NCBI GenBank assembly: GCA_036873755.1
Contig: JAVTVY010018759.1
Coordinates: 1 to 64,000 of the forward strand
Length of the DNA stretch: 64,000 nucleotides
Reading direction: 5' to 3'
From: Hanleya hanleyi
Lineage: Eukaryota; Mollusca; Polyplacophora; Lepidopleurida; Hanleyidae
Part shown: in pieces, positions 1-64,000 of the stretch
Layout of the letters: each line of letters begins with the position of its first letter
Numbering within the stretch: the first letter of the stretch is position 1
Notes under the pieces: generated by a model
What the model saw: the letters and a program-made list of their open reading frames with translations, nothing else
Told to the model about the DNA's origin: nothing
Databases searched by the model: none
Made by a program: the position numbers and the translations under genes

Positions 1-3000
1 AATTGAGACACGGTGCATGATACAACTGTACTGGAGTTTTATATAGATAGAATTACAAAGTTATTTCAAGCGTGATATATTATCGATATAACGGAGAAAT
101 GGTAGTCATTTTGTAAAGTTACACGCTGCAAAAAAGGAAATCTATTGATTTTTGTCAAGCTCCAAAGTAGATGACTAATTAAAATGGACAGACTTTAGTC
201 TGAACTATTACAAGGATTTCATGGTGTTCGATTCAGAAAGAATCCTTCGCCTAGTTTTGGTTGAAATTCCAGCGAAAAATACACAAGCGGCGTGCTGTTA
301 TATCGATCAAGTAATCTTCCATATTCCTTATCCGTTCCAACAATAGTTTATCACTCAGTAGTTGTGACAGAATTCTGATGAAACCAAAGGAACTTCATGT
401 AGAAAAAGATGAGCGCAAAGTACTGAAGTATAGTAGTTTCTTACTACAAACGTTATCGTGGTATGCAAGCACAGCGCTCCCTTTTATCCGATTCCCTATG
501 CGTAATGATTACATATCTTTAAAAAATGTAAGACACTGTTTGATTGTTCATGACATTTGGACAATTCTAGCTGTGTGCAGATTGTGAGACAGAATACATG
601 ACTGTGAGACTTGTCAAGAAAATCGTATTTTGATCAATAAACCGTTTGCTTTCTCTTTCCTGGTTTTTATTTCTTTCGCCGTAGGTCAATCTTCATCAAA
701 CTAAATATTCACAATATTCCGTCTATTCATGAAAACGTTCTCTACGTGACTCAGCACATGTAAAGATTGGCGAGTTCAACATCCACATCAAGATTTCCAT
801 CAGACAGTGTCAGGGTACTGTTCCAGCCGTCTCCCCTCCAGCGATTGGTCATTGGACCTGCAACATTTTAAATTAAGACGAGCATTCTCATTCGATCACT
901 AGTTAATGGCACCATCGCAATCTTCATACACAAACACCTGACTGTCCCAGTTGACCCATGTCGTGATCTTGGTTATGATCTTTGAGGTATACCCAAAGTT
1001 TGGTGCGAATCCATGGTCTAGAACCGAAGATTTTTCAGATGTTCAAGCCCAAGTTACCTCGACCTTTTGACAATTGTCCTGAAACCTGATGACGTAGGCC
1101 CCCTACATCCATGACAATAAATCCAACTTCTATCCCTTGATGCAATGCAGGCCCCAACATCCATGACAATTAAATGGCTGGTGGGGATCGTTAAAAAAAA
1201 TTCAATTAGCCTGTCACCTCACTCATGTAACATGACATCAACTTAACTGCCAGCGCGAGGCCCCTGGGCTAGCACAGTCGGAAGAGCAAGCTTTAATTTG
1301 GTGTATCAGTTTACATATAGGATTTCAAGCCTTGCGGCACATGTGCTTTGTGTTGACAATGAAAATTCAATTGATTTCGTGTTACGAAAAGCGATGTTAG
1401 ATTTCTGCATAAGTGTTCACGTGTCATGCAGAGGAATGAATACACAATTCATCACGTGATTGAGAGAGATATAATACGTCATCAGGGTTTGGGACCATTA
1501 ACAGTTGAAAGATGGATAGGCGGACAGAAATCAAGATCACAAAAAACCTATCTCATCTATCCATGGGCGTGTACTTAGTATACATACAGTGACCCGGCCT
1601 CAGGACTAATAGCCACCAGTGACTCCAAGAAGTCTCACACGCCCAGACAGAAAGTGGGTCAAATCTCTATACTGTATTCCAGGTATCTGAGATCCGACGT
1701 TCAGTAGGCGGCCGTGGTCCATTACAGAGGTTTATTATCTTTATTTTTAGGAGTTGGGCAATAAAAATGTTGCCAGCACTGCATCACAGTGGTAATCCCG
1801 GTAAGGTTATTGGAAGAGCAAACATTTGTTGATTTCCCTTTATTCGCCATTCCTTGAAGTAAAAATGAGCTGATGAACTGTCGGGCAATATTCGAATCTA
1901 TCGAATCGGTACAGGTTATCTATGCGGTTGGTTGATATTCAGATAAAGTGCAGGTGGCTGAAAATCGGTGAATGAGTGCAAAATATTGAGTGCAATTTTC
2001 ACGTAATTCCTTCGCTTAATTAACGCGCACTGGCAATATTTACAAGGCAGTGGAATTTAGGTATTAATGCCATAACCGCGAAAGTAGTCAAATCGAACTA
2101 TTGCGATTGTCTGGGAATTGTTTTTCTGGTTTCGGTGAAGTAGGTGTATTTCAATGAACTCATGTCTTTTTAACATTTTGAGAGACTGGGAAAATAATTA
2201 CTTCAATCTAACATACCACTGGATAAAGCCATATTCTGTCTGCACTCGCTTATCCCTGCCTAGCACCATTCACCTCTAACACCGTTGACCAACCGCATTT
2301 TCCGAGATGAACAGCAGATTTGGAGATCGAAAACGAGGCCGGGTTACGTCTATGAGACAGACTCCAATGACAATGCTGATCTTGATTTAAAATGTCTGTT
2401 AATTTCTTGATTTAACAGAGATTTCTACGGTTTACGTCATTTGCCATCCTAATATGAGGAACACTTGCAACCGATAGACCATTTCACATAAAATTGACAG
2501 AGATGTACTTTGAATACCCTTCTAAATACCCGTCTGCAATTGTGACGCCAGATCATCCCTATGCCTATTTCCGTCCGTCTCCATCAATTCTACCCAAGGC
2601 GTGATGAGAGCAGTGTTATGTTGTCAAACTATTTTAAACTTTTCCCACGGCCAGAAAAGCTTATTTGCACATATCTTTCAACAGCTGAGCAATTTGTCTG
2701 TCAAAATCGGCATACCTTTTCCACCCATTTCCATCTGCAGGTATGTAAGTGTACATTTGCGTCATAGCTGATTTTACCACTTGTTTTTCATGCCGCTTTA
2801 GCCGATTCGACCTACGACATAATCCGCGGTTTAGCATTATCTGAAAAAAACAATTATTAATCATATCGTGCTGCATGGTGCATGCCATTCTATGCTTGAA
2901 ACGTTAGTGTTGTACAGTATAAATATGGAATTGGGGAGAATATATGACGAAAACGAAGCTAATCTTTCACTGCTGAGCTGTTCTTTACATCTTTGTTAAC

Positions 3001-3127
3001 GCACGACTATCTGACAAAAATAGCTGAAATGAAATTGTCGATAATTTAAGCCCATCAGGCACTGAGAGGCATATCAATACTCCTGAACTACCAATACGCT
3101 ATTTCCGGGACGACGAATAGAGCTAAC
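1..3127. other. No gene recognised
   Basis: Only short open frames (under 80 codons) without recognisable motifs are present. The sequence is AT-rich with no tandem array. A small direct repeat (GGCCCC-n-ACATCCATGACAAT) occurs near 1100 and 1150. I see nothing that supports a gene, though exons of an unrecognised gene cannot be excluded by eye. Confidence 0.5.
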
Positions 3128-3571
3128 CATATTGGGGTCCTTTTGGACCAGTCGCATTACCCTCCGAGCAGAAGATTTGGGTAAATTCGCCGGAAAAGTG
3201 ACGTTCTCGAAATTTCACTTCAACAATCCTTCTTTTCGCGAAGTGGGAAAAGCCTTTTATTTTATTTACATTATATTATTAACTCCTAATTTATCATGCA
3301 GTTAAAAAAGCCACATAAATAAAAAAGTTTAAAAAAATCTGACAGAATTTTTTTCAAAGAAAGGCTTTTTGAAAAGGACGTCACTGTGACTTCATCTTGT
3401 CGGTCGCCCTGGATTTTTTTAAAGTCATTTTTATAGTAGAGATTGACCCAAGGGTGGACATTTTCGGCGCCCAGCTCAAGTGGTAAGAATATGTTTAGGG
3501 GCTGCTTCTCCCCCTCCCCCCTCCCCGCAGGATTGGACACGTCCCAAATCACCAAGACAAGATAGCGTTAA
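3128..3571. repeat. Decayed copy of TTAA MITE family A
   Basis: The interior matches the intact copies at 15627-16207 and 21976-22562. Shared landmarks are the GGGTAAATTC block, the 'TTTTATTTTATTTACAT' block, GACGTCACTGTGAC, the 'GACCCAAGGGTGGA' block and the 'AGCTCAAGTGGTAAG' block near the end. The right end runs to GCGTTAA near 3571; the left terminal repeat is no longer recognisable. Much more diverged than the other copies, so an older insertion. Confidence 0.7.
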
Positions 3572-4128
3572 GTTTTACTACTCTGAATATTTTTGACAGT
3601 TATTCAAAACGAATTATCGCTTATTAAGTTCAGTCAAATTTGTACTGGATGCACTGGTTAATGGTGATATATTTCCCAACGTTTATATGCTCTATAATAC
3701 AATAAGCGATTAGACTGACCATGGACACGAACAAATTATTTTGGAAATTGTTTCTAATTCAAAGTAAAATGATTAAAATGATTGATCCGTCTCTTCATGT
3801 AAGCGTCACAAGGCGGGAAATATAGTTTGTTTGTATAGCAACGAGTCTAGATGGATGACTATAATATAAATACAGCCAATGAAATCGAAAGACTGACCGT
3901 ATAACTTTTCGCCATTCTCACCTCTGAGTTAGTAAATAACCGTGTATTTAGGACCAGGTTACTTGTCAGTTTTGCACAGAAGTTTGTTGTGATAGAACAA
4001 CACGGACCAACACGCTGATTGAGTTCCTTCCTGAAGGAATTGTTCTCCGAATTTATCTCCTTATATTTCTTTAATTTATCTCATTTATTATGGTTGAACT
4101 TAGTCTCATGAGAACGGGAAAAATCATC
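3572..4128. other. No gene recognised
   Basis: AT-rich unique sequence between the decayed MITE and the minisatellite. No motif or coding signal is seen. Confidence 0.5.
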
Positions 4129-4497
4129 ACTGTTGCCACAGTTCAATTCATGCCAGCCATCATCACTGCGGCCACAGTTCAAGTCATGCCAGCCATCATC
4201 ATTGTCGTCACAGTTCAAGTCATGCCAGCCACCATCACTGTCGCCACAGTTCAAGTCATGCCAGCCATCACCACTGTCGCCACAGTTCAATTGATGCCAG
4301 CCATCATCACTGTCGCCACAGTTCAAGCCATGCTAGCCATCATCATTGTCGCCACAGTTCAAGTCATGCCAGCCACCATCACTGCCGTCACAGTTCAAGT
4401 CATGCCAGCCACCATCACTGTCGCCACAGTTCAACTCATGCCAGCCATCATCACTGTCGCCACAGTTCAATTCATGCTAGCCATCATCATGGCGCCA
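4129..4497. repeat. 36-bp minisatellite, about 10 copies
   Basis: Direct repeat of a 36-bp unit (plus strand CAGTTCAAGTCATGCCAGCC followed by ATCATCACTGTCGCCA, with variants). The period is a multiple of three, so it stays open in long frames. On the minus strand it reads as a 12-residue unit of the type NCGDSDDGWHDL. It begins where the minus-strand leucine-rich-repeat frame ends (about 4487), directly after a hydrophobic stretch. It may be an expanded tail-coding segment of that gene, or simply an adjacent satellite. Confidence 0.9.
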
Positions 4498-6481
4498 CAA
4501 AAATGTTCCCCCGAAACAATAACACAACCACAATCACCTCACAGCCGATAGTTTTACGTGCAGCAGCGGAAGATACACTGTGTCGAGTTGTTTCAGTCGG
4601 TACCTCACAGAACTCTTTTATGTATATCGTGACGTCACGGCTTTTGTTTCCTCTTGAATTCTCGATTAGACACGTTTTCAAGTCAAATTTTGCCAAGTTT
4701 GTGAAGGATCCGAGAGCACAAGAACAGAAAATCGGATTTCCGTAGACACTTAAAGCTGTCAGTTCTTTGTACACAGCACATTTATGTGGTAATGCAGACA
4801 GCGGATTAAATCGCAGTAGTAAGGATTTGACCGAGAAAATGCCACAAAAGATGTCTTTTGGCAGCTCGCCCAATCGGTTCTTCATGAGATTCAACAATCC
4901 AATACGCCAGTTTGTTGCCCATCGGGATACAGTAAACGATCTAATTTTGTTTCCCATCAATCGGAGCGACTCGATGGCGATTGCAAAGGGGCATGGAAGT
5001 AGTTCCACACTTTCAAGCTGGTTGTAGTTCAAATTCAAATTGACTAATCTGTATGTAGTACTTACAAACACATCACAACTTGGAAACGTTCGTACGCCGT
5101 TATGAGCATGGCTCCAACTGAGGGCAACCAACTCAGTATGAAAAATTCGACTGGGAGCGAATTCTAAATCTAACTGTTGGAGATTCTCGAGTCTGTTTGA
5201 ATCGGTGTCCAAGAGCAGTTTGAGATTGAGAGGATCAACATCCTTTCATTCGATTCGTATTTTTGGTGCTGCCCTTAGATGATTGTCTCTAAGGTAAGCC
5301 TTACTCTCGCTGTGCTGTTGATCTAAGAAGAAGTGTATGAAAGGTATCAATTCCAGATGATTGCTTGTGAAGCTTACGATTACCGAACTGCCACTGGAGA
5401 AAATATTGACACCCGAAACTGTTGTCAAATTATTTTCGTGAAACATTGCCTCCCCTCTGAGAGCAAAGCCGGTTAAATTTAAGGTTTGCAATTTGTTTCT
5501 ACTAAGGTTAATCGTCGGTAGTGTCGATTTACCATCACAGGTGCCCTTGGAGGGAAAGTCTGTCAAACAATTTTCTGACAGATCTATTTGGGAGACTGTC
5601 TGGCACGTTTTCGTGTCCAACCAGTCAGTTGAGTTCAGTCTGTTGTCTACTAACCGAAGGTAAGTTAGCTCAGTGATGGTTGCGAATGTACTCTCGGAAA
5701 GATATGACAATTCCATTGATACCAGATGTAAACGTTTTACGTGAAATCCGAAGAAAGCTCTGTTGGAAATGTAAGAAATTGGATTATTCGATAACCACAA
5801 GGTACGTATTTTGGCTCCTGTAAATGTCCATGGTTGGATCGACGTTATTTTGTTATCTTCCAAATACAGATTACTAATGACTTCACCAGGTCTTGTGAAC
5901 GTCCCGGGTTCAATATTAACTATACGGTTCGAAGTAAGATAGATTTCAGTTAGCTTGGCCATGTTTTGAAAGATTGCTTGAGGAATGCGCGAGATGTCAT
6001 TTCGGGGGAGTTGTAGGTGTTTCAAGTTAGTGAATAGCCGTATGAAATCCCAAACACTGTCGGCCAGGTTACTCCCGTCCAAACAGAGCAAGGCAAGTGT
6101 ATTCCGAGAATAAAGCAGGGCAGACATTTCTATTCGAGTAATTAGAAATTTTACGATGATTAGTCTTTTCAGAAATGGTTCCAATATTGTTGCTGTAATG
6201 TTCTCCTCCTCGTGGCAAATGAGGACAGTGTGGTTGAATAATGCATCTACAGCGAACATAGTACACCTGGGATAGTTAGCGCGCTGCCTGTCAATTTGAA
6301 TCCTTGTGAACAGGCCTAGCCTTTGATACACTTCTTGACAATGCTGGGACACATCGGTTATGTTTTCCCACATGTGCACACCGAGTATGTCATCCGCGGT
6401 CATCTCTGATAGATTCATAGATTTGTTTGACAGCGGGAAGTCCGTCGTGATCGTTGGGCAAACCAAGGTCCCGGTACAATA
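4487..6481 (-). pseudogene. Leucine-rich-repeat receptor-like exon, interrupted by in-frame TGA
   Basis: The frame reads as extracellular leucine-rich repeats: repeated LxxLxLxxNxIxxI units such as LTEIYLTSNRIVNIEPGTF and ISNLYLEDNKITSIQPWTF, many N-glycosylation sequons, then a cysteine-rich cap (NPIFCSCAL...C...C). It ends in a short hydrophobic run (EVIVVVLLF), the likely start of a membrane helix. The nearest architecture is a Toll-like or other LRR receptor ectodomain; no TIR domain is visible. A splice acceptor-like sequence (ATTTATTACAG) ends at 6482, so this is probably an internal exon beginning at 6481 in phase 0; no signal peptide is seen. A single TGA at 5246-5248 interrupts the frame, and LRRs continue in the same frame on both sides. 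The frame then runs into the minisatellite. It may be a recent pseudogene, an allele or a sequence error. Confidence 0.75.
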
Positions 6482-7933
6482 CTGTAATAAATGCGTCTTT
6501 GTGTCCGTCTCCAATTATGGGTTGAATAGATTGAGCTCCGGTATATCATGTAAATGATGACTTCGTATCCTGCTAGTATGAGAAGACCCAAAACTCGGTA
6601 ACAGAATAGACTCCAGTTGGTAGGTAACGACTCACTGTCGGAATATTATCAACGTTACGATATAACGAATCTGTACCTGTATATCACTCAATGGCGACTC
6701 AGTATGGGGAAACGATCACAGCTACATACAACGATTCAGTACCAGTTCATGATCACGCCTCCATGAGAGTGGTCAAAAGCACGAACGAATCAACTCTGTA
6801 TTTCCGTCATATGTAGGATGTTCTTTATTGATGGTGTAGATATCGAATAAACATATGGTACATGTATACACATTTCCTCAGCTTAAGACTCTCACAGGTT
6901 ATGCCGAGCAGTTGTAATAATGACCTATGCTGCCCACTGCCCGAATGATGGAACCCAGTAGCACTGGTTTATATACTACTAGCATGCACACACATTCACT
7001 ATATTCATGACTGTGTATGGCCTTTCCAATTAACTCTGGAATTCGTATATCCAATCACAATTGAAGACAGATAAGAAGCATACGTGTGATGGGAGATAGC
7101 TGCTGTATCACAGATTAGCACAAATTATATATATCCAAGATGTAATTTCCAGAAGTAATTCCCAATATTATTTGAATATGAAGTAATATTCCACAGTATA
7201 AATATCCCAGGTATTCCTTTAGGGCTTATTGGATGATACGTACACGGCTGTAGCCAGCCAGCTATCTGCCATTACTGGGTTCTTGCTCTACTTATATAGA
7301 CTCCGGTCGGATTACCACGTGATATGATCAGCCAATCAGAATGACGGAAATGGCCCTATCTCGAAAGGCTGGGCGAAATTAGAAACAGTGATAACAAATT
7401 ATAACTGTAAATTTAGTTAACCAACATTTGTACAAGAGATTTACATAGATAATTGTATATAAGGAATTTATTAAATTGGTTATAACTGCTCTAGTTTACT
7501 AGAAACGATCATTAGTTTTTGTCACAAAAACTAGTCCAGGCATGACGTTTACGATCCTCACGCCACAGATTTCGGGGGTCACTTCACATGGCAAAATTCC
7601 TATAGCTCACACAATAATCCAGCAAGTGCCAGTAACAATGAACAACTGCAGACGTATTTAAAAAGCATGGAAATAATGTTTTTGACAACAGATTGTCAAC
7701 TCACAGTCAGAATTGTCCGGAACCAAAGTCAAATTTACCACGGACAAAATCTACAGCAATCGGGTTACCAGTGGTGTTGGCGAAGGCAAAGCTCATTACG
7801 AAAAATAGTTCCAAGTGAAACTTTAGTCTACGACTGAATAACCACGCAATATAACGTAATTATTTTCAGAACTCTTAATTGAGAATACAAGAATAACTAA
7901 TTTCCATCGAATTCCTCAGGATGGCATGAATTT
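6482..7933. other. No gene recognised
   Basis: Would hold upstream intron or regulatory sequence of the LRR gene if that gene continues on the minus strand. No clear upstream exon or signal-peptide coding segment was identified by eye. Confidence 0.4.
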
Positions 7934-8121
7934 ATGAATGTTAGTTTGACCCAGTTTCCTTCGCTAAACACAACATGGCCGCCCCGAGTGGCGGGCCAGA
8001 AAAACACAGTTCTGACACCTCGCAAATGTTGTGTCAGACGATTACAATTCACAATGGATTTACGGTATGGTGATATATATAAATTGCAGACAATGTCCGG
8101 AAACTCCAGTCTCTGTCCCAG
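7934..8121 (+). CDS. Possible short exon ending at a strong splice donor (weak)
   Basis: An ATG-started frame of about 62 codons ends in CAG followed by GTAAGT at 8122, a perfect donor consensus. The peptide (begins MNVSLTQFPSLNTTWPPR) has no recognised domain, and I cannot find a partner exon. It could be a first coding exon or chance; I lean towards chance. Confidence 0.2.
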
Positions 8122-9334
8122 GTAAGTAAATCCCGTCGAAAGTACCTCAACACAAGCTTATTCAGGGTTGTCACACACGTTGGCCACTCCCGGTATGGGA
8201 TGCCCTGACACAAAACATTCCGGCTTCTAAATTCCATTAATTCAGCGAACTCATTGTAAGATATAAAACAACACGTAGGCTCCTCCCTGTATGGGACGCC
8301 TAGTCCATATGGTAAATCCCAAATCCAGAATCACAGTGAAATAACTGGGACAATGATCGGTAAACTTTGCACCAGTGAAAATATTTACACACAAAAAAAT
8401 AAATCCAGTAGGTCCACGTATATCACAATACCGTGGATCTTCGTAGGTTCCACAATGCACACCCCTGTCACTGGCTTGATTGGTGCCTACACAAAATATT
8501 ATAGCTACATGTAGGAGTACTTTTCGAATCTGGTACTTCATCTCTATGAACTAGGAGATTGTGAAACTGTTGTTCTGGAATCCTCAACAACTCACGTCAA
8601 GTGAGATTTCTACTCTGCCAAATATGAGACAAAATACGTGCGAAAAAGCTTTCATGAAATTAGGAACATTTCCTTCTCAGCCATATCCTGCATTTGTATT
8701 GAAATGATACCATCGCAACACCATAGGCGACAAAAACACAGGAAATTAATAGCATCTATCCATTTTCCATCATCCTCAGACGCCTACTTATTTTGATATA
8801 CAGAAGTAAGCAAATGTTACGTATAAATGTCAGCGATTGATCGCGATCTCGGACATTATCCCTGTGTTTTAACTTCAATTCCACCTCGGGGACAAATGTG
8901 AACGACAATGACAAATGGATTACAAGTGTATACCTCTCAGAAACAAAGGAAGTTAGGAGTCGATAATCACTCTGTAGTGCTAGTTTTTTCTGGCTCGCAA
9001 GACATTCGTGACGGGAACAGGACGCGGTGTTAAATTTCACTCAAAGATCTGTCTGGGTTTCCCTGTAGCGGATAAGCGAAAAAGCTACCGGGAAAGAAAC
9101 AGCTCGTCTGGTTCTTATTTCTCCATGTCAGTGGTTAGTTCCATATGCTGAACCATGGAGGCAGGATAAGTCTCCACTCAGTCCGAAGTTAGTACACTCC
9201 ATCGTAGTACAATGGACACTGGTCATACAGAATATGCCGTGTAACCCGTTCCCGTGGGGCGCCAGGGGATTGAACTGGGGTGTCATGCATACTCCAGGTT
9301 ATGGTAAGAATATGCCTCAGCTTGTCGTATAGTC
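8122..9334. other. No gene recognised
   Basis: Unique sequence with only short minus-strand open frames and no motifs. Nothing further is supported. Confidence 0.4.
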
Positions 9335-10146
9335 GGGGCTGTTAGGGCATAATCGGGACTGTTTGGTTCAGATTCTTCCAAAAGCACCAAATTTGGCCCA
9401 TATGTCGCCCATACCATACCTTTTCGATTTTTGACGGGCGCCAAGGTAGTCGCCCCCTGGGGCCGCCATATTGGCGAAATTCATTATGGCCGCCACCCGG
9501 GTGAGAGGTCAGTCAATAAAATGGCTAGAATCATGAATAATACAACTTTTTAGTGGTTATCGGAGTCGGGAAATCTGAGTGTGATCTTATTTCAACGATT
9601 TGAGGTCAAGGTCACCCTGAAGGTCATTTTTGGGTCAAATTCGTCATTTTTAGTGGTTTTTAGTCGAGATATACAAACTAACTCATTTTATCGATTTTCG
9701 GGGTTGAGTAACCCGAAGCTGGCCATATTTTGACAATTTGAGGCAATATTGCATGTGGGGTTCATGACAGATGTCCCCCGAAACAGAGGTCAACCGGAGG
9801 TCAATTATAGGAAACATCAAAAGGGCTAGAATCACAAATAATACCATAGGGCTTTGCGGCATCGGAGAATTAGATTCTGACCTTATTTTGACGATTTGAG
9901 GTCATGGTCACCTCATTTGAGAATTAAAGGTCAAAGATCAACAGTTGCTACTAAAAACAATCGAAAGAAGATTATTCAGGAACAAATGTTACTAAAATAC
10001 TTCGGAGATGACATCTGCTGACAAAATGCTATAACTATGCCGCTACGTGCATTTAAATGTTCAAAATACAAAACAAAGACCGCTTAAGCAACAGTATACC
10101 AATGATTACTTTTACTACCTATGCATTCTGGCTTGCGCTCTATGAT
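9335..10146 (+). repeat. Left terminal inverted repeat of the 2.7-kb element
   Basis: Inverted partner of 11264-12025. It contains repeated AGGTCA and TGACCT-type half-sites, including TCAAGGTCA at 9606-9614, and two CpG-bearing blocks near the outer end. Confidence 0.8.
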
Positions 10147-10840
10147 GCCAGCAATAAATAATACTTGTCATCATCGCCCAAGTTATTAACGCACCCGCCT
10201 TCGCATTTGCAGAGGGTCATGTATCGGACATCGGCACAGTTGCATTTGCACCTTCCCGTGCATGCCTTGAGTCAGCCTCAGTGCATGAGAATGGCATATG
10301 CCATAGAAGTGTCGCTGAGAGTGGTCCATAGCGGTTGCCATGTACTGGTGCAATCTTTGTGCCAGCTCCACTCATTGAAGTCAGGGATTCCCTGCTGGAG
10401 TGAAGCGACTCCAGTAGAAACTCGCTTGCAGCAGCGCTCGCTTCACATGCTGCAAAAGCGCGGCTTGGGTGGTGGGATGTTTTCCGGCGATCTGGTTGCA
10501 GTAGTGAAGAGGTGATGCTTGGCCTCATTGACACCGGCTGCATCACATCCCTTGCTGTACATGAGTACGATGAAGCGTTCTATAAGCTCCATATGCAAGG
10601 ACTCGAGAGTGTCAGGATCATGCGTGAGAGCAACTAGTGTGTCGGTGGGGTCCGATATACGCCCAGGCGGTCTTTTTGCCACATCCAAGAAACTGTGAAG
10701 TCGTCTTGCACCCCGTTAAGCTATGAAAGAGAGGTAGTGCCACGGACTTTGACGGACCAAGATCGGAACAGATGGTTTGGACTGGAATGCCACAGTACTT
10801 TTTCCTGAACCCCTAAAATCCCGAAGTATGAATGGATCAG

Positions 10841-11264
10841 CGGCTTCTTAAAAGATGTTAACAAAAAGGAGCCGTTCTCATTCATCAGCACACAGATGTC
10901 CAAGACTGACATGAGCGGAAAGCTCCTTCTGTGTACCCGTTTTGAGTCAGTGTTCTTCAACAGGCGTTATGACCTCACAATACTTCAACCGTGCAACCAT
11001 TCCGAGGCGGACACTAGGGTCCTCCTGCATCTAGCACATGCCAGGGAGAAGGGTCATACAACAGCCTATGTTCGCACGATGGACAGCGATGTCCGGTCTT
11101 TGAAGACCCTCGGTCTATCGGAACTCTTGGTGGACTTCGGTACTGGAAAGAAATATTGTGACATTCAGTCCATACCGTTTGTTCCGATCTCGGTCCGTCA
11201 AATCCTTGGCACTACCCCTCTTCCACGGCCTTACTGGGTGCGACCCGACTTCACAGTTCCTTGA
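10841..11264 (+). pseudogene. Fragment of a transposon-associated protein (HSEADTRVLLH motif)
   Basis: The forward frame contains KDVNKKEPFSFISTQMSKT near its start, followed by HSEADTRVLLHLAHA, a histidine and glycine spacer, and VRTMDSDV. This resembles a large family of uncharacterised invertebrate proteins carrying an H(E/S)EADTR...(V/I)RT(V/M)D(T/S)DV core; I recall this family from general knowledge and its function is not established. Upstream codons in the same frame carry stops, and the segment after the TDV-like motif leaves the family pattern near FGTGKKY. It lies wholly inside the inverted-repeat element, so it is either the decayed remnant of the element's own gene or a captured fragment. 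Confidence 0.55.
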
Positions 11265-12025
11265 TAGCGCAAGCCAGAAGGTATAGATACCAATAATCAT
11301 TGGTATATTGTTGCTAAGGCGGTCTTTGTATTGTATTTCGAACATTTAAATACAGCATTTTGTCAGCAGATGTCATCTCCGGAGTATTGTAATATAATTT
11401 GTTCCTGAATACTCTTCGTTCGATTGTTCTTAGTGGTAACTGTTGATCTTTGACCTTTGACCCCAAAATGGGTTGACCTCAAATCTTCAAAATAGGATCA
11501 GAATCGGAGAATGCCACAAACCTCTATGGTATTATTTGTGGTTCTTTTGGTGTTATACCTACAATTGACCTCTGGTTCGGATGACCTCTATCGCGACTCT
11601 CAAATGAAATATTGCCCCGAATCGCCAAAATAAGGCCAGATTCGGGTTACTCAAACCTGGAAACCAATAGAATGAGGCAGTTTATATATCTTGCCCCAAA
11701 ACCACTGATAATGGCGAATTTGTCCCCAAAATGCCCTTTAGGGTGACCTTAAAGGTTACCTTGACCTAAAATCGTTGAAATAAGATCACAATCAGATTCT
11801 CCGACCCCAAAACCACTAAAAAGTGCTATTATTCACATTTCTAGCCCTTTTAGTTATTCAACTATAACCAGGATGGCGACCATATTGAATTTCGCCGAAT
11901 ATGGCGGCCCTAGGGGGCGCCCGTCTTGGCGCCCGTCAAAAATCGAAATAGTATGGTATGGGCAACATATGGGCCAAATTTGGTGCTTTTGGAAGAATGT
12001 GAACCAAAATATCCCTAACAGCCCC
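11264..12025 (-). repeat. Right terminal inverted repeat of the 2.7-kb element
   Basis: Inverted copy of 9335-10146, ending CCCTAACAGCCCC. Confidence 0.8.
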
Positions 12026-13489
12026 CACTAGTAAGAGGCGTCCAACTGGGGCACCCGTGGGGTTCCCGGGTGTTACAAAGAATAGGAACCAAACGTCGTG
12101 ATATGACCGAAATAGTGTTGAAAGCGACGTTAATTCTTATTCACTCACTCACCCGTTGCGTCACACAAGGGACACCAATACTGACTTCCTGGGCTCACCC
12201 ATCTAGACAACAGAAGATATATATGACAAAGTTAATTGACTATCAGCTAAACCGGTTACTTTATTTATTTCAGATCTGGTATAATACCGGATTAATGGGT
12301 GATGCAGTATATCGAATTTGGGTATTATTCAAATATTTTTTCTGGTTGCCAATGCTTCTGAGAATGATCCTGTTAAAGGTATCCTCAACATATATACCTC
12401 ACTCAAGAATACTGAAGCACAGGATTTTCGTATCTAGTGCTGCGAAATACATGTGGCTCAGTTTGCTTGCAAAGTGCGGATCGGATCCACCCACGCACAA
12501 TGATCCGGATCAAGCCAGTTAGGGCTGTCTTCATTGCAGAGCGCGTGGGCGCATACACGTATACCCTTCTCTATTAATCTGAATAATTATGTCTATCTAA
12601 TTTGCATAACAAAGAATATTGAAGCTGGCACAGGATTTGTGGATCTAGTGCTGTGAAATTGCCAGCTGGGAGCTGCAAAAATGCATGCCCAATGGCCTCT
12701 TTCAGAGATTGCAAAAGATAAAAATGCAGAAAATATAATATCATGAATACCGTGTTAGAGTATTCGCATCGTCTCAAAATACACGTGATAGACCTACTGA
12801 GGGATCTGGTGATGCCAAGATATCCAGAAAACCAACAAGGCGATTCCTTGGTGATTCCACCCCGCTACTAGGTCATTCCCTCCCCTCTATCCCTTCTACT
12901 GTCGGGAGCCCTGGCAAACGGCTTTGCCGAACGTAAATAATTTAGGGATGACGTCGCCTAATCTGTCAGCCAATCAAGTGATTCACTTTGCTTTGATCAA
13001 AGGTCACAGGAGTCCGTCGCTGAGGACATAATGCCAGTGTGCATCATTCGGGATCTCAGTCAAACAGAAGCGCCAGGGTTAGGGTAGACCATGGTTTCCG
13101 AGATGATTCGCACCTGGATGTATAACTTTTGTCCGAATGAAAACGAATATGTTAAGGGAACCGTGCATACGTGGTAACGCCATCATAGACTTCGTCATCA
13201 ACTGGATTGATGCCGATACTCGATAGTGAAATGATGCAAACCTAAAAGTAGACTAATGGGTTGTGACCGTACTTGACTGGGATACAGTCATGATCTGTTC
13301 TAGAGGTTTGTGATAGTGATATAATCATGTATGACACGTATGGAATTTTTGCATAAATAATCGAAAGCCCTTATTCACAAGACACTAACAACACAAACAT
13401 CTACACAGGCATAGCAAAGTAGTATTTTATACAATGAAAATTGACAACCTTTTCGAATGATGCTGAAATTAAAGACATCGTTGACTGGT
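12026..13489. other. No gene recognised; a diverged 50-bp direct repeat
   Basis: The block GAATACTGAAGCACAGGATT near 12408 recurs diverged near 12613 (both followed by ATCTAGTGCTG). A plus-strand frame at 12070-12522 is open for 150 codons but has no motif and overlaps the repeat, so I do not call it. Confidence 0.4.
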
Positions 13490-13712
13490 TTTATATTTTT
13501 GGAACATCATGATGTCTTGCCTGCATCATTGAAAACTGTTGACCGCTTCTGTCTTCCAGGAAACAAGCCTATGTTTATGTATATTATGATTGTCTTTTCT
13601 AATTTGGTGCTTGTACTGTTGTATGGAATATGGAATAGGTCGTTGGATTATGGACGTGGATATTCTTTAATGGATGACGGCTGAATTATGAATGACGGAC
13701 CAGACGCTTGTA
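13490..13712 (+). repeat. ~220-bp segment also present inside the Gypsy element
   Basis: It matches 47519-47734 in the same orientation, sharing GGAACATCATGATGTCTTGC near the start and TTGGATTATGGACG then GACGCTTGTAAT near the end. In both places a frame beginning EHHDVLPASLK can be read, but it is not recognised. It is either a fragment of another retroelement copy or a genomic sequence that was captured. Confidence 0.8.
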
Positions 13713-14894
13713 ATCATGATGTTCGTTTCATATCATCAAATCTGGTTGAACAATTGTCGATGCCGGACTACTTCAATAGTTTGATATCGGTATCCACATA
13801 CCATGGTTAGAAACTATTTTCTCCTGGCAAAACCAGTCGGACGCATTTTATTGAATTGAACAGAATAGCTTCCAGATTTGAATTATTTGCGGCTTTAGAG
13901 GTAAAATCTTGTAGTTTCTTTGTCTCTTCCATCCACTGGCTTTACCCGGTTTAATACCAAAATGAACCTGGGTTTATCTACGTTGAAAACTTGACCCTAA
14001 CATCGCCTGTGCTTTCAATCGCGCTTTTCAATCGCGCACTGATGTTAACTCACAATGAAGTTCTCACGCGAGATATTATCAAGTTCCCAGTATGTATCTG
14101 AGGTGGACACTCAGCAATCATGATACATGTTGCACGAGAAATGTAGGCTAATCCATGTCGAGTAGAAATTGCCAACATAAAGTAGTAAAACTAGATCGAC
14201 AGTCCATTTTTACGCAACACTACCATGAGTTAAATTTGCCGCCCTCCCCGAACGTTCAGCATATTTGCATCGAAAATGTACTATTATTTAATCGATAGGA
14301 TATTATCATTTTAGTGTAACATGAACGAGATAAAAGACATGTATATATTACAACACATATAAGGGAAGTGAGAAGAGATGCCGACATACTGAGAGAGCCA
14401 CATGACTTCACAGTATAGTCTTCCGGATAACCTATTCTAAAGCACATTCCATGAATCTAACGATTCGTGATGTGTTGTATCTCAGGTACGCTTTTATTGT
14501 ACCTGTTCATGTGGCAACTTGGATGATATGACTACACGGCCCCTAGCACCAGCATAAGCGGTATTAGATACAAATCTAGAGGGCTATTTTAGAAATGCTC
14601 TGACAACTCATATGTTGGTAATTGGTGAGCTGTTTCGCTGTGACAACTCATACACTGGGAATTGGTGAGCTGTATCGTCGTCAGATGAAAATGACGGCAT
14701 TTAACACAAAAGACTAGTCTGTAAGGCCCGATGTCGACCCAGCATCAACTTCCCACAAATGCCAACATATATCAAAGACCAAACGGTCTGTACAGGGGGC
14801 GGGCCTCGGGGCGAAACGTCCACCAGCAGAATCTTTTATGTGTTACTCTGGCGAGATACGATGATGTAATTAAACGTTTTATCATTTTATTTAA
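13713..14894. other. No gene recognised; short tandem duplication near 14600-14680
   Basis: Two copies of a ~50-bp unit (TGACAACTCATA ... AATTGGTGAGCTGT) lie side by side near 14598-14670. The rest is unassigned. Confidence 0.4.
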
Positions 14895-15062
14895 GAAATA
14901 ATGTTTTCATAGGCGTGCTCAATGGTTATTTTACGCACGGTTAGTGTGGGAAAGTTTATATTTTAGGGCAAGAACGAAACACGCGCCCTAAGATTTATGA
15001 AACTTTCCCACACTAACTGTGCGTAAAATAACCATTGAGCACTCCTATGAAAACATTATTTC
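14895..15062. repeat. 168-bp hairpin element
   Basis: Near-perfect inverted repeat with ~75-bp arms: GAAATAATGTTTTCATAGG at the left end and its complement at the right, with a loop of roughly 15-20 bp around AAGAACGAAACACGC. Arm differences are few. Consistent with a small fold-back MITE; no target duplication is evident. Confidence 0.85.
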
Positions 15063-15529
15063 TATTCTATTGCACTACCCAATTATAGATTATAATGAAA
15101 AGTTGAAAACATTTTAAACTTGGACAAACTTTCTCCCTTTCTTGACAAAACTCGTCCACTGATGCTACCGCCTCGATTGGTAATTACGTGGATGTATGTC
15201 TATTTGTGTCACTTGGTTGATCAATTTCATGATGGAAACAACAGTTAAACTTGAGAAAGAAATTTCATCTTGTAATTTATTTGTTCGTTTTATTCGATTG
15301 TTACTTGTATGAAAACAGACGTTCCGTTCGTCATCCGACTTGTTTAAATGGAATCTTCCAAAGAAAACCTGCACTTAACGGGTGTTGATTTCACATAACC
15401 GTGCTAAAATGTGTAATAATTACACGGTTAGCTCGATGTTATTGACATTAGTGTTATAGAATTGGCATTTCATAATAGCATAGGACTAAAATGTATATAG
15501 TATAAACGTTTAGCTGTTTAGACATAGGT
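15063..15529. other. No gene recognised
   Basis: Short AT-rich stretch with no supported feature. Confidence 0.4.
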
Positions 15530-17060
15530 TTGAAGAAAATATCTGGTGGGCCATACCCCGCCACCCCTAACATTAGGCTTGGGGTAATGACAAGATCAGG
15601 TTTCATAAAGCGAGCTGTAATGACCCTTAACCCTACCTGGCCTGGGGGGCCAGTATGGCCCCCCTATCAAACTTTCTGCACTATCTCCGGAACGGGGAAA
15701 AATGAAGAGATGAAACTCTGTGACTTTATAGCTTATCTTATTGGGGTCATTTCGAGCCTATTTGCATAACCCCCCGAGCAGAGGATCATGGGTAAATTCA
15801 AGATGGCGGCCACGTGGCGTACCAGAAAAGTGATGTTTTTGTCATATTTCTTCAAAATTTCTGCTTTTCCGCGATGAAAAGTGGGCAAAAACTATTTTAT
15901 TTCATATCACATTAATATTTGCTAATTTTTCATGCAGTTTTTGTGGAGAAATTGCAAAAATAAAAAATTCGGAAAATCTGAACGAAAAATCGACCAAAAT
16001 ATGCCGGTTTTGAAAATGACGTCACTGTGACGTCATCAAAGCGGCCATCTTGGATTTTGTTACATTTTCTGGTAGAGCTTGATCCAAGGGTATAGTATAA
16101 TACGTTTCAGCTCCCTAGCTCAAGGGGTAAGAAAAATAATTAGGGGGGGCCATTTCGGCCCCCCAGGCCTGGACAGGTCCCAAAAAGCCCAGGCCAGATA
16201 GGGTTAACCTGCTGAACTTCAAAGGCTATAACCTATGGGTAGCAACTACATAATAATAACACTCTAGGAAACATTAATGGAATCTGCTACCTCAAATGGT
16301 ACCAACTAAATAGGAAGTATGTATTAAAAATAGACTAAACGGCCGCCAAAAAATGATTTTCCATTTTATGACGTGATAGTGACGTCATAAAGGGATTTTA
16401 TTAATTTATGTTTACTGGTCTCAATAAACAAGGACATAAATGTAGTGTGTGGAAAATTTCATCCCTCTAGCAGCAAGAATGAAAAAAATATTCGATGAAC
16501 CATAACCCCCCATATTTGGGTTCAGAATGGGGGCGGAGTAGGGTTCTGAAAGTGTGCTATAACTAACTAACCATAAGTTGCCAATCTCCAACTCTTATCA
16601 CATATGGGTAATATCTACATAGAAATACATCTTCAATGAACACTAACCGAATCTGCCATGTCAAGTGGAACAACCAGAATTTTAAAAAATCAATTTGAAA
16701 ATGGACAAAAATGAAACAATTAATGGCTCACTTGGCTATTACGTCACTGTGCCGTCATCAAATAATTATATGACATGATGTTTCCTTGTTTCAAAAGAAG
16801 AGCACATATGTTCAAAGTGTGGAAAGTTTTAGATCTCTAGAGGAAAGCATAAGAAAAATATCCGATGGACCATACCCCGTCCCTCAAGTTTGGATTTAGA
16901 AATGGAAAGGGGTAGGGATGAAAAGGCGTGGCATATTACCCTTAAGCTACCGATATGAAACGCATATCACATATGGATAACATCAGTAGACATATACCTC
17001 TTCAAAAAATATTACCAGAACTTTCCATCTCAAGTGGTACCAGTTTCGACGCTGGCCCAT
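15530..17060 (+). repeat. Degenerate ~365-bp tandem repeat, three units, first split by a MITE
   Basis: Three units share blocks such as 'CCATACCCC', 'ATCACATATGG(G/A)TAA', 'GAATCTGCCATGTCAAGTGG' and a GTGACGTCAT-like block, seen ending near 16310, 16675 and 17040. The first unit is interrupted at a TTAA by the MITE at 15627-16207; removing it restores the unit. Units are strongly diverged from one another. Confidence 0.7.
15627..16207. mobile_element. TTAA MITE family A, full-length copy
   Basis: 581 bp bounded by TTAA on both sides, with inverted ends TTAACCCTACCTGGCCTGG and CCAGGCCAGATAGGGTTAA. TTAA target plus CCC-starting ends is the signature of piggyBac-type transposons, so this is probably a non-autonomous derivative. 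Inside are CAAGATGGCGGCC and GACGTCACTGTGACGTC palindromes. It sits inside the tandem repeat at 15530-17060. Confidence 0.9.
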
Positions 17061-17159
17061 GAACTATATCATTGTATTAAAGTACCAAGCAATATCTGAC
17101 TGTTTCGTACGGTGGCTCATAAGTGACATTGATATTTTTTTAATTTTGTATTTTTTTTT

Positions 17160-17690
17160 TTTGCATTATCACCTAGGTGGAAATTATTCTCACCTGGGTG
17201 TAAATTATTTTCACCTGGGTGATAATATTATCACCTGGGTGGAAATTATTCTCACCTGGGTGGATATTATTATCACCTGGGTGGATATTATTATCACCTG
17301 GGTGGAAATTATTTTCACCTGGGTGATATTATTATCACCTGGGTGGAAATTATTCTCACCTGGGTGGAAATTATTCTCACCTGGGTGGAAATTATTTTCA
17401 CCTGGGTGATAATATTATCACCTGGGTGGATATTATTATCACCTGGGTGGAAATTATTTTCACCTGGGTGATAATATTATCACCTGGGTGGAAATTATTC
17501 TCACCTGGGTGGATATTATTATCACCTGGGTGGAAAATATTTTCACCTGGGTGATATTATTATCACCTGGGTGGAAATTATTCGCACCTGGGTGGATATT
17601 ATTATCACCTGGGTGGAAATTATTTTCACCTGGGTGATATTATTATTACCTGGGTGGAAATTATTTTCACCTGGGTGAAAATCATTATAT
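17160..17690 (+). repeat. 20-bp palindromic minisatellite, left arm
   Basis: About 26 units of TCACCTGGGTGGAAATTATT with variants (GATAATATTA, GATATTATTA spacers). The outermost unit is CACCTAGGTG. The long open frame seen here is only a product of the stop-free repeat. Confidence 0.95.
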
Positions 17691-18033
17691 ATTTTCATTT
17701 TATTGTATTAATATTATAGTCAATTTGGCCACAGATTGCCCGTATGTACATGTACATGACGTACTGTCACTATGGGTGCACTCCACACTAGGTCACGGTT
17801 TCGCACAAATGGCCCTAATTTCAGAATAAGGAAGGTCGCCTGTTTTTGACAGCATGGTAATTCTTCTTCCCTTTCTACTAACTGAAATCTATAGTACTTA
17901 TCACCCTGCTGGACGTAACCATTTCTTCAAACGAAGATATAACATTTGCTTGCTGCATTTGCGTACACTTCGCCATCCATAAGATGGCTTACGAATCGTG
18001 TGTCTCCATTATCGCGGAGCGATATCCGGTGTT

Positions 18034-19423
18034 CATGGGCGTCGCTAGGATTTTTCAAATGGGGGTCGATTATCATAGCACTTTAGGCGAGGGTCCAGGG
18101 GCCGCCTAGGCCCCGGAAGCTCCGGGGTCCTAGATCGCCGGAGATGGGTTCTAAGCGTTTTCCAGGAATTAAATCTGAACATTATGTATGCAGATTTAGG
18201 GTTACATTATGCAGCTCTGAGACCTTAGATGGCCTGAGATGCATTCTGAGCGATTTCCAACAATTAAACTAACATGTCATTTGTCAAAATTCAGTATTAT
18301 ATTTTATTCTCTTTGTCATGTTGAAAACACAATAATAACGCTTTGGGCCTATATACCTCGTCGGCTAACCCAGTGGCGTCGGAACGTAATTGAAAGTTGG
18401 GGACCACTATCACAGCCCAACAGGCGGGGGTCCAGGGGCCGCCTAGGCCCCGGAAGCTCCGGGGTCCTACATGTAGATAGCCGGAGATGCGTTCTGAACG
18501 TTTTTCCGGAAATAAAACTGATCATACTGCATCCACATTTATGATTCTATTTTCACGATTTTTTTTCTCGCAATTATAAGCATGCATCGATATTGAAAAC
18601 ATCGCACCTCATGCCTTCATCCATTTGACGTTCTATTTATATTTAAAACCTAAAACGATGACTTATAGTTCTTGGGAGGGAAACCAATATGCCTACAGAT
18701 ACGATTCATTCACACACAGATAAAACAAGGAAATCCTCACAGCCCAACAGGCGAGGGTCCACGAGCCGTTTAGGCCCCGGAAGCTCCGAAGTTCCAGATC
18801 TCCAGAGACGCGTTCTAAGAGTTTTCCCAGAAATAAATTCGGACGTAATGTATGCAGATTTATGGTTCTATTTTCACGTATGTTTCTCATTTATAAGCAC
18901 TCATCGATATTGGAAAAATCATACTTCATGCCAGAATCATTAGAACCAATATGATAGCGATTCATTTACACAAAGCTAACATGAGCGATCGTCACAGCCT
19001 GACAGGCGAGGGTCCAGGGGCCGCCTAGGCCCCGGAAGCTCCAGGGTCTCCGGTTGCCGGAGATGCGTTTTACCCGTTTTCTTGGAAACAAATCTGAACA
19101 CAATGTATATAGATCTATGGTTCTATTTTCACATTTGTTTCGCATAAACCCGCATCGATATTGAAGAATATGCCGGACTCCATTTGACTTCCTGGTTTGA
19201 CACAAACAAAACGGGCCTTTTACACACCACTACACGTCTTGGCACTCTATCTGTAATTTTTATGTTTTTTTTATTTTATGTTTTTGTTTTTGTTTTCTCT
19301 GTTTTTGTTTTTTGTTTTTTTGTTTTTTCTTTTGCTTTTTCTTCTGTTTTTTTTTTTGGTGCGGCCAAGGGGGGCGGGTCGTTCGCACCGGACGACCCCC
19401 CCCCCCCCCTAACCACGCCCCTG
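18034..19423. mobile_element. GC-rich element with four tandem internal repeats
   Basis: Ends are an imperfect inverted pair: CATGGGCGTCGCTAG at the left and the complement of CTAACCACGCCCCTG at the right. Inside, a block GGGTCCAGGGGCCGCCTAGG followed by CCCCGGAAGCTCC occurs near 18090, 18428, 18750 and 19012. Each is followed by CCGGAGATGCGTT-like and GAACAtaATGTATGCAGATT-like blocks, giving a 260-335 bp period. A T-rich run and a C14 run precede the right end. Confidence 0.65.
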
Positions 19424-20343
19424 GTGTTTTACCGGATTCTGTTCGGCCTTCATCCGGCGGTGAACAGACTCGAGAAATCTGATAAATTACAGGTATTCAT
19501 ACCACTTCTGGAACAGATATTGCCTGAGCTTACAAAATATATAGGTATGAATAACTTTCGTATCATACAAGAGGTGTGGTGGATCTGAAATGTTGAACAA
19601 GTAGTTCATCACATGACTCGAAAATGGCGAGTTACGTTGGGATTACGTCGGTAGACTTTAGCTGATTGGCTGACGAAGTCACGTGGTATTGCTTTATGGA
19701 AATTCCCTCCTGCAATTGCCGAAAGTAGACTGACCATGGATACACACGATCCCAGGGTCAGTCTTACCGCGTATAGATGACCGAGATGGTTACAGGTTGT
19801 TGCTTGCTGGTCTCAACTACGCGACACTACGGAGTTAATCGTTTCCGGAATTGAATATCAGGCAGGCCAAAATCCTCACTTTTTCGAGGAACGAAAATGA
19901 TGATCCTTTATGGCGATAAAATTTTACAAAAAACGAGTAGGTCGACCCCCTGTTTTTTTCGCCATTTTAAATTGTCCTTTGGACGGGAAACACTTTAACA
20001 TACATACAAAGAAAATCATTTCGTACGTTTTCTCTGGGTTGCGGGTAGAATTTGACACATTTTCATATATTTTAAGGAGTTTTTCAGAAAAGTTGAAGAA
20101 GGTTTAAGAAGGATTGCACGTCTTTCATTTTCAATTTCAATAGCTCACTTGCCTCCTGGAATAATGGCATGAGTGTGCCCATTTGGAAAATATACAATTT
20201 TACAGGGGTTTTCTTAAAGATTTAACATATATTTAAGGCCGAAGACCCGAACCCATGTCTATTTTTAACCGCACATCATTTAGGTGTGGAATGCACCCTA
20301 TACCAGCGCCGTTCACTCCGTTGTTTCATGCGAACTCCTTCTA
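19424..20343. other. No gene recognised (inside fold-back element)
   Basis: Unassigned sequence between the GC-rich element and the right minisatellite arm. No coding or structural signal seen. Confidence 0.4.
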
Positions 20344-20920
20344 CCCAGATGAGAATGATTTCCACCCAGGTGATAATATTATCACCCAGGTGGAAATAAT
20401 TTCCACCCAGGTGAGAATAATTTCCACCCAGGTGATAATAATATCACCCAGGTGAAAATAATTTCCACCCAGGTGATAATAATATCCACCCAGGTGAGAA
20501 TAATTTCTACCCAGGTGATAATAATTTCCACCCAGGTGAAAATAATTTCCACCCAGGTGATAATAATATCCACCCAGGTGAGAATATTCCACCCAGGTGA
20601 TAATATTATCACCCAGGTGAAAATAATTTCCACCCAGGTGAGAATAATTTCCACCCAGGTGAGAATAATTTCCACCCAGGTGATAATAATATCACCCAGG
20701 TGAAAATAATTTCCACCCAGGTGATAATAATATCCACCCAGGTGAGAATAATTTCCACCCAGGTGATAATAATATCCACCCAGGTGAGAATAATTTCCAC
20801 CCAGGTGATAATATTATCACCCAGGTGAAAATAATTTCCACCCAGGTGATAATATTATCACCCAGGTGAAAATAATTTCCACCCAGGTGAGAATAATTTC
20901 CACCTAGGTGATAATGCAAA
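20344..20920 (-). repeat. 20-bp palindromic minisatellite, right arm
   Basis: About 28 units of the reverse-complement unit (CCACCCAGGTGATAATAATA and variants), ending in CACCTAGGTGATAATGC and an A-run that mirrors the left arm's outer boundary. Confidence 0.95.
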
Positions 20921-20983
20921 AAAAAAAAAATACAAAATTAAAAAAATATCAATGTCACTTATGAGCCACCGTAGTTTCGTCCA

Positions 20984-21975
20984 ATATGGGGTCTTGACCG
21001 TGTCCCAGACAATTCGATATATTATGATTTACTATATTCACTAATGAACCGCATCTATGTATCCCTCCAACATGGAAAAACCTGTGATGGAATTGGATTC
21101 CAAGATTGTGGTTCACTCACGGAGCTGATGCTTTTCACAACACATTATAATCGATACTTTCACATATTTCCCGTCCCTCTACACCTCCCCCTTCAGTAAA
21201 AGGGCACCATTTTTATGATCATATCACTGCCATCGCTACCCAATAGCATGGACGCACCCACTCACGGTTCCTTACATATCACGATCCATTAGCACGAACC
21301 GAACGCATCCGCGGCTCCTTTTATACTATTTATTTATTACTATACTTTTTATACTATTATCACATGGCACCACGGACGTAACCACGGCTCACTGCTCCTT
21401 TCGTACCATTACCAAATGGCATGAACGGACGGGCAGACACACTATATTATAACCTAGTGACACGAAGGATCCATATTACCCAGTGGCACGGAGGTATCCA
21501 ATGCTCTTTTTGCAGAATAAATATGACTTTTTTACAAAATTGACCAGGGGGGCTTATTAAGGATAGCTATCCCGTTAGAGGGTCAAAATTGGTCATTTTT
21601 TTATTTCTTCATTCACTATTTCGTCTAACATTTGGTGAAAAACTGAAATCAAAATTCTAATTAGAAGTGCGTCAATGTTGCGATTAAAAATTTTGTTTCT
21701 GGGGCACTGGAAAAATTAAACAGATTGCCTAAATGGTGGTCCGATATTAACATTTCACACGACTGTCTATTGTAAGTCATTAATAGCTGCCTTATTGTGT
21801 ATTTTATTGCTAATTGACTCGCAGGAACTGGTCACTCAAATAGTTTGTCGTAGGAATAAAGAGCAGTTTGCATGAGCTTGGCTACTTTTACTTTTGTCTG
21901 TTAAATTTTCCTTTCCAAAACTCATTTCGGCAGTATTTTGGTAAGCTAATTATCTGGAAGTCCTACACATTTACA
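20984..21975. other. No gene recognised
   Basis: Unique AT-rich sequence. Loosely repeated phrases (ACCATTA, ATGGCA, GGCTCC) near 21230-21500 may be a very old repeat, but no period could be fixed by eye. Confidence 0.4.
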
Positions 21976-22562
21976 TTAACCCTATCTGGCCTGGGCTCTT
22001 TGGGACCTATCCTGGCCTTGGTTTGGGGCCGAAATGCTTCCCCCCAAATTATTTTTCGTACCCCATGAGCTAGGGAGCTGAAACTTACCACAATATACCC
22101 ATGGGTCATGCTCTACAAGAAAATGTTAAAAACATTCAAGATGGCCGCCTTGATGACGTCACAGTGACGTCATTTTCAAAAACGACACTTCTGGGTCATT
22201 TTTTTTTATTTTTTATTTATGCAATTTCGCCGCAAAAGCTGCATGATAAATTAGTAAATATTATTGTGATGTGAAATAAAATAGTTTTTGCCCACTTTTC
22301 ATTGCGGAAAAACAGAAATTTTGAAGAAAAATGACGAGAATATCACTTTTCTAGGACCCCACGTGGCCGCCATCTTGAATTTACCCATGATCCGCTGCTC
22401 GGGGTCTTATGCAAATAGGCTCAAAAATAACCCAAATATGATAAACTAAAAAGTCAAGGAGTTTCATCTCTCCATTTTTTGTCGTTCCGGAGATAGTGCA
22501 GAAAGTTTGGTAGGGGCCATTTCGACCCACTCCCCCCCCCAACCCAGGCCAGGTAGGGTTAA
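21976..22562. mobile_element. TTAA MITE family A, second full-length copy
   Basis: 587 bp with TTAA at both edges and inverted ends TTAACCCTATCTGGCCTGGG / CCAGGCCAGGTAGGGTTAA. It is in the opposite orientation to the 15627 copy: the internal CAAGATGGCCGCC and GACGTCACAGTGACGTC blocks come first here, the GCAAATAGGCTC block later. Ends and middle are well preserved. Confidence 0.9.
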
Positions 22563-23459
22563 TCTACCCCTTCTAATCAAAACCATGTAAACATCCGTAT
22601 TTTGGTTTCTAATTATAATATATACATATAAATGTGTACTCAACGGAGTTAAACTTCGCTCAGACACCCAGCGTGAAGTGGTCAGGTGTGAATACGTTTT
22701 AACAAGTTTTTTAAAGTTTAAATTGGATTTTAACCCGCCTTGATGAATAAACTTTGTGCAATAGTTATCCAAAATAAACAGAAATTCGCGTAAGTCCCAT
22801 ACGACGGATTAAAAATGTATTTAACAATAGAATCCAAGCACAAAATTAGAATTAATTCATCAGATGTATAGCTGGACATATTTTGCATGTTTTTTAGCCG
22901 TTTATTTTTTTCACAAAATCTGAAAATTATCCATGCGACTTTTTTTACTTATAAGAGGATCTAGTAAACAGTATCTTACTTTTTGTAAGTTCGGCTTAGT
23001 TTTTTAATCATCCAACTCTTAAGACAAATGACCATAAAATAGTACGTTTTTTTTCAATTTATTTGAGTAAAATAGCTGTAAAGACAAAACCAGGCAAAAA
23101 AAACAGATATAGTTTACTAGTTCGATATGTCTCCTATCAAGGTATACCATCAAGGTTAAAACAAGATCAACAGTTTTCATGAAATTTCAGTTGAAAAATG
23201 GACGCTATTGTTTTCATATTAATTTTTTTAAATTGGAATATTTTCTACACAGTAGCAGTGTCGGTTATACAAATCCAAGACTTGAAATCCCTACGATGTA
23301 CGCTTTCATAAAATATATAGTTTATTATTGTTATCTATTTTTACTGATACAGAAGATAAATTGTCACGGGGTACAAAAACTGCCTCTAACGAGATAGCGA
23401 GTCTAACAACAAGAGCTGTGGATGGGACATTTAATTATCCAAGTTGAACTGCTGGTGGT
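22563..23459. other. No gene recognised
   Basis: AT-rich unique sequence flanking the Polinton-type element on its left. No coding signal. Confidence 0.4.
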
Positions 23460-23465
23460 CCAATG
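23460..23465. other. Left 6-bp target-site duplication CCAATG
   Basis: Identical to 32123-32128 immediately outside the other end of the palindromic element. A 6-bp duplication is characteristic of Polinton/Maverick integration. Confidence 0.85.
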
Positions 23466-23470
23466 AGTAG

Positions 23471-23602
23471 TATATAAAGAGCAAATTGGACCGGATTGAC
23501 CTACTTATTTGTTCCCCCGGGTAAAATTTGTGGGGGAACTGTGGCGGGGTTTCCCAGTGGGGGATTCCCCAGTGGGGGTTTCCCAATGGCGATCACGTGA
23601 TC
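23471..23602 (+). promoter_or_regulatory. Terminal regulatory cluster, left arm (TATA, three kB-like sites, CACGTG)
   Basis: TATATAAAG at 23471-23479 points inward from the terminus. NF-kB-like decamers follow: GGGGTTTCCC at 23546-23555, GGGGATTCCC at 23560-23569 and GGGGTTTCCC at 23575-23584. The 12-bp palindrome GATCACGTGATC is at 23591-23602. The cluster is conserved in the right arm. Function is inferred from motif resemblance only. Confidence 0.5.
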
Positions 23603-23663
23603 AAGGCATGTCTAGACTTGTTCTGGGTTGTACAGTTCTGCCATACGGAGGATGGGTACTAAT

Positions 23664-23705
23664 AAATTAATTAATTAATTAATTAATTAATTAATTTTAA
23701 TTAAT
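23664..23705. repeat. (TTAA)n microsatellite, left arm
   Basis: Tandem TTAA/AATT run; the mirrored run is at 31876-31924 and is slightly longer. Confidence 0.9.
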
Positions 23706-24149
23706 TACTTGTAAAATGGCGGTGTTTTTAGACGGCGCAAGGGAGCAAACGAGGCGGTGGGGACATCACGGGGAGAAAAAACCCTCACATTACCCTCAAA
23801 AAAACCTCTAAGCCATATAATAGTAATAAACATAATCTATAGGTGTTGTACCATGTTAATAGGATCAGTCTAGCATCTGTACCACCCTAGGGTCGAGTGT
23901 TTATTGTCCCGTGTATCTCCGCAAGAAAACAACAAACAAAATGGCGGCTCCAGGATGGTGCGGGGACGCCCTTTCCATATCACGGCGTCGACCGTAGCGC
24001 CATCTGCACACATTGACGCAAGGGAGACAACTCGTGTGGCCCAAGGATATGGAAATAGCCGTGTTGGAGCTAGGGGAGTGACTACTGGTCCAGTGGGGTC
24101 GAGTGAGGTATCAATGTGAAGCCTATGTGAGGGGGCGTGTAATGGGCTG

Positions 24150-25100
24150 GGTGTGGGGTTGAACTAGCGTCATTCTGCGCATGCGCGGTGGCCGAAGGGT
24201 ATGAAAATAGCCGTTTTGGAGCTAGCGAAGCCAATAATGGTCCAATGGGGTCGAGTGAGGTATCAAAGTGAAGCTTATGTGAAGGGGCATCTGACTGGAC
24301 TAGCGGCTTGGGCGTTGTCACCATTCTGCGCATGCGCGGTGGCCCAAGGGTATGGAAATAGCCGTGTTGGAACTAGGGGAGCCACAAATGGCCCAATGGG
24401 ATCGAGTGAGGTATCAAAGTGAAGCATTCGTGAAGGGGCATCTGATGGGCTGGGTGTGGGGTTGAAGTATCGGCATTCTGCGCATGCGCGGTGGCCGAAG
24501 GGTATGGAAATAGCCGTGTTGGAGCTAGGGGAGTTACTACTGGTCCAGTGGGGTCGAGTGAGGTATCAATGTGAAGCCTATGTGAGGGGGCATCTGACTG
24601 GACTAGTGGGGTTGAAATAGCGGCATTCTGCGCATGCGCGGTGGCCCAAGGGTATGGAAATAGCCGTGTTGGAGCTAGGGGAGCCCCTGATGGTCCAATG
24701 GGATCGAGTGAGGTATTAAAGTGAAGCCTAGGTGAGGGAGCCTCTGATGGGCTGGGTGTGGGGTTGAAGTATCGGCATTCTGCGCATGCGCGGTGGCCGA
24801 AGGGTATGGAAATAGCCGTGTTGGAGCTAGGTGAGCCACAAATGGTCCAATGGGATCGAGTGAGGTATCAAAGTGAAGCATTCGTGAAGGGGCATCTAAT
24901 GGGCTGGGTGTGGGGTTGGAATATCGGCATTCTGCGCATGCGCGGTGGTCAAAGGATATGAAACTAGCCGTTTTTGAGCTAGGGGAGCCTCTAATGGTCC
25001 AATGGGATCGAGTGAGGTATCAAAGTGAAGCATTCGTGAAGGGGCATCTGATGGGTTGGGTGTGCGGTAGGAATATCATTCTGCGCATGCGCAGACGCAA
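24150..25100 (+). repeat. ~151-bp tandem repeat, left arm, 7 units with NRF1-like cores
   Basis: The core GCGCATGCGC recurs starting near 24177, 24328, 24480, 24630, 24782, 24933 and 25083. Spacing is 150-152 bp, often alternating, which suggests two unit subtypes. Units also share GGTATGGAAATAGCCGTG, TTGGAGCTAGGGGAG and CGAGTGAGGTATCAA blocks. Open frames inside are repeat artefacts. Confidence 0.95.
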
Positions 25101-25616
25101 TGCGGAGCTCTCGTCCAATCAGAAGCGAGTATTTCAAATCCGTCACAGAGCTCTCAGCCAATCAGAAGCGAGTATTTTGACCCGGTGCATTATGGGCCAT
25201 ATCCAAGATGGCGGCACGTATGTTCAAGATGGCGGCACATCCGGTGTCGAAAACTGGCCATTTCGTCGGGATGTGGTCACCTAGTGTCGAAAACTGGACC
25301 CTGTATGGGTCCCGCTAGCGCCTTGACGCCATGATATAGACCGGAGAGAGAAAACAACAACAACAAGGATGACACATGAGGGAACAACAACAACAACAAG
25401 TTTTTTTTCATATAGTTTATTTTCCCCTTCCATCATAACATACCCACGCTGGGGGAGCCGCGTTGGGTATGTTTACAATTCAAGAAAGACTCTTGGCCAA
25501 TCAGAGACCGCCATTTGCATCTGTCCTATTCGTTCCTGTCCGTTAGATGTATTCTTGTCCAATCAGAAGTCGCCATTTCAGAGAGTTCCTTCTTCGGTCA
25601 TGTTCATTCTGAACCG
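25101..25616. promoter_or_regulatory. CCAAT/YY1-like motif region and 3' flank, left arm
   Basis: Contains CCAATCAG at about 25115, 25158, 25496 and 25558, and two CAAGATGGCGGCAC blocks near 25203 and 25222 (YY1-like AAGATGGCGGC). A (CAA)n run lies near 25350-25400. The region is mirrored in the right arm at 29672-30190. It lies 3' of the zinc-finger gene, so any promoter role would be toward the terminus or for an unseen transcript. Confidence 0.45.
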
Positions 25617-25622
25617 TTTATT
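25617..25622 (-). terminator. Poly(A) signal AATAAA, left-arm zinc-finger gene
   Basis: AATAAA on the minus strand abuts the stop codon of the 25623-26195 gene. The same arrangement is kept in the right arm. Confidence 0.7.
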
Positions 25623-26195
25623 CTAATCATCGTCGGACAGGCCTGGATATTCTTCGGGCAGCATGTCCTGAAACAGTTGTTTGCGCATTCTGATCGCATT
25701 TTCCAGGGCCTCTGTGGATGGTAGTCCCATATCCTCTTTCAAGTGACGCTTGGTCTTCATGATGGACCTGTGCGTGGGGTCCCCTTTCATTTCAAGCGGT
25801 AGTAAGGTATACTGTTCATAGATCGCCATGGCTGTTTTCCTGATGCGGGAGCGCATTTGGGTGTACGTCTGTTGTAAATTATCCTCTCCGGCGTCCTCGA
25901 TCGCTTCAGCGTGAGTATTGATAGCTGCTGTCACAATACGATCCCAGAAGGTAGGTTCTGCCTCACTTTCCTGGGATGTAGGCTGACTCTCTGAGGTCAA
26001 GCTCTCCATATCAGTAGATATACTGTCAGCAATCTTGGATTCGGTATCAGTCGATGCACTCTCATCAATCTCTGTATCAGTATCTGCCTCAACGGGCTCC
26101 TCGGCGTCTTCAATCCCATGTATATTTTTCTGGTGTCGCATCATATCGTAATGTCTGGTGAACGTGCGTTCACACTCAGAACAAGTATAAGCCAT
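25623..26195 (-). CDS. C2H2 zinc-finger protein, 190 aa (left arm)
   Basis: Intact frame starting at ATG. One N-terminal C2H2 finger (CSECERTF...H...H, residues about 4-26, C-x2-C-x12-H-x4-H). A long acidic Ser/Thr/Glu-rich linker follows (about 30-85), then a helical C-terminal domain (about 85-180) with the pattern DPTHRSIMKTKRHL and AIRMRKQLF, and an acidic tail DDD. That C-terminal domain resembles the last ~125 residues of the neighbouring ATPase gene (DPVHMEI..TASML...AIAQKKHLF), so the two look like relatives. It differs from the right-arm copy at only two residues as read (Gln/Arg and Gln/Pro). It may bind DNA of the element or host. I do not recognise the full protein and its function is unknown. 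Confidence 0.8.
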   Translation of the reverse strand: MAYTCSECERTFTRHYDMMRHQKNIHGIEDAEEPVEADTDTEIDESASTDTESKIADSISTDMESLTSESQPTSQESEAEPTFWDRIVTAAINTHAEAIEDAGEDNLQQTYTQMRSRIRKTAMAIYEQYTLLPLEMKGDPTHRSIMKTKRHLKEDMGLPSTEALENAIRMRKQLFQDMLPEEYPGLSDDD

Positions 26196-26269
26196 GTTGA
26201 CGGTTGAACGTCGACTGTGCGTGTTTTGGGAAGCTTTTTAGGCGTGTTTTTAGAAGCTCTGATTTCATG

Positions 26270-26367
26270 GAATTGACATCAATTCATCGAAATGCAGTGA
26301 CGCCCGTCAACGCCCGTCGTTACGCCTTAACGCTCGTCTCAACGCTTTAACACACTTTCTTAACGCT
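26270..26367. promoter_or_regulatory. GCGTTRA repeat cluster, left arm
   Basis: Repeats of AACGC/GCGTT motifs (ACGCCCGTCAACGCCCGTC, TTAACGCTTTAACG) lie between the zinc-finger start and the ATPase-gene stop. The mirrored cluster is at 28862-29025. The same GGGCGTTGACGGGCGTC word occurs in the hairpin at 27286. Could be binding sites for the element's own zinc fingers; inference. Confidence 0.45.
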
Positions 26368-27192
26368 TTAACGACGTTTAATGATGCGTTCGAACAAATG
26401 TTTCTTTTGTGCTATTGCTCTGACATACGCCGCTTTCCAGTTCATGCCCGAGGCTTTCAACATCGACGCTGTTCTTTCAATTTCCATATGGACTGGGTCC
26501 TTATCCAACAATTTCATATGGGTCAGTAAGTCGACATACTGCTGACGTAAAGCCTGTCGTAGTCTGGGTGCCAATCTGTTATGGGCTAAAATTGCAGCTT
26601 CCTCTTTCGAATACCCTTTGCGTTGAAACTTGTTTCCTGTGGCCTCCAAAATCTCGCCCATCTCGGCGTCCATATTTTCTTTGAACAAATCCTTCCATAG
26701 CCTCGAGTTCACATTATGTTCTTCAACCTCGGGTTGGGCCTTCACGGTTGGATGATATTCCGGGACTGGTGATATGAAGAAGGCCCGATGTACGGGGGTG
26801 GGTTGCTGCTTCACCAAATGTGGACTCGGTGGATGGTGTAGGGGCTGTGGTGATTCCTCGCCGGGTAGCAGGTGGGTCGTCAGCCGGCGATCTTTGGGGG
26901 TATGGGCTTTTAAATCTACGAACAGGTAGCCGTACGGACGACTTGTCGCTTCTTGAAACGCCTGCATGAAATGGTCGATGTTCTGAGGATAAATTCGACT
27001 ACCAAACACACGAATTTGTGCTCTGTCAATGGGGTTGGAGAACATCATCATCGTGTAGGGATGCTCTACTGCACTTGCTGGACCTATAGCGGGACTCGGT
27101 GGTGTCTCTTGGTTGTGTTTGCCTTGAATGTGCCTGATCATACTATCGCGACGAGAGAAGGTTCTTTGACAGAACGTACACGTACACGACAT
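26368..27192 (-). pseudogene. Zinc-finger/A32-like ATPase gene with ATPase core deleted (left arm)
   Basis: 274-codon open frame. The N-terminal C2H2 finger (CTFCQRTFSRRDS...H...H) is followed by a Pro-rich linker. It then jumps straight to the C-terminal part of a Polinton/adintovirus-lineage packaging ATPase (FSNPIDRAQIRVFGSR, RPYGYLFVDLKAHTP), then a Pro-rich segment and the C-terminal domain ending KKHLFERIIKRR. Compared with the right arm, about 385 bp (near 27806-28192 there) containing the Walker A and B regions is missing without changing the frame. The junction lies near 27042, beside a short ATG direct repeat. The product could be made but cannot hydrolyse ATP as read. Confidence 0.75.
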
Positions 27193-27257
27193 GTTGATCT
27201 GTCGACCAATACATAAGGACTGATGAGGGACACATGTTCATTCTTATATGTACAGAC

Positions 27258-27290
27258 ATCACCACCACCACCACCACCACCACCGCCACC
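27258..27290 (+). repeat. (CAC)n microsatellite
   Basis: Run of CAC/CAT triplets in the left-arm-specific ~100 bp near the centre of the palindrome. The poly-His frame over it is not a gene. Confidence 0.9.
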
Positions 27291-27325
27291 ACCGGGCGTT
27301 GACGGGCGTCAACGCCCGGTGGTGG
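27286..27325. repeat. Hairpin of 18-bp arms
   Basis: CCACCACCGGGCGTTGAC and its complement with a 4-base loop (GGGC). It contains the GGGCGTTGAC word also found in the intergenic clusters of both arms. Absent from the right arm. Confidence 0.9.
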
Positions 27326-27446
27326 TGGTGGTGGGAACTTCCGTGTGGCAGAGCTCTTGGATCGGAGCTCTTGGAGCTCAAAGCCTGTGGAGCTCAGATC
27401 TCGGAAGTGACATTTGCATACGACCTCTGTGAGGTCACTTCCGCTT

Positions 27447-27507
27447 TACAGGAAACCTTTACACCGCGCGCGCCAGGGTCAAAGGTCAGTTCCGGTCACG
27501 TGAACGG
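27447..27507. other. Central spacer of the 8.66-kb palindrome
   Basis: The 61 bp between CCGCTT (left arm end) and AAGCGG (right arm start) have no inverted partner. The spacer contains CGCGCGCG-like sequence and GGTCACGTGAAC. It is the probable fold-back junction from which the palindrome arose. Confidence 0.75.
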
Positions 27508-27662
27508 AAGCGGAAGTGACCTCAAAGAGGTCGTATGCAAATGTCACTTCCGAGATCTGAGCTCCACAGGCTTTGAGCTACAAGAGCTCCGATCCAAGAG
27601 CTCTGCCGCACGGGTGTTCCCACCACCACCACCGGTCCTTATGTATTGGTCGACAGATCAAC

Positions 27663-28866
27663 ATGTCGTGTACGTGTACGTTATGTCAGAGAACCTTCTC
27701 TCGTCGCGATAGCATGCTCAGGCAGATTCAAGGCAAACACAACCAAGAGACACTGCCGAGTCCTGCTATAGGTCCAACAAGTGCAGTAGAGCATCCCTAT
27801 ACGATGACGGTGAGCGGCCCTACGGCATGTAGAAAGACGTCCTGGGTAATGAAGTTCTTAGAGGAAGGTGTGGCAACCCCAGCTCCGACACGTGTTGTTT
27901 GGTGTTATAGCCAATGGCAGCCCGCCTACGAAACTACGCGATTACAGAATGTGAGTTTTGTCCCAGGGATTCCTCATGACATAGACGAACCGTATTACTT
28001 TGACCCTGAGCAGACCAACGTGGTAGTGCTAGATGCTCTGATGAGTGCGGCCAAGGACAATTCGAAAATCGCCGACCTATTCACCAAAGGGTCCCATCAT
28101 CGCAATCTGTCCGTCATCTATTTGACCCAGAATCTCTTTCCTCAAGGGAAGGCGTCAGAGATATTGCCTTGAACTGCCAATACTTTGTGTTGTTCTCCAA
28201 CCCCATCGACAGAGCACAAATTCGTGTGTTTGGTAGTCGAATTTATCCTCAGAACATCGACCATTTCATGCAGGCGTTTCAAGAAGCGACAAGTCGTCCG
28301 TACGGCTACCTGTTCGTAGATTTAAAAGCCCATACCCCCGAAGATCGCCGGCTGACGACCCACCTGCTACCCGGCGAGGAATCACCACAGCCCCTACACC
28401 ATCCACCGAGTCCACATTTGGTGAAGCAGCAACCCACCCCGTACAGCGGGCCTTCTTCATATCACCAGTCCCGGAATATCATCCAACCGTGAAGGCCCAA
28501 CCCCAGGTTGAAGAACATAATGTGAACTCGAGGCTATGGAAAGATTTGTTCAAAGAAAGTATGGACGCCGAGATGGGCGAGATTTTGGAGGCCACAGGAA
28601 ACAAGTTTCAACGCAAAGGATATTCGAAAGAGGAAGCTGCGATTTTAGCCCATAACAGATTGGCACCCAGACTACGACGGGCTTTACGTCAGCAGTATGT
28701 CGACTTACTGACCCATATGAAATTGTTGGATAAGGATCCAGTCCATATGGAAATTACAAGAACAGCGTCGATGTTGAAAACCTCGGGCATGAACTGGAAA
28801 GCGCCGTATGTCAGAGCAATAGCACAAAAGAAACATTTGTTCGAACGCATCATTAAACGTCGTTAA
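27663..28866 (+). pseudogene. Zinc-finger/A32-like packaging ATPase gene, frameshifted (right arm)
   Basis: The start is taken at 27663, where the conserved MSCTCT begins; the same ATG starts the left-arm copy. Order: C2H2 finger (residues about 3-26), Pro-rich linker, then the ATPase. The ATPase has a Walker-A-like GPTACRKTSW with Arg where Gly is usually invariant, a Walker-B-like NVVVLDALM, the sensor-like IYLTQN, and the family-typical NPIDRAQIRVFGSR and RPYGYLFVDLK. The C-terminal domain ends KKHLFERIIKRR. Frame changes near 28155-28165 and 28440-28447 split it into three frames (to 28172, 28169-28492, 28489-28866). A32-like ATPases package viral DNA into capsids. This copy looks inactive, from both the frameshifts and the Walker A change. 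The zinc-finger fusion is unusual to me. Confidence 0.75.
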
Positions 28867-29025
28867 AGCGTTAAGAAAGTGTGTTAAAGCGTTGAGACGA
28901 GCGTTAAGGCGTAACGACGGGCGTTGACGGGCGTCACCGCATTTCGATGAATTGATGTCAATTCCATGAAATCAGAGCTTCTGAGCTAATTCACCAGGGC
29001 GTTGAAGCGTTGAGCTAAGCGTCGA
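28862..29025. promoter_or_regulatory. GCGTTRA repeat cluster, right arm
   Basis: Repeated GCGTTAA/GCGTTGA words (at least eight by eye) between the ATPase-gene stop and the TATA box of the zinc-finger gene, including GGGCGTTGACGGGCGTCAC. Placed where an operator would be; role inferred. Confidence 0.5.
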
Positions 29026-29039
29026 TGACCGTTACTGTC

Positions 29040-29047
29040 TATAAAAG
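29040..29047 (+). promoter_or_regulatory. TATA box of right-arm zinc-finger gene
   Basis: TATAAAAG lies 45 bp upstream of the ATG at 29093, consistent with a short leader. The equivalent segment is missing from the left arm, where GAGCTTCT jumps to AAAACACG-type sequence. Confidence 0.6.
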
Positions 29048-29092
29048 CGAGCGTATTCCCAAAACACGCACAGTCGACGTTCAACCGTCAAC

Positions 29093-29665
29093 ATGGCTTA
29101 TACTTGTTCTGAGTGTGAACGCACGTTCACCAGACATTATGATATGATGCGACACCAGAAAAATATACATGGGATTGAAGACGCCGAGGAGCCCGTTGAG
29201 GCAGATACTGATACAGAGATTGATGAGAGTGCATCGACTGATACCGAATCCAAGATTGCTGACAGTATATCTACTGATATGGAGAGCTTGACCTCAGAGA
29301 GTCGGCCTACATCCCAGGAAAGTGAGGCAGAACCTACCTTCTGGGATCGTATTGTGACAGCAGCTATCAATACTCACGCTGAAGCGATCGAGGACGCCGG
29401 AGAGGATAATTTACAACCGACGTACACCCAAATGCGCTCCCGCATCAGGAAAACAGCCATGGCGATCTATGAACAGTATACCTTACTACCGCTTGAAATG
29501 AAAGGGGACCCCACGCACAGGTCCATCATGAAGACCAAGCGTCACTTGAAAGAGGATATGGGACTACCATCCACAGAGGCCCTGGAAAATGCGATCAGAA
29601 TGCGCAAACAACTGTTTCAGGACATGCTGCCCGAAGAATATCCAGGCCTGTCCGACGATGATTAG
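29093..29665 (+). CDS. C2H2 zinc-finger protein, 190 aa (right arm)
   Basis: Intact and nearly identical to the left-arm copy: one C2H2 finger at the N-terminus, an acidic linker rich in TDTE/STDTES repeats, and a helical C-terminal domain with DPTHRSIMKTKRHL and NAIRMRKQLF. The start ATG is preceded by a TATA box, and the stop is followed at once by AATAAA, so this copy has a complete minimal transcription unit. It follows the frameshifted ATPase gene in the same direction with a 226-bp gap holding GCGTTRA repeats. The shared finger and C-terminal domain suggest the two genes arose by duplication, one gaining or losing the ATPase. A regulator or DNA-binding structural protein is plausible, not shown. 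Confidence 0.8.
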   Translation: MAYTCSECERTFTRHYDMMRHQKNIHGIEDAEEPVEADTDTEIDESASTDTESKIADSISTDMESLTSESRPTSQESEAEPTFWDRIVTAAINTHAEAIEDAGEDNLQPTYTQMRSRIRKTAMAIYEQYTLLPLEMKGDPTHRSIMKTKRHLKEDMGLPSTEALENAIRMRKQLFQDMLPEEYPGLSDDD

Positions 29666-29671
29666 AATAAA
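29666..29671 (+). terminator. Poly(A) signal AATAAA, right-arm zinc-finger gene
   Basis: Directly after the TAG stop. A second AATAAA lies near 29865. Confidence 0.7.
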
Positions 29672-30179
29672 CGGTTCAGAATGAACATGACCGAAGAAGG
29701 AACTCTCTGAAATGGCGACTTCTGATTGGACAAGAATACATCTAACGGACAGGAACGAATAGGACAGATGCAAATGGCGGTCTCTGATTGGCCAAGAGTC
29801 TTTCTTGAATTGTAAACATACCCAACGCGGCTCCCCCAGCGTGGGTATGTTATGATGGAAGGGGAAATAAACTATATGAAAAAAAACTTGTTGTTGTTGT
29901 TGTTCCCTCATGTGTCATCCTTGTTGTTGTTGTTTTCTCTCTCCGGTCTATATCATGGCGTCAAGGCGCTAGCGGGACCCATACAGGGTCCAGTTTTCGA
30001 CACTAGGTGACCACATCCCGACGAAATGGCCAGTTTTCGACACCGGATGTGCCGCCATCTTGAACATACGTGCCGCCATCTTGGATATGTCCCATAATGC
30101 ACCGGGTCAAAATACTCGCTTCTGATTGGACGAGAGCTCTGTGACGGATTTGAAATACTCGCTTCTGATTGGACGAGAG

Positions 30180-31480
30180 CTCCGCATTGCGTCTGCGCAT
30201 GCGCAGAATGATATTCCTACCGCACACCCAACCCATCAGATGCCCCTTCACGAATGCTTCACTTTGATACCTCACTCGACCCCATTGGACCATTAGAGGC
30301 TCCCCTAGCTCCAAAACGGCTAGTTTCATATCCTTTGACCACCGCGCATGCGCAGAATGCCGATATTCCAACCCCACACCCAGCCCATTAGATGCCCCTT
30401 CACGAATGCTTCACTTTGATACCTCACTCGATCCCATTGGACCATTTGTGGCTCCCCTAGCTCCAACACGGCTATTTCCATACCCTTCGGCCACCGCGCA
30501 TGCGCAGAATGCCGATACTTCAACCCCACACCCAGCCCATCAGAGGCTCCCTCACCTAGGCTTCACTTTAATACCTCACTCGATCCCATTGGACCATCAG
30601 GGGCTCCCCTAGCTCCAACACGGCTATTTCCATACCCTTGGGCCACCGCGCATGCGCAGAATGCCGCTATCTCAACCCCACTAGTCCAGTCAGATGCCCC
30701 GTCACATAGGCTTCACATTGATACCTCACTCGACCCCACTGGACCAGTAGTAACTCCCCTAGCTCCAACACGGCTATTTCCATACCCTTCGGCCACCGCG
30801 CATGCGCAGAATGCCGATACTTCAACCCCACACCCAGCCCATCAGAGGCTCCCTCACCTAGGCTTCACTTTAATACCTCACTCGATCCCATTGGACCATC
30901 AGGGGCTCCCCTAGCTCCAACACGGCTATTTCCATACCCTTGGGCCACCGCGCATGCGCAGAATGCCGCTATTTCAACCCCACTAGTCCAGTCAGATGCC
31001 CCCTCACATAGGCTTCACATTGATACCTCACTCGACCCCACTGGACCAGTAGTAACTCCCCTAGCTCCAACACGGCTATTTCCATACCCTTCGGCCACCG
31101 CGCATGCGCAGAATGCCGATACTTCAACCCCACACCCAGCCCATCAGATGCCCCTTCACGAATGCTTCACTTTGATACCTCACTCGATCCCATTGGGCCA
31201 TTTGTGGCTCCCCTAGTTCCAACACGGCTATTTCCATACCCTTGGGCCACCGCGCATGCGCAGAATGGTGACAACGCCCAAGCCGCTAGTCCAGTCAGAT
31301 GCCCCTTCACATAAGCTTCACTTTGATACCTCACTCGACCCCATTGGGCCATTATTGCTTCGCTAGCTCCAAAACGGCTATTTTCATACCCTTCGGCCAC
31401 CGCGCATGCGCAGAATGACGCTAGTTCAACCCCACACCCACCCATTACACGCCCCCTCACATAGCTTCACATTGATACCT
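30180..31480 (-). repeat. ~151-bp tandem repeat, right arm, 9 units with NRF1-like cores
   Basis: GCGCATGCGC cores begin near 30195, 30345, 30497, 30649, 30799, 30951, 31101, 31253 and 31403, with spacing alternating about 150 and 152 bp. Two more units than the left arm, showing independent copy-number change. Confidence 0.95.
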
Positions 31481-31875
31481 CACTCGACCCCACTGGACCA
31501 GTCAGTAGTCCCCTAGCCTCAACACGGCTATTTCCATATCCTTGGGCCACCGAGAGTTGTCTCCCTCAATGTGCAGATGGCGCTACGATCGACGCCGTGA
31601 TGGGGAAAAGGCGTCCCCGCACACACCATCCTGGCCATTTTTGTTTGTTGTTTTCTTGCGGAGATACACGGGACAATAAACACTCGACCCTAGGGTGGTA
31701 CAGATGCTAGACTGATCCTATTAACATGGTACAACACCTATAGATTATGTTTATTACTATTATATGGCTTAGAGGGTTTTTTGAGGGTAATCTGAGGGTT
31801 TTTTCTCCCCGTGATGTCCCCACCGCCTCGTTTGCTCCCTTGCGCCGTCTAAAAACACCGCCATTTTACAAGTAA

Positions 31876-31924
31876 TTAATTAAAATTAATTAATTAATTA
31901 ATTAATTAATTAATTAATTAATTT
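31876..31924. repeat. (TTAA)n microsatellite, right arm
   Basis: Mirror of the left-arm run, slightly longer. Confidence 0.9.
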
Positions 31925-31986
31925 ATTAGTACCCATCCTCCGTATGGCAGAACTGTACAACCCAGAACAAGTCTAGACATGCCTTG

Positions 31987-32117
31987 ATCACGTGATCGCC
32001 ATTGGGAAACCCCCACTGGGAAATCCCCCACTGGGAAACCCCGCCACAGTTCCCCCACAAATTTTACCCGGGGGAACAAATAAGTAGGTCAATCCGGTCC
32101 AATTTGCTCTTTATATA
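31987..32117 (-). promoter_or_regulatory. Terminal regulatory cluster, right arm
   Basis: Mirror of 23471-23602: GATCACGTGATC near 31987, GGGAAACCCC at 32004-32013, GGGAAATCCC at 32018-32027, GGGAAACCCC at 32033-32042, and CTTTATATA at 32109-32117. The middle site changed sequence but still fits the kB pattern. Confidence 0.5.
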
Positions 32118-32122
32118 CTACT

Positions 32123-32128
32123 CCAATG
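32123..32128. other. Right 6-bp target-site duplication CCAATG
   Basis: Matches 23460-23465. Confidence 0.85.
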
Positions 32129-33265
32129 AAACCGAAACTGTAGATTCTAGATATAACTGGGACTTTATAGCATTGTGTTCAGTTTTACATTTTCGTTATT
32201 TTAAAATGCACGTGAGCGAATATGTCAAACCATCATCAAAAGATGCGATCAAAATTACTCTGGGGCATGAACTATTGGTGACTGCAAGGCTTTGGTACAA
32301 AGTCTAAGAGTCATTCGTATTTCTCCAATTCCTTTCTCTTCTAATTTGTCTTTGAGGTTCTTTCTACACCACTGATTTATTCAGATTGAGTGGTACTCAG
32401 CCATAAGCCTGTCGGTTACCATTACTGTGTGGGTCGTTTCGTACAAAGGACATACCAGACAGTGAGTTATATATATGAGTTTTTGTACATGTATGTACGG
32501 TAACTTGAGTAAATTATATATACTGGCTTTCGGTTTATATTAGGTTGCCGGTCTCTTGATCAAATCTATGTCAGTTGTAGTGACCATGGTCTATTATTTT
32601 ACAAGCCAGATTTCTATTTGTGGTAAATTACGTCTTGTAAATACTCATCTGCAACTTTTCACAAATACCAGCCGAGGATGGTTGAAATATGTACTGCCAA
32701 GAGTGAAGTATTTTGAGACGGCTGTTTTTATTATTCGCTAAGAAACAAAGCTCCAGGAACGTTAGCGATGATGAACGTGAGACAGTGATGACGGATATAA
32801 CACAATTTTCTGAAGTTAACGCTAACTTTCGGATGTCATCGTTCAACACTTAGCATGCTGCACGTCTGGGTCATATTTTCCACTGTGACGAAACACTTAG
32901 CCACTTGAAGCATGAGCTTTCTCTTCTTTTCTATTGAAGGCAGATGTTTATCAACTGTTAGGGTGTTACAGCTGCTGGATGTGCAAGATTTTTTTGCAAT
33001 TATACTTTCTTGCCCATCGGAGTTGTTAGAAAAGCAGTAAACGAGCTCTATTAGTTTTCAAATGACCAACTTTGTTTTAATGTTCATAAAGAAATTCATG
33101 AACTAGCAGTTTTATATCTCGGAGGTACGAAATTTCAATCTGTAGCTTTGTTTGATATTTTCGCGTTATGTGGGAAAAGGTCTGGCATCACGATCTTATC
33201 AACTGAATTCTTTGATACTTATAGAAGTTGGCGTATATAGCATAAGGCTATTTTGTGGATAACTT
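32129..33265. other. No gene recognised
   Basis: Unique AT-rich sequence right of the palindromic element. A short frame at 32002-32307 overlaps the terminal repeat and is not supported. Confidence 0.4.
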
Positions 33266-33624
33266 TTAACCCTTTCTGCCCGGGACTTTTTGAACCTGTC
33301 ATTATCAAAACAGCATTTTGAATCGATTTTTCGATTTTTTGTATTTATGTCATTTCGTCGCAAAAACTGCATCACAAATTAGTGAATGATAGTCTGATGT
33401 GAAATAAAATAGTTTTTTTGCGCAGTTTTCCTCGCAGAAAAGCAGAAATTTTGAAGAAAAATGACGAAAACTTCACTTTTCTGGTACCCCCACATGGCCG
33501 TCATTTTGAATTTACCCATGACCGTTTCTTCGGGGTCATGCAAATAGGTTTTCATTGCTCCAGAGTTAGGATAGAAAGTTTGGTGGGGGAGGGGAGCATG
33601 ATGCCCTCAGGCCTGGTACGGTTG
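33266..33624. mobile_element. TTAA MITE family A, internally deleted copy
   Basis: Begins TTAACCCTTTCTGCCCGGG; it keeps the GTCATTTCGTCGCAAAAACTGCAT, AGCAGAAATTTTGAAG and TTTACCCATGACC blocks and ends CAGGCCTGGTACGGTTGA, where the final TTAA has mutated. About 230 bp shorter than intact copies; the GACGTCA part is gone. Confidence 0.8.
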
Positions 33625-34051
33625 ATGCTCATTGATCACCCATTGTTATCGCTTCCATACAAATGAGTAAACAAACACAATATTAGAAAGTCTGCTGAAA
33701 TCCCAACATACTTTCATAAAACCCAGCTTAAAAATATCGACTCCTATGTTTCAATCTAGTGTACTAGCTCACTTGTTCCAGAGCAGAGTTGTTTCATTTT
33801 TTTCAGTACCAGGAGACCTAACTTTGCTATTTCAACATATTCAACTATCCATTGCTGGAGAGTAATATTCCATAATAAACATACGACGTGAACATATCTC
33901 GCTCGATCCTGTTGCTAGACACTGTGGAATATCAATCAACGCCACAAACATGAAAACGTTTTCATAATGTCCAAGTTTCTTTCTCTCCACGGTGTATATA
34001 ATCACGCTAAAGTATGTGGTATCTTGGAAGATATATCTCCCTTAATAAATA
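33625..34051. other. No gene recognised
   Basis: AT-rich unique sequence. Nothing supported. Confidence 0.4.
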
Positions 34052-34378
34052 GATTGGAATTAGTGGTCAATCTATTTCGACTGAAAATCAATCTATCAGA
34101 TTGAATTTCCAGTCTACATTAGATTCATTCTGTTCTTTTGCAATCTAATACATCGAGAATAATTTTGAAATTTTAATCTGAGAAGATTGAAATTAGGGAG
34201 AAGATATATAATCTTCGCAGATTAAAATTCCAATCTTTTGCTTCGATTGGAATTATTTTCAATCTATCAGATTGAAAAAGAAGAGAAGGAACCCAATTTA
34301 GACTGATTTAGACTAATAAACTGTGAGTTTCAATTTAATAAATTTTCAATCGGAATAGATTGGTCACTAATTCCAATC
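34052..34378. repeat. MITE with GATTGGAATTAGTGG ends and internal AATCTATCAGATTG palindromes
   Basis: Left end GATTGGAATTAGTGGTCAAT and right end ATTGGTCACTAATTCCAATC are inverted copies. The interior repeats AGATTGAAA/TTTCAATCT words in both orientations, including AATCTATCAGATTGA twice. 327 bp, no coding capacity; target duplication not certain. Confidence 0.8.
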
Positions 34379-35189
34379 AAATATTCAAACCGTACAGGTG
34401 ATCTAGCGTCGTTCATTTTTCTGATGTACATTATGGTCACGTGTACAAAAAACAGCTGAATGTTAGATGAAGAAATGCTTATCAACTTTGTTATGGTCGA
34501 GGCACGCTTGGTCAAATATCCAGAACCAGTTTATCTACTTGGAGAAAATGGTATATGTGACTTCTTTGAGGCAATGCCATTGGTCTTTCAAAATTTTCTG
34601 TGTAATGCTTAAGCAGCACATTTTTAATTCTAGTTTTCACCTCAGAGATTGAATCCCCTGTGATTTTGTAAAACTGTCCACGATCAAAAACAATTTAGAT
34701 CATGTCCACCCAGAAGCTACCGTTGATCCAGAGCGATTCGGTGTAGTATATGGATAAATTTTAGCTGGTAGACCTCAGGAGTACAAGATGTCCTGCGGGT
34801 ATTGTATTGTTGATTTATGTTCTGAAATGTCATTTATTATTGGCCATCCATCATCATGAGTATTGCTAGGTTCTGGATATAAGGAGGGTTATAAACAGAT
34901 GAGACTATAACTGTTGTATTAATTCATTTCATTGTGTTTTGTAATAACCACGAATTACAAGAATCCATGAATATAAGCCTAAGAATTGAATGTGTGATTT
35001 AGACGTCAGTAAAATACAAACAAGTCCCGGTTCGAAGGTATTTCACCAATTCAACGTGTGCGCTTCTCAGTGATAAAAACCATGGCACAATAACGATGGT
35101 AATGGTAACATAGTGGTACCATAGGTGGACCATCTGTGGTTATGTTTCCAGTCTGATATCGCTATAGTACCACAGCGGCATCTTCTAGT
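34379..35189. other. No gene recognised
   Basis: No repeat or coding signal seen. Confidence 0.4.
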
Positions 35190-35914
35190 TCCAAGTCAAT
35201 TTCTACGTTCTCACTTCGAACTGGCCTTGGTACACTAGCCAATCAATTATCTTCAAAAGGCTTATAACTCATCAATAGACACTTGACGTCATTGATCTCG
35301 AATCCATTTGAATTTCAAAATGTGTCGTAGAAGTGGGTTATTGATTGGCTGACCTATATTTCTGTCCAAACCAACCCACCATTTTGAGAGGAATGACGGT
35401 GTGTAGATTATGATTGGATCGTCCTGCGTTCGCAGGGGAATTTCACATTGTATCACAAGATACCGAAGAAAACGCTATGATATCATAACGCTGTATACAC
35501 AAAGTTTTCAACGGCGGGGAACTTTGGTGTGAGCGTTGAAACATCTACCTGTACATTTCATCAAGTCAATTTCTACGTTCCCGCTTCGAACCTGCCTTGA
35601 TATATCTGATAACCTTCAAAATCCGAGGTATATTTTACCTGCGAACGAGAGACGAACCAATCAGAACCTACCAGCCGATCGTGTGTAGGGTGATATCATC
35701 ATCAAGTAGCGACGTCATTCCTCCTAATATAGTGGCTGTGTTGGCTCAATATATAGATCAACCGATCAATAACGTTCTTTTATGACACATTTCGAAATTC
35801 AAATGGTTTCGAGGTCAATAACGGCTCGTGTCTATAAGTTCTTTGAATATTCAATGGGAGGGGGGGGCTGACATATCAAGGGAAGTTCGAAGTAGGAACG
35901 TAGAAATTTGCTTG
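35190..35914. repeat. Two related MITEs with TTTCTACGTTC ends
   Basis: CAAGTCAATTTCTACGTTC starts near 35190 and again near 35563. The complement (GAACGTAGAAATTTGCTTG) ends at 35914. Internal blocks (CATTTGAATTTCAAAATGTGTC near 35310 and its complement near 35785) show the first copy also contains part of the right half. One full 350-bp element (35563-35914) plus a partial or rearranged copy before it is the simplest reading. Confidence 0.65.
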
Positions 35915-36936
35915 TCGTGATGAAGGTGGCGTTCACAGGGCCAAGTCCGTTATTGTGTAGATAGTACTCGTCATACAATTGGAACTTCAAGTGAGAAACA
36001 TCTTTCTCCCGGGAAGCGTTTAAATCTCCAATACGATCGATACAAGTAAAGTAATATCAACTAGGAAGCTGGATGCAAAAATGCATCTCAGTCCATATTC
36101 AGACATCAGTTAATAAAAAAGCAAGATGTATGCATGTTTGTACCTAAATATTTACAAAACGCATTTAAGACTTTGTTGGCAGCTGTTCATTGACAAATCA
36201 TGGTATGAAGCATAATACACTGAGGCCCAGGTACATAAAACTCATTGACTTGGCGTTAATCAGTATAATCTCAGTGTTATTATATTCCGTGTAACCTTTG
36301 CCCGATATACAATATATACAACTAGCTGTAGCTTTTCATTGGCTCCATTCCAATTGCTCGGCAAATGTACATGTAGTTTATACTGATTGTGGGATAACAG
36401 TGAGAGTTTATTTTTAGTTTTGAGTTCTGTTGGAGGCAATGCAATTTTTCTAACATAATGAACAGCTACATATGTAATTAAATCCCTGACATAACTGCGA
36501 AAGTAATGAAAACGATATTAACATGGGTTGAGGGTGTGGTTATTTCACACGTGGTTATTATCCCCTCGGGTAAGCAATCCTAGTGAGATTCAGCTGATGG
36601 TCAGTCAGGTAATTCTCATAACGTCTATTTTGTGGATATAATTAGTCTTTCCGTCTGATGTGGAATACTAATATTTCAAATGTTAATTGAATAAATATTT
36701 TTGTTTCTTTATTATCCAAGGGGGAATCTAGACCCGAGGCTAATCTGAATTAAGTCTTGTAACAACAAGATGATGCATATATTACGTTGTTAGATGTGTT
36801 TTTGTCGTGATTACGACGAATCACATGCATTTGCGACAGACTCTCAGTGTTCGTATTCTTCTCAGGTACAATGCGCACCTGCTAATTTGCTTCCAGCCAT
36901 ATACAACGATTAACGTTCCAAAGCTGCATCCGCCTG
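35915..36936. other. No gene recognised
   Basis: Nothing supported. Confidence 0.4.
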
Positions 36937-37175
36937 CTCCCTAAACAATTTGAGCGGAAATTTCATTTGAAAATTCGCCCCAATTGAAATTCACTCAAGC
37001 ACTAAAAATTTGAGTTGATAAATCACTCAGGTTGAGTGAAGTTGATTCCACTCAAGTTGAACTCACTCATCTTGAGTGGAATTCACTTCACTTGAATGGA
37101 AGTTTTCACTCGAGTGCTTGAGTGGGAGGAATTTCCACTTTTCCTTGAGTAAAATTTCACTCAAATTTTTACAGA
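36937..37175. repeat. Palindrome-rich MITE with TTGAGTG/CACTCAA words
   Basis: Ends CTAAACAATTTGAGCGGAAA and the complement of TTTCACTCAAATTTTTACAG are inverted. Inside, CACTCAA and TTGAGTG alternate at least ten times. 239 bp, no coding capacity. Confidence 0.7.
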
Positions 37176-38010
37176 GTGTGTTATAAGATGTTATTATTTT
37201 ATGATGGACACTACTATGCCAGAACGACAGCATTCGTTCTGGCCGTGTAGAATCAATACGATTGTTCCGTCACAGCTCCCATACTCAGTTCCGCTTGATG
37301 AACGGCTGTTGCACGTAAACTAGTCCTATAAACTAGCCCGTAAACTATGTAACTGGTAACTGAATTGTGTTGATCGATAGGCTACCATTTCTGTAGTTCG
37401 GTGTTGATAATGAAACTACCATAACCAACAGTTAGTGTTGTTCACGAATCACTAGCCTTCGATTATATATCAGCCATGACTGGCATGTGCTGATCGAACA
37501 ATACGAAGTTAATCGGAGTGTAGAAGGGATAGCTGTCCGTAGACGCTACTGCTCCTGCCCACGACAAAAGCTGAGAAGTGAGAGGGCATTCGCCTAACTA
37601 CATATATGCCATAGAAATGTATGTTTGGTGTACTTTGTGAATAAATATGTTTGGTGTTTTCAACTGACTAATGGCGTTGCAGTCGACTATGGGTTCCAAT
37701 GAGGTATTGGAATGCTTGTGACTGACCTCCCGAATTTGTAAGACTAAACACATCCCAAGACATTGCAGACTGGATAGTATATGTGCTGTCGTAAAGATGA
37801 ATCGATCATGATCGAACGATTCGTTCGGTGAGACATGCTTAACTAGCAACGGATTTTCTCCGTAAAAGACAATACGCCTGGGCTAATGCAATTTGCTGAA
37901 TTACAAGCGGTGGAGCAAATGGTATACTACGGATATTCCACTCTTATCCTATCTGAACGTATCTTTCAATGGGACCCTTTGAATCAATCAGTGGTGAACG
38001 AAATTTCTTT
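37176..38010. other. No gene recognised
   Basis: Unique sequence preceding the minisatellite. The long frames that begin here owe their length to the repeat. Confidence 0.4.
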
Positions 38011-40498
38011 TCCCTGTCTGTGTCTCTGTCTATCCGTTTCCCTGTCTGTGTCTCTGTCTATCCGTTTCCCTGCCTGTGTCTCTGTCTATCCGTTTCCCTG
38101 CCTGTGTCTCTGTCTATCCGTTTCCCTGCCTGTGTCTCTGTCTATCCGTTTCCCTGTCTGTGTCTCTGTCTGTCCGTTTCCCTGTCTGTGTCTCTGTCTG
38201 TCCGTTTCCCTGTCTGTGTCTCTGTCTATCCGTTTCCCTGCCTGTGTCTCTGTCTATCCGTTTCCCTGTCTGTGTCTCTGTCTGTCCGTTTCCCTGTCTG
38301 TGTCTCTGTCTGTCCGTTTCCCTGTCTGTGTCTCTGTCTATCCGTTTCCCTGTCTGTGTCTCTGTCTATCCGTTTCCCTGTCTGTGTCTCTGTCTATCCG
38401 TTTCCCTGTCTGTGTCTCTGTCTGTCCGTTTCCCTGTCTGTGTGTCTCTGTCTATCCGTTTCCTGTCTCTGTGTCTCTGTCTATCCGTTTCCTGTCTGTC
38501 TCTGTCTATCAAGTTTCCCCTGTCTGTGTCTCTGTCTGTCCGTTTCCCTGTCTGTGTCTCTGTCTGTCCGTTTCCCTGTCTGTGTCTCTGTCTATCCGTT
38601 TCCCTGTCTGTGTCTCTGTCTATCCGTTTCCCTGTCTGTGTCTGTCTGTCCGTTTCCCTGTCTGTGTCTCTGTCTGTCCGTTTCCCTGTCTGTGTCTCTG
38701 TCTGTCCGTTTCCCTGTGTGTCTCTGTCTATCCGTTTCCCTGTTTGTGTCTCTGTCTATCCATTTCCCTGTCTGTGTCCTCTGTCTATCCGTTTCCCTGT
38801 CTGTGTCTCTGTCTATCCGTTTCCCTGTCTGTGTCTCTGTCTATCCGTTTCCCTGTCTGTGTCTCTGTCTATCCGTTTCCCTGCCTGTGTCTCTGTCTAT
38901 CCGTTTCCCTGTCTGTGTCTCTGTCTATCCGTTTCCCTGTCTGTGTCTCTGTCTATCCGTTTCCCTGTCTGTGTCTCTGTCTATCCGTTTCCCTGTCTGT
39001 GTCTCTGTCTATCCGTTTCCCTGTCTGTGTCTCTGTCTATCCGTTTCCCTGTCTGTGTCTCTGTCTGTCCGTTTCCCTGTCTGTGTCTCTGTCTATCCGT
39101 TTCCCTGTCTGTGTCTCTGTCTATCCGTTTCCCTGTCTGTGTCTCTGTCTGTCCGTTTCCCTGTCTGTGTCTCTGTCTGTCCGTTTCCCTGTCTGTGTCT
39201 CTGTCTGTCCGTTTCCCTGTCTGTGTCTCTGTCTATCCGTTTCCCTGCCTGTGTCTCTGTCTATCCGTTTCCCTGTCTGTGTCTCTGTCTATCCGTTTCC
39301 CTGTCTGTGTCTCTGTCTGTCCGTTTCCCTGTCTGTGTCTCTGTCTATCCGTTTCCCTGTCTGTGTCTCTGTCTATCCGTTTCCTGCCTGTGTCTCTTGT
39401 CTATCCGTTTCCCTGTCTGTGTCTCTGTCTATCCGTTTCCCTGTCTGTGTCTCTGTCTATCCGTTTCCCTGTCTGTGTCTCTGTCTATCCGTTTCCCTGC
39501 CTGTGTCTCTGTCTATCCGTTTCCCTGTCTGTGTCTCTGTCTATCCGTTTCCCTGTCTGTGTCTCTGTCTATCCGTTTCCCTGTCTGTGTCTCTGTCTAT
39601 CCGTTTCCCTGTCTGTGTCTCTGTCTATCCGTTTCCCTGTCTGTGTCTCTGTCTATCCGTTTCCCTGTCTGTGTCTCTGTCTGTCCGTTTCCCTGTCTGT
39701 GTCTCTGTCTATCCGTTTCCCTGTCTGTGTCTCTGTCTATCCGTTTCCCTGTCTGTGTCTCTGTCTGTCCGTTTCCCTGTCTGTGTCTCTGTCTGTCCGT
39801 TTCCCTGTCTGTGTCTCTGTCTGTCCGTTTCCCTGTCTGTGTCTCTGTCTATCCGTTTCCCTGTCTGTGTCTCTGTCTATCCGTTTCCCTGTCTGTGTCT
39901 CTGTCTATCCGTTTCCCTGTCTGTGTCTCTGTCTATCCGTTTCCCTGTCTGTGTCTCTGTCTGTCCGTTTCCCTGTCTGTGTCTATCCGTTTCCCTGCCT
40001 GTGTCTCTGTCTATCCGTTTCCCTGTCTGTGTCTCTGTCTATCCGTTTCCCTGTCTGTGTCTCATCCGTTTCCCTGTCTGTGTCTCTGTCTATCCGTTTC
40101 CCTGTCTGTGTCTCTGTCTATCCGTTTCCCTGTCTGTGTCTCTGTCTATCCGTTTCCCCTGTGTCTCTGTCTATCCGTTTCCTGTCTGTGTCTCTGTCTA
40201 ATCCGTTTCCCTGTCTGTGTCTCTGTCTATCCGTTTCCCTGTCTGTGTCTCTGTCTATCCGTTTCCCTGTCTGTGTCTCTGTCTGTCCGTTTCCCTGTCT
40301 GTGTCTCTGTCTGTCCGTTTCCCTGTCTGTGTCTCTGTCTATCCGTTTCCCTGTCTGTGTCTCTGTCTATCCGTTTCCCTGTCTGTGTCTCTGTCTATCC
40401 GTTTCCCTGTCTGTGTCTCTGTCTATCCGTTTCCCTGTCTGTGTCTCTGTCTATCCGTTTCCCTGTCTGTGTCTCTGTCTGTGTCTCTGTCTGTCCGT
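38011..40498. repeat. 28-bp minisatellite, about 89 copies
   Basis: Unit TCCCTGTCTGTGTCTCTGTC plus TATCCGTT (28 bp), with two common subtypes (TCTATCC and TCTGTCC) and rarer CCTGCCTG variants. Because the unit contains no stop in any forward frame and 28 is not a multiple of 3, each forward frame cycles through the same 28-residue peptide. This gives three overlapping 770-846-codon frames that are not genes. A few 1-5 bp indels and shortened units lie near 38430-38520, 39380 and 40060-40200. Confidence 0.97.
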
Positions 40499-41159
40499 TT
40501 TCAGACTGACGTTAATTGGTATCGTATTTCATATAGTTCCATGTCAGTGCTTTGGTGTCTTCTTAAGGAAGTGGTGTAGTATATATCGAACCTGTTGAAC
40601 TACCATAACGTTTTGTAGAACAAACAAATGTATTGCTGGTGAGCGTAGTATTCTCTTTAATATCGAAATAGCATATTTGTCTTCAGGGAGAGCATAATCG
40701 TTTTGAACTAACGTTCGGATATGCCAAATTTGATTTAGTATCCGGAGATCGAGATTTACCATACCCAGCTACATCTACAACAATGTATATGAATGAAAGC
40801 AAAGCATATCCCTAACGGTTATCTATATTACTTACCTATATAGAATGACATATAATCCATGAACGAAAGCTTTTCTGTAATCACGATCGGTGATATGAAA
40901 TATGATAATGATAATACATTTGGACAGCATCCTTAGCGTAATTACTGGGGTTGGATTATAAATAATACGTTACGAGCAGATATGTTTTCTTTCTACGTCA
41001 GATTCAAGAAACCACCATTTGTTCGATCGCGTGTCTAGTAAATATGCTAGTGATTATTTTTGACTAAACGTCCTCATGTTTTATTTTACTGATGAACAAG
41101 CTGCAAACCACAATGGAACCTATCAGTTCAAAGGTCAAAGGCTTCAAGCTCTACCGGGA
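40499..41159. other. No gene recognised
   Basis: AT-rich unique sequence. Nothing supported. Confidence 0.4.
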
Positions 41160-41612
41160 AATGTAAAAAAAAAATCCAAGATGGCCGCCATGATGACGTC
41201 ACAGTGACGTCATCTTCTCGAAGCCATTTTTCGCCCTTTAGGGGGTTGATTTTTCGAAATTTTCATTTTCCCGATTTTTCTCTCGAAAAAAAATCAAATA
41301 AAATATAGAATAATTAGTTTTGAATAAATAAAATACTTTCAAGGCCTTTTAGGCAAGGAAAATGTGAAGAAATGGAGCGAAAAGATTGAAAAACACGACT
41401 TTCGCGGATACCATATGGCTGCCGTTTTGAATTTACCCATCATACTCTGCCCGGGGGTACATGAAAATAGACTCAAAATAACCCCAATAAGATAAGCTTT
41501 AAAGTCACCAAATTTCATCCTCCTCGGTTTTGCCGTTTCGGAACAGCAGAGAAAAGTTCATTAGGGGGGTACTTTCCGCCTCCCCCCCCCCCATCCGCCC
41601 AGGTAGGGTTAA
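41160..41612. mobile_element. TTAA MITE family A, 5'-truncated copy
   Basis: Contains CCAAGATGGCCGCCATGATG, GACGTCACAGTGACGTC, GAATTTACCCAT and the right end GCCCAGGTAGGGTTAA. The left ~100 bp and its terminal repeat are absent. Confidence 0.8.
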
Positions 41613-41745
41613 AAGGCATACGGTTAAAATTTCAATGGTAACAAAAAATGTTTTGATTGACGGTAATAATTTATGAATATATTAGGCATAAATGCTTTAC
41701 TGAATAAGTTTTCTCAAAAATTTATTGTATGGTATAACTGATTAG

Positions 41746-42316
41746 CATTCACATGCAAAGGAGATGGTACGATAAGGCGGGAATTCAGCCTATACGCGAT
41801 GCGGTTAAGATTCAAAAAATAAAATGTCCTATAAATAATTGTGTTTTAAAGTAACGACAAGGGAAAATATATGTACACAATATTTGAAAATTCTAGCTCG
41901 ATTGCGTTATGATAAAACTGAAATTTGCAGCATGTCCTATTTCGCGAAAAGGGGTCTAAATCGAGTGATTCAAACATATATTTAGACAAGAAGGACCCCC
42001 TTGGACCGAGTGAAGTTTCCATCAGTGGAGATCTAGCACATAACCAGGTTAAATGACGTTTCTGTCCAAGGGGTCATTCGTGTCTAAATGTGTGTTTGAA
42101 TGACTTGATTCAGACATTTTTTAACGAAAGAGCACATGCTACGGATTTTAATTTCATATCATAACTATAAAATATAACGCAATCGAGCTAGAACTTTCAC
42201 ATATTGTATACATATATTTTCTCTCTTTTCGTCACATTAAAACACAGTTCTTTTTAGGACATTTTATTTTTTTTAAATCCCGCCTCATCGTACTACTTCT
42301 TTACTCTCCATGCAAA
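41746..42316. mobile_element. 570-bp element with ~260-bp inverted repeats
   Basis: Left CATGCAAAGGAG...TACGATAAGGCGGGA and right complement are inverted copies, continuing through AAAATGTCCTA, GTGTTTTAA, AATATATGTA and CTAGCTCGATTGCGTTAT, to AAGGACCCCCTTGG near the centre. Arms are diverged. No coding capacity. Confidence 0.8.
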
Positions 42317-44021
42317 TATACACACGTGTGCAGTTGCGTCTACATGCTGAGTTTGCACACGTGTATTTTATTTTGCACGGTGTTCAAATGTGTATGCATG
42401 TGTTCGGGATTTTATTACTGTTGCCGTCACAAAACGGGACTTCAGGAGAATTATACTCCGCCAAAAAAAAATCGCCTTCCAGTAATACCTGTTACAGTTT
42501 CTCTTTTTGCTCGTTTTGCTTTCTATTAACTTCTAAGTTATCAATCCAAAACTTTTTGAAATTTGATCTGCACACATCAAGTAATACAAATTTTCTCATA
42601 TCTCAAACTGTTTTACTCGTTTTGAAGATATTAACGTTTAAATTTCGATGACGCTTAAGCAACTCTTGAAGTCAATAAAATATCTTGTGAGACGAAATTA
42701 GAAAATCTGAGAGAGGCTTCGGAGATGTAAATGTCCAGAATTAGGATGTCCAGTTTTAATATATTTCGGAGAAAAACATATAAATTATTATATAAGTTAA
42801 AACAATGCCTTCTATACAATTGATTCGATTCAACTGGAATATTTTCAAGAATTTTCTGGGAAAAGATCTCGAGTCCATAACATACTCGTTTATCTTCAAA
42901 TATACAAGTACAGGGGAACAAAATCTGCTTTTTAAGGTACCGTTTAATGGCACTGTAGAAACAATCCTGCTTGCAGTCACGAAGGAGTTCATATCTCTAA
43001 ATGATAGAACCGTTGTGAATGTTATGTGACAGTGAAATGCGTTTCCCTTTAATATTGTAGTTTATGCGACTCTCAAACGCGATCCGGGTTATGTGAGACG
43101 CCAGGAGAAGCTTTCCTGTAGAGTAATATGTTTGCTTGTTTGTCGCCAGACGTCGTCAGATTTCCCCACCTCATGCATATCGCTCCAATCCATAGAGATT
43201 GTTGTGTATCTACTGTACTTTACGTTTGTTTTTATTCTTCGAAAGCGCAGCAAGCAGTATACCGTAATAGCTTTTCATGATCGTCTCGTTGGCTCTTCGC
43301 GGAGATGGAACAAACTCGCGTGTCAACTGTTGTGTGACTGTAAATGTCCCCTTTTAACAAGCTGCTCAGTTATCTGTCTGACACTTGTGCTATGGCGGTA
43401 GTAACTTCCTTCTTACGGAAACAAGGTCGTCGATCTCATCAATCTTCCAGTCACCGGATGATCATCCCGCCACTAACATTTAGTTCGGGTGAATAGGTAT
43501 CGAGGAAATACGTATATTTCGGTATGTCTCTAGTTTCTAGAAACATCGTTGCCTTCCGACGTCTGCTAATTACTATTGTCAAGGATATGACCAATATACA
43601 ATTGAAAATTTCTACATATTTGTAGAAGTAAATGTCTTCGCCAACCTCATTCATATGAAAACATTATGTCCTGCAGTTCACTATGTATGCCCATCGTAGT
43701 TTTAAGAAATAACGAGACCAAGAAAACCTGGTCTCTTGTCGGTCCTGTTGTTTTCTTCAAAATATAACGGTATTCCTGGGAAAAATTATAAAGTTCATAT
43801 CGATAAAGCATCTACATGATATAACTAATTCAATTATGATTATCCAGGAAAAAGCACTGGAAAAAGCACCTCTATTCAGTGCTACGATCAGTATTGCCTT
43901 CCATCAAAGGCTCTCTTCATATTTAAGTCCAAATTAGGCGAACACATTTCATGATAAGGCTCATTTTGTTTAAATATTTTTTGTCGTTATATTACAATAC
44001 ATCGCATATGGTCTATAATTA
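42317..44021. other. No gene recognised
   Basis: Several short frames on both strands (up to ~113 codons) but no domain, repeat or convincing splice pair. Confidence 0.4.
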
Positions 44022-44175
44022 CACTCTTAAAACACAAGTGTTGTAATGGTAACATTTTCTAAGTGTTATACTCAATACAACACTTTAAAATGTTGAATAC
44101 TAGTGTTATAACATTTAAAGTGTCATAATCTTAAAGACTCTTCGGATTTTAACAACATCTAAACAATGTTGTGTT
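44022..44175. repeat. Palindrome-rich ACACTTTAAAGTGTT-type MITE (tentative)
   Basis: Words AAGTGTT, AACACTT and TTTAAAGTGT alternate in both orientations (ACACAAGTGTTGTAAT; CAACACTTTAAAATGTTG). Boundaries are estimated. Confidence 0.45.
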
Positions 44176-44341
44176 ATTTTCGCGCCATGCACGGTGGCGC
44201 GCGGAGACAGTGAGTAATTTGATTGGCTCTTGCTTCACGTGATACTTCTGCCATTGCTGGGAAGCATGAGCCTGCCCATGTGTGTGGGAAAATTCAACGT
44301 GCCGTTTCGGTAAGTTTGGTTGTTGTTATTTTGTTAATTTT

Positions 44342-46928
44342 CTTCTATAACGTGGGATAATGGATGTTTCAGATCCACAGAGTGCGCAGGGTCCCCAAGA
44401 CAAACTGTCAGGCTACTGGGAACGCACTCGGGCACTGATCCTGGCCAACGAGGGAGTTCGATTCAACCTGTCACCTTGTCTGGATCAAGGAGGTTGGAAA
44501 GGAAGACCTGTAATGACAACCAAAGCAAATTAATGCAATACTGACATATAATTCTTTGAGCAGGTATACAGGATTCAAATCGTGGTAGCGTACAATCCCT
44601 GCAAAGAAGATCCCTACTCTATGAATTATCTGTACTCTTATAGTTATCATTAACCGAAGTTCAATAGAAAATATATACAAAATATATATAGCCCTAGCTA
44701 TAACGCGAGCAGGCCTGGTCACAGCCACAGTCTGGTCACGACCGGTTCTCTCGTGGATGGATCCAGCTTCTATCTTCCTTCCCCAGGGCTTTGCAGTAGG
44801 ATCCAGCGTCTATCGTCCTTCCCCAGATATATGTGGTAAGGTCCAGCGTCTAGCTTCCTTCCCCAGGTCTTCGTTCACTCCCGTATGGATGAACACTGCG
44901 TCGTGTCTCGTCTTACACGACTAGGCCCCTCCGTGGTTATGTCCGACGTGTGTCTTCCTTCCCCCGGTCTTCCTCCCTCGGGTGGTATGGACTTCTCGTC
45001 GTCGTCGTGTCTCGTCTTACACGACTAAGCCCCTCCAAGCGTTGATAACCATCAATGGATGTGGACGGCCTGGGCACGATAGTACTATCACAGTACAAAG
45101 GCTTCTACGGCACCGGCCCGTCTCTCTGTAACACCGCAGGACTATTCAACTGCACGGCTCACCACAGCAGCAGACGGCACCCCTCGTAGGAATACACCCC
45201 CAGGCTTCAGCGACCCCGCTCACGGCGACTCACTCCGCGGCCCGGCTCCAAGGATGCATCATCAAGGCTAGAGTTCACGGCTACACGGTCCACATAGGAT
45301 CGGACATCAATAACACACGGTGGATAGGCAGGCACCTCGTTTAGTAACCCTCTTCCTATACTACTGTATGGGCACCTGGAATCGGCACCCTCCTTCTATA
45401 CTACTATATGATCAACTGGTATAGGAACCCTCCTTCTATACTACTGTATGGTCAACTGGTATAGGAACCCTCCTTCTATACTACTGTATGGTCAGTTGAC
45501 CCTTGAACCCTCTCTCTATACTACTGCAGGGTCTTCCGCAATAGATGGGCATCAGGTCTAGGATTCCCCCTCTATATATATCTATCATTGGCCGTGAATT
45601 ACTCAATATATGTACAGGGTTGTGAGAGACCATGCTTATGGAGACGTGAATGGATAATCGTTCATCGTACGATTAACTGGGTAGGTGTATATATATCAAG
45701 CTATAGGCTCGAAGCTATAGCTTGTGGGTGTTAGCGTGAATGTATTTCAACCCGTAGGTTGTGTATTAAGTACATGTGTGCATGAATAATTGTTTATGTA
45801 GGAACTGTGTATGGTTTGGTTTAGCTATATCCTCTTCACAGGGACTCGCATCCCTTACCGGATACAGCTTAATAGATACACTAACAACAACGCAATCCCT
45901 GAACAACTGTGCGATACGGTTGAAGGCAAGGAGAGATGCGGCTAATGTATGGCCATGCTTTCGACACTAACGCCGTTAGTTAATTCCCAGAGCTGAGCCC
46001 GTACTAGCGTACGGTAGAGAATAAGAATAACCATTGGCGATAAGTGTCTATACTCGTAACTTCCAGCGCAATATCCGTTCAACTGTGCAATACGGTTGAA
46101 GGCGGATAGAGATCGAAGCAGAGTAAACACAGCCCGGACATGTGAATGTAAGTGTGTGTAATGAATGCTACTATGTTATAATATTCGGCGGCCTGGTCAC
46201 GGCCCGGCGGCGGCACTAATTCGGCGGCGGTACAAACTCGGCGGCGGTACTTCTCCAATTCGGCGGCGGCCTTTCTCCGGCAATGTATTGGATTTCTTCT
46301 CCCCAAATGATATGGCGTGTGCTCTCACCTCGATGTTTTCGCTGGTCTGCCTCGTTTCAGCGGGAGTCCGGCTTATATAGGGCTACCGCTCTTCTGTGGA
46401 TAAAGGTAGGGACAGACGTCGAAAGTGACAGCGCCATCTTTATTGTCACTCACAACACTTCCCGATCAGTTTATCTGGACTTCGCTGGATAAATATGGCT
46501 ATGGAGGAACAAACCATAATTCATACTGGACGTAACTGGTAAATCTCAGCTTCCAACTCCCTCTAGTTAATTCATACGATGACCGCAAAGTTCACTGTCC
46601 CTAATCTGCATATTCACTGGAACCGACTTCCGGATTCCTGACTGACGTCATCCACAGCGAAGCGAGTAGCTCACCAGGGCCCCTTTCTCCGTCCCGACTG
46701 ATCGTTTGAGATAACTTCACCGGGATTTCGAGGCATTGTCCGTCTCCCGGATTATTATAGGTCATTCTAGGAAAATTACAGCGTTGGATTCCACCAGGTA
46801 AGTGAACCGCACACATAAACACAATGTAACTTTCCGATTTCACATATAGTCACATGTCAATCACAAGCAGTGATTTATTAAAGGGGATCCATCCCAAGGG
46901 GTCGTTGTCAACCTGCACTTTCGTTACA
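44342..46928 (-). repeat. 3' LTR (left)
   Basis: Matches the right LTR but lacks its last 13 bases (complement of TGAAACGTTTCTA), ending instead at CTTCTATAACG beside unrelated sequence. Contains a ~38-bp tandem repeat (CCCTCCTTCTATACTACTG, four to five copies, about 45345-45535) and a GGCGGCGGTAC run at 46190-46270. Confidence 0.9.
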
Positions 46929-46942
46929 CTACCCCCGCCTTC
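46929..46942 (-). other. Polypurine tract
   Basis: On the minus strand GAAGGCGGGGGTAG directly precedes the LTR start TGTAACG, as expected for plus-strand DNA priming. Confidence 0.7.
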
Positions 46943-46963
46943 GAAAATCATGACGCCCTCGTC

Positions 46964-47293
46964 ATGGCTCTCGTCACGCTACCAGCAGCACGGGTGTGCA
47001 GAACAGAACATATGTACAGCGTATATACAACAGAATTACAGGACGACGGTGACAAAAGAGATGATTACAATTTCGACATCGTAAACTATCCCTTTCTGGA
47101 TAGTAATATTCCAGTGGGACCTGCATATGGCGTATACATATCTCGCTTAGTAGCATTTGCTAGATCCTGTGTTAAATGTGATGATTTTAATCAACGTCAC
47201 AGAACATTGTTACAGAAACATAAAACAGGGCTATTCCACCAAGCGCCTCCACTCAAAAGTTTCTCAAATTTGGCGATACATATCGCATGCTGA
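46964..47293 (+). pseudogene. Antisense fragment of a foreign retroelement protein
   Basis: This frame, opposite to the Gypsy genes, contains IVNYPFLDSNIPVGPAYG, VYISRLVAFARSC, DDFNQRH and LLQKHKTG. These resemble the IVNYPFLD...YGVYISQL...DFxxR segment that I recall as common in invertebrate retroelement (reverse-transcriptase-associated) proteins; exact family not established. It starts mid-domain and has no upstream RT, so it is a fragment, lying between the polypurine tract and pol. Probably captured or inserted; it cannot be native to the Gypsy coding order. Confidence 0.55.
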
Positions 47294-47518
47294 TAGCAAA
47301 ATACGAACGTAGCGTGCAAGATCTATGGCGCTACGTTTCGTAACATGTGTCTAATTCCGCTTAACCCGGGGCTAGGGGCCGTATGAGCCCATGTACTTCA
47401 AGATCATCATGGTACTCATATGAACAGTCACAATCAAAGCGTGATTGAGGTACATCATTTTTAGATGACACTTATAACGAATATTATGGATTAAGAATAC
47501 TGATCAGCGATACGGATT

Positions 47519-47734
47519 TGATATTTTGGAACATCATGATGTCTTGCCGGCATCATTGAAAATTGTTGACCGCTTCTCTCTTGCAGGAAACAAGCCTTTG
47601 TGTTTTGTAGTACTTTTTGAATTTGGTGCTAATACTGTTATATGGAAATGGAATAGGTCTTTGGATTATGGACGCGGATATTCTCTAATGGACGACGGCT
47701 GGATTATGAATGACGGACTAGACGCTTGTAATTC
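47519..47734 (+). repeat. ~215-bp segment shared with 13490-13712
   Basis: Same orientation as the copy at 13.5 kb, clearly related with scattered differences and small indels. It lies in the Gypsy 3' untranslated region next to the antisense retroelement fragment. Confidence 0.8.
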
Positions 47735-47843
47735 TTGACTTTCTGGCCAAGTCGTCGTCACCTGCAATGGACATCAGGTCCACAGCAGGCCCACAGCTGT
47801 CTGTTGCTGGAGTCATGCATCATGCATCTGAGGCAGTAAAGCC

Positions 47844-48580
47844 TCAGAATCGCCCATCCTGTGTTCGTCGTCCACAGGGGTACTTGGAGGTCGGACCTGC
47901 ACCACAGGTCATCCCTCGACGATCACGGTCATCAACCGTATTTCTCCGACCATACGGTCGTGCATCTCCTGTCCACTGACAGGCTAAAATGTAGTCATTA
48001 AAGCGCCTCAGTCGCTGGATACGACGTCCACGAGTCGTTCGCGGAGGACTCCACCTCTCCGGCAAGGCCATCTGCTCTTCCGGAAGTGGCGACTCGTCTT
48101 CAACAGGAGGATCCGGCGGTAATCCAACCTCGTAATCTGCCAATCTTGGAGGACGACGGGTTCTCCGTCCACTCCTCGTCTGCCGATGTGCTGGAGATCT
48201 CACTACGGCTGGATGCTCCACCGGATATGGAAAGACCGTCGCGGGCTCCGAGTCATTCTCAGACTCGACGTCACCATCATTCTCTGTAGACTCAGTGGTC
48301 TCACTATCCGACGTCTCTCTGGGGTAGAAGGGCTTAAGAAGATCATGATGGACTACACGGAGGCCACCAGCCTCGTCGGCGATGCGATATGTCACATCAG
48401 TCAGGGCTTCTTTCACAGTATAAGGTCCTCCCCACCGGTCTCGTAGTTTCCGGATCTCCCCACGTTTAGTGGCGGAAATATACAGGTAAACCTGATCACC
48501 AGGCTTGTACTTGTGAGGAAAAGCCCTCGTATCGTAGATACGTTCTGCCGCCTCAAGCTCTTCTTCGTAGTCTCTCGGGC
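47844..48580 (-). pseudogene. pol C-terminus (integrase tail) in shifted frame
   Basis: Reads KEALTDVTYRIADEAGG, LRVVHHDLLKPFYPRE and then an acidic, Ser-rich region followed by an Arg-rich stretch (RSGRRTRRPPR), typical of the tail after the integrase core in Ty3/Gypsy elements. The frame is open upstream to about 48580, where it should continue the integrase frame but is out of phase with it. Confidence 0.75.
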
Positions 48581-50770
48581 AAACTCGTGGATCTCAGCCA
48601 TCTCATCCCGGAGATCTTCGACCCACTGCGTCGGCTCTACCTGCTGTTTCGGAGGCGCTCCCAAAGTCAGGTGCGACGGCAAGGCGATTTCCCTCCCAAA
48701 CACCATCATGTTTGGGGAATATCCCGTCGTCTCATGCACGGTGGCACGGTATGACATCAGCACCAACGGAATGTGAAGGTCCCAGTCGTCCGGGTGACGG
48801 TCAATGCTGGCATGCAACATCTGGGCTAAGGTCCGATTGAACCGTTCAATCATGCCGTTCGACTGGGGGTGATAGGGTGTAGTCCTCGTTTTTCTCATTC
48901 CGGGTATGCGGCACATCCCCTGGAATACTCTGCTTTCAAACTGACGTCCCTGGTCAGAGTGGATTGCCATTGGTACGCCAAATCGGGTCACGAAGTGGTC
49001 CACGACAGCTTGGGCAACCGTCGTGGCTTCCTGATTGGGTAAGGCTACAGCTTCCACCCAACGGGTGAAATAGTCTCCGATGACGACTACGTATCGGTTT
49101 CCCTGACCGGTTTCTGCCAATGGTCCGAGAATATCAACAGCTGCTCTGTCTCCTGGACTTCCGGTCATCTGACCGCGATGAGGACCTCTGGGCTTCCGTC
49201 CTGCCAACTTCCTGCGATTACAAACGTCGCAACTCCGGCACCATTGCCGAACATCGGTCTGTAGACCAGGCCACATGTACGCCTGTCTCACTTTTGCCAA
49301 GGTTTTCTTCACCCCAAGGTGACCACCGGTTACACTGTCATGACACTCTTTCAAGACTTTCCGTCTGAGGGAGCGAGGGACCACCAGAAGCCGTCGTTTC
49401 ACTTCTCCCCGAGCATTCACCCATCTCCGCACAAGCAAGGTTCCACTCATCTCCAGTAGATCGAAGGCACCCCACAGGGTCTTAGTTACGGGCCCATATT
49501 GACTGATGTCCTGCCTGGCGGGTCGACTGCCTTTCTTTACCCACTCCAGGACAGGCTGCAAGTCTGGGTCCGCGGCCTGAGCTTGACTGAAGTCTGCAGT
49601 CGGCGGTACGATCTCCGTGACACGGGCAGCTTCCTGGACCTCGGACCCTGATCGTCCACACTGCTTGCACGGGATTCGGCTCATGGCTTCAGCGTTTCCG
49701 TGCTTCCGTCCGGGTCGATGCTGGATTTCAAAGTTGTAGACTCCAAGAGCTTGTATCCAGCGAGCCAATTGTCCCTCCGGTTCTTTAAACCGCATTAACC
49801 ACCTCAGGGACCCATGGTCAGTGCGCAGTAGAAATTTTCGGCCAAACAGATAATGCCGAAAGTACTTGACAAAGTACACGACAGCCAGAAGTTCCCTTCT
49901 AGTCACACAGTAGGCACGTTCTGTTTTGGACAGCACCCTGCTGGCATAGGCTACGACCTTCTCCTCCCCGTTGATCTCCTGGGACAGGACGACCCCAATG
50001 CCGAAATTGCTGGCATCTGTGTCCATGATAAAGGGCTGTCGGAAGTCCGGCATCGTTAACATAGGTGCAGTCGTCAGCTTCTGTCTTAGGTGGTCGAATG
50101 CCGTCTGGGCTGTATCATCCCACATAAATACCGCCTTCTTCTCCGTCAGTCGATGAAGAGGGGCTGCTACAGTCGCAAAATCCCGTATAAAACGCCGGTA
50201 GTACCCACACAGGCCAAGAAAACTTCTGACATCCGTTTGGGAGACAGGCGTCGGCCACTCTCGTACAGCCCGAATCTTCTCCGGGTCGGTACCAATCCCG
50301 TCTTGCGTCACTATATGACCCAGGTAAAGGACCTGTCGTTTCCCGATGACGCATTTCGAGGGCTTCAATTTCAGGCCGTGTTGTTGCAGCCTCTGGAAGA
50401 CTCCCTCCAGTCGTTGGATCATCTCCTCGAAGGTCCGGCCAAAAACGATTATGTCGTCGAGGTACACTAAGCACGTCTCGTAATGGAAGCCTGCCAAAAC
50501 TGCCTCCATTAATCGCTCGAAGGTTCCTGGAGCATTACCAAGCCCGAAAGGCATGGCCCGGAATTGGTACAGGCCCCGTCGAGTGGCAAAGGCGGTCTTA
50601 CATCTGTCTTCCGGGGCTACTTCGACCTGCCAGTTCCCCGACATCAGGTCGAGCGTACTCCACCAGCAGGCACCAGACAGAGAATCCAGGGAATCGTCGA
50701 TTCTCGGCAGGGGGTAGGCATCTTTCTCCGTTACTTTGTTGAGGGCTCGGTAATCAACGCAGAATCGCAT
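48413..50770 (-). pseudogene. pol: reverse transcriptase, RNase H, integrase
   Basis: About 785 codons. RT: FCVDYRALNKVT, LDLMSGNWQV, FGLGNAPGTF and the catalytic YLDD (50453-50464). RNase H: MDTDASNFGIG and TDHGSLRWL. Integrase zinc motif H-H-C-C (GGHLGVKKT...CRSCDVC, ~49200-49340), then the DDE core: DILGP, IHSDQGRQFES, and HPQSNGMIERFNRTL. The listed start is only where an in-frame Met occurs. RT begins upstream in the gag-protease frame, which ends early because of a one-base shift near 50837. Past about 48580 the frame goes out of phase again, so the last ~55 residues here are spurious. Confidence 0.9.
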
Positions 50771-50828
50771 TTTCCCATCCTTCTTCCGTACCAGGACAAC
50801 CGGAGCAGACCAAGGCCCATTAGATGGC

Positions 50829-53399
50829 TCAATGACTCCCCGCTAGCAGCATGTCTTCAACCTGGTCGTCTATTATTCCACGGGCATGAAGGGGCGGACG
50901 TCGTGGAGGAATCCGGATAGGTGGCGCATTCCCCGTCTTGATATGATGTTGCACCATCGTTGTTCGCCCCAAATCACTGTCATCCTTGGCGAACAAGTGG
51001 GTGAAGCGAGTAACCAAGTCTTCTACAGCTAAAGCTCTCTCAACTTCCAATCCCTCACTGGACTGTTGTACTAAGGCCCGTAGGTGCGGTGGACATCTTG
51101 GGGTTGGCACCGTTGCTTCACCAGAGGCTGGACCATGCTGGCTCAAAGGCTCTGCAGTAAGTGGAGCTGAATTATCTACTACCTCCACTTCAGTCAAACT
51201 ACCACACAGAGTGCCGGCTTGTATTATGGCAGGGTCAGTGGACAGGTTAAGGAACCGCAGGGTAACTTCATGGTCACGGTCAACTTCGGCCAGGGCTCTG
51301 GCCACCATGGTTCCAGTCTTCTGTGTGAACCCAATGATATTTTCCACCATTCCGACCTCCCCCGGTAGAGCACCTCGGACGGTCCCCGTCACCACTGCCT
51401 CAGCTCCAGCTGGTATAGTAAAAGTCTCCGTTACAGACACCCGATGGCATTCGTGGCTCCCCACGACCTCACACTGGATACATCGGCCGCCATACTTCAC
51501 CTGGTGCTTCTCCGTATCAATCGCAGTACAGTGGGTACTCAGGAAATCATAACCCAGGAGGGCATCCACGGTCAGTGTCCCAACAATCATCGTCTGAGTC
51601 CGGGTAGTCCCATCTATCGTGACCTTAAAGTCTGCTTCACCCTGTAGTGGCATACACGTACCATCGGCCATACGAATGGACGCAAAGGAGGGACTTCTCA
51701 ATGCCGGCCTAAGTCGGGGACTCAGCTGGTTGTACACCCGCACGTTCAGAAGAGAAACTGATGCACCTGTGTCGACGCAGCACCACAATCCTACGGATCC
51801 CATCTTGGCCGGGAGATACAATCCGGCCCCACCAGAGTTATTCACCGTAGGAGGTTTCGGGGGAGGTTTCGGTTGTCTTGGGGGTTGATGATCATCCGGC
51901 CTGCGCAACTCTGGACAATTCACACGGTAATGCCCGTCTTTTGCGCATGACCAGCATCCTGATGTTCGATCATGGCCGCCGTATGGTTGTTGATGGTCAC
52001 GTCTATGTCCCCATCTCGACTGGTATCGTCCTGGCCGTTTTGGTCTTGGTGGTTCGCTGTTCTTCTTAATCACCTCCATTAACCTCTTTACTTCTTCCCT
52101 CAACCGTTGATTCTCCGTCTCATCCTCTTCAGGGGGTGCGGCTGCCTTATCTTCCTCTCCCGGGGCAGTTGACTTGGCTGTCGGCCAGGGTTTCCGACGC
52201 TGGGAGATCTTGAATGCCTCCAGTTCCACGGCCGCATGTACTGCCGCATCCAAGGTTTTAGGCCTAGTTTGCCAGACCTGAAACCTCAACTCGTCACCGA
52301 TGGCGTCCAGGAACTGGTCCTTGGCTAGGGTATCCTGAACATCGTCTCCGGCGTCGGGATAGGCCAGCTGTGCCAGGCGGATTAGTGCTTGAGCCAGGCC
52401 CGGAAGATCTTCTTCCCTCTCGCGGTGTCTAGACCTCAGCTGTGCCTTGTACATATCCATCTGATTTGGTGGGGCAAAGCGCTTCTCCAAGGCTTCCTTC
52501 AAGCGGTCGTAGTCGGTACTTCCTGGTGCAGACTTAAGGCTGGCTAACACCTTTTGCGCTGACCCCCTTAAAGCGACGGCTAGGTATTGACCCTGCTGTT
52601 GGTAGGTCCATCCATTGATCACGGCGCAATGGCCGAAGTGAGCCAAATAATCCCCCCATGGCGTGGTACCATCGTAGGTAGCGGCCTTCACCGTCGCCGT
52701 CTTCGGCCGTCTAGGTTCCCCCATGGGCGTGGACGTCTGTAACGGGTGGTCCCCCGAAACTGAAGGTGGTTCGTCCCCGCGTCTTCTTGGCGGTGACTCA
52801 TCTCGCCTCGACGTCGTCCCCGATGCGGCTCCGTCTCGACCCCGTTCCAGTCCGGCCGGCCCAGAATGAGTGCAATCTTCTGCCTTCGGTGGAGTCATCT
52901 CCTCACTGGCACTTTGATTTCCCAGTATCGTCGACATCTGTTCCATCATGGCGGTCACCGCTGTACATAATGCATTTGAGACATTACGCTGGTCTTCCAC
53001 CTCTCGTCTTAGATCAACGTCAGGCTGTTCATCTGCTGGCTCGCGCCCCCTCAGTCGATCTTCGGTAGACATCTCCGCTGAAGGTCGTGGCGTCTGGTCG
53101 GCCGGTGGTGTCAACAGCTCCGATTCCAGTTCTTGCGTGGACAAGTCAAGAAGATTTCCAGAGGCTCGAGTAGCTGTAGTCGATCGCCGGGAACCTACAT
53201 CTCCTCCCGTGTCACGTCGTTCCCGAGGACTCGTGGAAAACTTTCGTTGGGCTCCTCTTCCGTCAGGTGGTTGGCTCATGGCTTCCCACTGTCGCAACTT
53301 GGCGCCGAAATCTCCAGTCATATTCATGGTTGTCTGGGCCGGATCTTTTCTATCCGCCAGGCTTGGTCTCCTTTCCTTCGTCTCCCAGGTGTTGGCCAT
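50829..53399 (-). CDS. gag-protease polyprotein
   Basis: 856 codons starting at the ATG at 53399, which overlaps the last base of the primer-binding site; an open extension to 53492 would read through LTR/PBS sequence. Gag is charged and Pro-rich at the N-terminus, followed by a helical capsid-like part (YDGTTPWGDYLAHF, YLAVALRGSAQKVL, LEKRFAPP) as in Ty3/Gypsy Gag. One CCHC knuckle (CWSCAKDGHYRVNC, ~51918-51959) and an aspartic protease with DTGA (~51760-51772) and LLGYDFLSTH follow. It ends in the first RT residues (VEDMLLAG), then stops after a one-base shift near 50837. The gag-protease part itself is open. Confidence 0.88.
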   Translation of the reverse strand: MANTWETKERRPSLADRKDPAQTTMNMTGDFGAKLRQWEAMSQPPDGRGAQRKFSTSPRERRDTGGDVGSRRSTTATRASGNLLDLSTQELESELLTPPADQTPRPSAEMSTEDRLRGREPADEQPDVDLRREVEDQRNVSNALCTAVTAMMEQMSTILGNQSASEEMTPPKAEDCTHSGPAGLERGRDGAASGTTSRRDESPPRRRGDEPPSVSGDHPLQTSTPMGEPRRPKTATVKAATYDGTTPWGDYLAHFGHCAVINGWTYQQQGQYLAVALRGSAQKVLASLKSAPGSTDYDRLKEALEKRFAPPNQMDMYKAQLRSRHREREEDLPGLAQALIRLAQLAYPDAGDDVQDTLAKDQFLDAIGDELRFQVWQTRPKTLDAAVHAAVELEAFKISQRRKPWPTAKSTAPGEEDKAAAPPEEDETENQRLREEVKRLMEVIKKNSEPPRPKRPGRYQSRWGHRRDHQQPYGGHDRTSGCWSCAKDGHYRVNCPELRRPDDHQPPRQPKPPPKPPTVNNSGGAGLYLPAKMGSVGLWCCVDTGASVSLLNVRVYNQLSPRLRPALRSPSFASIRMADGTCMPLQGEADFKVTIDGTTRTQTMIVGTLTVDALLGYDFLSTHCTAIDTEKHQVKYGGRCIQCEVVGSHECHRVSVTETFTIPAGAEAVVTGTVRGALPGEVGMVENIIGFTQKTGTMVARALAEVDRDHEVTLRFLNLSTDPAIIQAGTLCGSLTEVEVVDNSAPLTAEPLSQHGPASGEATVPTPRCPPHLRALVQQSSEGLEVERALAVEDLVTRFTHLFAKDDSDLGRTTMVQHHIKTGNAPPIRIPPRRPPLHARGIIDDQVEDMLLAGSH

Positions 53400-53415
53400 C
53401 CCACCGCTGCCACCA
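53399..53415 (-). other. Primer-binding site, tRNA-Leu type
   Basis: Minus strand TGGTGGCAGCGGTGGGA, starting with TGG and complementary to a 3' end ...CCCACCGCTGCCA-CCA, which matches animal tRNA-Leu(AAG/TAG) as I recall it. It lies 2 bp from the LTR end TTTCA. Confidence 0.8.
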
Positions 53416-53417
53416 GT

Positions 53418-56027
53418 TGAAACGTTTCTACTTCTATAACGTGGGATAATGGATGTTTCAGATCCACAGAGTGCGCAGGGTCCCCAAGACAAACTGTCAG
53501 GCTACTGGGAACGCACTCGGGCACTGATCCTGGCCAACGAGGGAGTTCGATTCAACCTGTCACCTTGTCTGGATCAAGGAGGTTGGAAAGGAAGACCTGT
53601 AATGACAACCAAAGCAAATTAATGCAATACTGACATATAATTCTTTGAGCAGGTATACAGGATTCAAATCGTGGTAGCGTACAATCCCTGCAAAGAAGAT
53701 CCCTACTCTATGAATTATCTGTACTCTTATAGTTATCATCAACCGAAGTTCAATAGAAAATATATACAAAATATATATAGCCCTAGCTATAACGCGAGCA
53801 GGCCTGGTCACAGCCACAGTCTGGTCACGACCGGTTCTCTCGTGGATGGGTCCAGCTTCTATCTTCCTTCCCCAGGGCTTTGCAGTAGGATCCAGCGTCT
53901 ATCGTCCTTCCCCATATATATGTGGTAAGGTCCAGCGTCTAGCTTCCTTGCCCAGGTCTTCGTTCACTCCCGTATGGATGAACACTGCGTCGTGTCTCGT
54001 CTTACACGACTAGGCCCCTCCGTGGTTATGTCCGACGTGTGTCTTCCTTCCCCCGGTCTTCCTCCCTCGGGTGGTATGGACTTCTCGTCGTCGTCGTGTC
54101 TCGTCTTACACGACTAAGCCCCTCCAAGCGTTGATAACCGTCAATGGATGCGGACGGCCTGGGCACGACAGTACTATCACAGTACAAAGGCTTCTACGGC
54201 ACCGGCCCGTCTCTCTGTAACACCGCAGGACTATTCAACTGCACGGCTCACCACAGCAGCAGACGGCACCCCTCGTAGGAATACACCCCCAGGCTTCAGC
54301 GACCCCGCTCACGGCGACTCACTCCGCGGCCCGGCTCCAAGGATGAATCATCAAGGCTAGAGTTCACGGCTACACGGTCCACATAGGATCGGACATCAAT
54401 AACACACGGTGGATAGGCAGGCACCTCGTCTAGTAACCCTCTTCCTATACTACTGTATGGGCACCTGGAATCGGCACCCTCCTTCTATACTACTATATGA
54501 TCAACTGGTATAGGAACCCTCCTTCTATACTACTGTATGGTCAACTGGTATAGGAACCCTCCTTCTATACTACTGTATGGTCAGTTGACCCTTGAACCCT
54601 CTCTGTATACTACTGCAGGGTCTTCCGCAATAGATGGGCATCAGGTCTAGGATTCCCCCTCTATATAATTTATATCTATCATTGGCCGTGAATTACTCAA
54701 TATATGTACAGGGTGGTGAGAGACCATGCTTATGGAGGCGTGAATGGATAATCGTTCATCGTACTATTAACTGGGTAGGTGTATATATATCAAGCTATAG
54801 GCTCGAAGCTATAGCTTGTGGGTGTTAGCGTGAATGTATTTCAACCCGTAGGTTGTGTATTAAGTACATGTGTGCATGGATAATTGTTTATGTAGGAACT
54901 GTGTATGGTTTGGTTTAGCTATATCCTCTTCACAGGGACTCGCATCCCTTACCGGATACAGCTTAATAGATACACTAACCACAGCGCAATCCCTGAACAA
55001 CTGTGCGATACGGTTGAAGGCAAGGAGAGATGCGGCTAATGTATGGCCATGCTTTCGACACTAACGCCGTTAGTTAATTCCCAGAGCTGAGCCCGTACTA
55101 GCGTACGGTAGAGAATAAGAATAACCATTGGCGATAAGTGTCTATACTCTTAACTTCCAGCGCAATATCCGTTCAACTGTGCAATACGGTTGAAGGCGGA
55201 TAGAGATCGAAGCAGAGTAAACACAGCCCGGACATGTGAATGTAAGTGTGTGTAATGAATGCTACTATGTTATAATATTCGGTGGCCTGGTCACGGCCCG
55301 GCGGCGGCACTAATTCGGCGGCGGTACAAATTCGGCGGCGGTACTTCTCCAATTCGGCGGCGGCCTTTCTCCGGCCCGGCAATGTATTGGATTTCTTCTC
55401 CCCAAATGATATGGCGTGTGCTCTCACCTCGATGTTTCCGCTGGTCTGCCTCGTTTCAGCGGGAGTCCGGCTTATATAGGGCTACCGCTCTTCTGTGGAT
55501 AAAGGTAGGGACAGACGTCGAAAGTGACAGCGCCCTCTTTATTGTCACTCACAACACTTCCCGATCAGTTTATCTGGACTTCGCTGGATAAATATGGCTA
55601 TGGATGAACAAACCATAATTCATACTGGACGTCACTGGTAAATCTCAGCTTCCAACTCCCTCTAGTTAATTCATACGATGACCGCAAAGTTCACTGTCCC
55701 TAATCTGCATATTCACTGGAACCGACTTCCGGATTCCTGACCGACGTCATCCACAGCGAAGCGAGTAGCTCACCAGGGCCCCTTTCTCCGTCCCGACTGA
55801 TCGTTTGAGATAACTTCACCGGGATTTCGAGGCATTGTCCGTCTCCCGGATTATTATAGGTCATTCTAGGAAAATTACAGCGTTGGATTCCACCAGGTAA
55901 GTGAACCGCACACATAAACACAATGTAACTTTCCGATTTCACATATAGTCACATGTCAATCACAAGCAGTGATTTATTAAAGGGGATCCATCCCAAGGGG
56001 TCGTTGTCAACCTGCACTTTCGTTACA
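53418..56027 (-). repeat. 5' LTR (right)
   Basis: 2.61 kb, on the minus strand starting TGTAACG and ending CGTTTCA, an imperfect terminal inverted pair. Contains the same ~38-bp tandem repeat (54430-54625) and GGCGGCGGTAC run as the left LTR. Confidence 0.92.
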
Positions 56028-57210
56028 CATTATTAACTTGTTGTTATTGTTGATCTTGATGCTCTTCTCCTTTCCGGCACTCTGATTCGGGTGTTGGCAA
56101 TCCTTGTTCGCACCATCATCGAGCGAGTCACCGAGTGCAACCGAACCGAGAAAGCTGAAATGTGAACATTTAGGCCTTTCGGATTATCCTCAGTTCCGAT
56201 CTGTGATTACCTAGTAAATTATGATTAAACGGAGATCTGGAAAATCCCCATACTATTATGTTTAAATTGTCATGGGTGGTAACATAACACATCCGATGTA
56301 ATTGAATGAACAAATATGTGTTGGTGCCTGGGAGGGGGGGGGGGGGCGTGACAAAGAACCTCTCATTTTTTTTTCAGTTTGCCAAGGAGTGAAGTATGAG
56401 TGTGTTGACCCTGCAGTAAGAGCCCCGGAAAAAATGAGAAATTACAGGCGTCATTATTATACAATTTTCGTGAATAATTACGGGTTCTGGATCGGTTCTC
56501 GTACAGATCAAATCTCGTGCACCTCTCACGTGCGCGCGTTCAGAGCATGTGGTGACTTTCTATGTGGATTGCTTATGTGTGGGGGAAGTTTAATTTGTCT
56601 GTCAAAATTTCTACTTCTTGGTGTAGTTGGAAGTATTTTTTATTTTTTTTAATTGCTTTCCGGGGTATATACTTCTAGTTTTCATCACACGGGAAGTCCA
56701 TTTTATCGCCGACCAATATAGGTAGCATGATTGATGACTATCATGTTCATTCCACGCAAGTCAGACGACAATCCCATTTCGACAGATGTGTTTATGTCAT
56801 GTGACACGGGGCGCAGTCATTGGTTTCCTTCGACCGCCCCTCCCTATGTGCGAACTAATGTTCACAGTGAAATGGCAGCGAACTCGCGTCATTTCCAGTA
56901 AATGACAGTGTCATCTTCTACATTTGACAGGAACTGTATAGGAAGATATATTCCTTTGTCATTTAGAAAGTGATGATATAACATTATTTTCGTTAGTTCT
57001 GGGATTAATTACACTGTCTTAGTCTAGCACAGATTCTAGTGCTGAAAATTGGTCGACTCAAAAAAATACTGTTTTACGATCACTTTTTAAGCCACAGAAA
57101 ATAAAGCTTCGTATGTATTCAGCTATATGGAAGCTATGTCATTACGATCATCGTAGGGGTAATCTGTGTTCGCTTTCAATACTGCCGGTCTGCTACCTTC
57201 TAATTTGTGG
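56028..57210. other. No gene recognised
   Basis: Unique sequence right of the retrotransposon. A 116-codon frame at 56302 spans a G13 run and an acceptor-like T-run-CAG but has no motif, and I do not call it. Confidence 0.4.
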
Positions 57211-57310
57211 GAAGCTCGATGGCGGAGTGGTTTAGATCGCCGACATATAGTGCTAGCTGTTAGGTGCATTACTCTCTGGGTCGCTGGTTCGAATCCCGCT
57301 CGGGATTTTA
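57211..57310 (+). repeat. tRNA-like SINE head
   Basis: Box A TGGCGGAGTGG (57220-57230) and box B GGTTCGAATCC (57286-57296) fit RNA polymerase III promoters. The acceptor ends do not pair, and the sequence runs into TTTTACC and a T-run, so it is a tRNA-derived SINE or tRNA pseudogene rather than a working tRNA. Confidence 0.6.
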
Positions 57311-57319
57311 CCATTTTTT

Positions 57320-57495
57320 TTTAATACTAAGATTCACGGGAATTCAAATACATGTAGATTCTCGCAACCCAGCTCTATGGGAATCCACGAGAATCCAATG
57401 CTATCATTTCTATGCAGATTGCTATTATTTTATGGGAATCTGTTGGATTCCCGTAAATTATTTTGCGGGAGTGCTGACGGGAATCGGATTTCCAT
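57320..57495. repeat. GGGAATC/GATTCCC palindrome-rich MITE (tentative)
   Basis: Words ACGGGAATTC, GGGAATCC, GGATTCCCGT and ACGGGAATC alternate in both orientations; the outer pair CACGGGAAT / GACGGGAATC is near the ends. Boundaries approximate. Confidence 0.45.
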
Positions 57496-57506
57496 GAAAA
57501 AACAAG

Positions 57507-57686
57507 CAGGGCATGAATTTACCATAAAACTTTGCTAGACCATCGGGCTGGTATATTTCATTACACTGAGCTGAAATTCTTGAATTACAGAGTGGCTGGT
57601 TAGCTAGCTTCAGAACTAAATTCAACCAGACAAGTTCTAAATTCACCAGCCACGGGCTGCCGGGCTTGTGGGAATTTCGAGCCCTG
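57507..57686. mobile_element. 180-bp hAT-like MITE
   Basis: Ends CAGGGCATGAATTT and the complement of GGAATTTCGAGCCCTG form an inverted pair; CAGGG(C/G) termini are typical of hAT elements. No 8-bp duplication is visible. Confidence 0.5.
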
Positions 57687-57756
57687 ACTGCCCTACCACT
57701 GAACATATATGTCTTTCCCTGCTCGCATACCTAAAGTCTTTATTATTTAAAGGTTG

Positions 57757-58645
57757 CGGAAAACACCTTGACATGCTTGAGGCCAATACCTCGTTGGAGT
57801 GTAGGGCTATGTCAACTTCAGTTTTTATATATTTATCAAAAAGGGACATCCACACGTACCCCAGAGTGCATGGATCTTTCAATAGCATCTATGGCTTCAT
57901 TGTTCCATGATTTTCACAGCAACTTATTGCTTCGTTTTATGCGACGTACTAATCATTCAAATTAGCCACTTCAAAATTTCAAAAATGAAACCTTGCTTCA
58001 AATGACATCTTCGGTGAAATATATTTTCTAAATGAAAATGGCATGTGGTGGCATATTTCCATGTAAAGGTCATACACAAATTGCAGGATTTGAGAGGCTA
58101 GGCCTAGTTAATAAATCAAATTAAACTGACAGACACATAATCTAAACTGCTAGCAAGACACATAATCTAAACTGCTAGCATGTGCACATAAAAACAGACC
58201 TCTGCTCTGGGCATTATGACCCTGCCATGTGTGTGCATGCTAGGAAATTGTGCATCTACATTCATGCAACTTGGATATGACTTTGAGATCGAAGTATGCA
58301 ATCCCATGCTATTTTCAATGAATTTCACCGAATATGTCATTTGAAGCCATGTTTCATTTTGTAAATATTAGACTTAGAGTGGCTAATTTGAATGGTTACA
58401 TAGTCGCATAAAACGAAGCAATAAGTTGATGGAAATCATGGAACATTCCAACAATGAAGCCATAGATGCTGTTGAAAGATCCATGCAGTCCGGGGTATGT
58501 GGGGATGTTCGCATTTTCCATAAATATATATAAAAACTGAAGCTGACATACATGTAGCCCTATACCCATCGAGGTATATGCCTATAACTTGATCGAGGTG
58601 TTCCCATAGATCAAGGTATAATACCTCGATCAAGGTATTTTCCCC
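57757..58645. mobile_element. 890-bp inverted-repeat element
   Basis: Left (57757-58050) and right (58290-58645) halves are inverted copies sharing GTAGGGCT, AAGCAATAAGTTG, CCATAGATGCT and TCATTTGAAG blocks. The middle has a short direct duplication (ACATAATCTAAACTGCTAGCA). Arms diverged, no coding capacity. Confidence 0.75.
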
Positions 58646-58840
58646 AACCTGTTTGATTCGGCGTGCAGGTCTGTGGGAGGATCGCATTCTTGTTCTTCTT
58701 GTGACTTCTTCTGTTGAAATACGCATGCAGGACAACCCTGCCTTCAGGCAATTGGAAATTTTTTTATATACTCGGTCACAGTGGAATCAAGTATTGCTTC
58801 GTTGATTTCCATCAGACAGTCCTATCCAGTCAATTGTCAA

Positions 58841-59180
58841 TTAACTCTTTGCCCCATGGAGGCTTACTACCATTGCCCCATGGTGACGCCATTTGACGCC
58901 CCTTCCTAGTCCATGATGACGCCATTTGACGCCTTATGTAATAAATTAATTAATTAACTTCATTAAATAATATTTTATTTCAGAAAATATTAAACATGCT
59001 AAATTATTGGTCACTGTAAAAATAATTAAAGAAAATAATAAACCTTTGACCCCAGCCCTCCAATAGATTTGTACCCGACAATTTACAGGTGATCACCAAA
59101 AAGGTCTGGGGCAGCCTAGAAAGCCTGTATGGTTTAGAACGGGGTGTCAAATGGCGTCAACATGGGGCAAAGAGTTTTAA
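58841..59180. mobile_element. TTAA MITE family C
   Basis: 340 bp with TTAA at both edges and inverted ends TTAACTCTTTGCCCCATG / CATGGGGCAAAGAGTTTTAA, plus GACGCCATTTGACGCC blocks at both ends. Probably piggyBac-type. It ends 37 bp before the acceptor of the candidate exon at 59217, so it sits in an intron if that exon is real. Confidence 0.75.
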
Positions 59181-59216
59181 TATTTATGTAAATACAATGT
59201 ACATATTCATTTTCAG

Positions 59217-59378
59217 ATTGATCAAGAATTTGCGATGCTATATTCAGAGGACACGGGATCGAAACTTCTAACAAAGCCGATATGTACCAAACATATTGAA
59301 GATCGCAAAGATGTCACAAGAGTGAAGAGAGCGGTGGGCTCTGTGAGGAACTGCAGACTTGCAATGAACTATCAGAAG
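59217..59378 (+). CDS. Candidate host-gene exon, 54 codons
   Basis: Preceded by CATATTCATTTTCAG (acceptor) and followed by AAG|GTAATA (donor). Exactly 162 bp, with phase 0 at both ends, and open throughout: IDQEFAMLYSEDTGSKLL ... DRKDVTRVKRAVGSV ... RLAMNYQK. The composition is charged and globular, unlike the surrounding repeats. I do not recognise the protein. A terminal-exon candidate in compatible phase lies at 63654. Confidence 0.5.
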
Positions 59379-59594
59379 GTAATATTTGCAAATCCAGATA
59401 ATAATCCCTCAAGTAAATGGCTCCAGACTTCTGCGAGTAACACTAACAGTTCGATTGGAATAACAATTTTTAGCCTGGTGCTTTTCATAGCAATGTATAT
59501 TGTAATTTCCAGGTTGTCCTAACATGCAAACTGTCCAGTTATCAGAAAGCTTTACCATCCATGATAATCCAATAACCTATTCATGGGGGGGGGG

Positions 59595-59800
59595 GCCTCA
59601 GTGGCTGATTGGTGATCGCTAGCCCCACACTGCTGAAACGGCCTGTGTTCGAGCCCCGCTGGTGCATGTGTGAAAGTCTGCCTGTTACTCGCCGACGGCT
59701 GATGGTTCACTCCGGATACTCCGGCTTCCGAGTTCAAACTGGTTGTAACTATATTGGTGAAATAACTTTGAGTGTTACATTAAACCACATCCCCCCCCCC
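59595..59800 (+). repeat. tRNA-derived SINE
   Basis: Box A-like TGGCTGATTGG (59602-59612) and box B-like GTGTTCGAGCC near 59645, then a central CGACGGCTGATGGTTCACTC and ACTCCGGCTTCC block. The tail AACTTTGAGTGTTACATTAA is shared with the fragment near 62567-62600. Ends in a C-rich run. Confidence 0.65.
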
Positions 59801-59845
59801 CCAGGGCCCCCACTTATTCATAAAGATTACTGCAGCATTCCATAT

Positions 59846-60191
59846 CAGGGGTCGAAATTTACACCGGTTTACCTGTCTCTGACAGGTATTTTTTGAAAGA
59901 GACAGGTAGAGAAACAAAGTACCTGTCTCTATTGACAGGTAGCCAATAATTTTGTTTTGGTGTTCAAAATATATCTTCAACAAAATTCATTCAAAACACC
60001 TGCTAATAAGTGCAAGTAAACAAGGTGTCATTAATTTATTAGTGTCTTGCAACATCTAACTTTGTCATTAATCTCGAGTTACATGTTCATGTTACGATTG
60101 CATGTTCAGGTAATTCTTAAAGATGACAGGTAAACATTTTGGCCACCTGTCTTGAGTGACAGGTAAATTATTTTGAATATTTTGACCCCTG
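59846..60191. mobile_element. 346-bp hAT-like MITE with ACAGGTA repeats
   Basis: Ends CAGGGGTCGAAATTTA and the complement of ATTTTGACCCCTG, flanked by CATAT on both sides (59841-59845, 60192-60196). The interior repeats GACAGGTA/TACCTGTC several times. The CAGGGGT terminus is hAT-like, though a 5-bp rather than 8-bp flank match is seen. Confidence 0.65.
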
Positions 60192-60305
60192 CATATGTCC
60201 AGCCTTAATATCCCTTTCACCGCAACTTCGAGTAAAGAAACAAAGTAAAGAAAAGATATTTTGTGTCCATGCATTAACACTTTGAATATGGGTTGACATC
60301 AAATG

Positions 60306-60989
60306 TTAAAGGTTATACCAAATGACTCTATACTACTTTGCATTAAAACATATCCAGTAGTGTCCCAAACAACAAATTAGTATTTTTTTCTCGAATAAAA
60401 TCGTTGAAGTGGGTTTTAGGACACGAATAGCACACATGTGGGGGAAAATGTATTGGAGCCGTGACCTCTGGTGCATGACGTCACAACCTGATTACGATTG
60501 CGCCGTAAACGTCATAGTCTGTGGTTATGTTTATCATTGCAAGAAGTTACGAACTTAAAACGTTGTACATATCCAACTGAATCTGTCTATTATTTATATG
60601 TTATATATATATGTTATATCTTTGCACTACCTTGTATGGGTGTATGCAATAAAGAATTGAATTGAATTGAATTGAATAGTCTATGACGTCGGGTGTTGTT
60701 ACAAAAGATTCACCCAACTGTGGGAGTTCTAGCGTGATGTCGCTGACATTTGGACGTCACAACAGGCATTTCAGCGAGATCGTAATCAGGTTGTGACGTC
60801 ACAGGTCAAGCGGTCACAGCTTTCGCCGTTTTGAAAGGGGCATGAAATTGTCGCACTTTACTGCTGCTATTTCCAACCTTGGGCAGTTTGAAAACATACA
60901 AAAATGTAAAACAAGTCTATATAATCACCTCTACTACAATGTAGCACAAAAAAGTAGCAGATTTTGAGACCATTTTGTATAACCTTTAA
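60306..60989. mobile_element. TTAA MITE family B, split by a LINE tail
   Basis: TTAA edges with inverted ends TTAAAGGTTATACCAAATG / complement of CATTTTGTATAACCTTTAA. Inner inverted blocks GATTACGATTGC and GTGACGTCACAACCTGATTA mirror GTAATCAGGTTGTGACGTCAC. Probably piggyBac-type. A 155-bp insertion sits at its centre. Confidence 0.8.
60521..60675 (+). mobile_element. LINE 3'-end fragment with (AATTG)n tail
   Basis: Ends in GTGTATGCAATAAAGAATTG followed by four pentanucleotide repeats. Flanked by the 7-bp duplication ATAGTCT (60514-60520 and 60676-60682), consistent with a target-primed, 5'-truncated insertion into the older MITE. Confidence 0.75.
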
Positions 60990-61399
60990 TATGATAGACA
61001 GTCTTGAGAAAACCATGAAATAGTTGAGGACAGTTTATGGCTCATGGTCAAAGTCCAGTTGTCTCAAACACCTGGCAACAGAAAGCCTCTTGGTTTTTGG
61101 GCTTGTCTTTTCACATACATCTGTTTATTGCTTGTTTGATATTGTATCAATTACAGAGTATGGATTTCATTCCAAAATTTAGTAATACAATGCACCAAGA
61201 ATAACACTTCAATTTGTGCAGAACGAATTCCAAAGGAGACTGTCTAACATACATGTACATTCAGTTTTTGGACGGATTGCGAAGCAATAGCCGTCCTATG
61301 GCTTGATGTCTGGCTGGCTGGTTGTTCGTCATCAACATTTCAGGATATAAGTTTTGTGTTCAAGATTTTGTAAAAGTTGGAGCTCTACCATGTATCATG
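60990..61399. other. No gene recognised
   Basis: Unassigned. TGCGAAGCAATAGCCGTCC near 61279 is the edge of a widespread-looking repeat. Confidence 0.4.
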
Positions 61400-62871
61400 T
61401 GTACTAAGCTTCGCCCGACCCCATTTTCTGATATTCTCAGATGCCATACCAGATGCTGCATGGGCTCCACCCATTCACTGCACCCTGGGGGTATCTCCCC
61501 TCCTCCCCACATTCGGAATATAGCCTAATTATAGCGATCGCTTTGGCCGTCCGTCTGTCCGTCCGAATTTCTTGTCCATGCAATACCTCGGTTAATATTT
61601 GATGGACTGAATTGAAACTTGCATGGAATGTGCCCAGTGCCTCGTAGTTGTGCAGCGTAGAGTTTTTTCCGAGTTCCGGTATAATTTTCAAGAGTTATGG
61701 CCCTTTTTCTGAAATCTCTGTGAATTGGACTTGTCCGGGCTGGTTAATATTGTATGGACAAGTATGAAATTTGCACGATATGTGGTCAGTGCCCCACAGT
61801 TGTGCAGCGTAAAGTTTCTTCACGTTTCGCTTATATTTTCAAGAGTTATGGCCCTTTGTTCTTGAAATATCCATGAATTGGGACTTGTCCGGGCTGGATC
61901 TCGGTTAATATTGTATCATGGACAAGTATGAGATTTGCATGATATGTGGTCAGTGACCCGTAGGTGTGCAGCGTGAATTTTCTCTGCTTGCGGTTCTGTT
62001 TTCAAGAGTTATGGCCCTTTGTTTATCAAATCTAAGTGAATGGGATATATTTATTTGTCCAGGCTGGATCTCGGTCCATAACCGATTTGAACCAGGAAAA
62101 TGGCTATATTATATGTTATTCTACATTCCAAAGGAGACAACATAGGTCCTGAAGTATGAAATTGCCCCAAAAAGAGTGAATTTGGTGCAAAATTCAAAGT
62201 TCACTGATCGCTTCGTAATTTCACTACAATATACTCCCAAGGAATGTAGGTCTCATAACCAGGTCACATTTTCGGATTTGTAATTATGTAAGGCATGGCA
62301 AAAAAAGTGACTGAAATTTAACAGAATTTTTATAATTATCCAAATTAGGCCACCAACCAATAAAGAACAGAACAATGGCGGGGCAGTGTCGGATTAAAGT
62401 GGAAGGGGGGGCATACAATTGAGCAATCTCTGATTGCTTCCTTCCTGTGTTCCCTCTATTTCCGAAACTAAGTCTCACCCGACTCCATATATGCTGATAT
62501 TTTCAGATAGCATGATATCGGATACTGTCTTGACTACACTAGTCCACTATGACTGTCATCATATGAGTGAAACAAACTTGAATGTGACATTAAGCCAAAT
62601 CCCCCCCGGGCCCCCGTCCACTACACCCTGGGGTATATCCCCGCCCCCGGAACTGAGCTTCACCCTGGCTGTATCTCCAAACCTAAGTTTCACCCGACCC
62701 CATATATGCTGATATTCTCAGATAGCATATCTGATACTGCATTGATTGCACTCATCCACTACACCCTGGGGGTATATCCACCTGTCTCGCCACCCGCGGA
62801 ACAGAGCTCCACCCTGTATCTCGAAACTGAGCCTCGCCCGACCCCATATGCTGATATTTTCAGATAGCATA
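61400..62871 (+). repeat. Cluster of related ~150-bp repeats
   Basis: Two interleaved families. (1) Three units of ~150 bp at about 61560-62090 share TTGTCC(G/A)GGCTGG, GTGCAGCGT and TTTTCAAGAGTTATGGCCCT. (2) Units at ~61405, 62465, 62690 and 62830 share CACCCGACCCCATATATGCT, ATTTTCAGATAGCAT and CACTACACCCTGGGG. A SINE-tail-like TTGAATGTGACATTAAGCC lies at 62578. No gene. Confidence 0.7.
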
Positions 62872-63099
62872 GGCCGCTGATAATTAATGTTCCGTTTCCC
62901 GTAACCAGCCCTCATCTATATTTTGAGGGCAGATAATTAAAATCCATGAGGGATTTACATTTTCATGAGTAAAACTTGCTCAGTTTCTTCATATTTATAC
63001 ACAAATGGTTTGCAAGTTAATAATTAATAATTATCGCGCTCAGCATGTGTATTTTTACCAGCAAGGTTACGAGAAACAAACAACTAATTAACAGTGGTC
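62872..63099 (+). repeat. 227-bp MITE, copy 1
   Basis: Ends GGCCGCTGATAATTAATG and CTAATTAACAGTGGTC are imperfect inverted repeats. It interrupts a family-2 unit of the preceding cluster, which resumes at 63100. Confidence 0.8.
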
Positions 63100-63147
63100 A
63101 TATGATATCTGATACTGCATTGATTTCCCTTATCCACTACACCCGGA

Positions 63148-63371
63148 GGCCACTGTTAATTAATTGTTTGTTTCTCGTAACCTGGCTTGTAAAAATACAC
63201 ATGCTGAGTGCGATAATTATTGATTATTAATTATTAACTTACAAACCAATATGAAGAAAATGAGCAAGTTTTACTCATGAAAATGTAAATCCCTCATGGA
63301 TTTTAATTATTTGCCCTCAAAATATAGATGAGGGCTGGTTACGGGAAACAAACCATTAATTATCAGTGGCC
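63148..63371 (-). repeat. 224-bp MITE, copy 2 (inverted)
   Basis: Reverse-oriented copy of 62872-63099, 48 bp away, sharing CTCATCTATATTTTGAGGGC and ATCCATGAGGGATTTACATT as complements. Ends GGCCACTGTTAATTAA / TTATCAGTGGCC. Confidence 0.85.
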
Positions 63372-63653
63372 TGACTGGGTCCAAAAATTCGTAGACTGGG
63401 AACTTTTTCTGCTGATTCTCAGACAGGTCATCATTTTATTTTGGAATGTCAGAGTTGTCTCCCCTGTCTCCACTCTTAGGTGAACAAACGTAAAAGGCCT
63501 CCAAGCAAGTATTTGGCATCAGATCACAATTAATCACTTCCGGGTCAGTGCCCACGACCTACATTGTTTAGAAATTTGAGAGCAGATCTTTATGGATTTT
63601 TTTGAGCTGCGATTTTTCAGCATTTCTGATACATCTGATATTTCAACTTGCAG
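63372..63653. other. No gene recognised; candidate intron
   Basis: Ends in TGATATTTCAACTTGCAG, a plausible splice acceptor. Confidence 0.4.
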
Positions 63654-63740
63654 ATGAGTCTTCAAACTGTACTTCCTGGTGTTGATTTGGGCCTATTTGG
63701 AAAAAGCATGGTGGATGAAGACATGATCAGTGAAGAGTGA
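63654..63740 (+). CDS. Candidate terminal exon, 28 codons and stop
   Basis: Begins right after TTTCAACTTGCAG and is open for 28 codons (MSLQTVLPGVDLGLFGK then an acidic end MVDEDMISEE) to TGA. Phase 0, compatible with the exon at 59217-59378. Not recognised. It could also be unrelated to that exon. Confidence 0.35.
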   Translation: MSLQTVLPGVDLGLFGKSMVDEDMISEE

Positions 63741-64000
63741 GAAGGCTCCATGTTTACAAATTGAATGACATTCTGCAGCACCAATCAGCTGTCAGTGGCG
63801 GTAATTTGAAATTTCCATGGTCAACATCTGTCAAGACTTCCACTGGTAATGTCCCACAAGGTAAATATTGACATGCCAGGTGGAGTTATGCATTGTGAAT
63901 TTTCTGGATTTTTGCCGATTTTTAACGCTAATACATAACAAGTAACGGAATTAATAGTAGGCTGATGCCATTTTGCTCTCCGGCAGTTGGCGATGTGAAC
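63741..64000. other. No gene recognised
   Basis: Would be 3' untranslated region if the preceding exon is terminal. No poly(A) signal is evident before the window end. Confidence 0.3.

Follow-up and report, generated by a model that had tools for sequence, protein, structure and literature searches.

A palindromic, probably non-autonomous Polinton/Maverick family in the genome of Hanleya hanleyi

The genome of Hanleya hanleyi contains a multicopy family of palindromic mobile elements, one of which lies within the window analysed here (positions 1–64,000 of contig JAVTVY010018759.1, assembly GCA_036873755.1). The window element is a single palindromic insertion of 8657 bp (23466–32122, unstranded), and it is probably a copy of a non-autonomous Polinton/Maverick family in which one end has been duplicated in inverted orientation and which is moved in trans.

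The insertion is flanked by perfect 6-bp target site duplications, CCAATG, at 23460–23465 and 32123–32128 (both unstranded). The left terminal motif AGTAGTATATAAA (23466–23478, forward strand) begins with (AGT)2, its counterpart (32110–32122, reverse strand) ends with (ACT)2 on the forward strand, and the first 60 nt are identical between the two ends. The left arm (23466–27446, forward) and the right arm, its inverted copy (27508–32122, reverse), enclose a 61-nt loop at the axis (27447–27507, unstranded), all of these boundaries being read from the sequence. Self-comparison of the window, in which 59 inverted pairs were counted, yields inverted matches of 3066 bp at 95.4% and 1646 bp at 94.5%, far above chance. 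The initial annotation, which described inverted arms of about 4 kb around a 61-bp spacer, CCAATG on both sides and Polinton/Maverick-type ends with a 6-bp duplication, was right on each of these points. Its span of 23460–32128 captured a real palindromic insertion, but the element proper starts at 23466, not 23460.

The arms are inverted duplicates, but imperfect ones. In alignment, 3861 of 3976 columns are identical (97.1%, gaps excluded); in addition, the left arm lacks 302 nt (two 151-nt repeat units), 54 nt and 380 nt (the ATPase core), and the right arm lacks 99 nt. The palindromic centre (27321–27633), which encloses the spacer, is less well matched, at 85% self-complementarity, and 57 of the 61 loop nucleotides fall inside a centre segment that several other copies match. 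Subterminal tandem arrays with a period of ~151 nt are found at 24036–25092 (forward, 7.0 units) and at 30195–31552 (reverse, 9.0 units). No PolB is seen in the element, in which the longest frame is 274 amino acids and a Pfam scan of five frames gave no such match; neither the frame list nor the same scan contains rve integrase or capsid genes.

The host genome (2.48 Gb) was searched for further copies, which are labelled here by locus (L) or contig (C), the window copy being W. Besides the window, 24 loci match the 301-bp end over nearly its full length, and 20 copies were fetched. Twelve of these reach the centre, the contig ending earlier in the other 8; 7 of the twelve stop at the centre, where their contig ends, and all 5 that continue beyond it run into an inverted arm. 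More palindromic copies, for which a search had been proposed at the outset, are thus present. All four two-ended family copies have perfect 6-bp duplications, each different (CCAATG in W, CATGGC in L016, TGTGAC in L017 and TACGTC in L019); one arm of L016 is internally deleted. Insertion as one palindromic unit, as originally claimed for the window, is therefore repeated at several sites with their own duplications. The first 100 listed ends include 11 cases in which opposite ends pair up on the same contig, 8 of them with a perfect duplication (two of the 8 being one site seen in both orientations). The centre is matched over nearly its whole length at 18 places, over most of it at 3, and over one half plus the loop at 20 (40 of 1326 candidates were scored). 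That many copies have this loop in common suggests a single founding event for the window family. Of the original view of the element as a replication product, the palindromic unit stands, but it is one of many copies in a family that has its centre in common, not a single product.

The half-centre places were considered as non-palindromic parents and rejected. In three of the four fetched (L036, L037 and L038) the loop is flanked by arm on either side, the arm sequence being truncated or carrying deletions; the far side of the fourth, L035, has no match to any sequence compared. C32642, which is 99% like the window copy at the centre, was likewise rejected as its second allele, as it is a different, hybrid copy in which another arm type is joined to the window family's centre. 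L009 is allelic to the window only up to 26232, and so bears out the left junction but not the palindrome.

A candidate for the full-length partner, which the initial annotation had suggested looking for, is found on C2091. This relative of 21,952 bp has the duplication CCCGTC, terminal inverted repeats (TIRs) of 283 bp at 93.6%, frames for rve integrase (E 1.5e-11) and PolB (E 9.9e-7), and a capsid-type frame that is 53% identical to a capsid-like frame of another PolB element. Its end has the same 13-nt motif, the same box layout (see below) and the same ATTGACC as the window family, the likeness being limited to the first ~146 nt, at about 80%. The window element thus shows Polinton kinship in its (AGT)2//(ACT)2 termini, its 6-bp duplication, its inverted repeats and the ends it has in common with C2091, which can be regarded, from its sequence, as a candidate helper. 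PolB (PF03175) is represented in the host genome by many long open frames (84 scored of 1723 candidates). Polintons of this genome that encode PolB and integrase may well be the helpers, and would copy the palindromes and integrate them in trans, with 6-bp duplications.

Two other elements show that palindromes arose repeatedly. C1134 is a small palindrome with a different centre and is palindromic save for 184 nt in its middle, while C17426, which belongs to another Polinton lineage, is 5765 bp long, with arms of 2819 bp at 97%, the duplication ACTGTA and 163 non-palindromic nt in its middle. The arms of C17426 match a PolB-side end over L039 positions 500–1936, and the 2 kb read at an integrase-side end contain nothing that matches L039 739–1936. 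The duplications of this integrase-side end, on C6008, and of the PolB-side end differ (ATAATA versus AACACA), so the two may belong to two elements. The claim that the arms represent one end of a larger element is supported by the outer part of the C17426 arms, which corresponds to the PolB-side end; for the window family, no non-palindromic parent bearing its own arms was found.

An unexpected feature of these elements is a hypervariable 16-bp box directly inside the conserved ends. In the window element it is found at 23479–23494 (forward) and 32094–32109 (reverse), with the same letters in both copies. The box sequence differs widely from element to element, and yet in 11 of 12 duplication-bounded pairs the two end copies are identical or differ at a single site; in the duplication-bounded C2354, the two end boxes differ at 7 of 16 sites. 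It is possible, rather than probable, that palindromic Polintons are recurrent parasites copied via a one-arm hairpin, with the box as an origin key, a modular site for recognition that has to match the binding protein of the helper. On the same reading, and equally tentatively, parasites and helpers might swap keys, and the box might evolve far faster than the surrounding end. If confirmed, the hypervariable box would be a new kind of transposon end-recognition code.

Linear, protein-primed replication of Polintons has been argued from their genes. The window family would go back to a linear, Polinton-like genome in which one end region became doubled as an inverted pair with a short loop in between; the simplest route to this would be a strand that folds back on itself (snap-back) in protein-primed, strand-displacing replication. 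We infer such a snap-back origin, although head-to-head joining, or a template switch of another kind, would also account for the palindrome. A gene-spanning palindromic mobile element with a loop at its axis is a by-product expected of protein-primed replication, and since each terminus would carry an origin of replication together with an end that can be integrated, copying and integration in trans would be possible. In hairpin replication one arm would template the other, leaving arms and end boxes alike before integration, and after integration the arms would diverge. Hairpin copying followed by drift is suggested by the end boxes and by L017, whose arms have 26 private substitutions in common, compared with an average of 0.07 and a maximum of 6 in cross-copy arm pairs (n=345). 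W, L009, L019, L014 and L016 have no private changes common to their two arms, so the case for arm homogenisation comes from one copy and the end boxes.

Alternatively, the palindromes could result from head-to-head joining, or from template switching between two genomes or nearby ends, followed by recombination that reshuffled the arms. This is somewhat unlikely, although in 4 of 6 pairs the distance between the two arms is similar to their distance from other copies, and the arms of L016 differ by 7.6% (711 columns), a larger divergence than from any of the other copies in the comparison. The two arm types of C32642 and the unlike boxes of C2354, within a perfect duplication, also fit, and together point to recombination between elements. 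However, a fold-back is expected to leave an asymmetric loop like the one conserved at the axis, and the close agreement of the boxes in nearly all duplication-bounded pairs also speaks against this alternative. Stepwise growth of the TIRs within the chromosome, by gene conversion or gap repair until the arms met (the Galileo model), is unlikely. Gain of inverted repeat by recruiting internal sequence is known for Galileo, and expansion is also reported for Polinton inverted repeats, as cited there (passages in PMC3573991); the subterminal tandem arrays, too, are as in foldback elements. Yet one loop in many copies suggests a single founding event, C1134 and C17426 are palindromic except for short stretches mid-element, and no graded series of arm lengths occurs among the copies read, few of which are complete. 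Contigs folded back in assembly are a very improbable source, and this reading was set aside: inverted flanks on C837 and C1493 (folded in assembly or inverted duplications) mean that the assembly may contain folded contigs, and 16 of the 20 fetched copies end at a contig break inside the element (15 at or before the centre), but direct 6-bp duplications with unlike flanks bound W, L016, L017, L019, C441, C1134, C1730 and C17426, the window arms differ by 2–3% plus large indels, and the left flank of the window with CCAATG recurs in a second contig, C28701, with the left junction 99.35% identical.

Palindromic defective forms of protein-primed linear DNAs include the deletion forms of the yeast killer plasmid pGKL1 and symmetric incomplete adenovirus genomes. 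As proposed for the window element, one end of a linear terminal-protein genome is duplicated in inverted orientation, but those forms are extrachromosomal replication products, whereas the window element is integrated and multicopy. Foldback transposons, of which the sea urchin TU is one, make duplications of 7 to 9 bp. Galileo and FB resemble the window element in their very long inverted repeats, subterminal arrays and mobility as a unit (parts of PMC4168063 and PMC3573991), as does Tetris, another foldback transposon. Galileo belongs to the cut-and-paste P superfamily and makes a 7-bp duplication (a passage in PMC4168063), while the ends and relatives of the window element are of the self-replicating, protein-primed type. 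The element does have the long inverted repeats with internal tandem arrays of foldback transposons, but its duplications are of 6 bp, not of 7 to 9 bp, and none of the relatives described here is of the cut-and-paste transposase type. In vertebrates, Mavericks have the end motif (AGT)2//(ACT)2 and TIRs of 46–1447 bp (excerpts of PMC8097293). The window element shares with Polintons/Mavericks these ends, the 6-bp duplications, the inverted ends and a packaging ATPase gene, here broken on both arms (same excerpts), but its arms fill almost the entire element, and PolB, integrase and capsid frames are not seen. A literature search, mainly open-access, found no palindromic Polinton family or variable end box among the matches listed. 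The palindromic family would also give Polintons internal parasites of their own, much like the defective genomes of viruses. As it is multicopy, arm-arm copying, fold-back points and helper matching can be read from its copies, which allows the mechanism to be tested with genome data, and a virus-like element in mirror-image form opens a new route to studying DNA copying in such elements.

The genes on the arms would be cargo, now in decay. Gene 1, of 190 amino acids, is open in both copies (25623–26195, reverse; 29093–29665, forward) and encodes an N-terminal C2H2 zinc finger, below the Pfam cut-off, and a predicted helical C-terminal part; it is open in 13 of 24 near-full copies, with pN/pS of 0.92 (105 pairs). 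An A32/FtsK packaging ATPase is present but broken on both arms. The left copy (26368–27192, reverse) is a 274-residue frame without the P-loop core (380 nt), in which the zinc finger and C-terminal parts are joined, and its C-terminal part is common to gene 1. The right copy (27663–28866, forward) retains the A32-type core but is split across three frames (27573–28172, 28169–28492 and 28489–28866). Like zinc-finger A32 ATPases encoded in cnidarian and other genomes, it combines a single N-terminal C2H2 finger with a Pox_A32-type core; Pox_A32 is matched by each of the 23 relatives scanned, and zf-C2H2 by 16 of them. Identity to these is at most 61% among the 120 matches listed, and the C-terminal part of the 274-residue frame, as well as gene 1, has no relative at E 1e-3 in protein searches. 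Scans of IMG/VR with the ATPase, its family alignment, gene 1 and the 24-nt end gave no relative, and PHROGs and PDB sequence searches gave little except zinc fingers. For gene 1 the predicted structure is of low reliability (mean pLDDT 57.5). The model of the ATPase fragment (pLDDT 71.2) has weak PDB matches, mostly to P-loop NTPases, with the STIV2 packaging NTPase at rank 4 (E 2.5e-3).

A single element of 8657 bp occupies window positions 23466-32122 and is flanked on both sides by CCAATG. Its first letters are AGTAGTATATAAAG, and its last are their reverse complement. A study of vertebrate Mavericks found (AGT)2//(ACT)2 at the ends more often than any other motif, and describes 6-bp duplications as well (PMC8097293). 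The halves of the window element are inverted copies of each other, with 3861 of 3976 aligned columns identical (gaps excluded). The axis between the left arm (23466-27446) and the right arm (27508-32122) is a 61-nt loop (27447-27507) within a centre of ~310 nt (27321-27633) that is just 85% self-complementary. From end to axis, each arm carries a terminal repeat, then ~151-nt units in tandem (7.0 on the left, 9.0 on the right), a 190-residue zinc-finger gene termed gene 1, and, with its start toward the axis, an ATPase gene. A frame survey of the element and a Pfam scan of five of its frames found no polymerase, integrase or capsid frames. On the right arm, TATAAAAG is found at 29040-29047, ~50 nt ahead of gene 1; from the matching stretch of the left arm 54 nt are absent.

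The host genome (assembly G000; C-numbers are its contigs, L-numbers regions fetched from it) was searched over 2.48 Gb in 52,793 contigs, and in each search scores were given to the best candidates alone. The search with the 301-bp end gave 1964 candidate places; among the best 40, which were scored, 28 match near full length, including the window's own two ends, and 12 match over the first ~205 nt. Twenty of the 24 other near-full loci and six of the 12 partial-match loci were fetched for reading. Twelve of these 20 near-full copies extend to the centre, and seven of the 12 end with their contig at or within it; the contigs of the remaining eight end ahead of it. Most copies are incomplete because the assembly breaks within them. 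The initial annotation had proposed looking for more palindromic copies, and these exist: all five copies that continue beyond the centre (L009, L014, L016, L017 and L019) run into an inverted arm. The palindromic element is one member of a family and not an isolated occurrence. The 6-bp duplications of two-ended copies are CCAATG in the window, CATGGC in L016, TGTGAC in L017 and TACGTC in L019. Arms flank both sides in four of six further centres examined (L036, L037, L038 and L040); one flank of the C32642 centre is of a different arm type, and the L035 centre has one side without recognisable sequence. Partial-match loci L032-L034 have a diverged stretch followed by arms with gene 1, and L029-L031 have another arm type.

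Exact matches to the end pattern AGTAGTATATAA-N17-ATTGAC number 1146 + 1079 in the host genome (2225 ends); the pattern read backward has 0 + 0. Among the first 100 listed ends, opposite ends on one contig no more than 30 kb apart form 11 pairs, of which C1493 provides two, being one site counted in both orientations. A perfect 6-bp duplication is present in eight (C2354, C441, C471, C1134, C1493 twice, C1730 and C2091) and absent from C805 and C1042; the flanks of the C837 pair are inverted. The C441 element shares the palindromic centre of the window family and has other arms, C1730 has half of that centre midway between its ends, and C471 retains little of one arm. C2354 has stretches of the window arm type on both sides and ends alike over just ~160 nt. 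This 12.15-kb element, with the window end motif, carries a frame in which about three C2H2-like fingers can be made out by eye (L074, G000:C2354:19500-21499). In contigs C837 and C1493, the flanks around elements with this end motif are inverted copies of each other, and represent either inverted duplications or assembly fold-backs.

Just inside the conserved ends, AGTAGTATATAAA and ATTGACC are separated by a hypervariable box that is always 16 bp long (window 23479-23494 and 32094-32109). Among 23 ends of fetched copies, mean pairwise diversity per site is 0.449 in the box, compared to 0.013 at positions 30-60 and 0.029 at 61-200; positions 1-12 and TTGACC are invariant, partly because ends were selected on them. 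The first 100 listed ends have 84 different boxes, with a mean distance of 10.0 of 16. The two boxes of an element are exactly equal in the window element, L016, L017, C441, C471, one C1493 pair, C1730 and C2091, and one site apart in L019, C1134 and the other C1493 pair. They differ at seven sites in C2354 and, in the pairs without direct duplication, at 2 (C837), 7 (C1042) and 10 (C805). Over the 82 boxes analysed, of the 84 different ones, coupling among positions is mainly local, so that the box resembles a chain of short words. The box is a putative helper-specific recognition site; this is a guess.

For a linear genome with protein priming at each end and strand-displacing replication, the ends are the only parts required in cis. 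Should a growing or displaced strand fold back near an end region, the result would be a palindromic copy bounded on both sides by that end, with a small loop in the middle. This molecule would remain a substrate for the polymerase and integrase of a helper. The scheme would explain the loop, the type of ends, the duplications and the large number of copies, and fold-back replication with a helper is probably how the palindromic family works.

The initial annotation envisaged a full-length partner, and an element on C2091 (21,952 bp, duplication CCCGTC) has the window-family end motif, a TIR of 283 bp at 93.6%, an rve integrase (E 1.5e-11) near one end and the C-terminal part of a PolB (E 9.9e-7) near the opposite end. 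One of its frames is 53% identical to a frame adjoining PolB in L039, a region of a second Polinton lineage; both are presumably capsid frames, a label taken from their mutual similarity, and Pfam gave the capsid-like frame no match. On the strength of the shared ends, C2091 is a helper candidate for the palindromic family. L039 encodes a 1260-aa PolB (E 6e-45) and has a weak adenovirus-protease match under the cut-off. The C2091 PolB piece has no BLASTP similarity to the L039 PolB, so the two are distant. Matches to PolB abound in the host genome (best 84 scored of 1723 candidates).

Palindromes originated more than once. C1134 is a palindrome of 2089 bp (duplication CTCACG; arms ~960 bp at 95.7%) with a centre different from that of the window family. 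C17426 belongs to the second lineage, whose PolB-side end starts AGTAGTAGA, a start set at L039 position 500 and common to many copies. This element of 5765 bp has arms that align over 2819 bp at 97%, and the duplication ACTGTA, the first half of which is an extra ACT beyond the right end. Its arms match the PolB-side end (L039 500-1936), while at E 0.01 L039 739-1936 matches nothing in the 2 kb examined at an integrase-side end, and the inner ~1 kb of the arms matches none of five sequences compared. C3352, of which the ends alone were read, has the same inverted pairing and the duplication TACGTC. Few ends of the second lineage were seen, and they vary at about the same place as the box.

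The arms of L017 have 26 private substitutions in common, although 32 bp of the loop core remain in this copy; 345 cross-copy pairs average 0.07 and never exceed 6. These substitutions and the mostly equal end boxes suggest that one arm can serve as template for its partner. The other five arm pairs have 0 private changes in common, which counts against continuous arm-arm copying. Arms differ by 1.1-1.95% in four of those five pairs, much as different copies do (means of 1.7-2.2%); L016 is an outlier (7.6% over 711 columns). The arm tree is nearly a star, with good support on 3 of 24 inner branches. The arm distances are consistent with an insertion burst from a nearly uniform source followed by independent drift.

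Gene 1 is open on both window arms and in 13 of 24 near-full copies. It has an N-terminal C2H2 finger (E 1.6e-4, under the Pfam cut-off) and a C-terminal part predicted to be helical. The ATPase gene has an A32-type core between a finger and a C-terminal part, both of which align with gene 1 (BLASTP E 1e-6 and 3e-5, respectively). The core is absent from the left copy; the right copy retains it but is broken across three frames, and its P-loop deviates from that of its relatives. The core fragment has no Pfam match of its own; of its 277 candidates, 211 pass as relatives at E 1e-3 (120 of these listed). Of 23 aligned relatives, all match Pox_A32 and 16 match a C2H2 finger. No constraint is visible on gene 1 (pN/pS 0.92; 105 pairs among 15 gap-free copies), as expected of cargo.

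Other repeats lie elsewhere in the window. A separate element at 17108-20973 has 583-bp inverted ends at 94%, of which 21-nt tandem repeats form part, and the 6-bp duplication GTTTCG; its ends start TACGGTGGC and are thus not of the (AGT)2 type. Around it, inverted ends (83.6%) starting TTAACCC bound 15627-22562, probably a DNA transposon of the TTAA type in which the inner element is nested. A retrotransposon at 44342-56028, Gypsy-like by its frames, has direct repeats of ~2.6 kb (44342-46929 and 53431-56028) that are 98.7% identical. Three short sequences are palindromic over their whole length (62871-63372, 82%; 41814-42272, 74%; 14894-15063, 84%), so small foldback-like sequences recur in the window.
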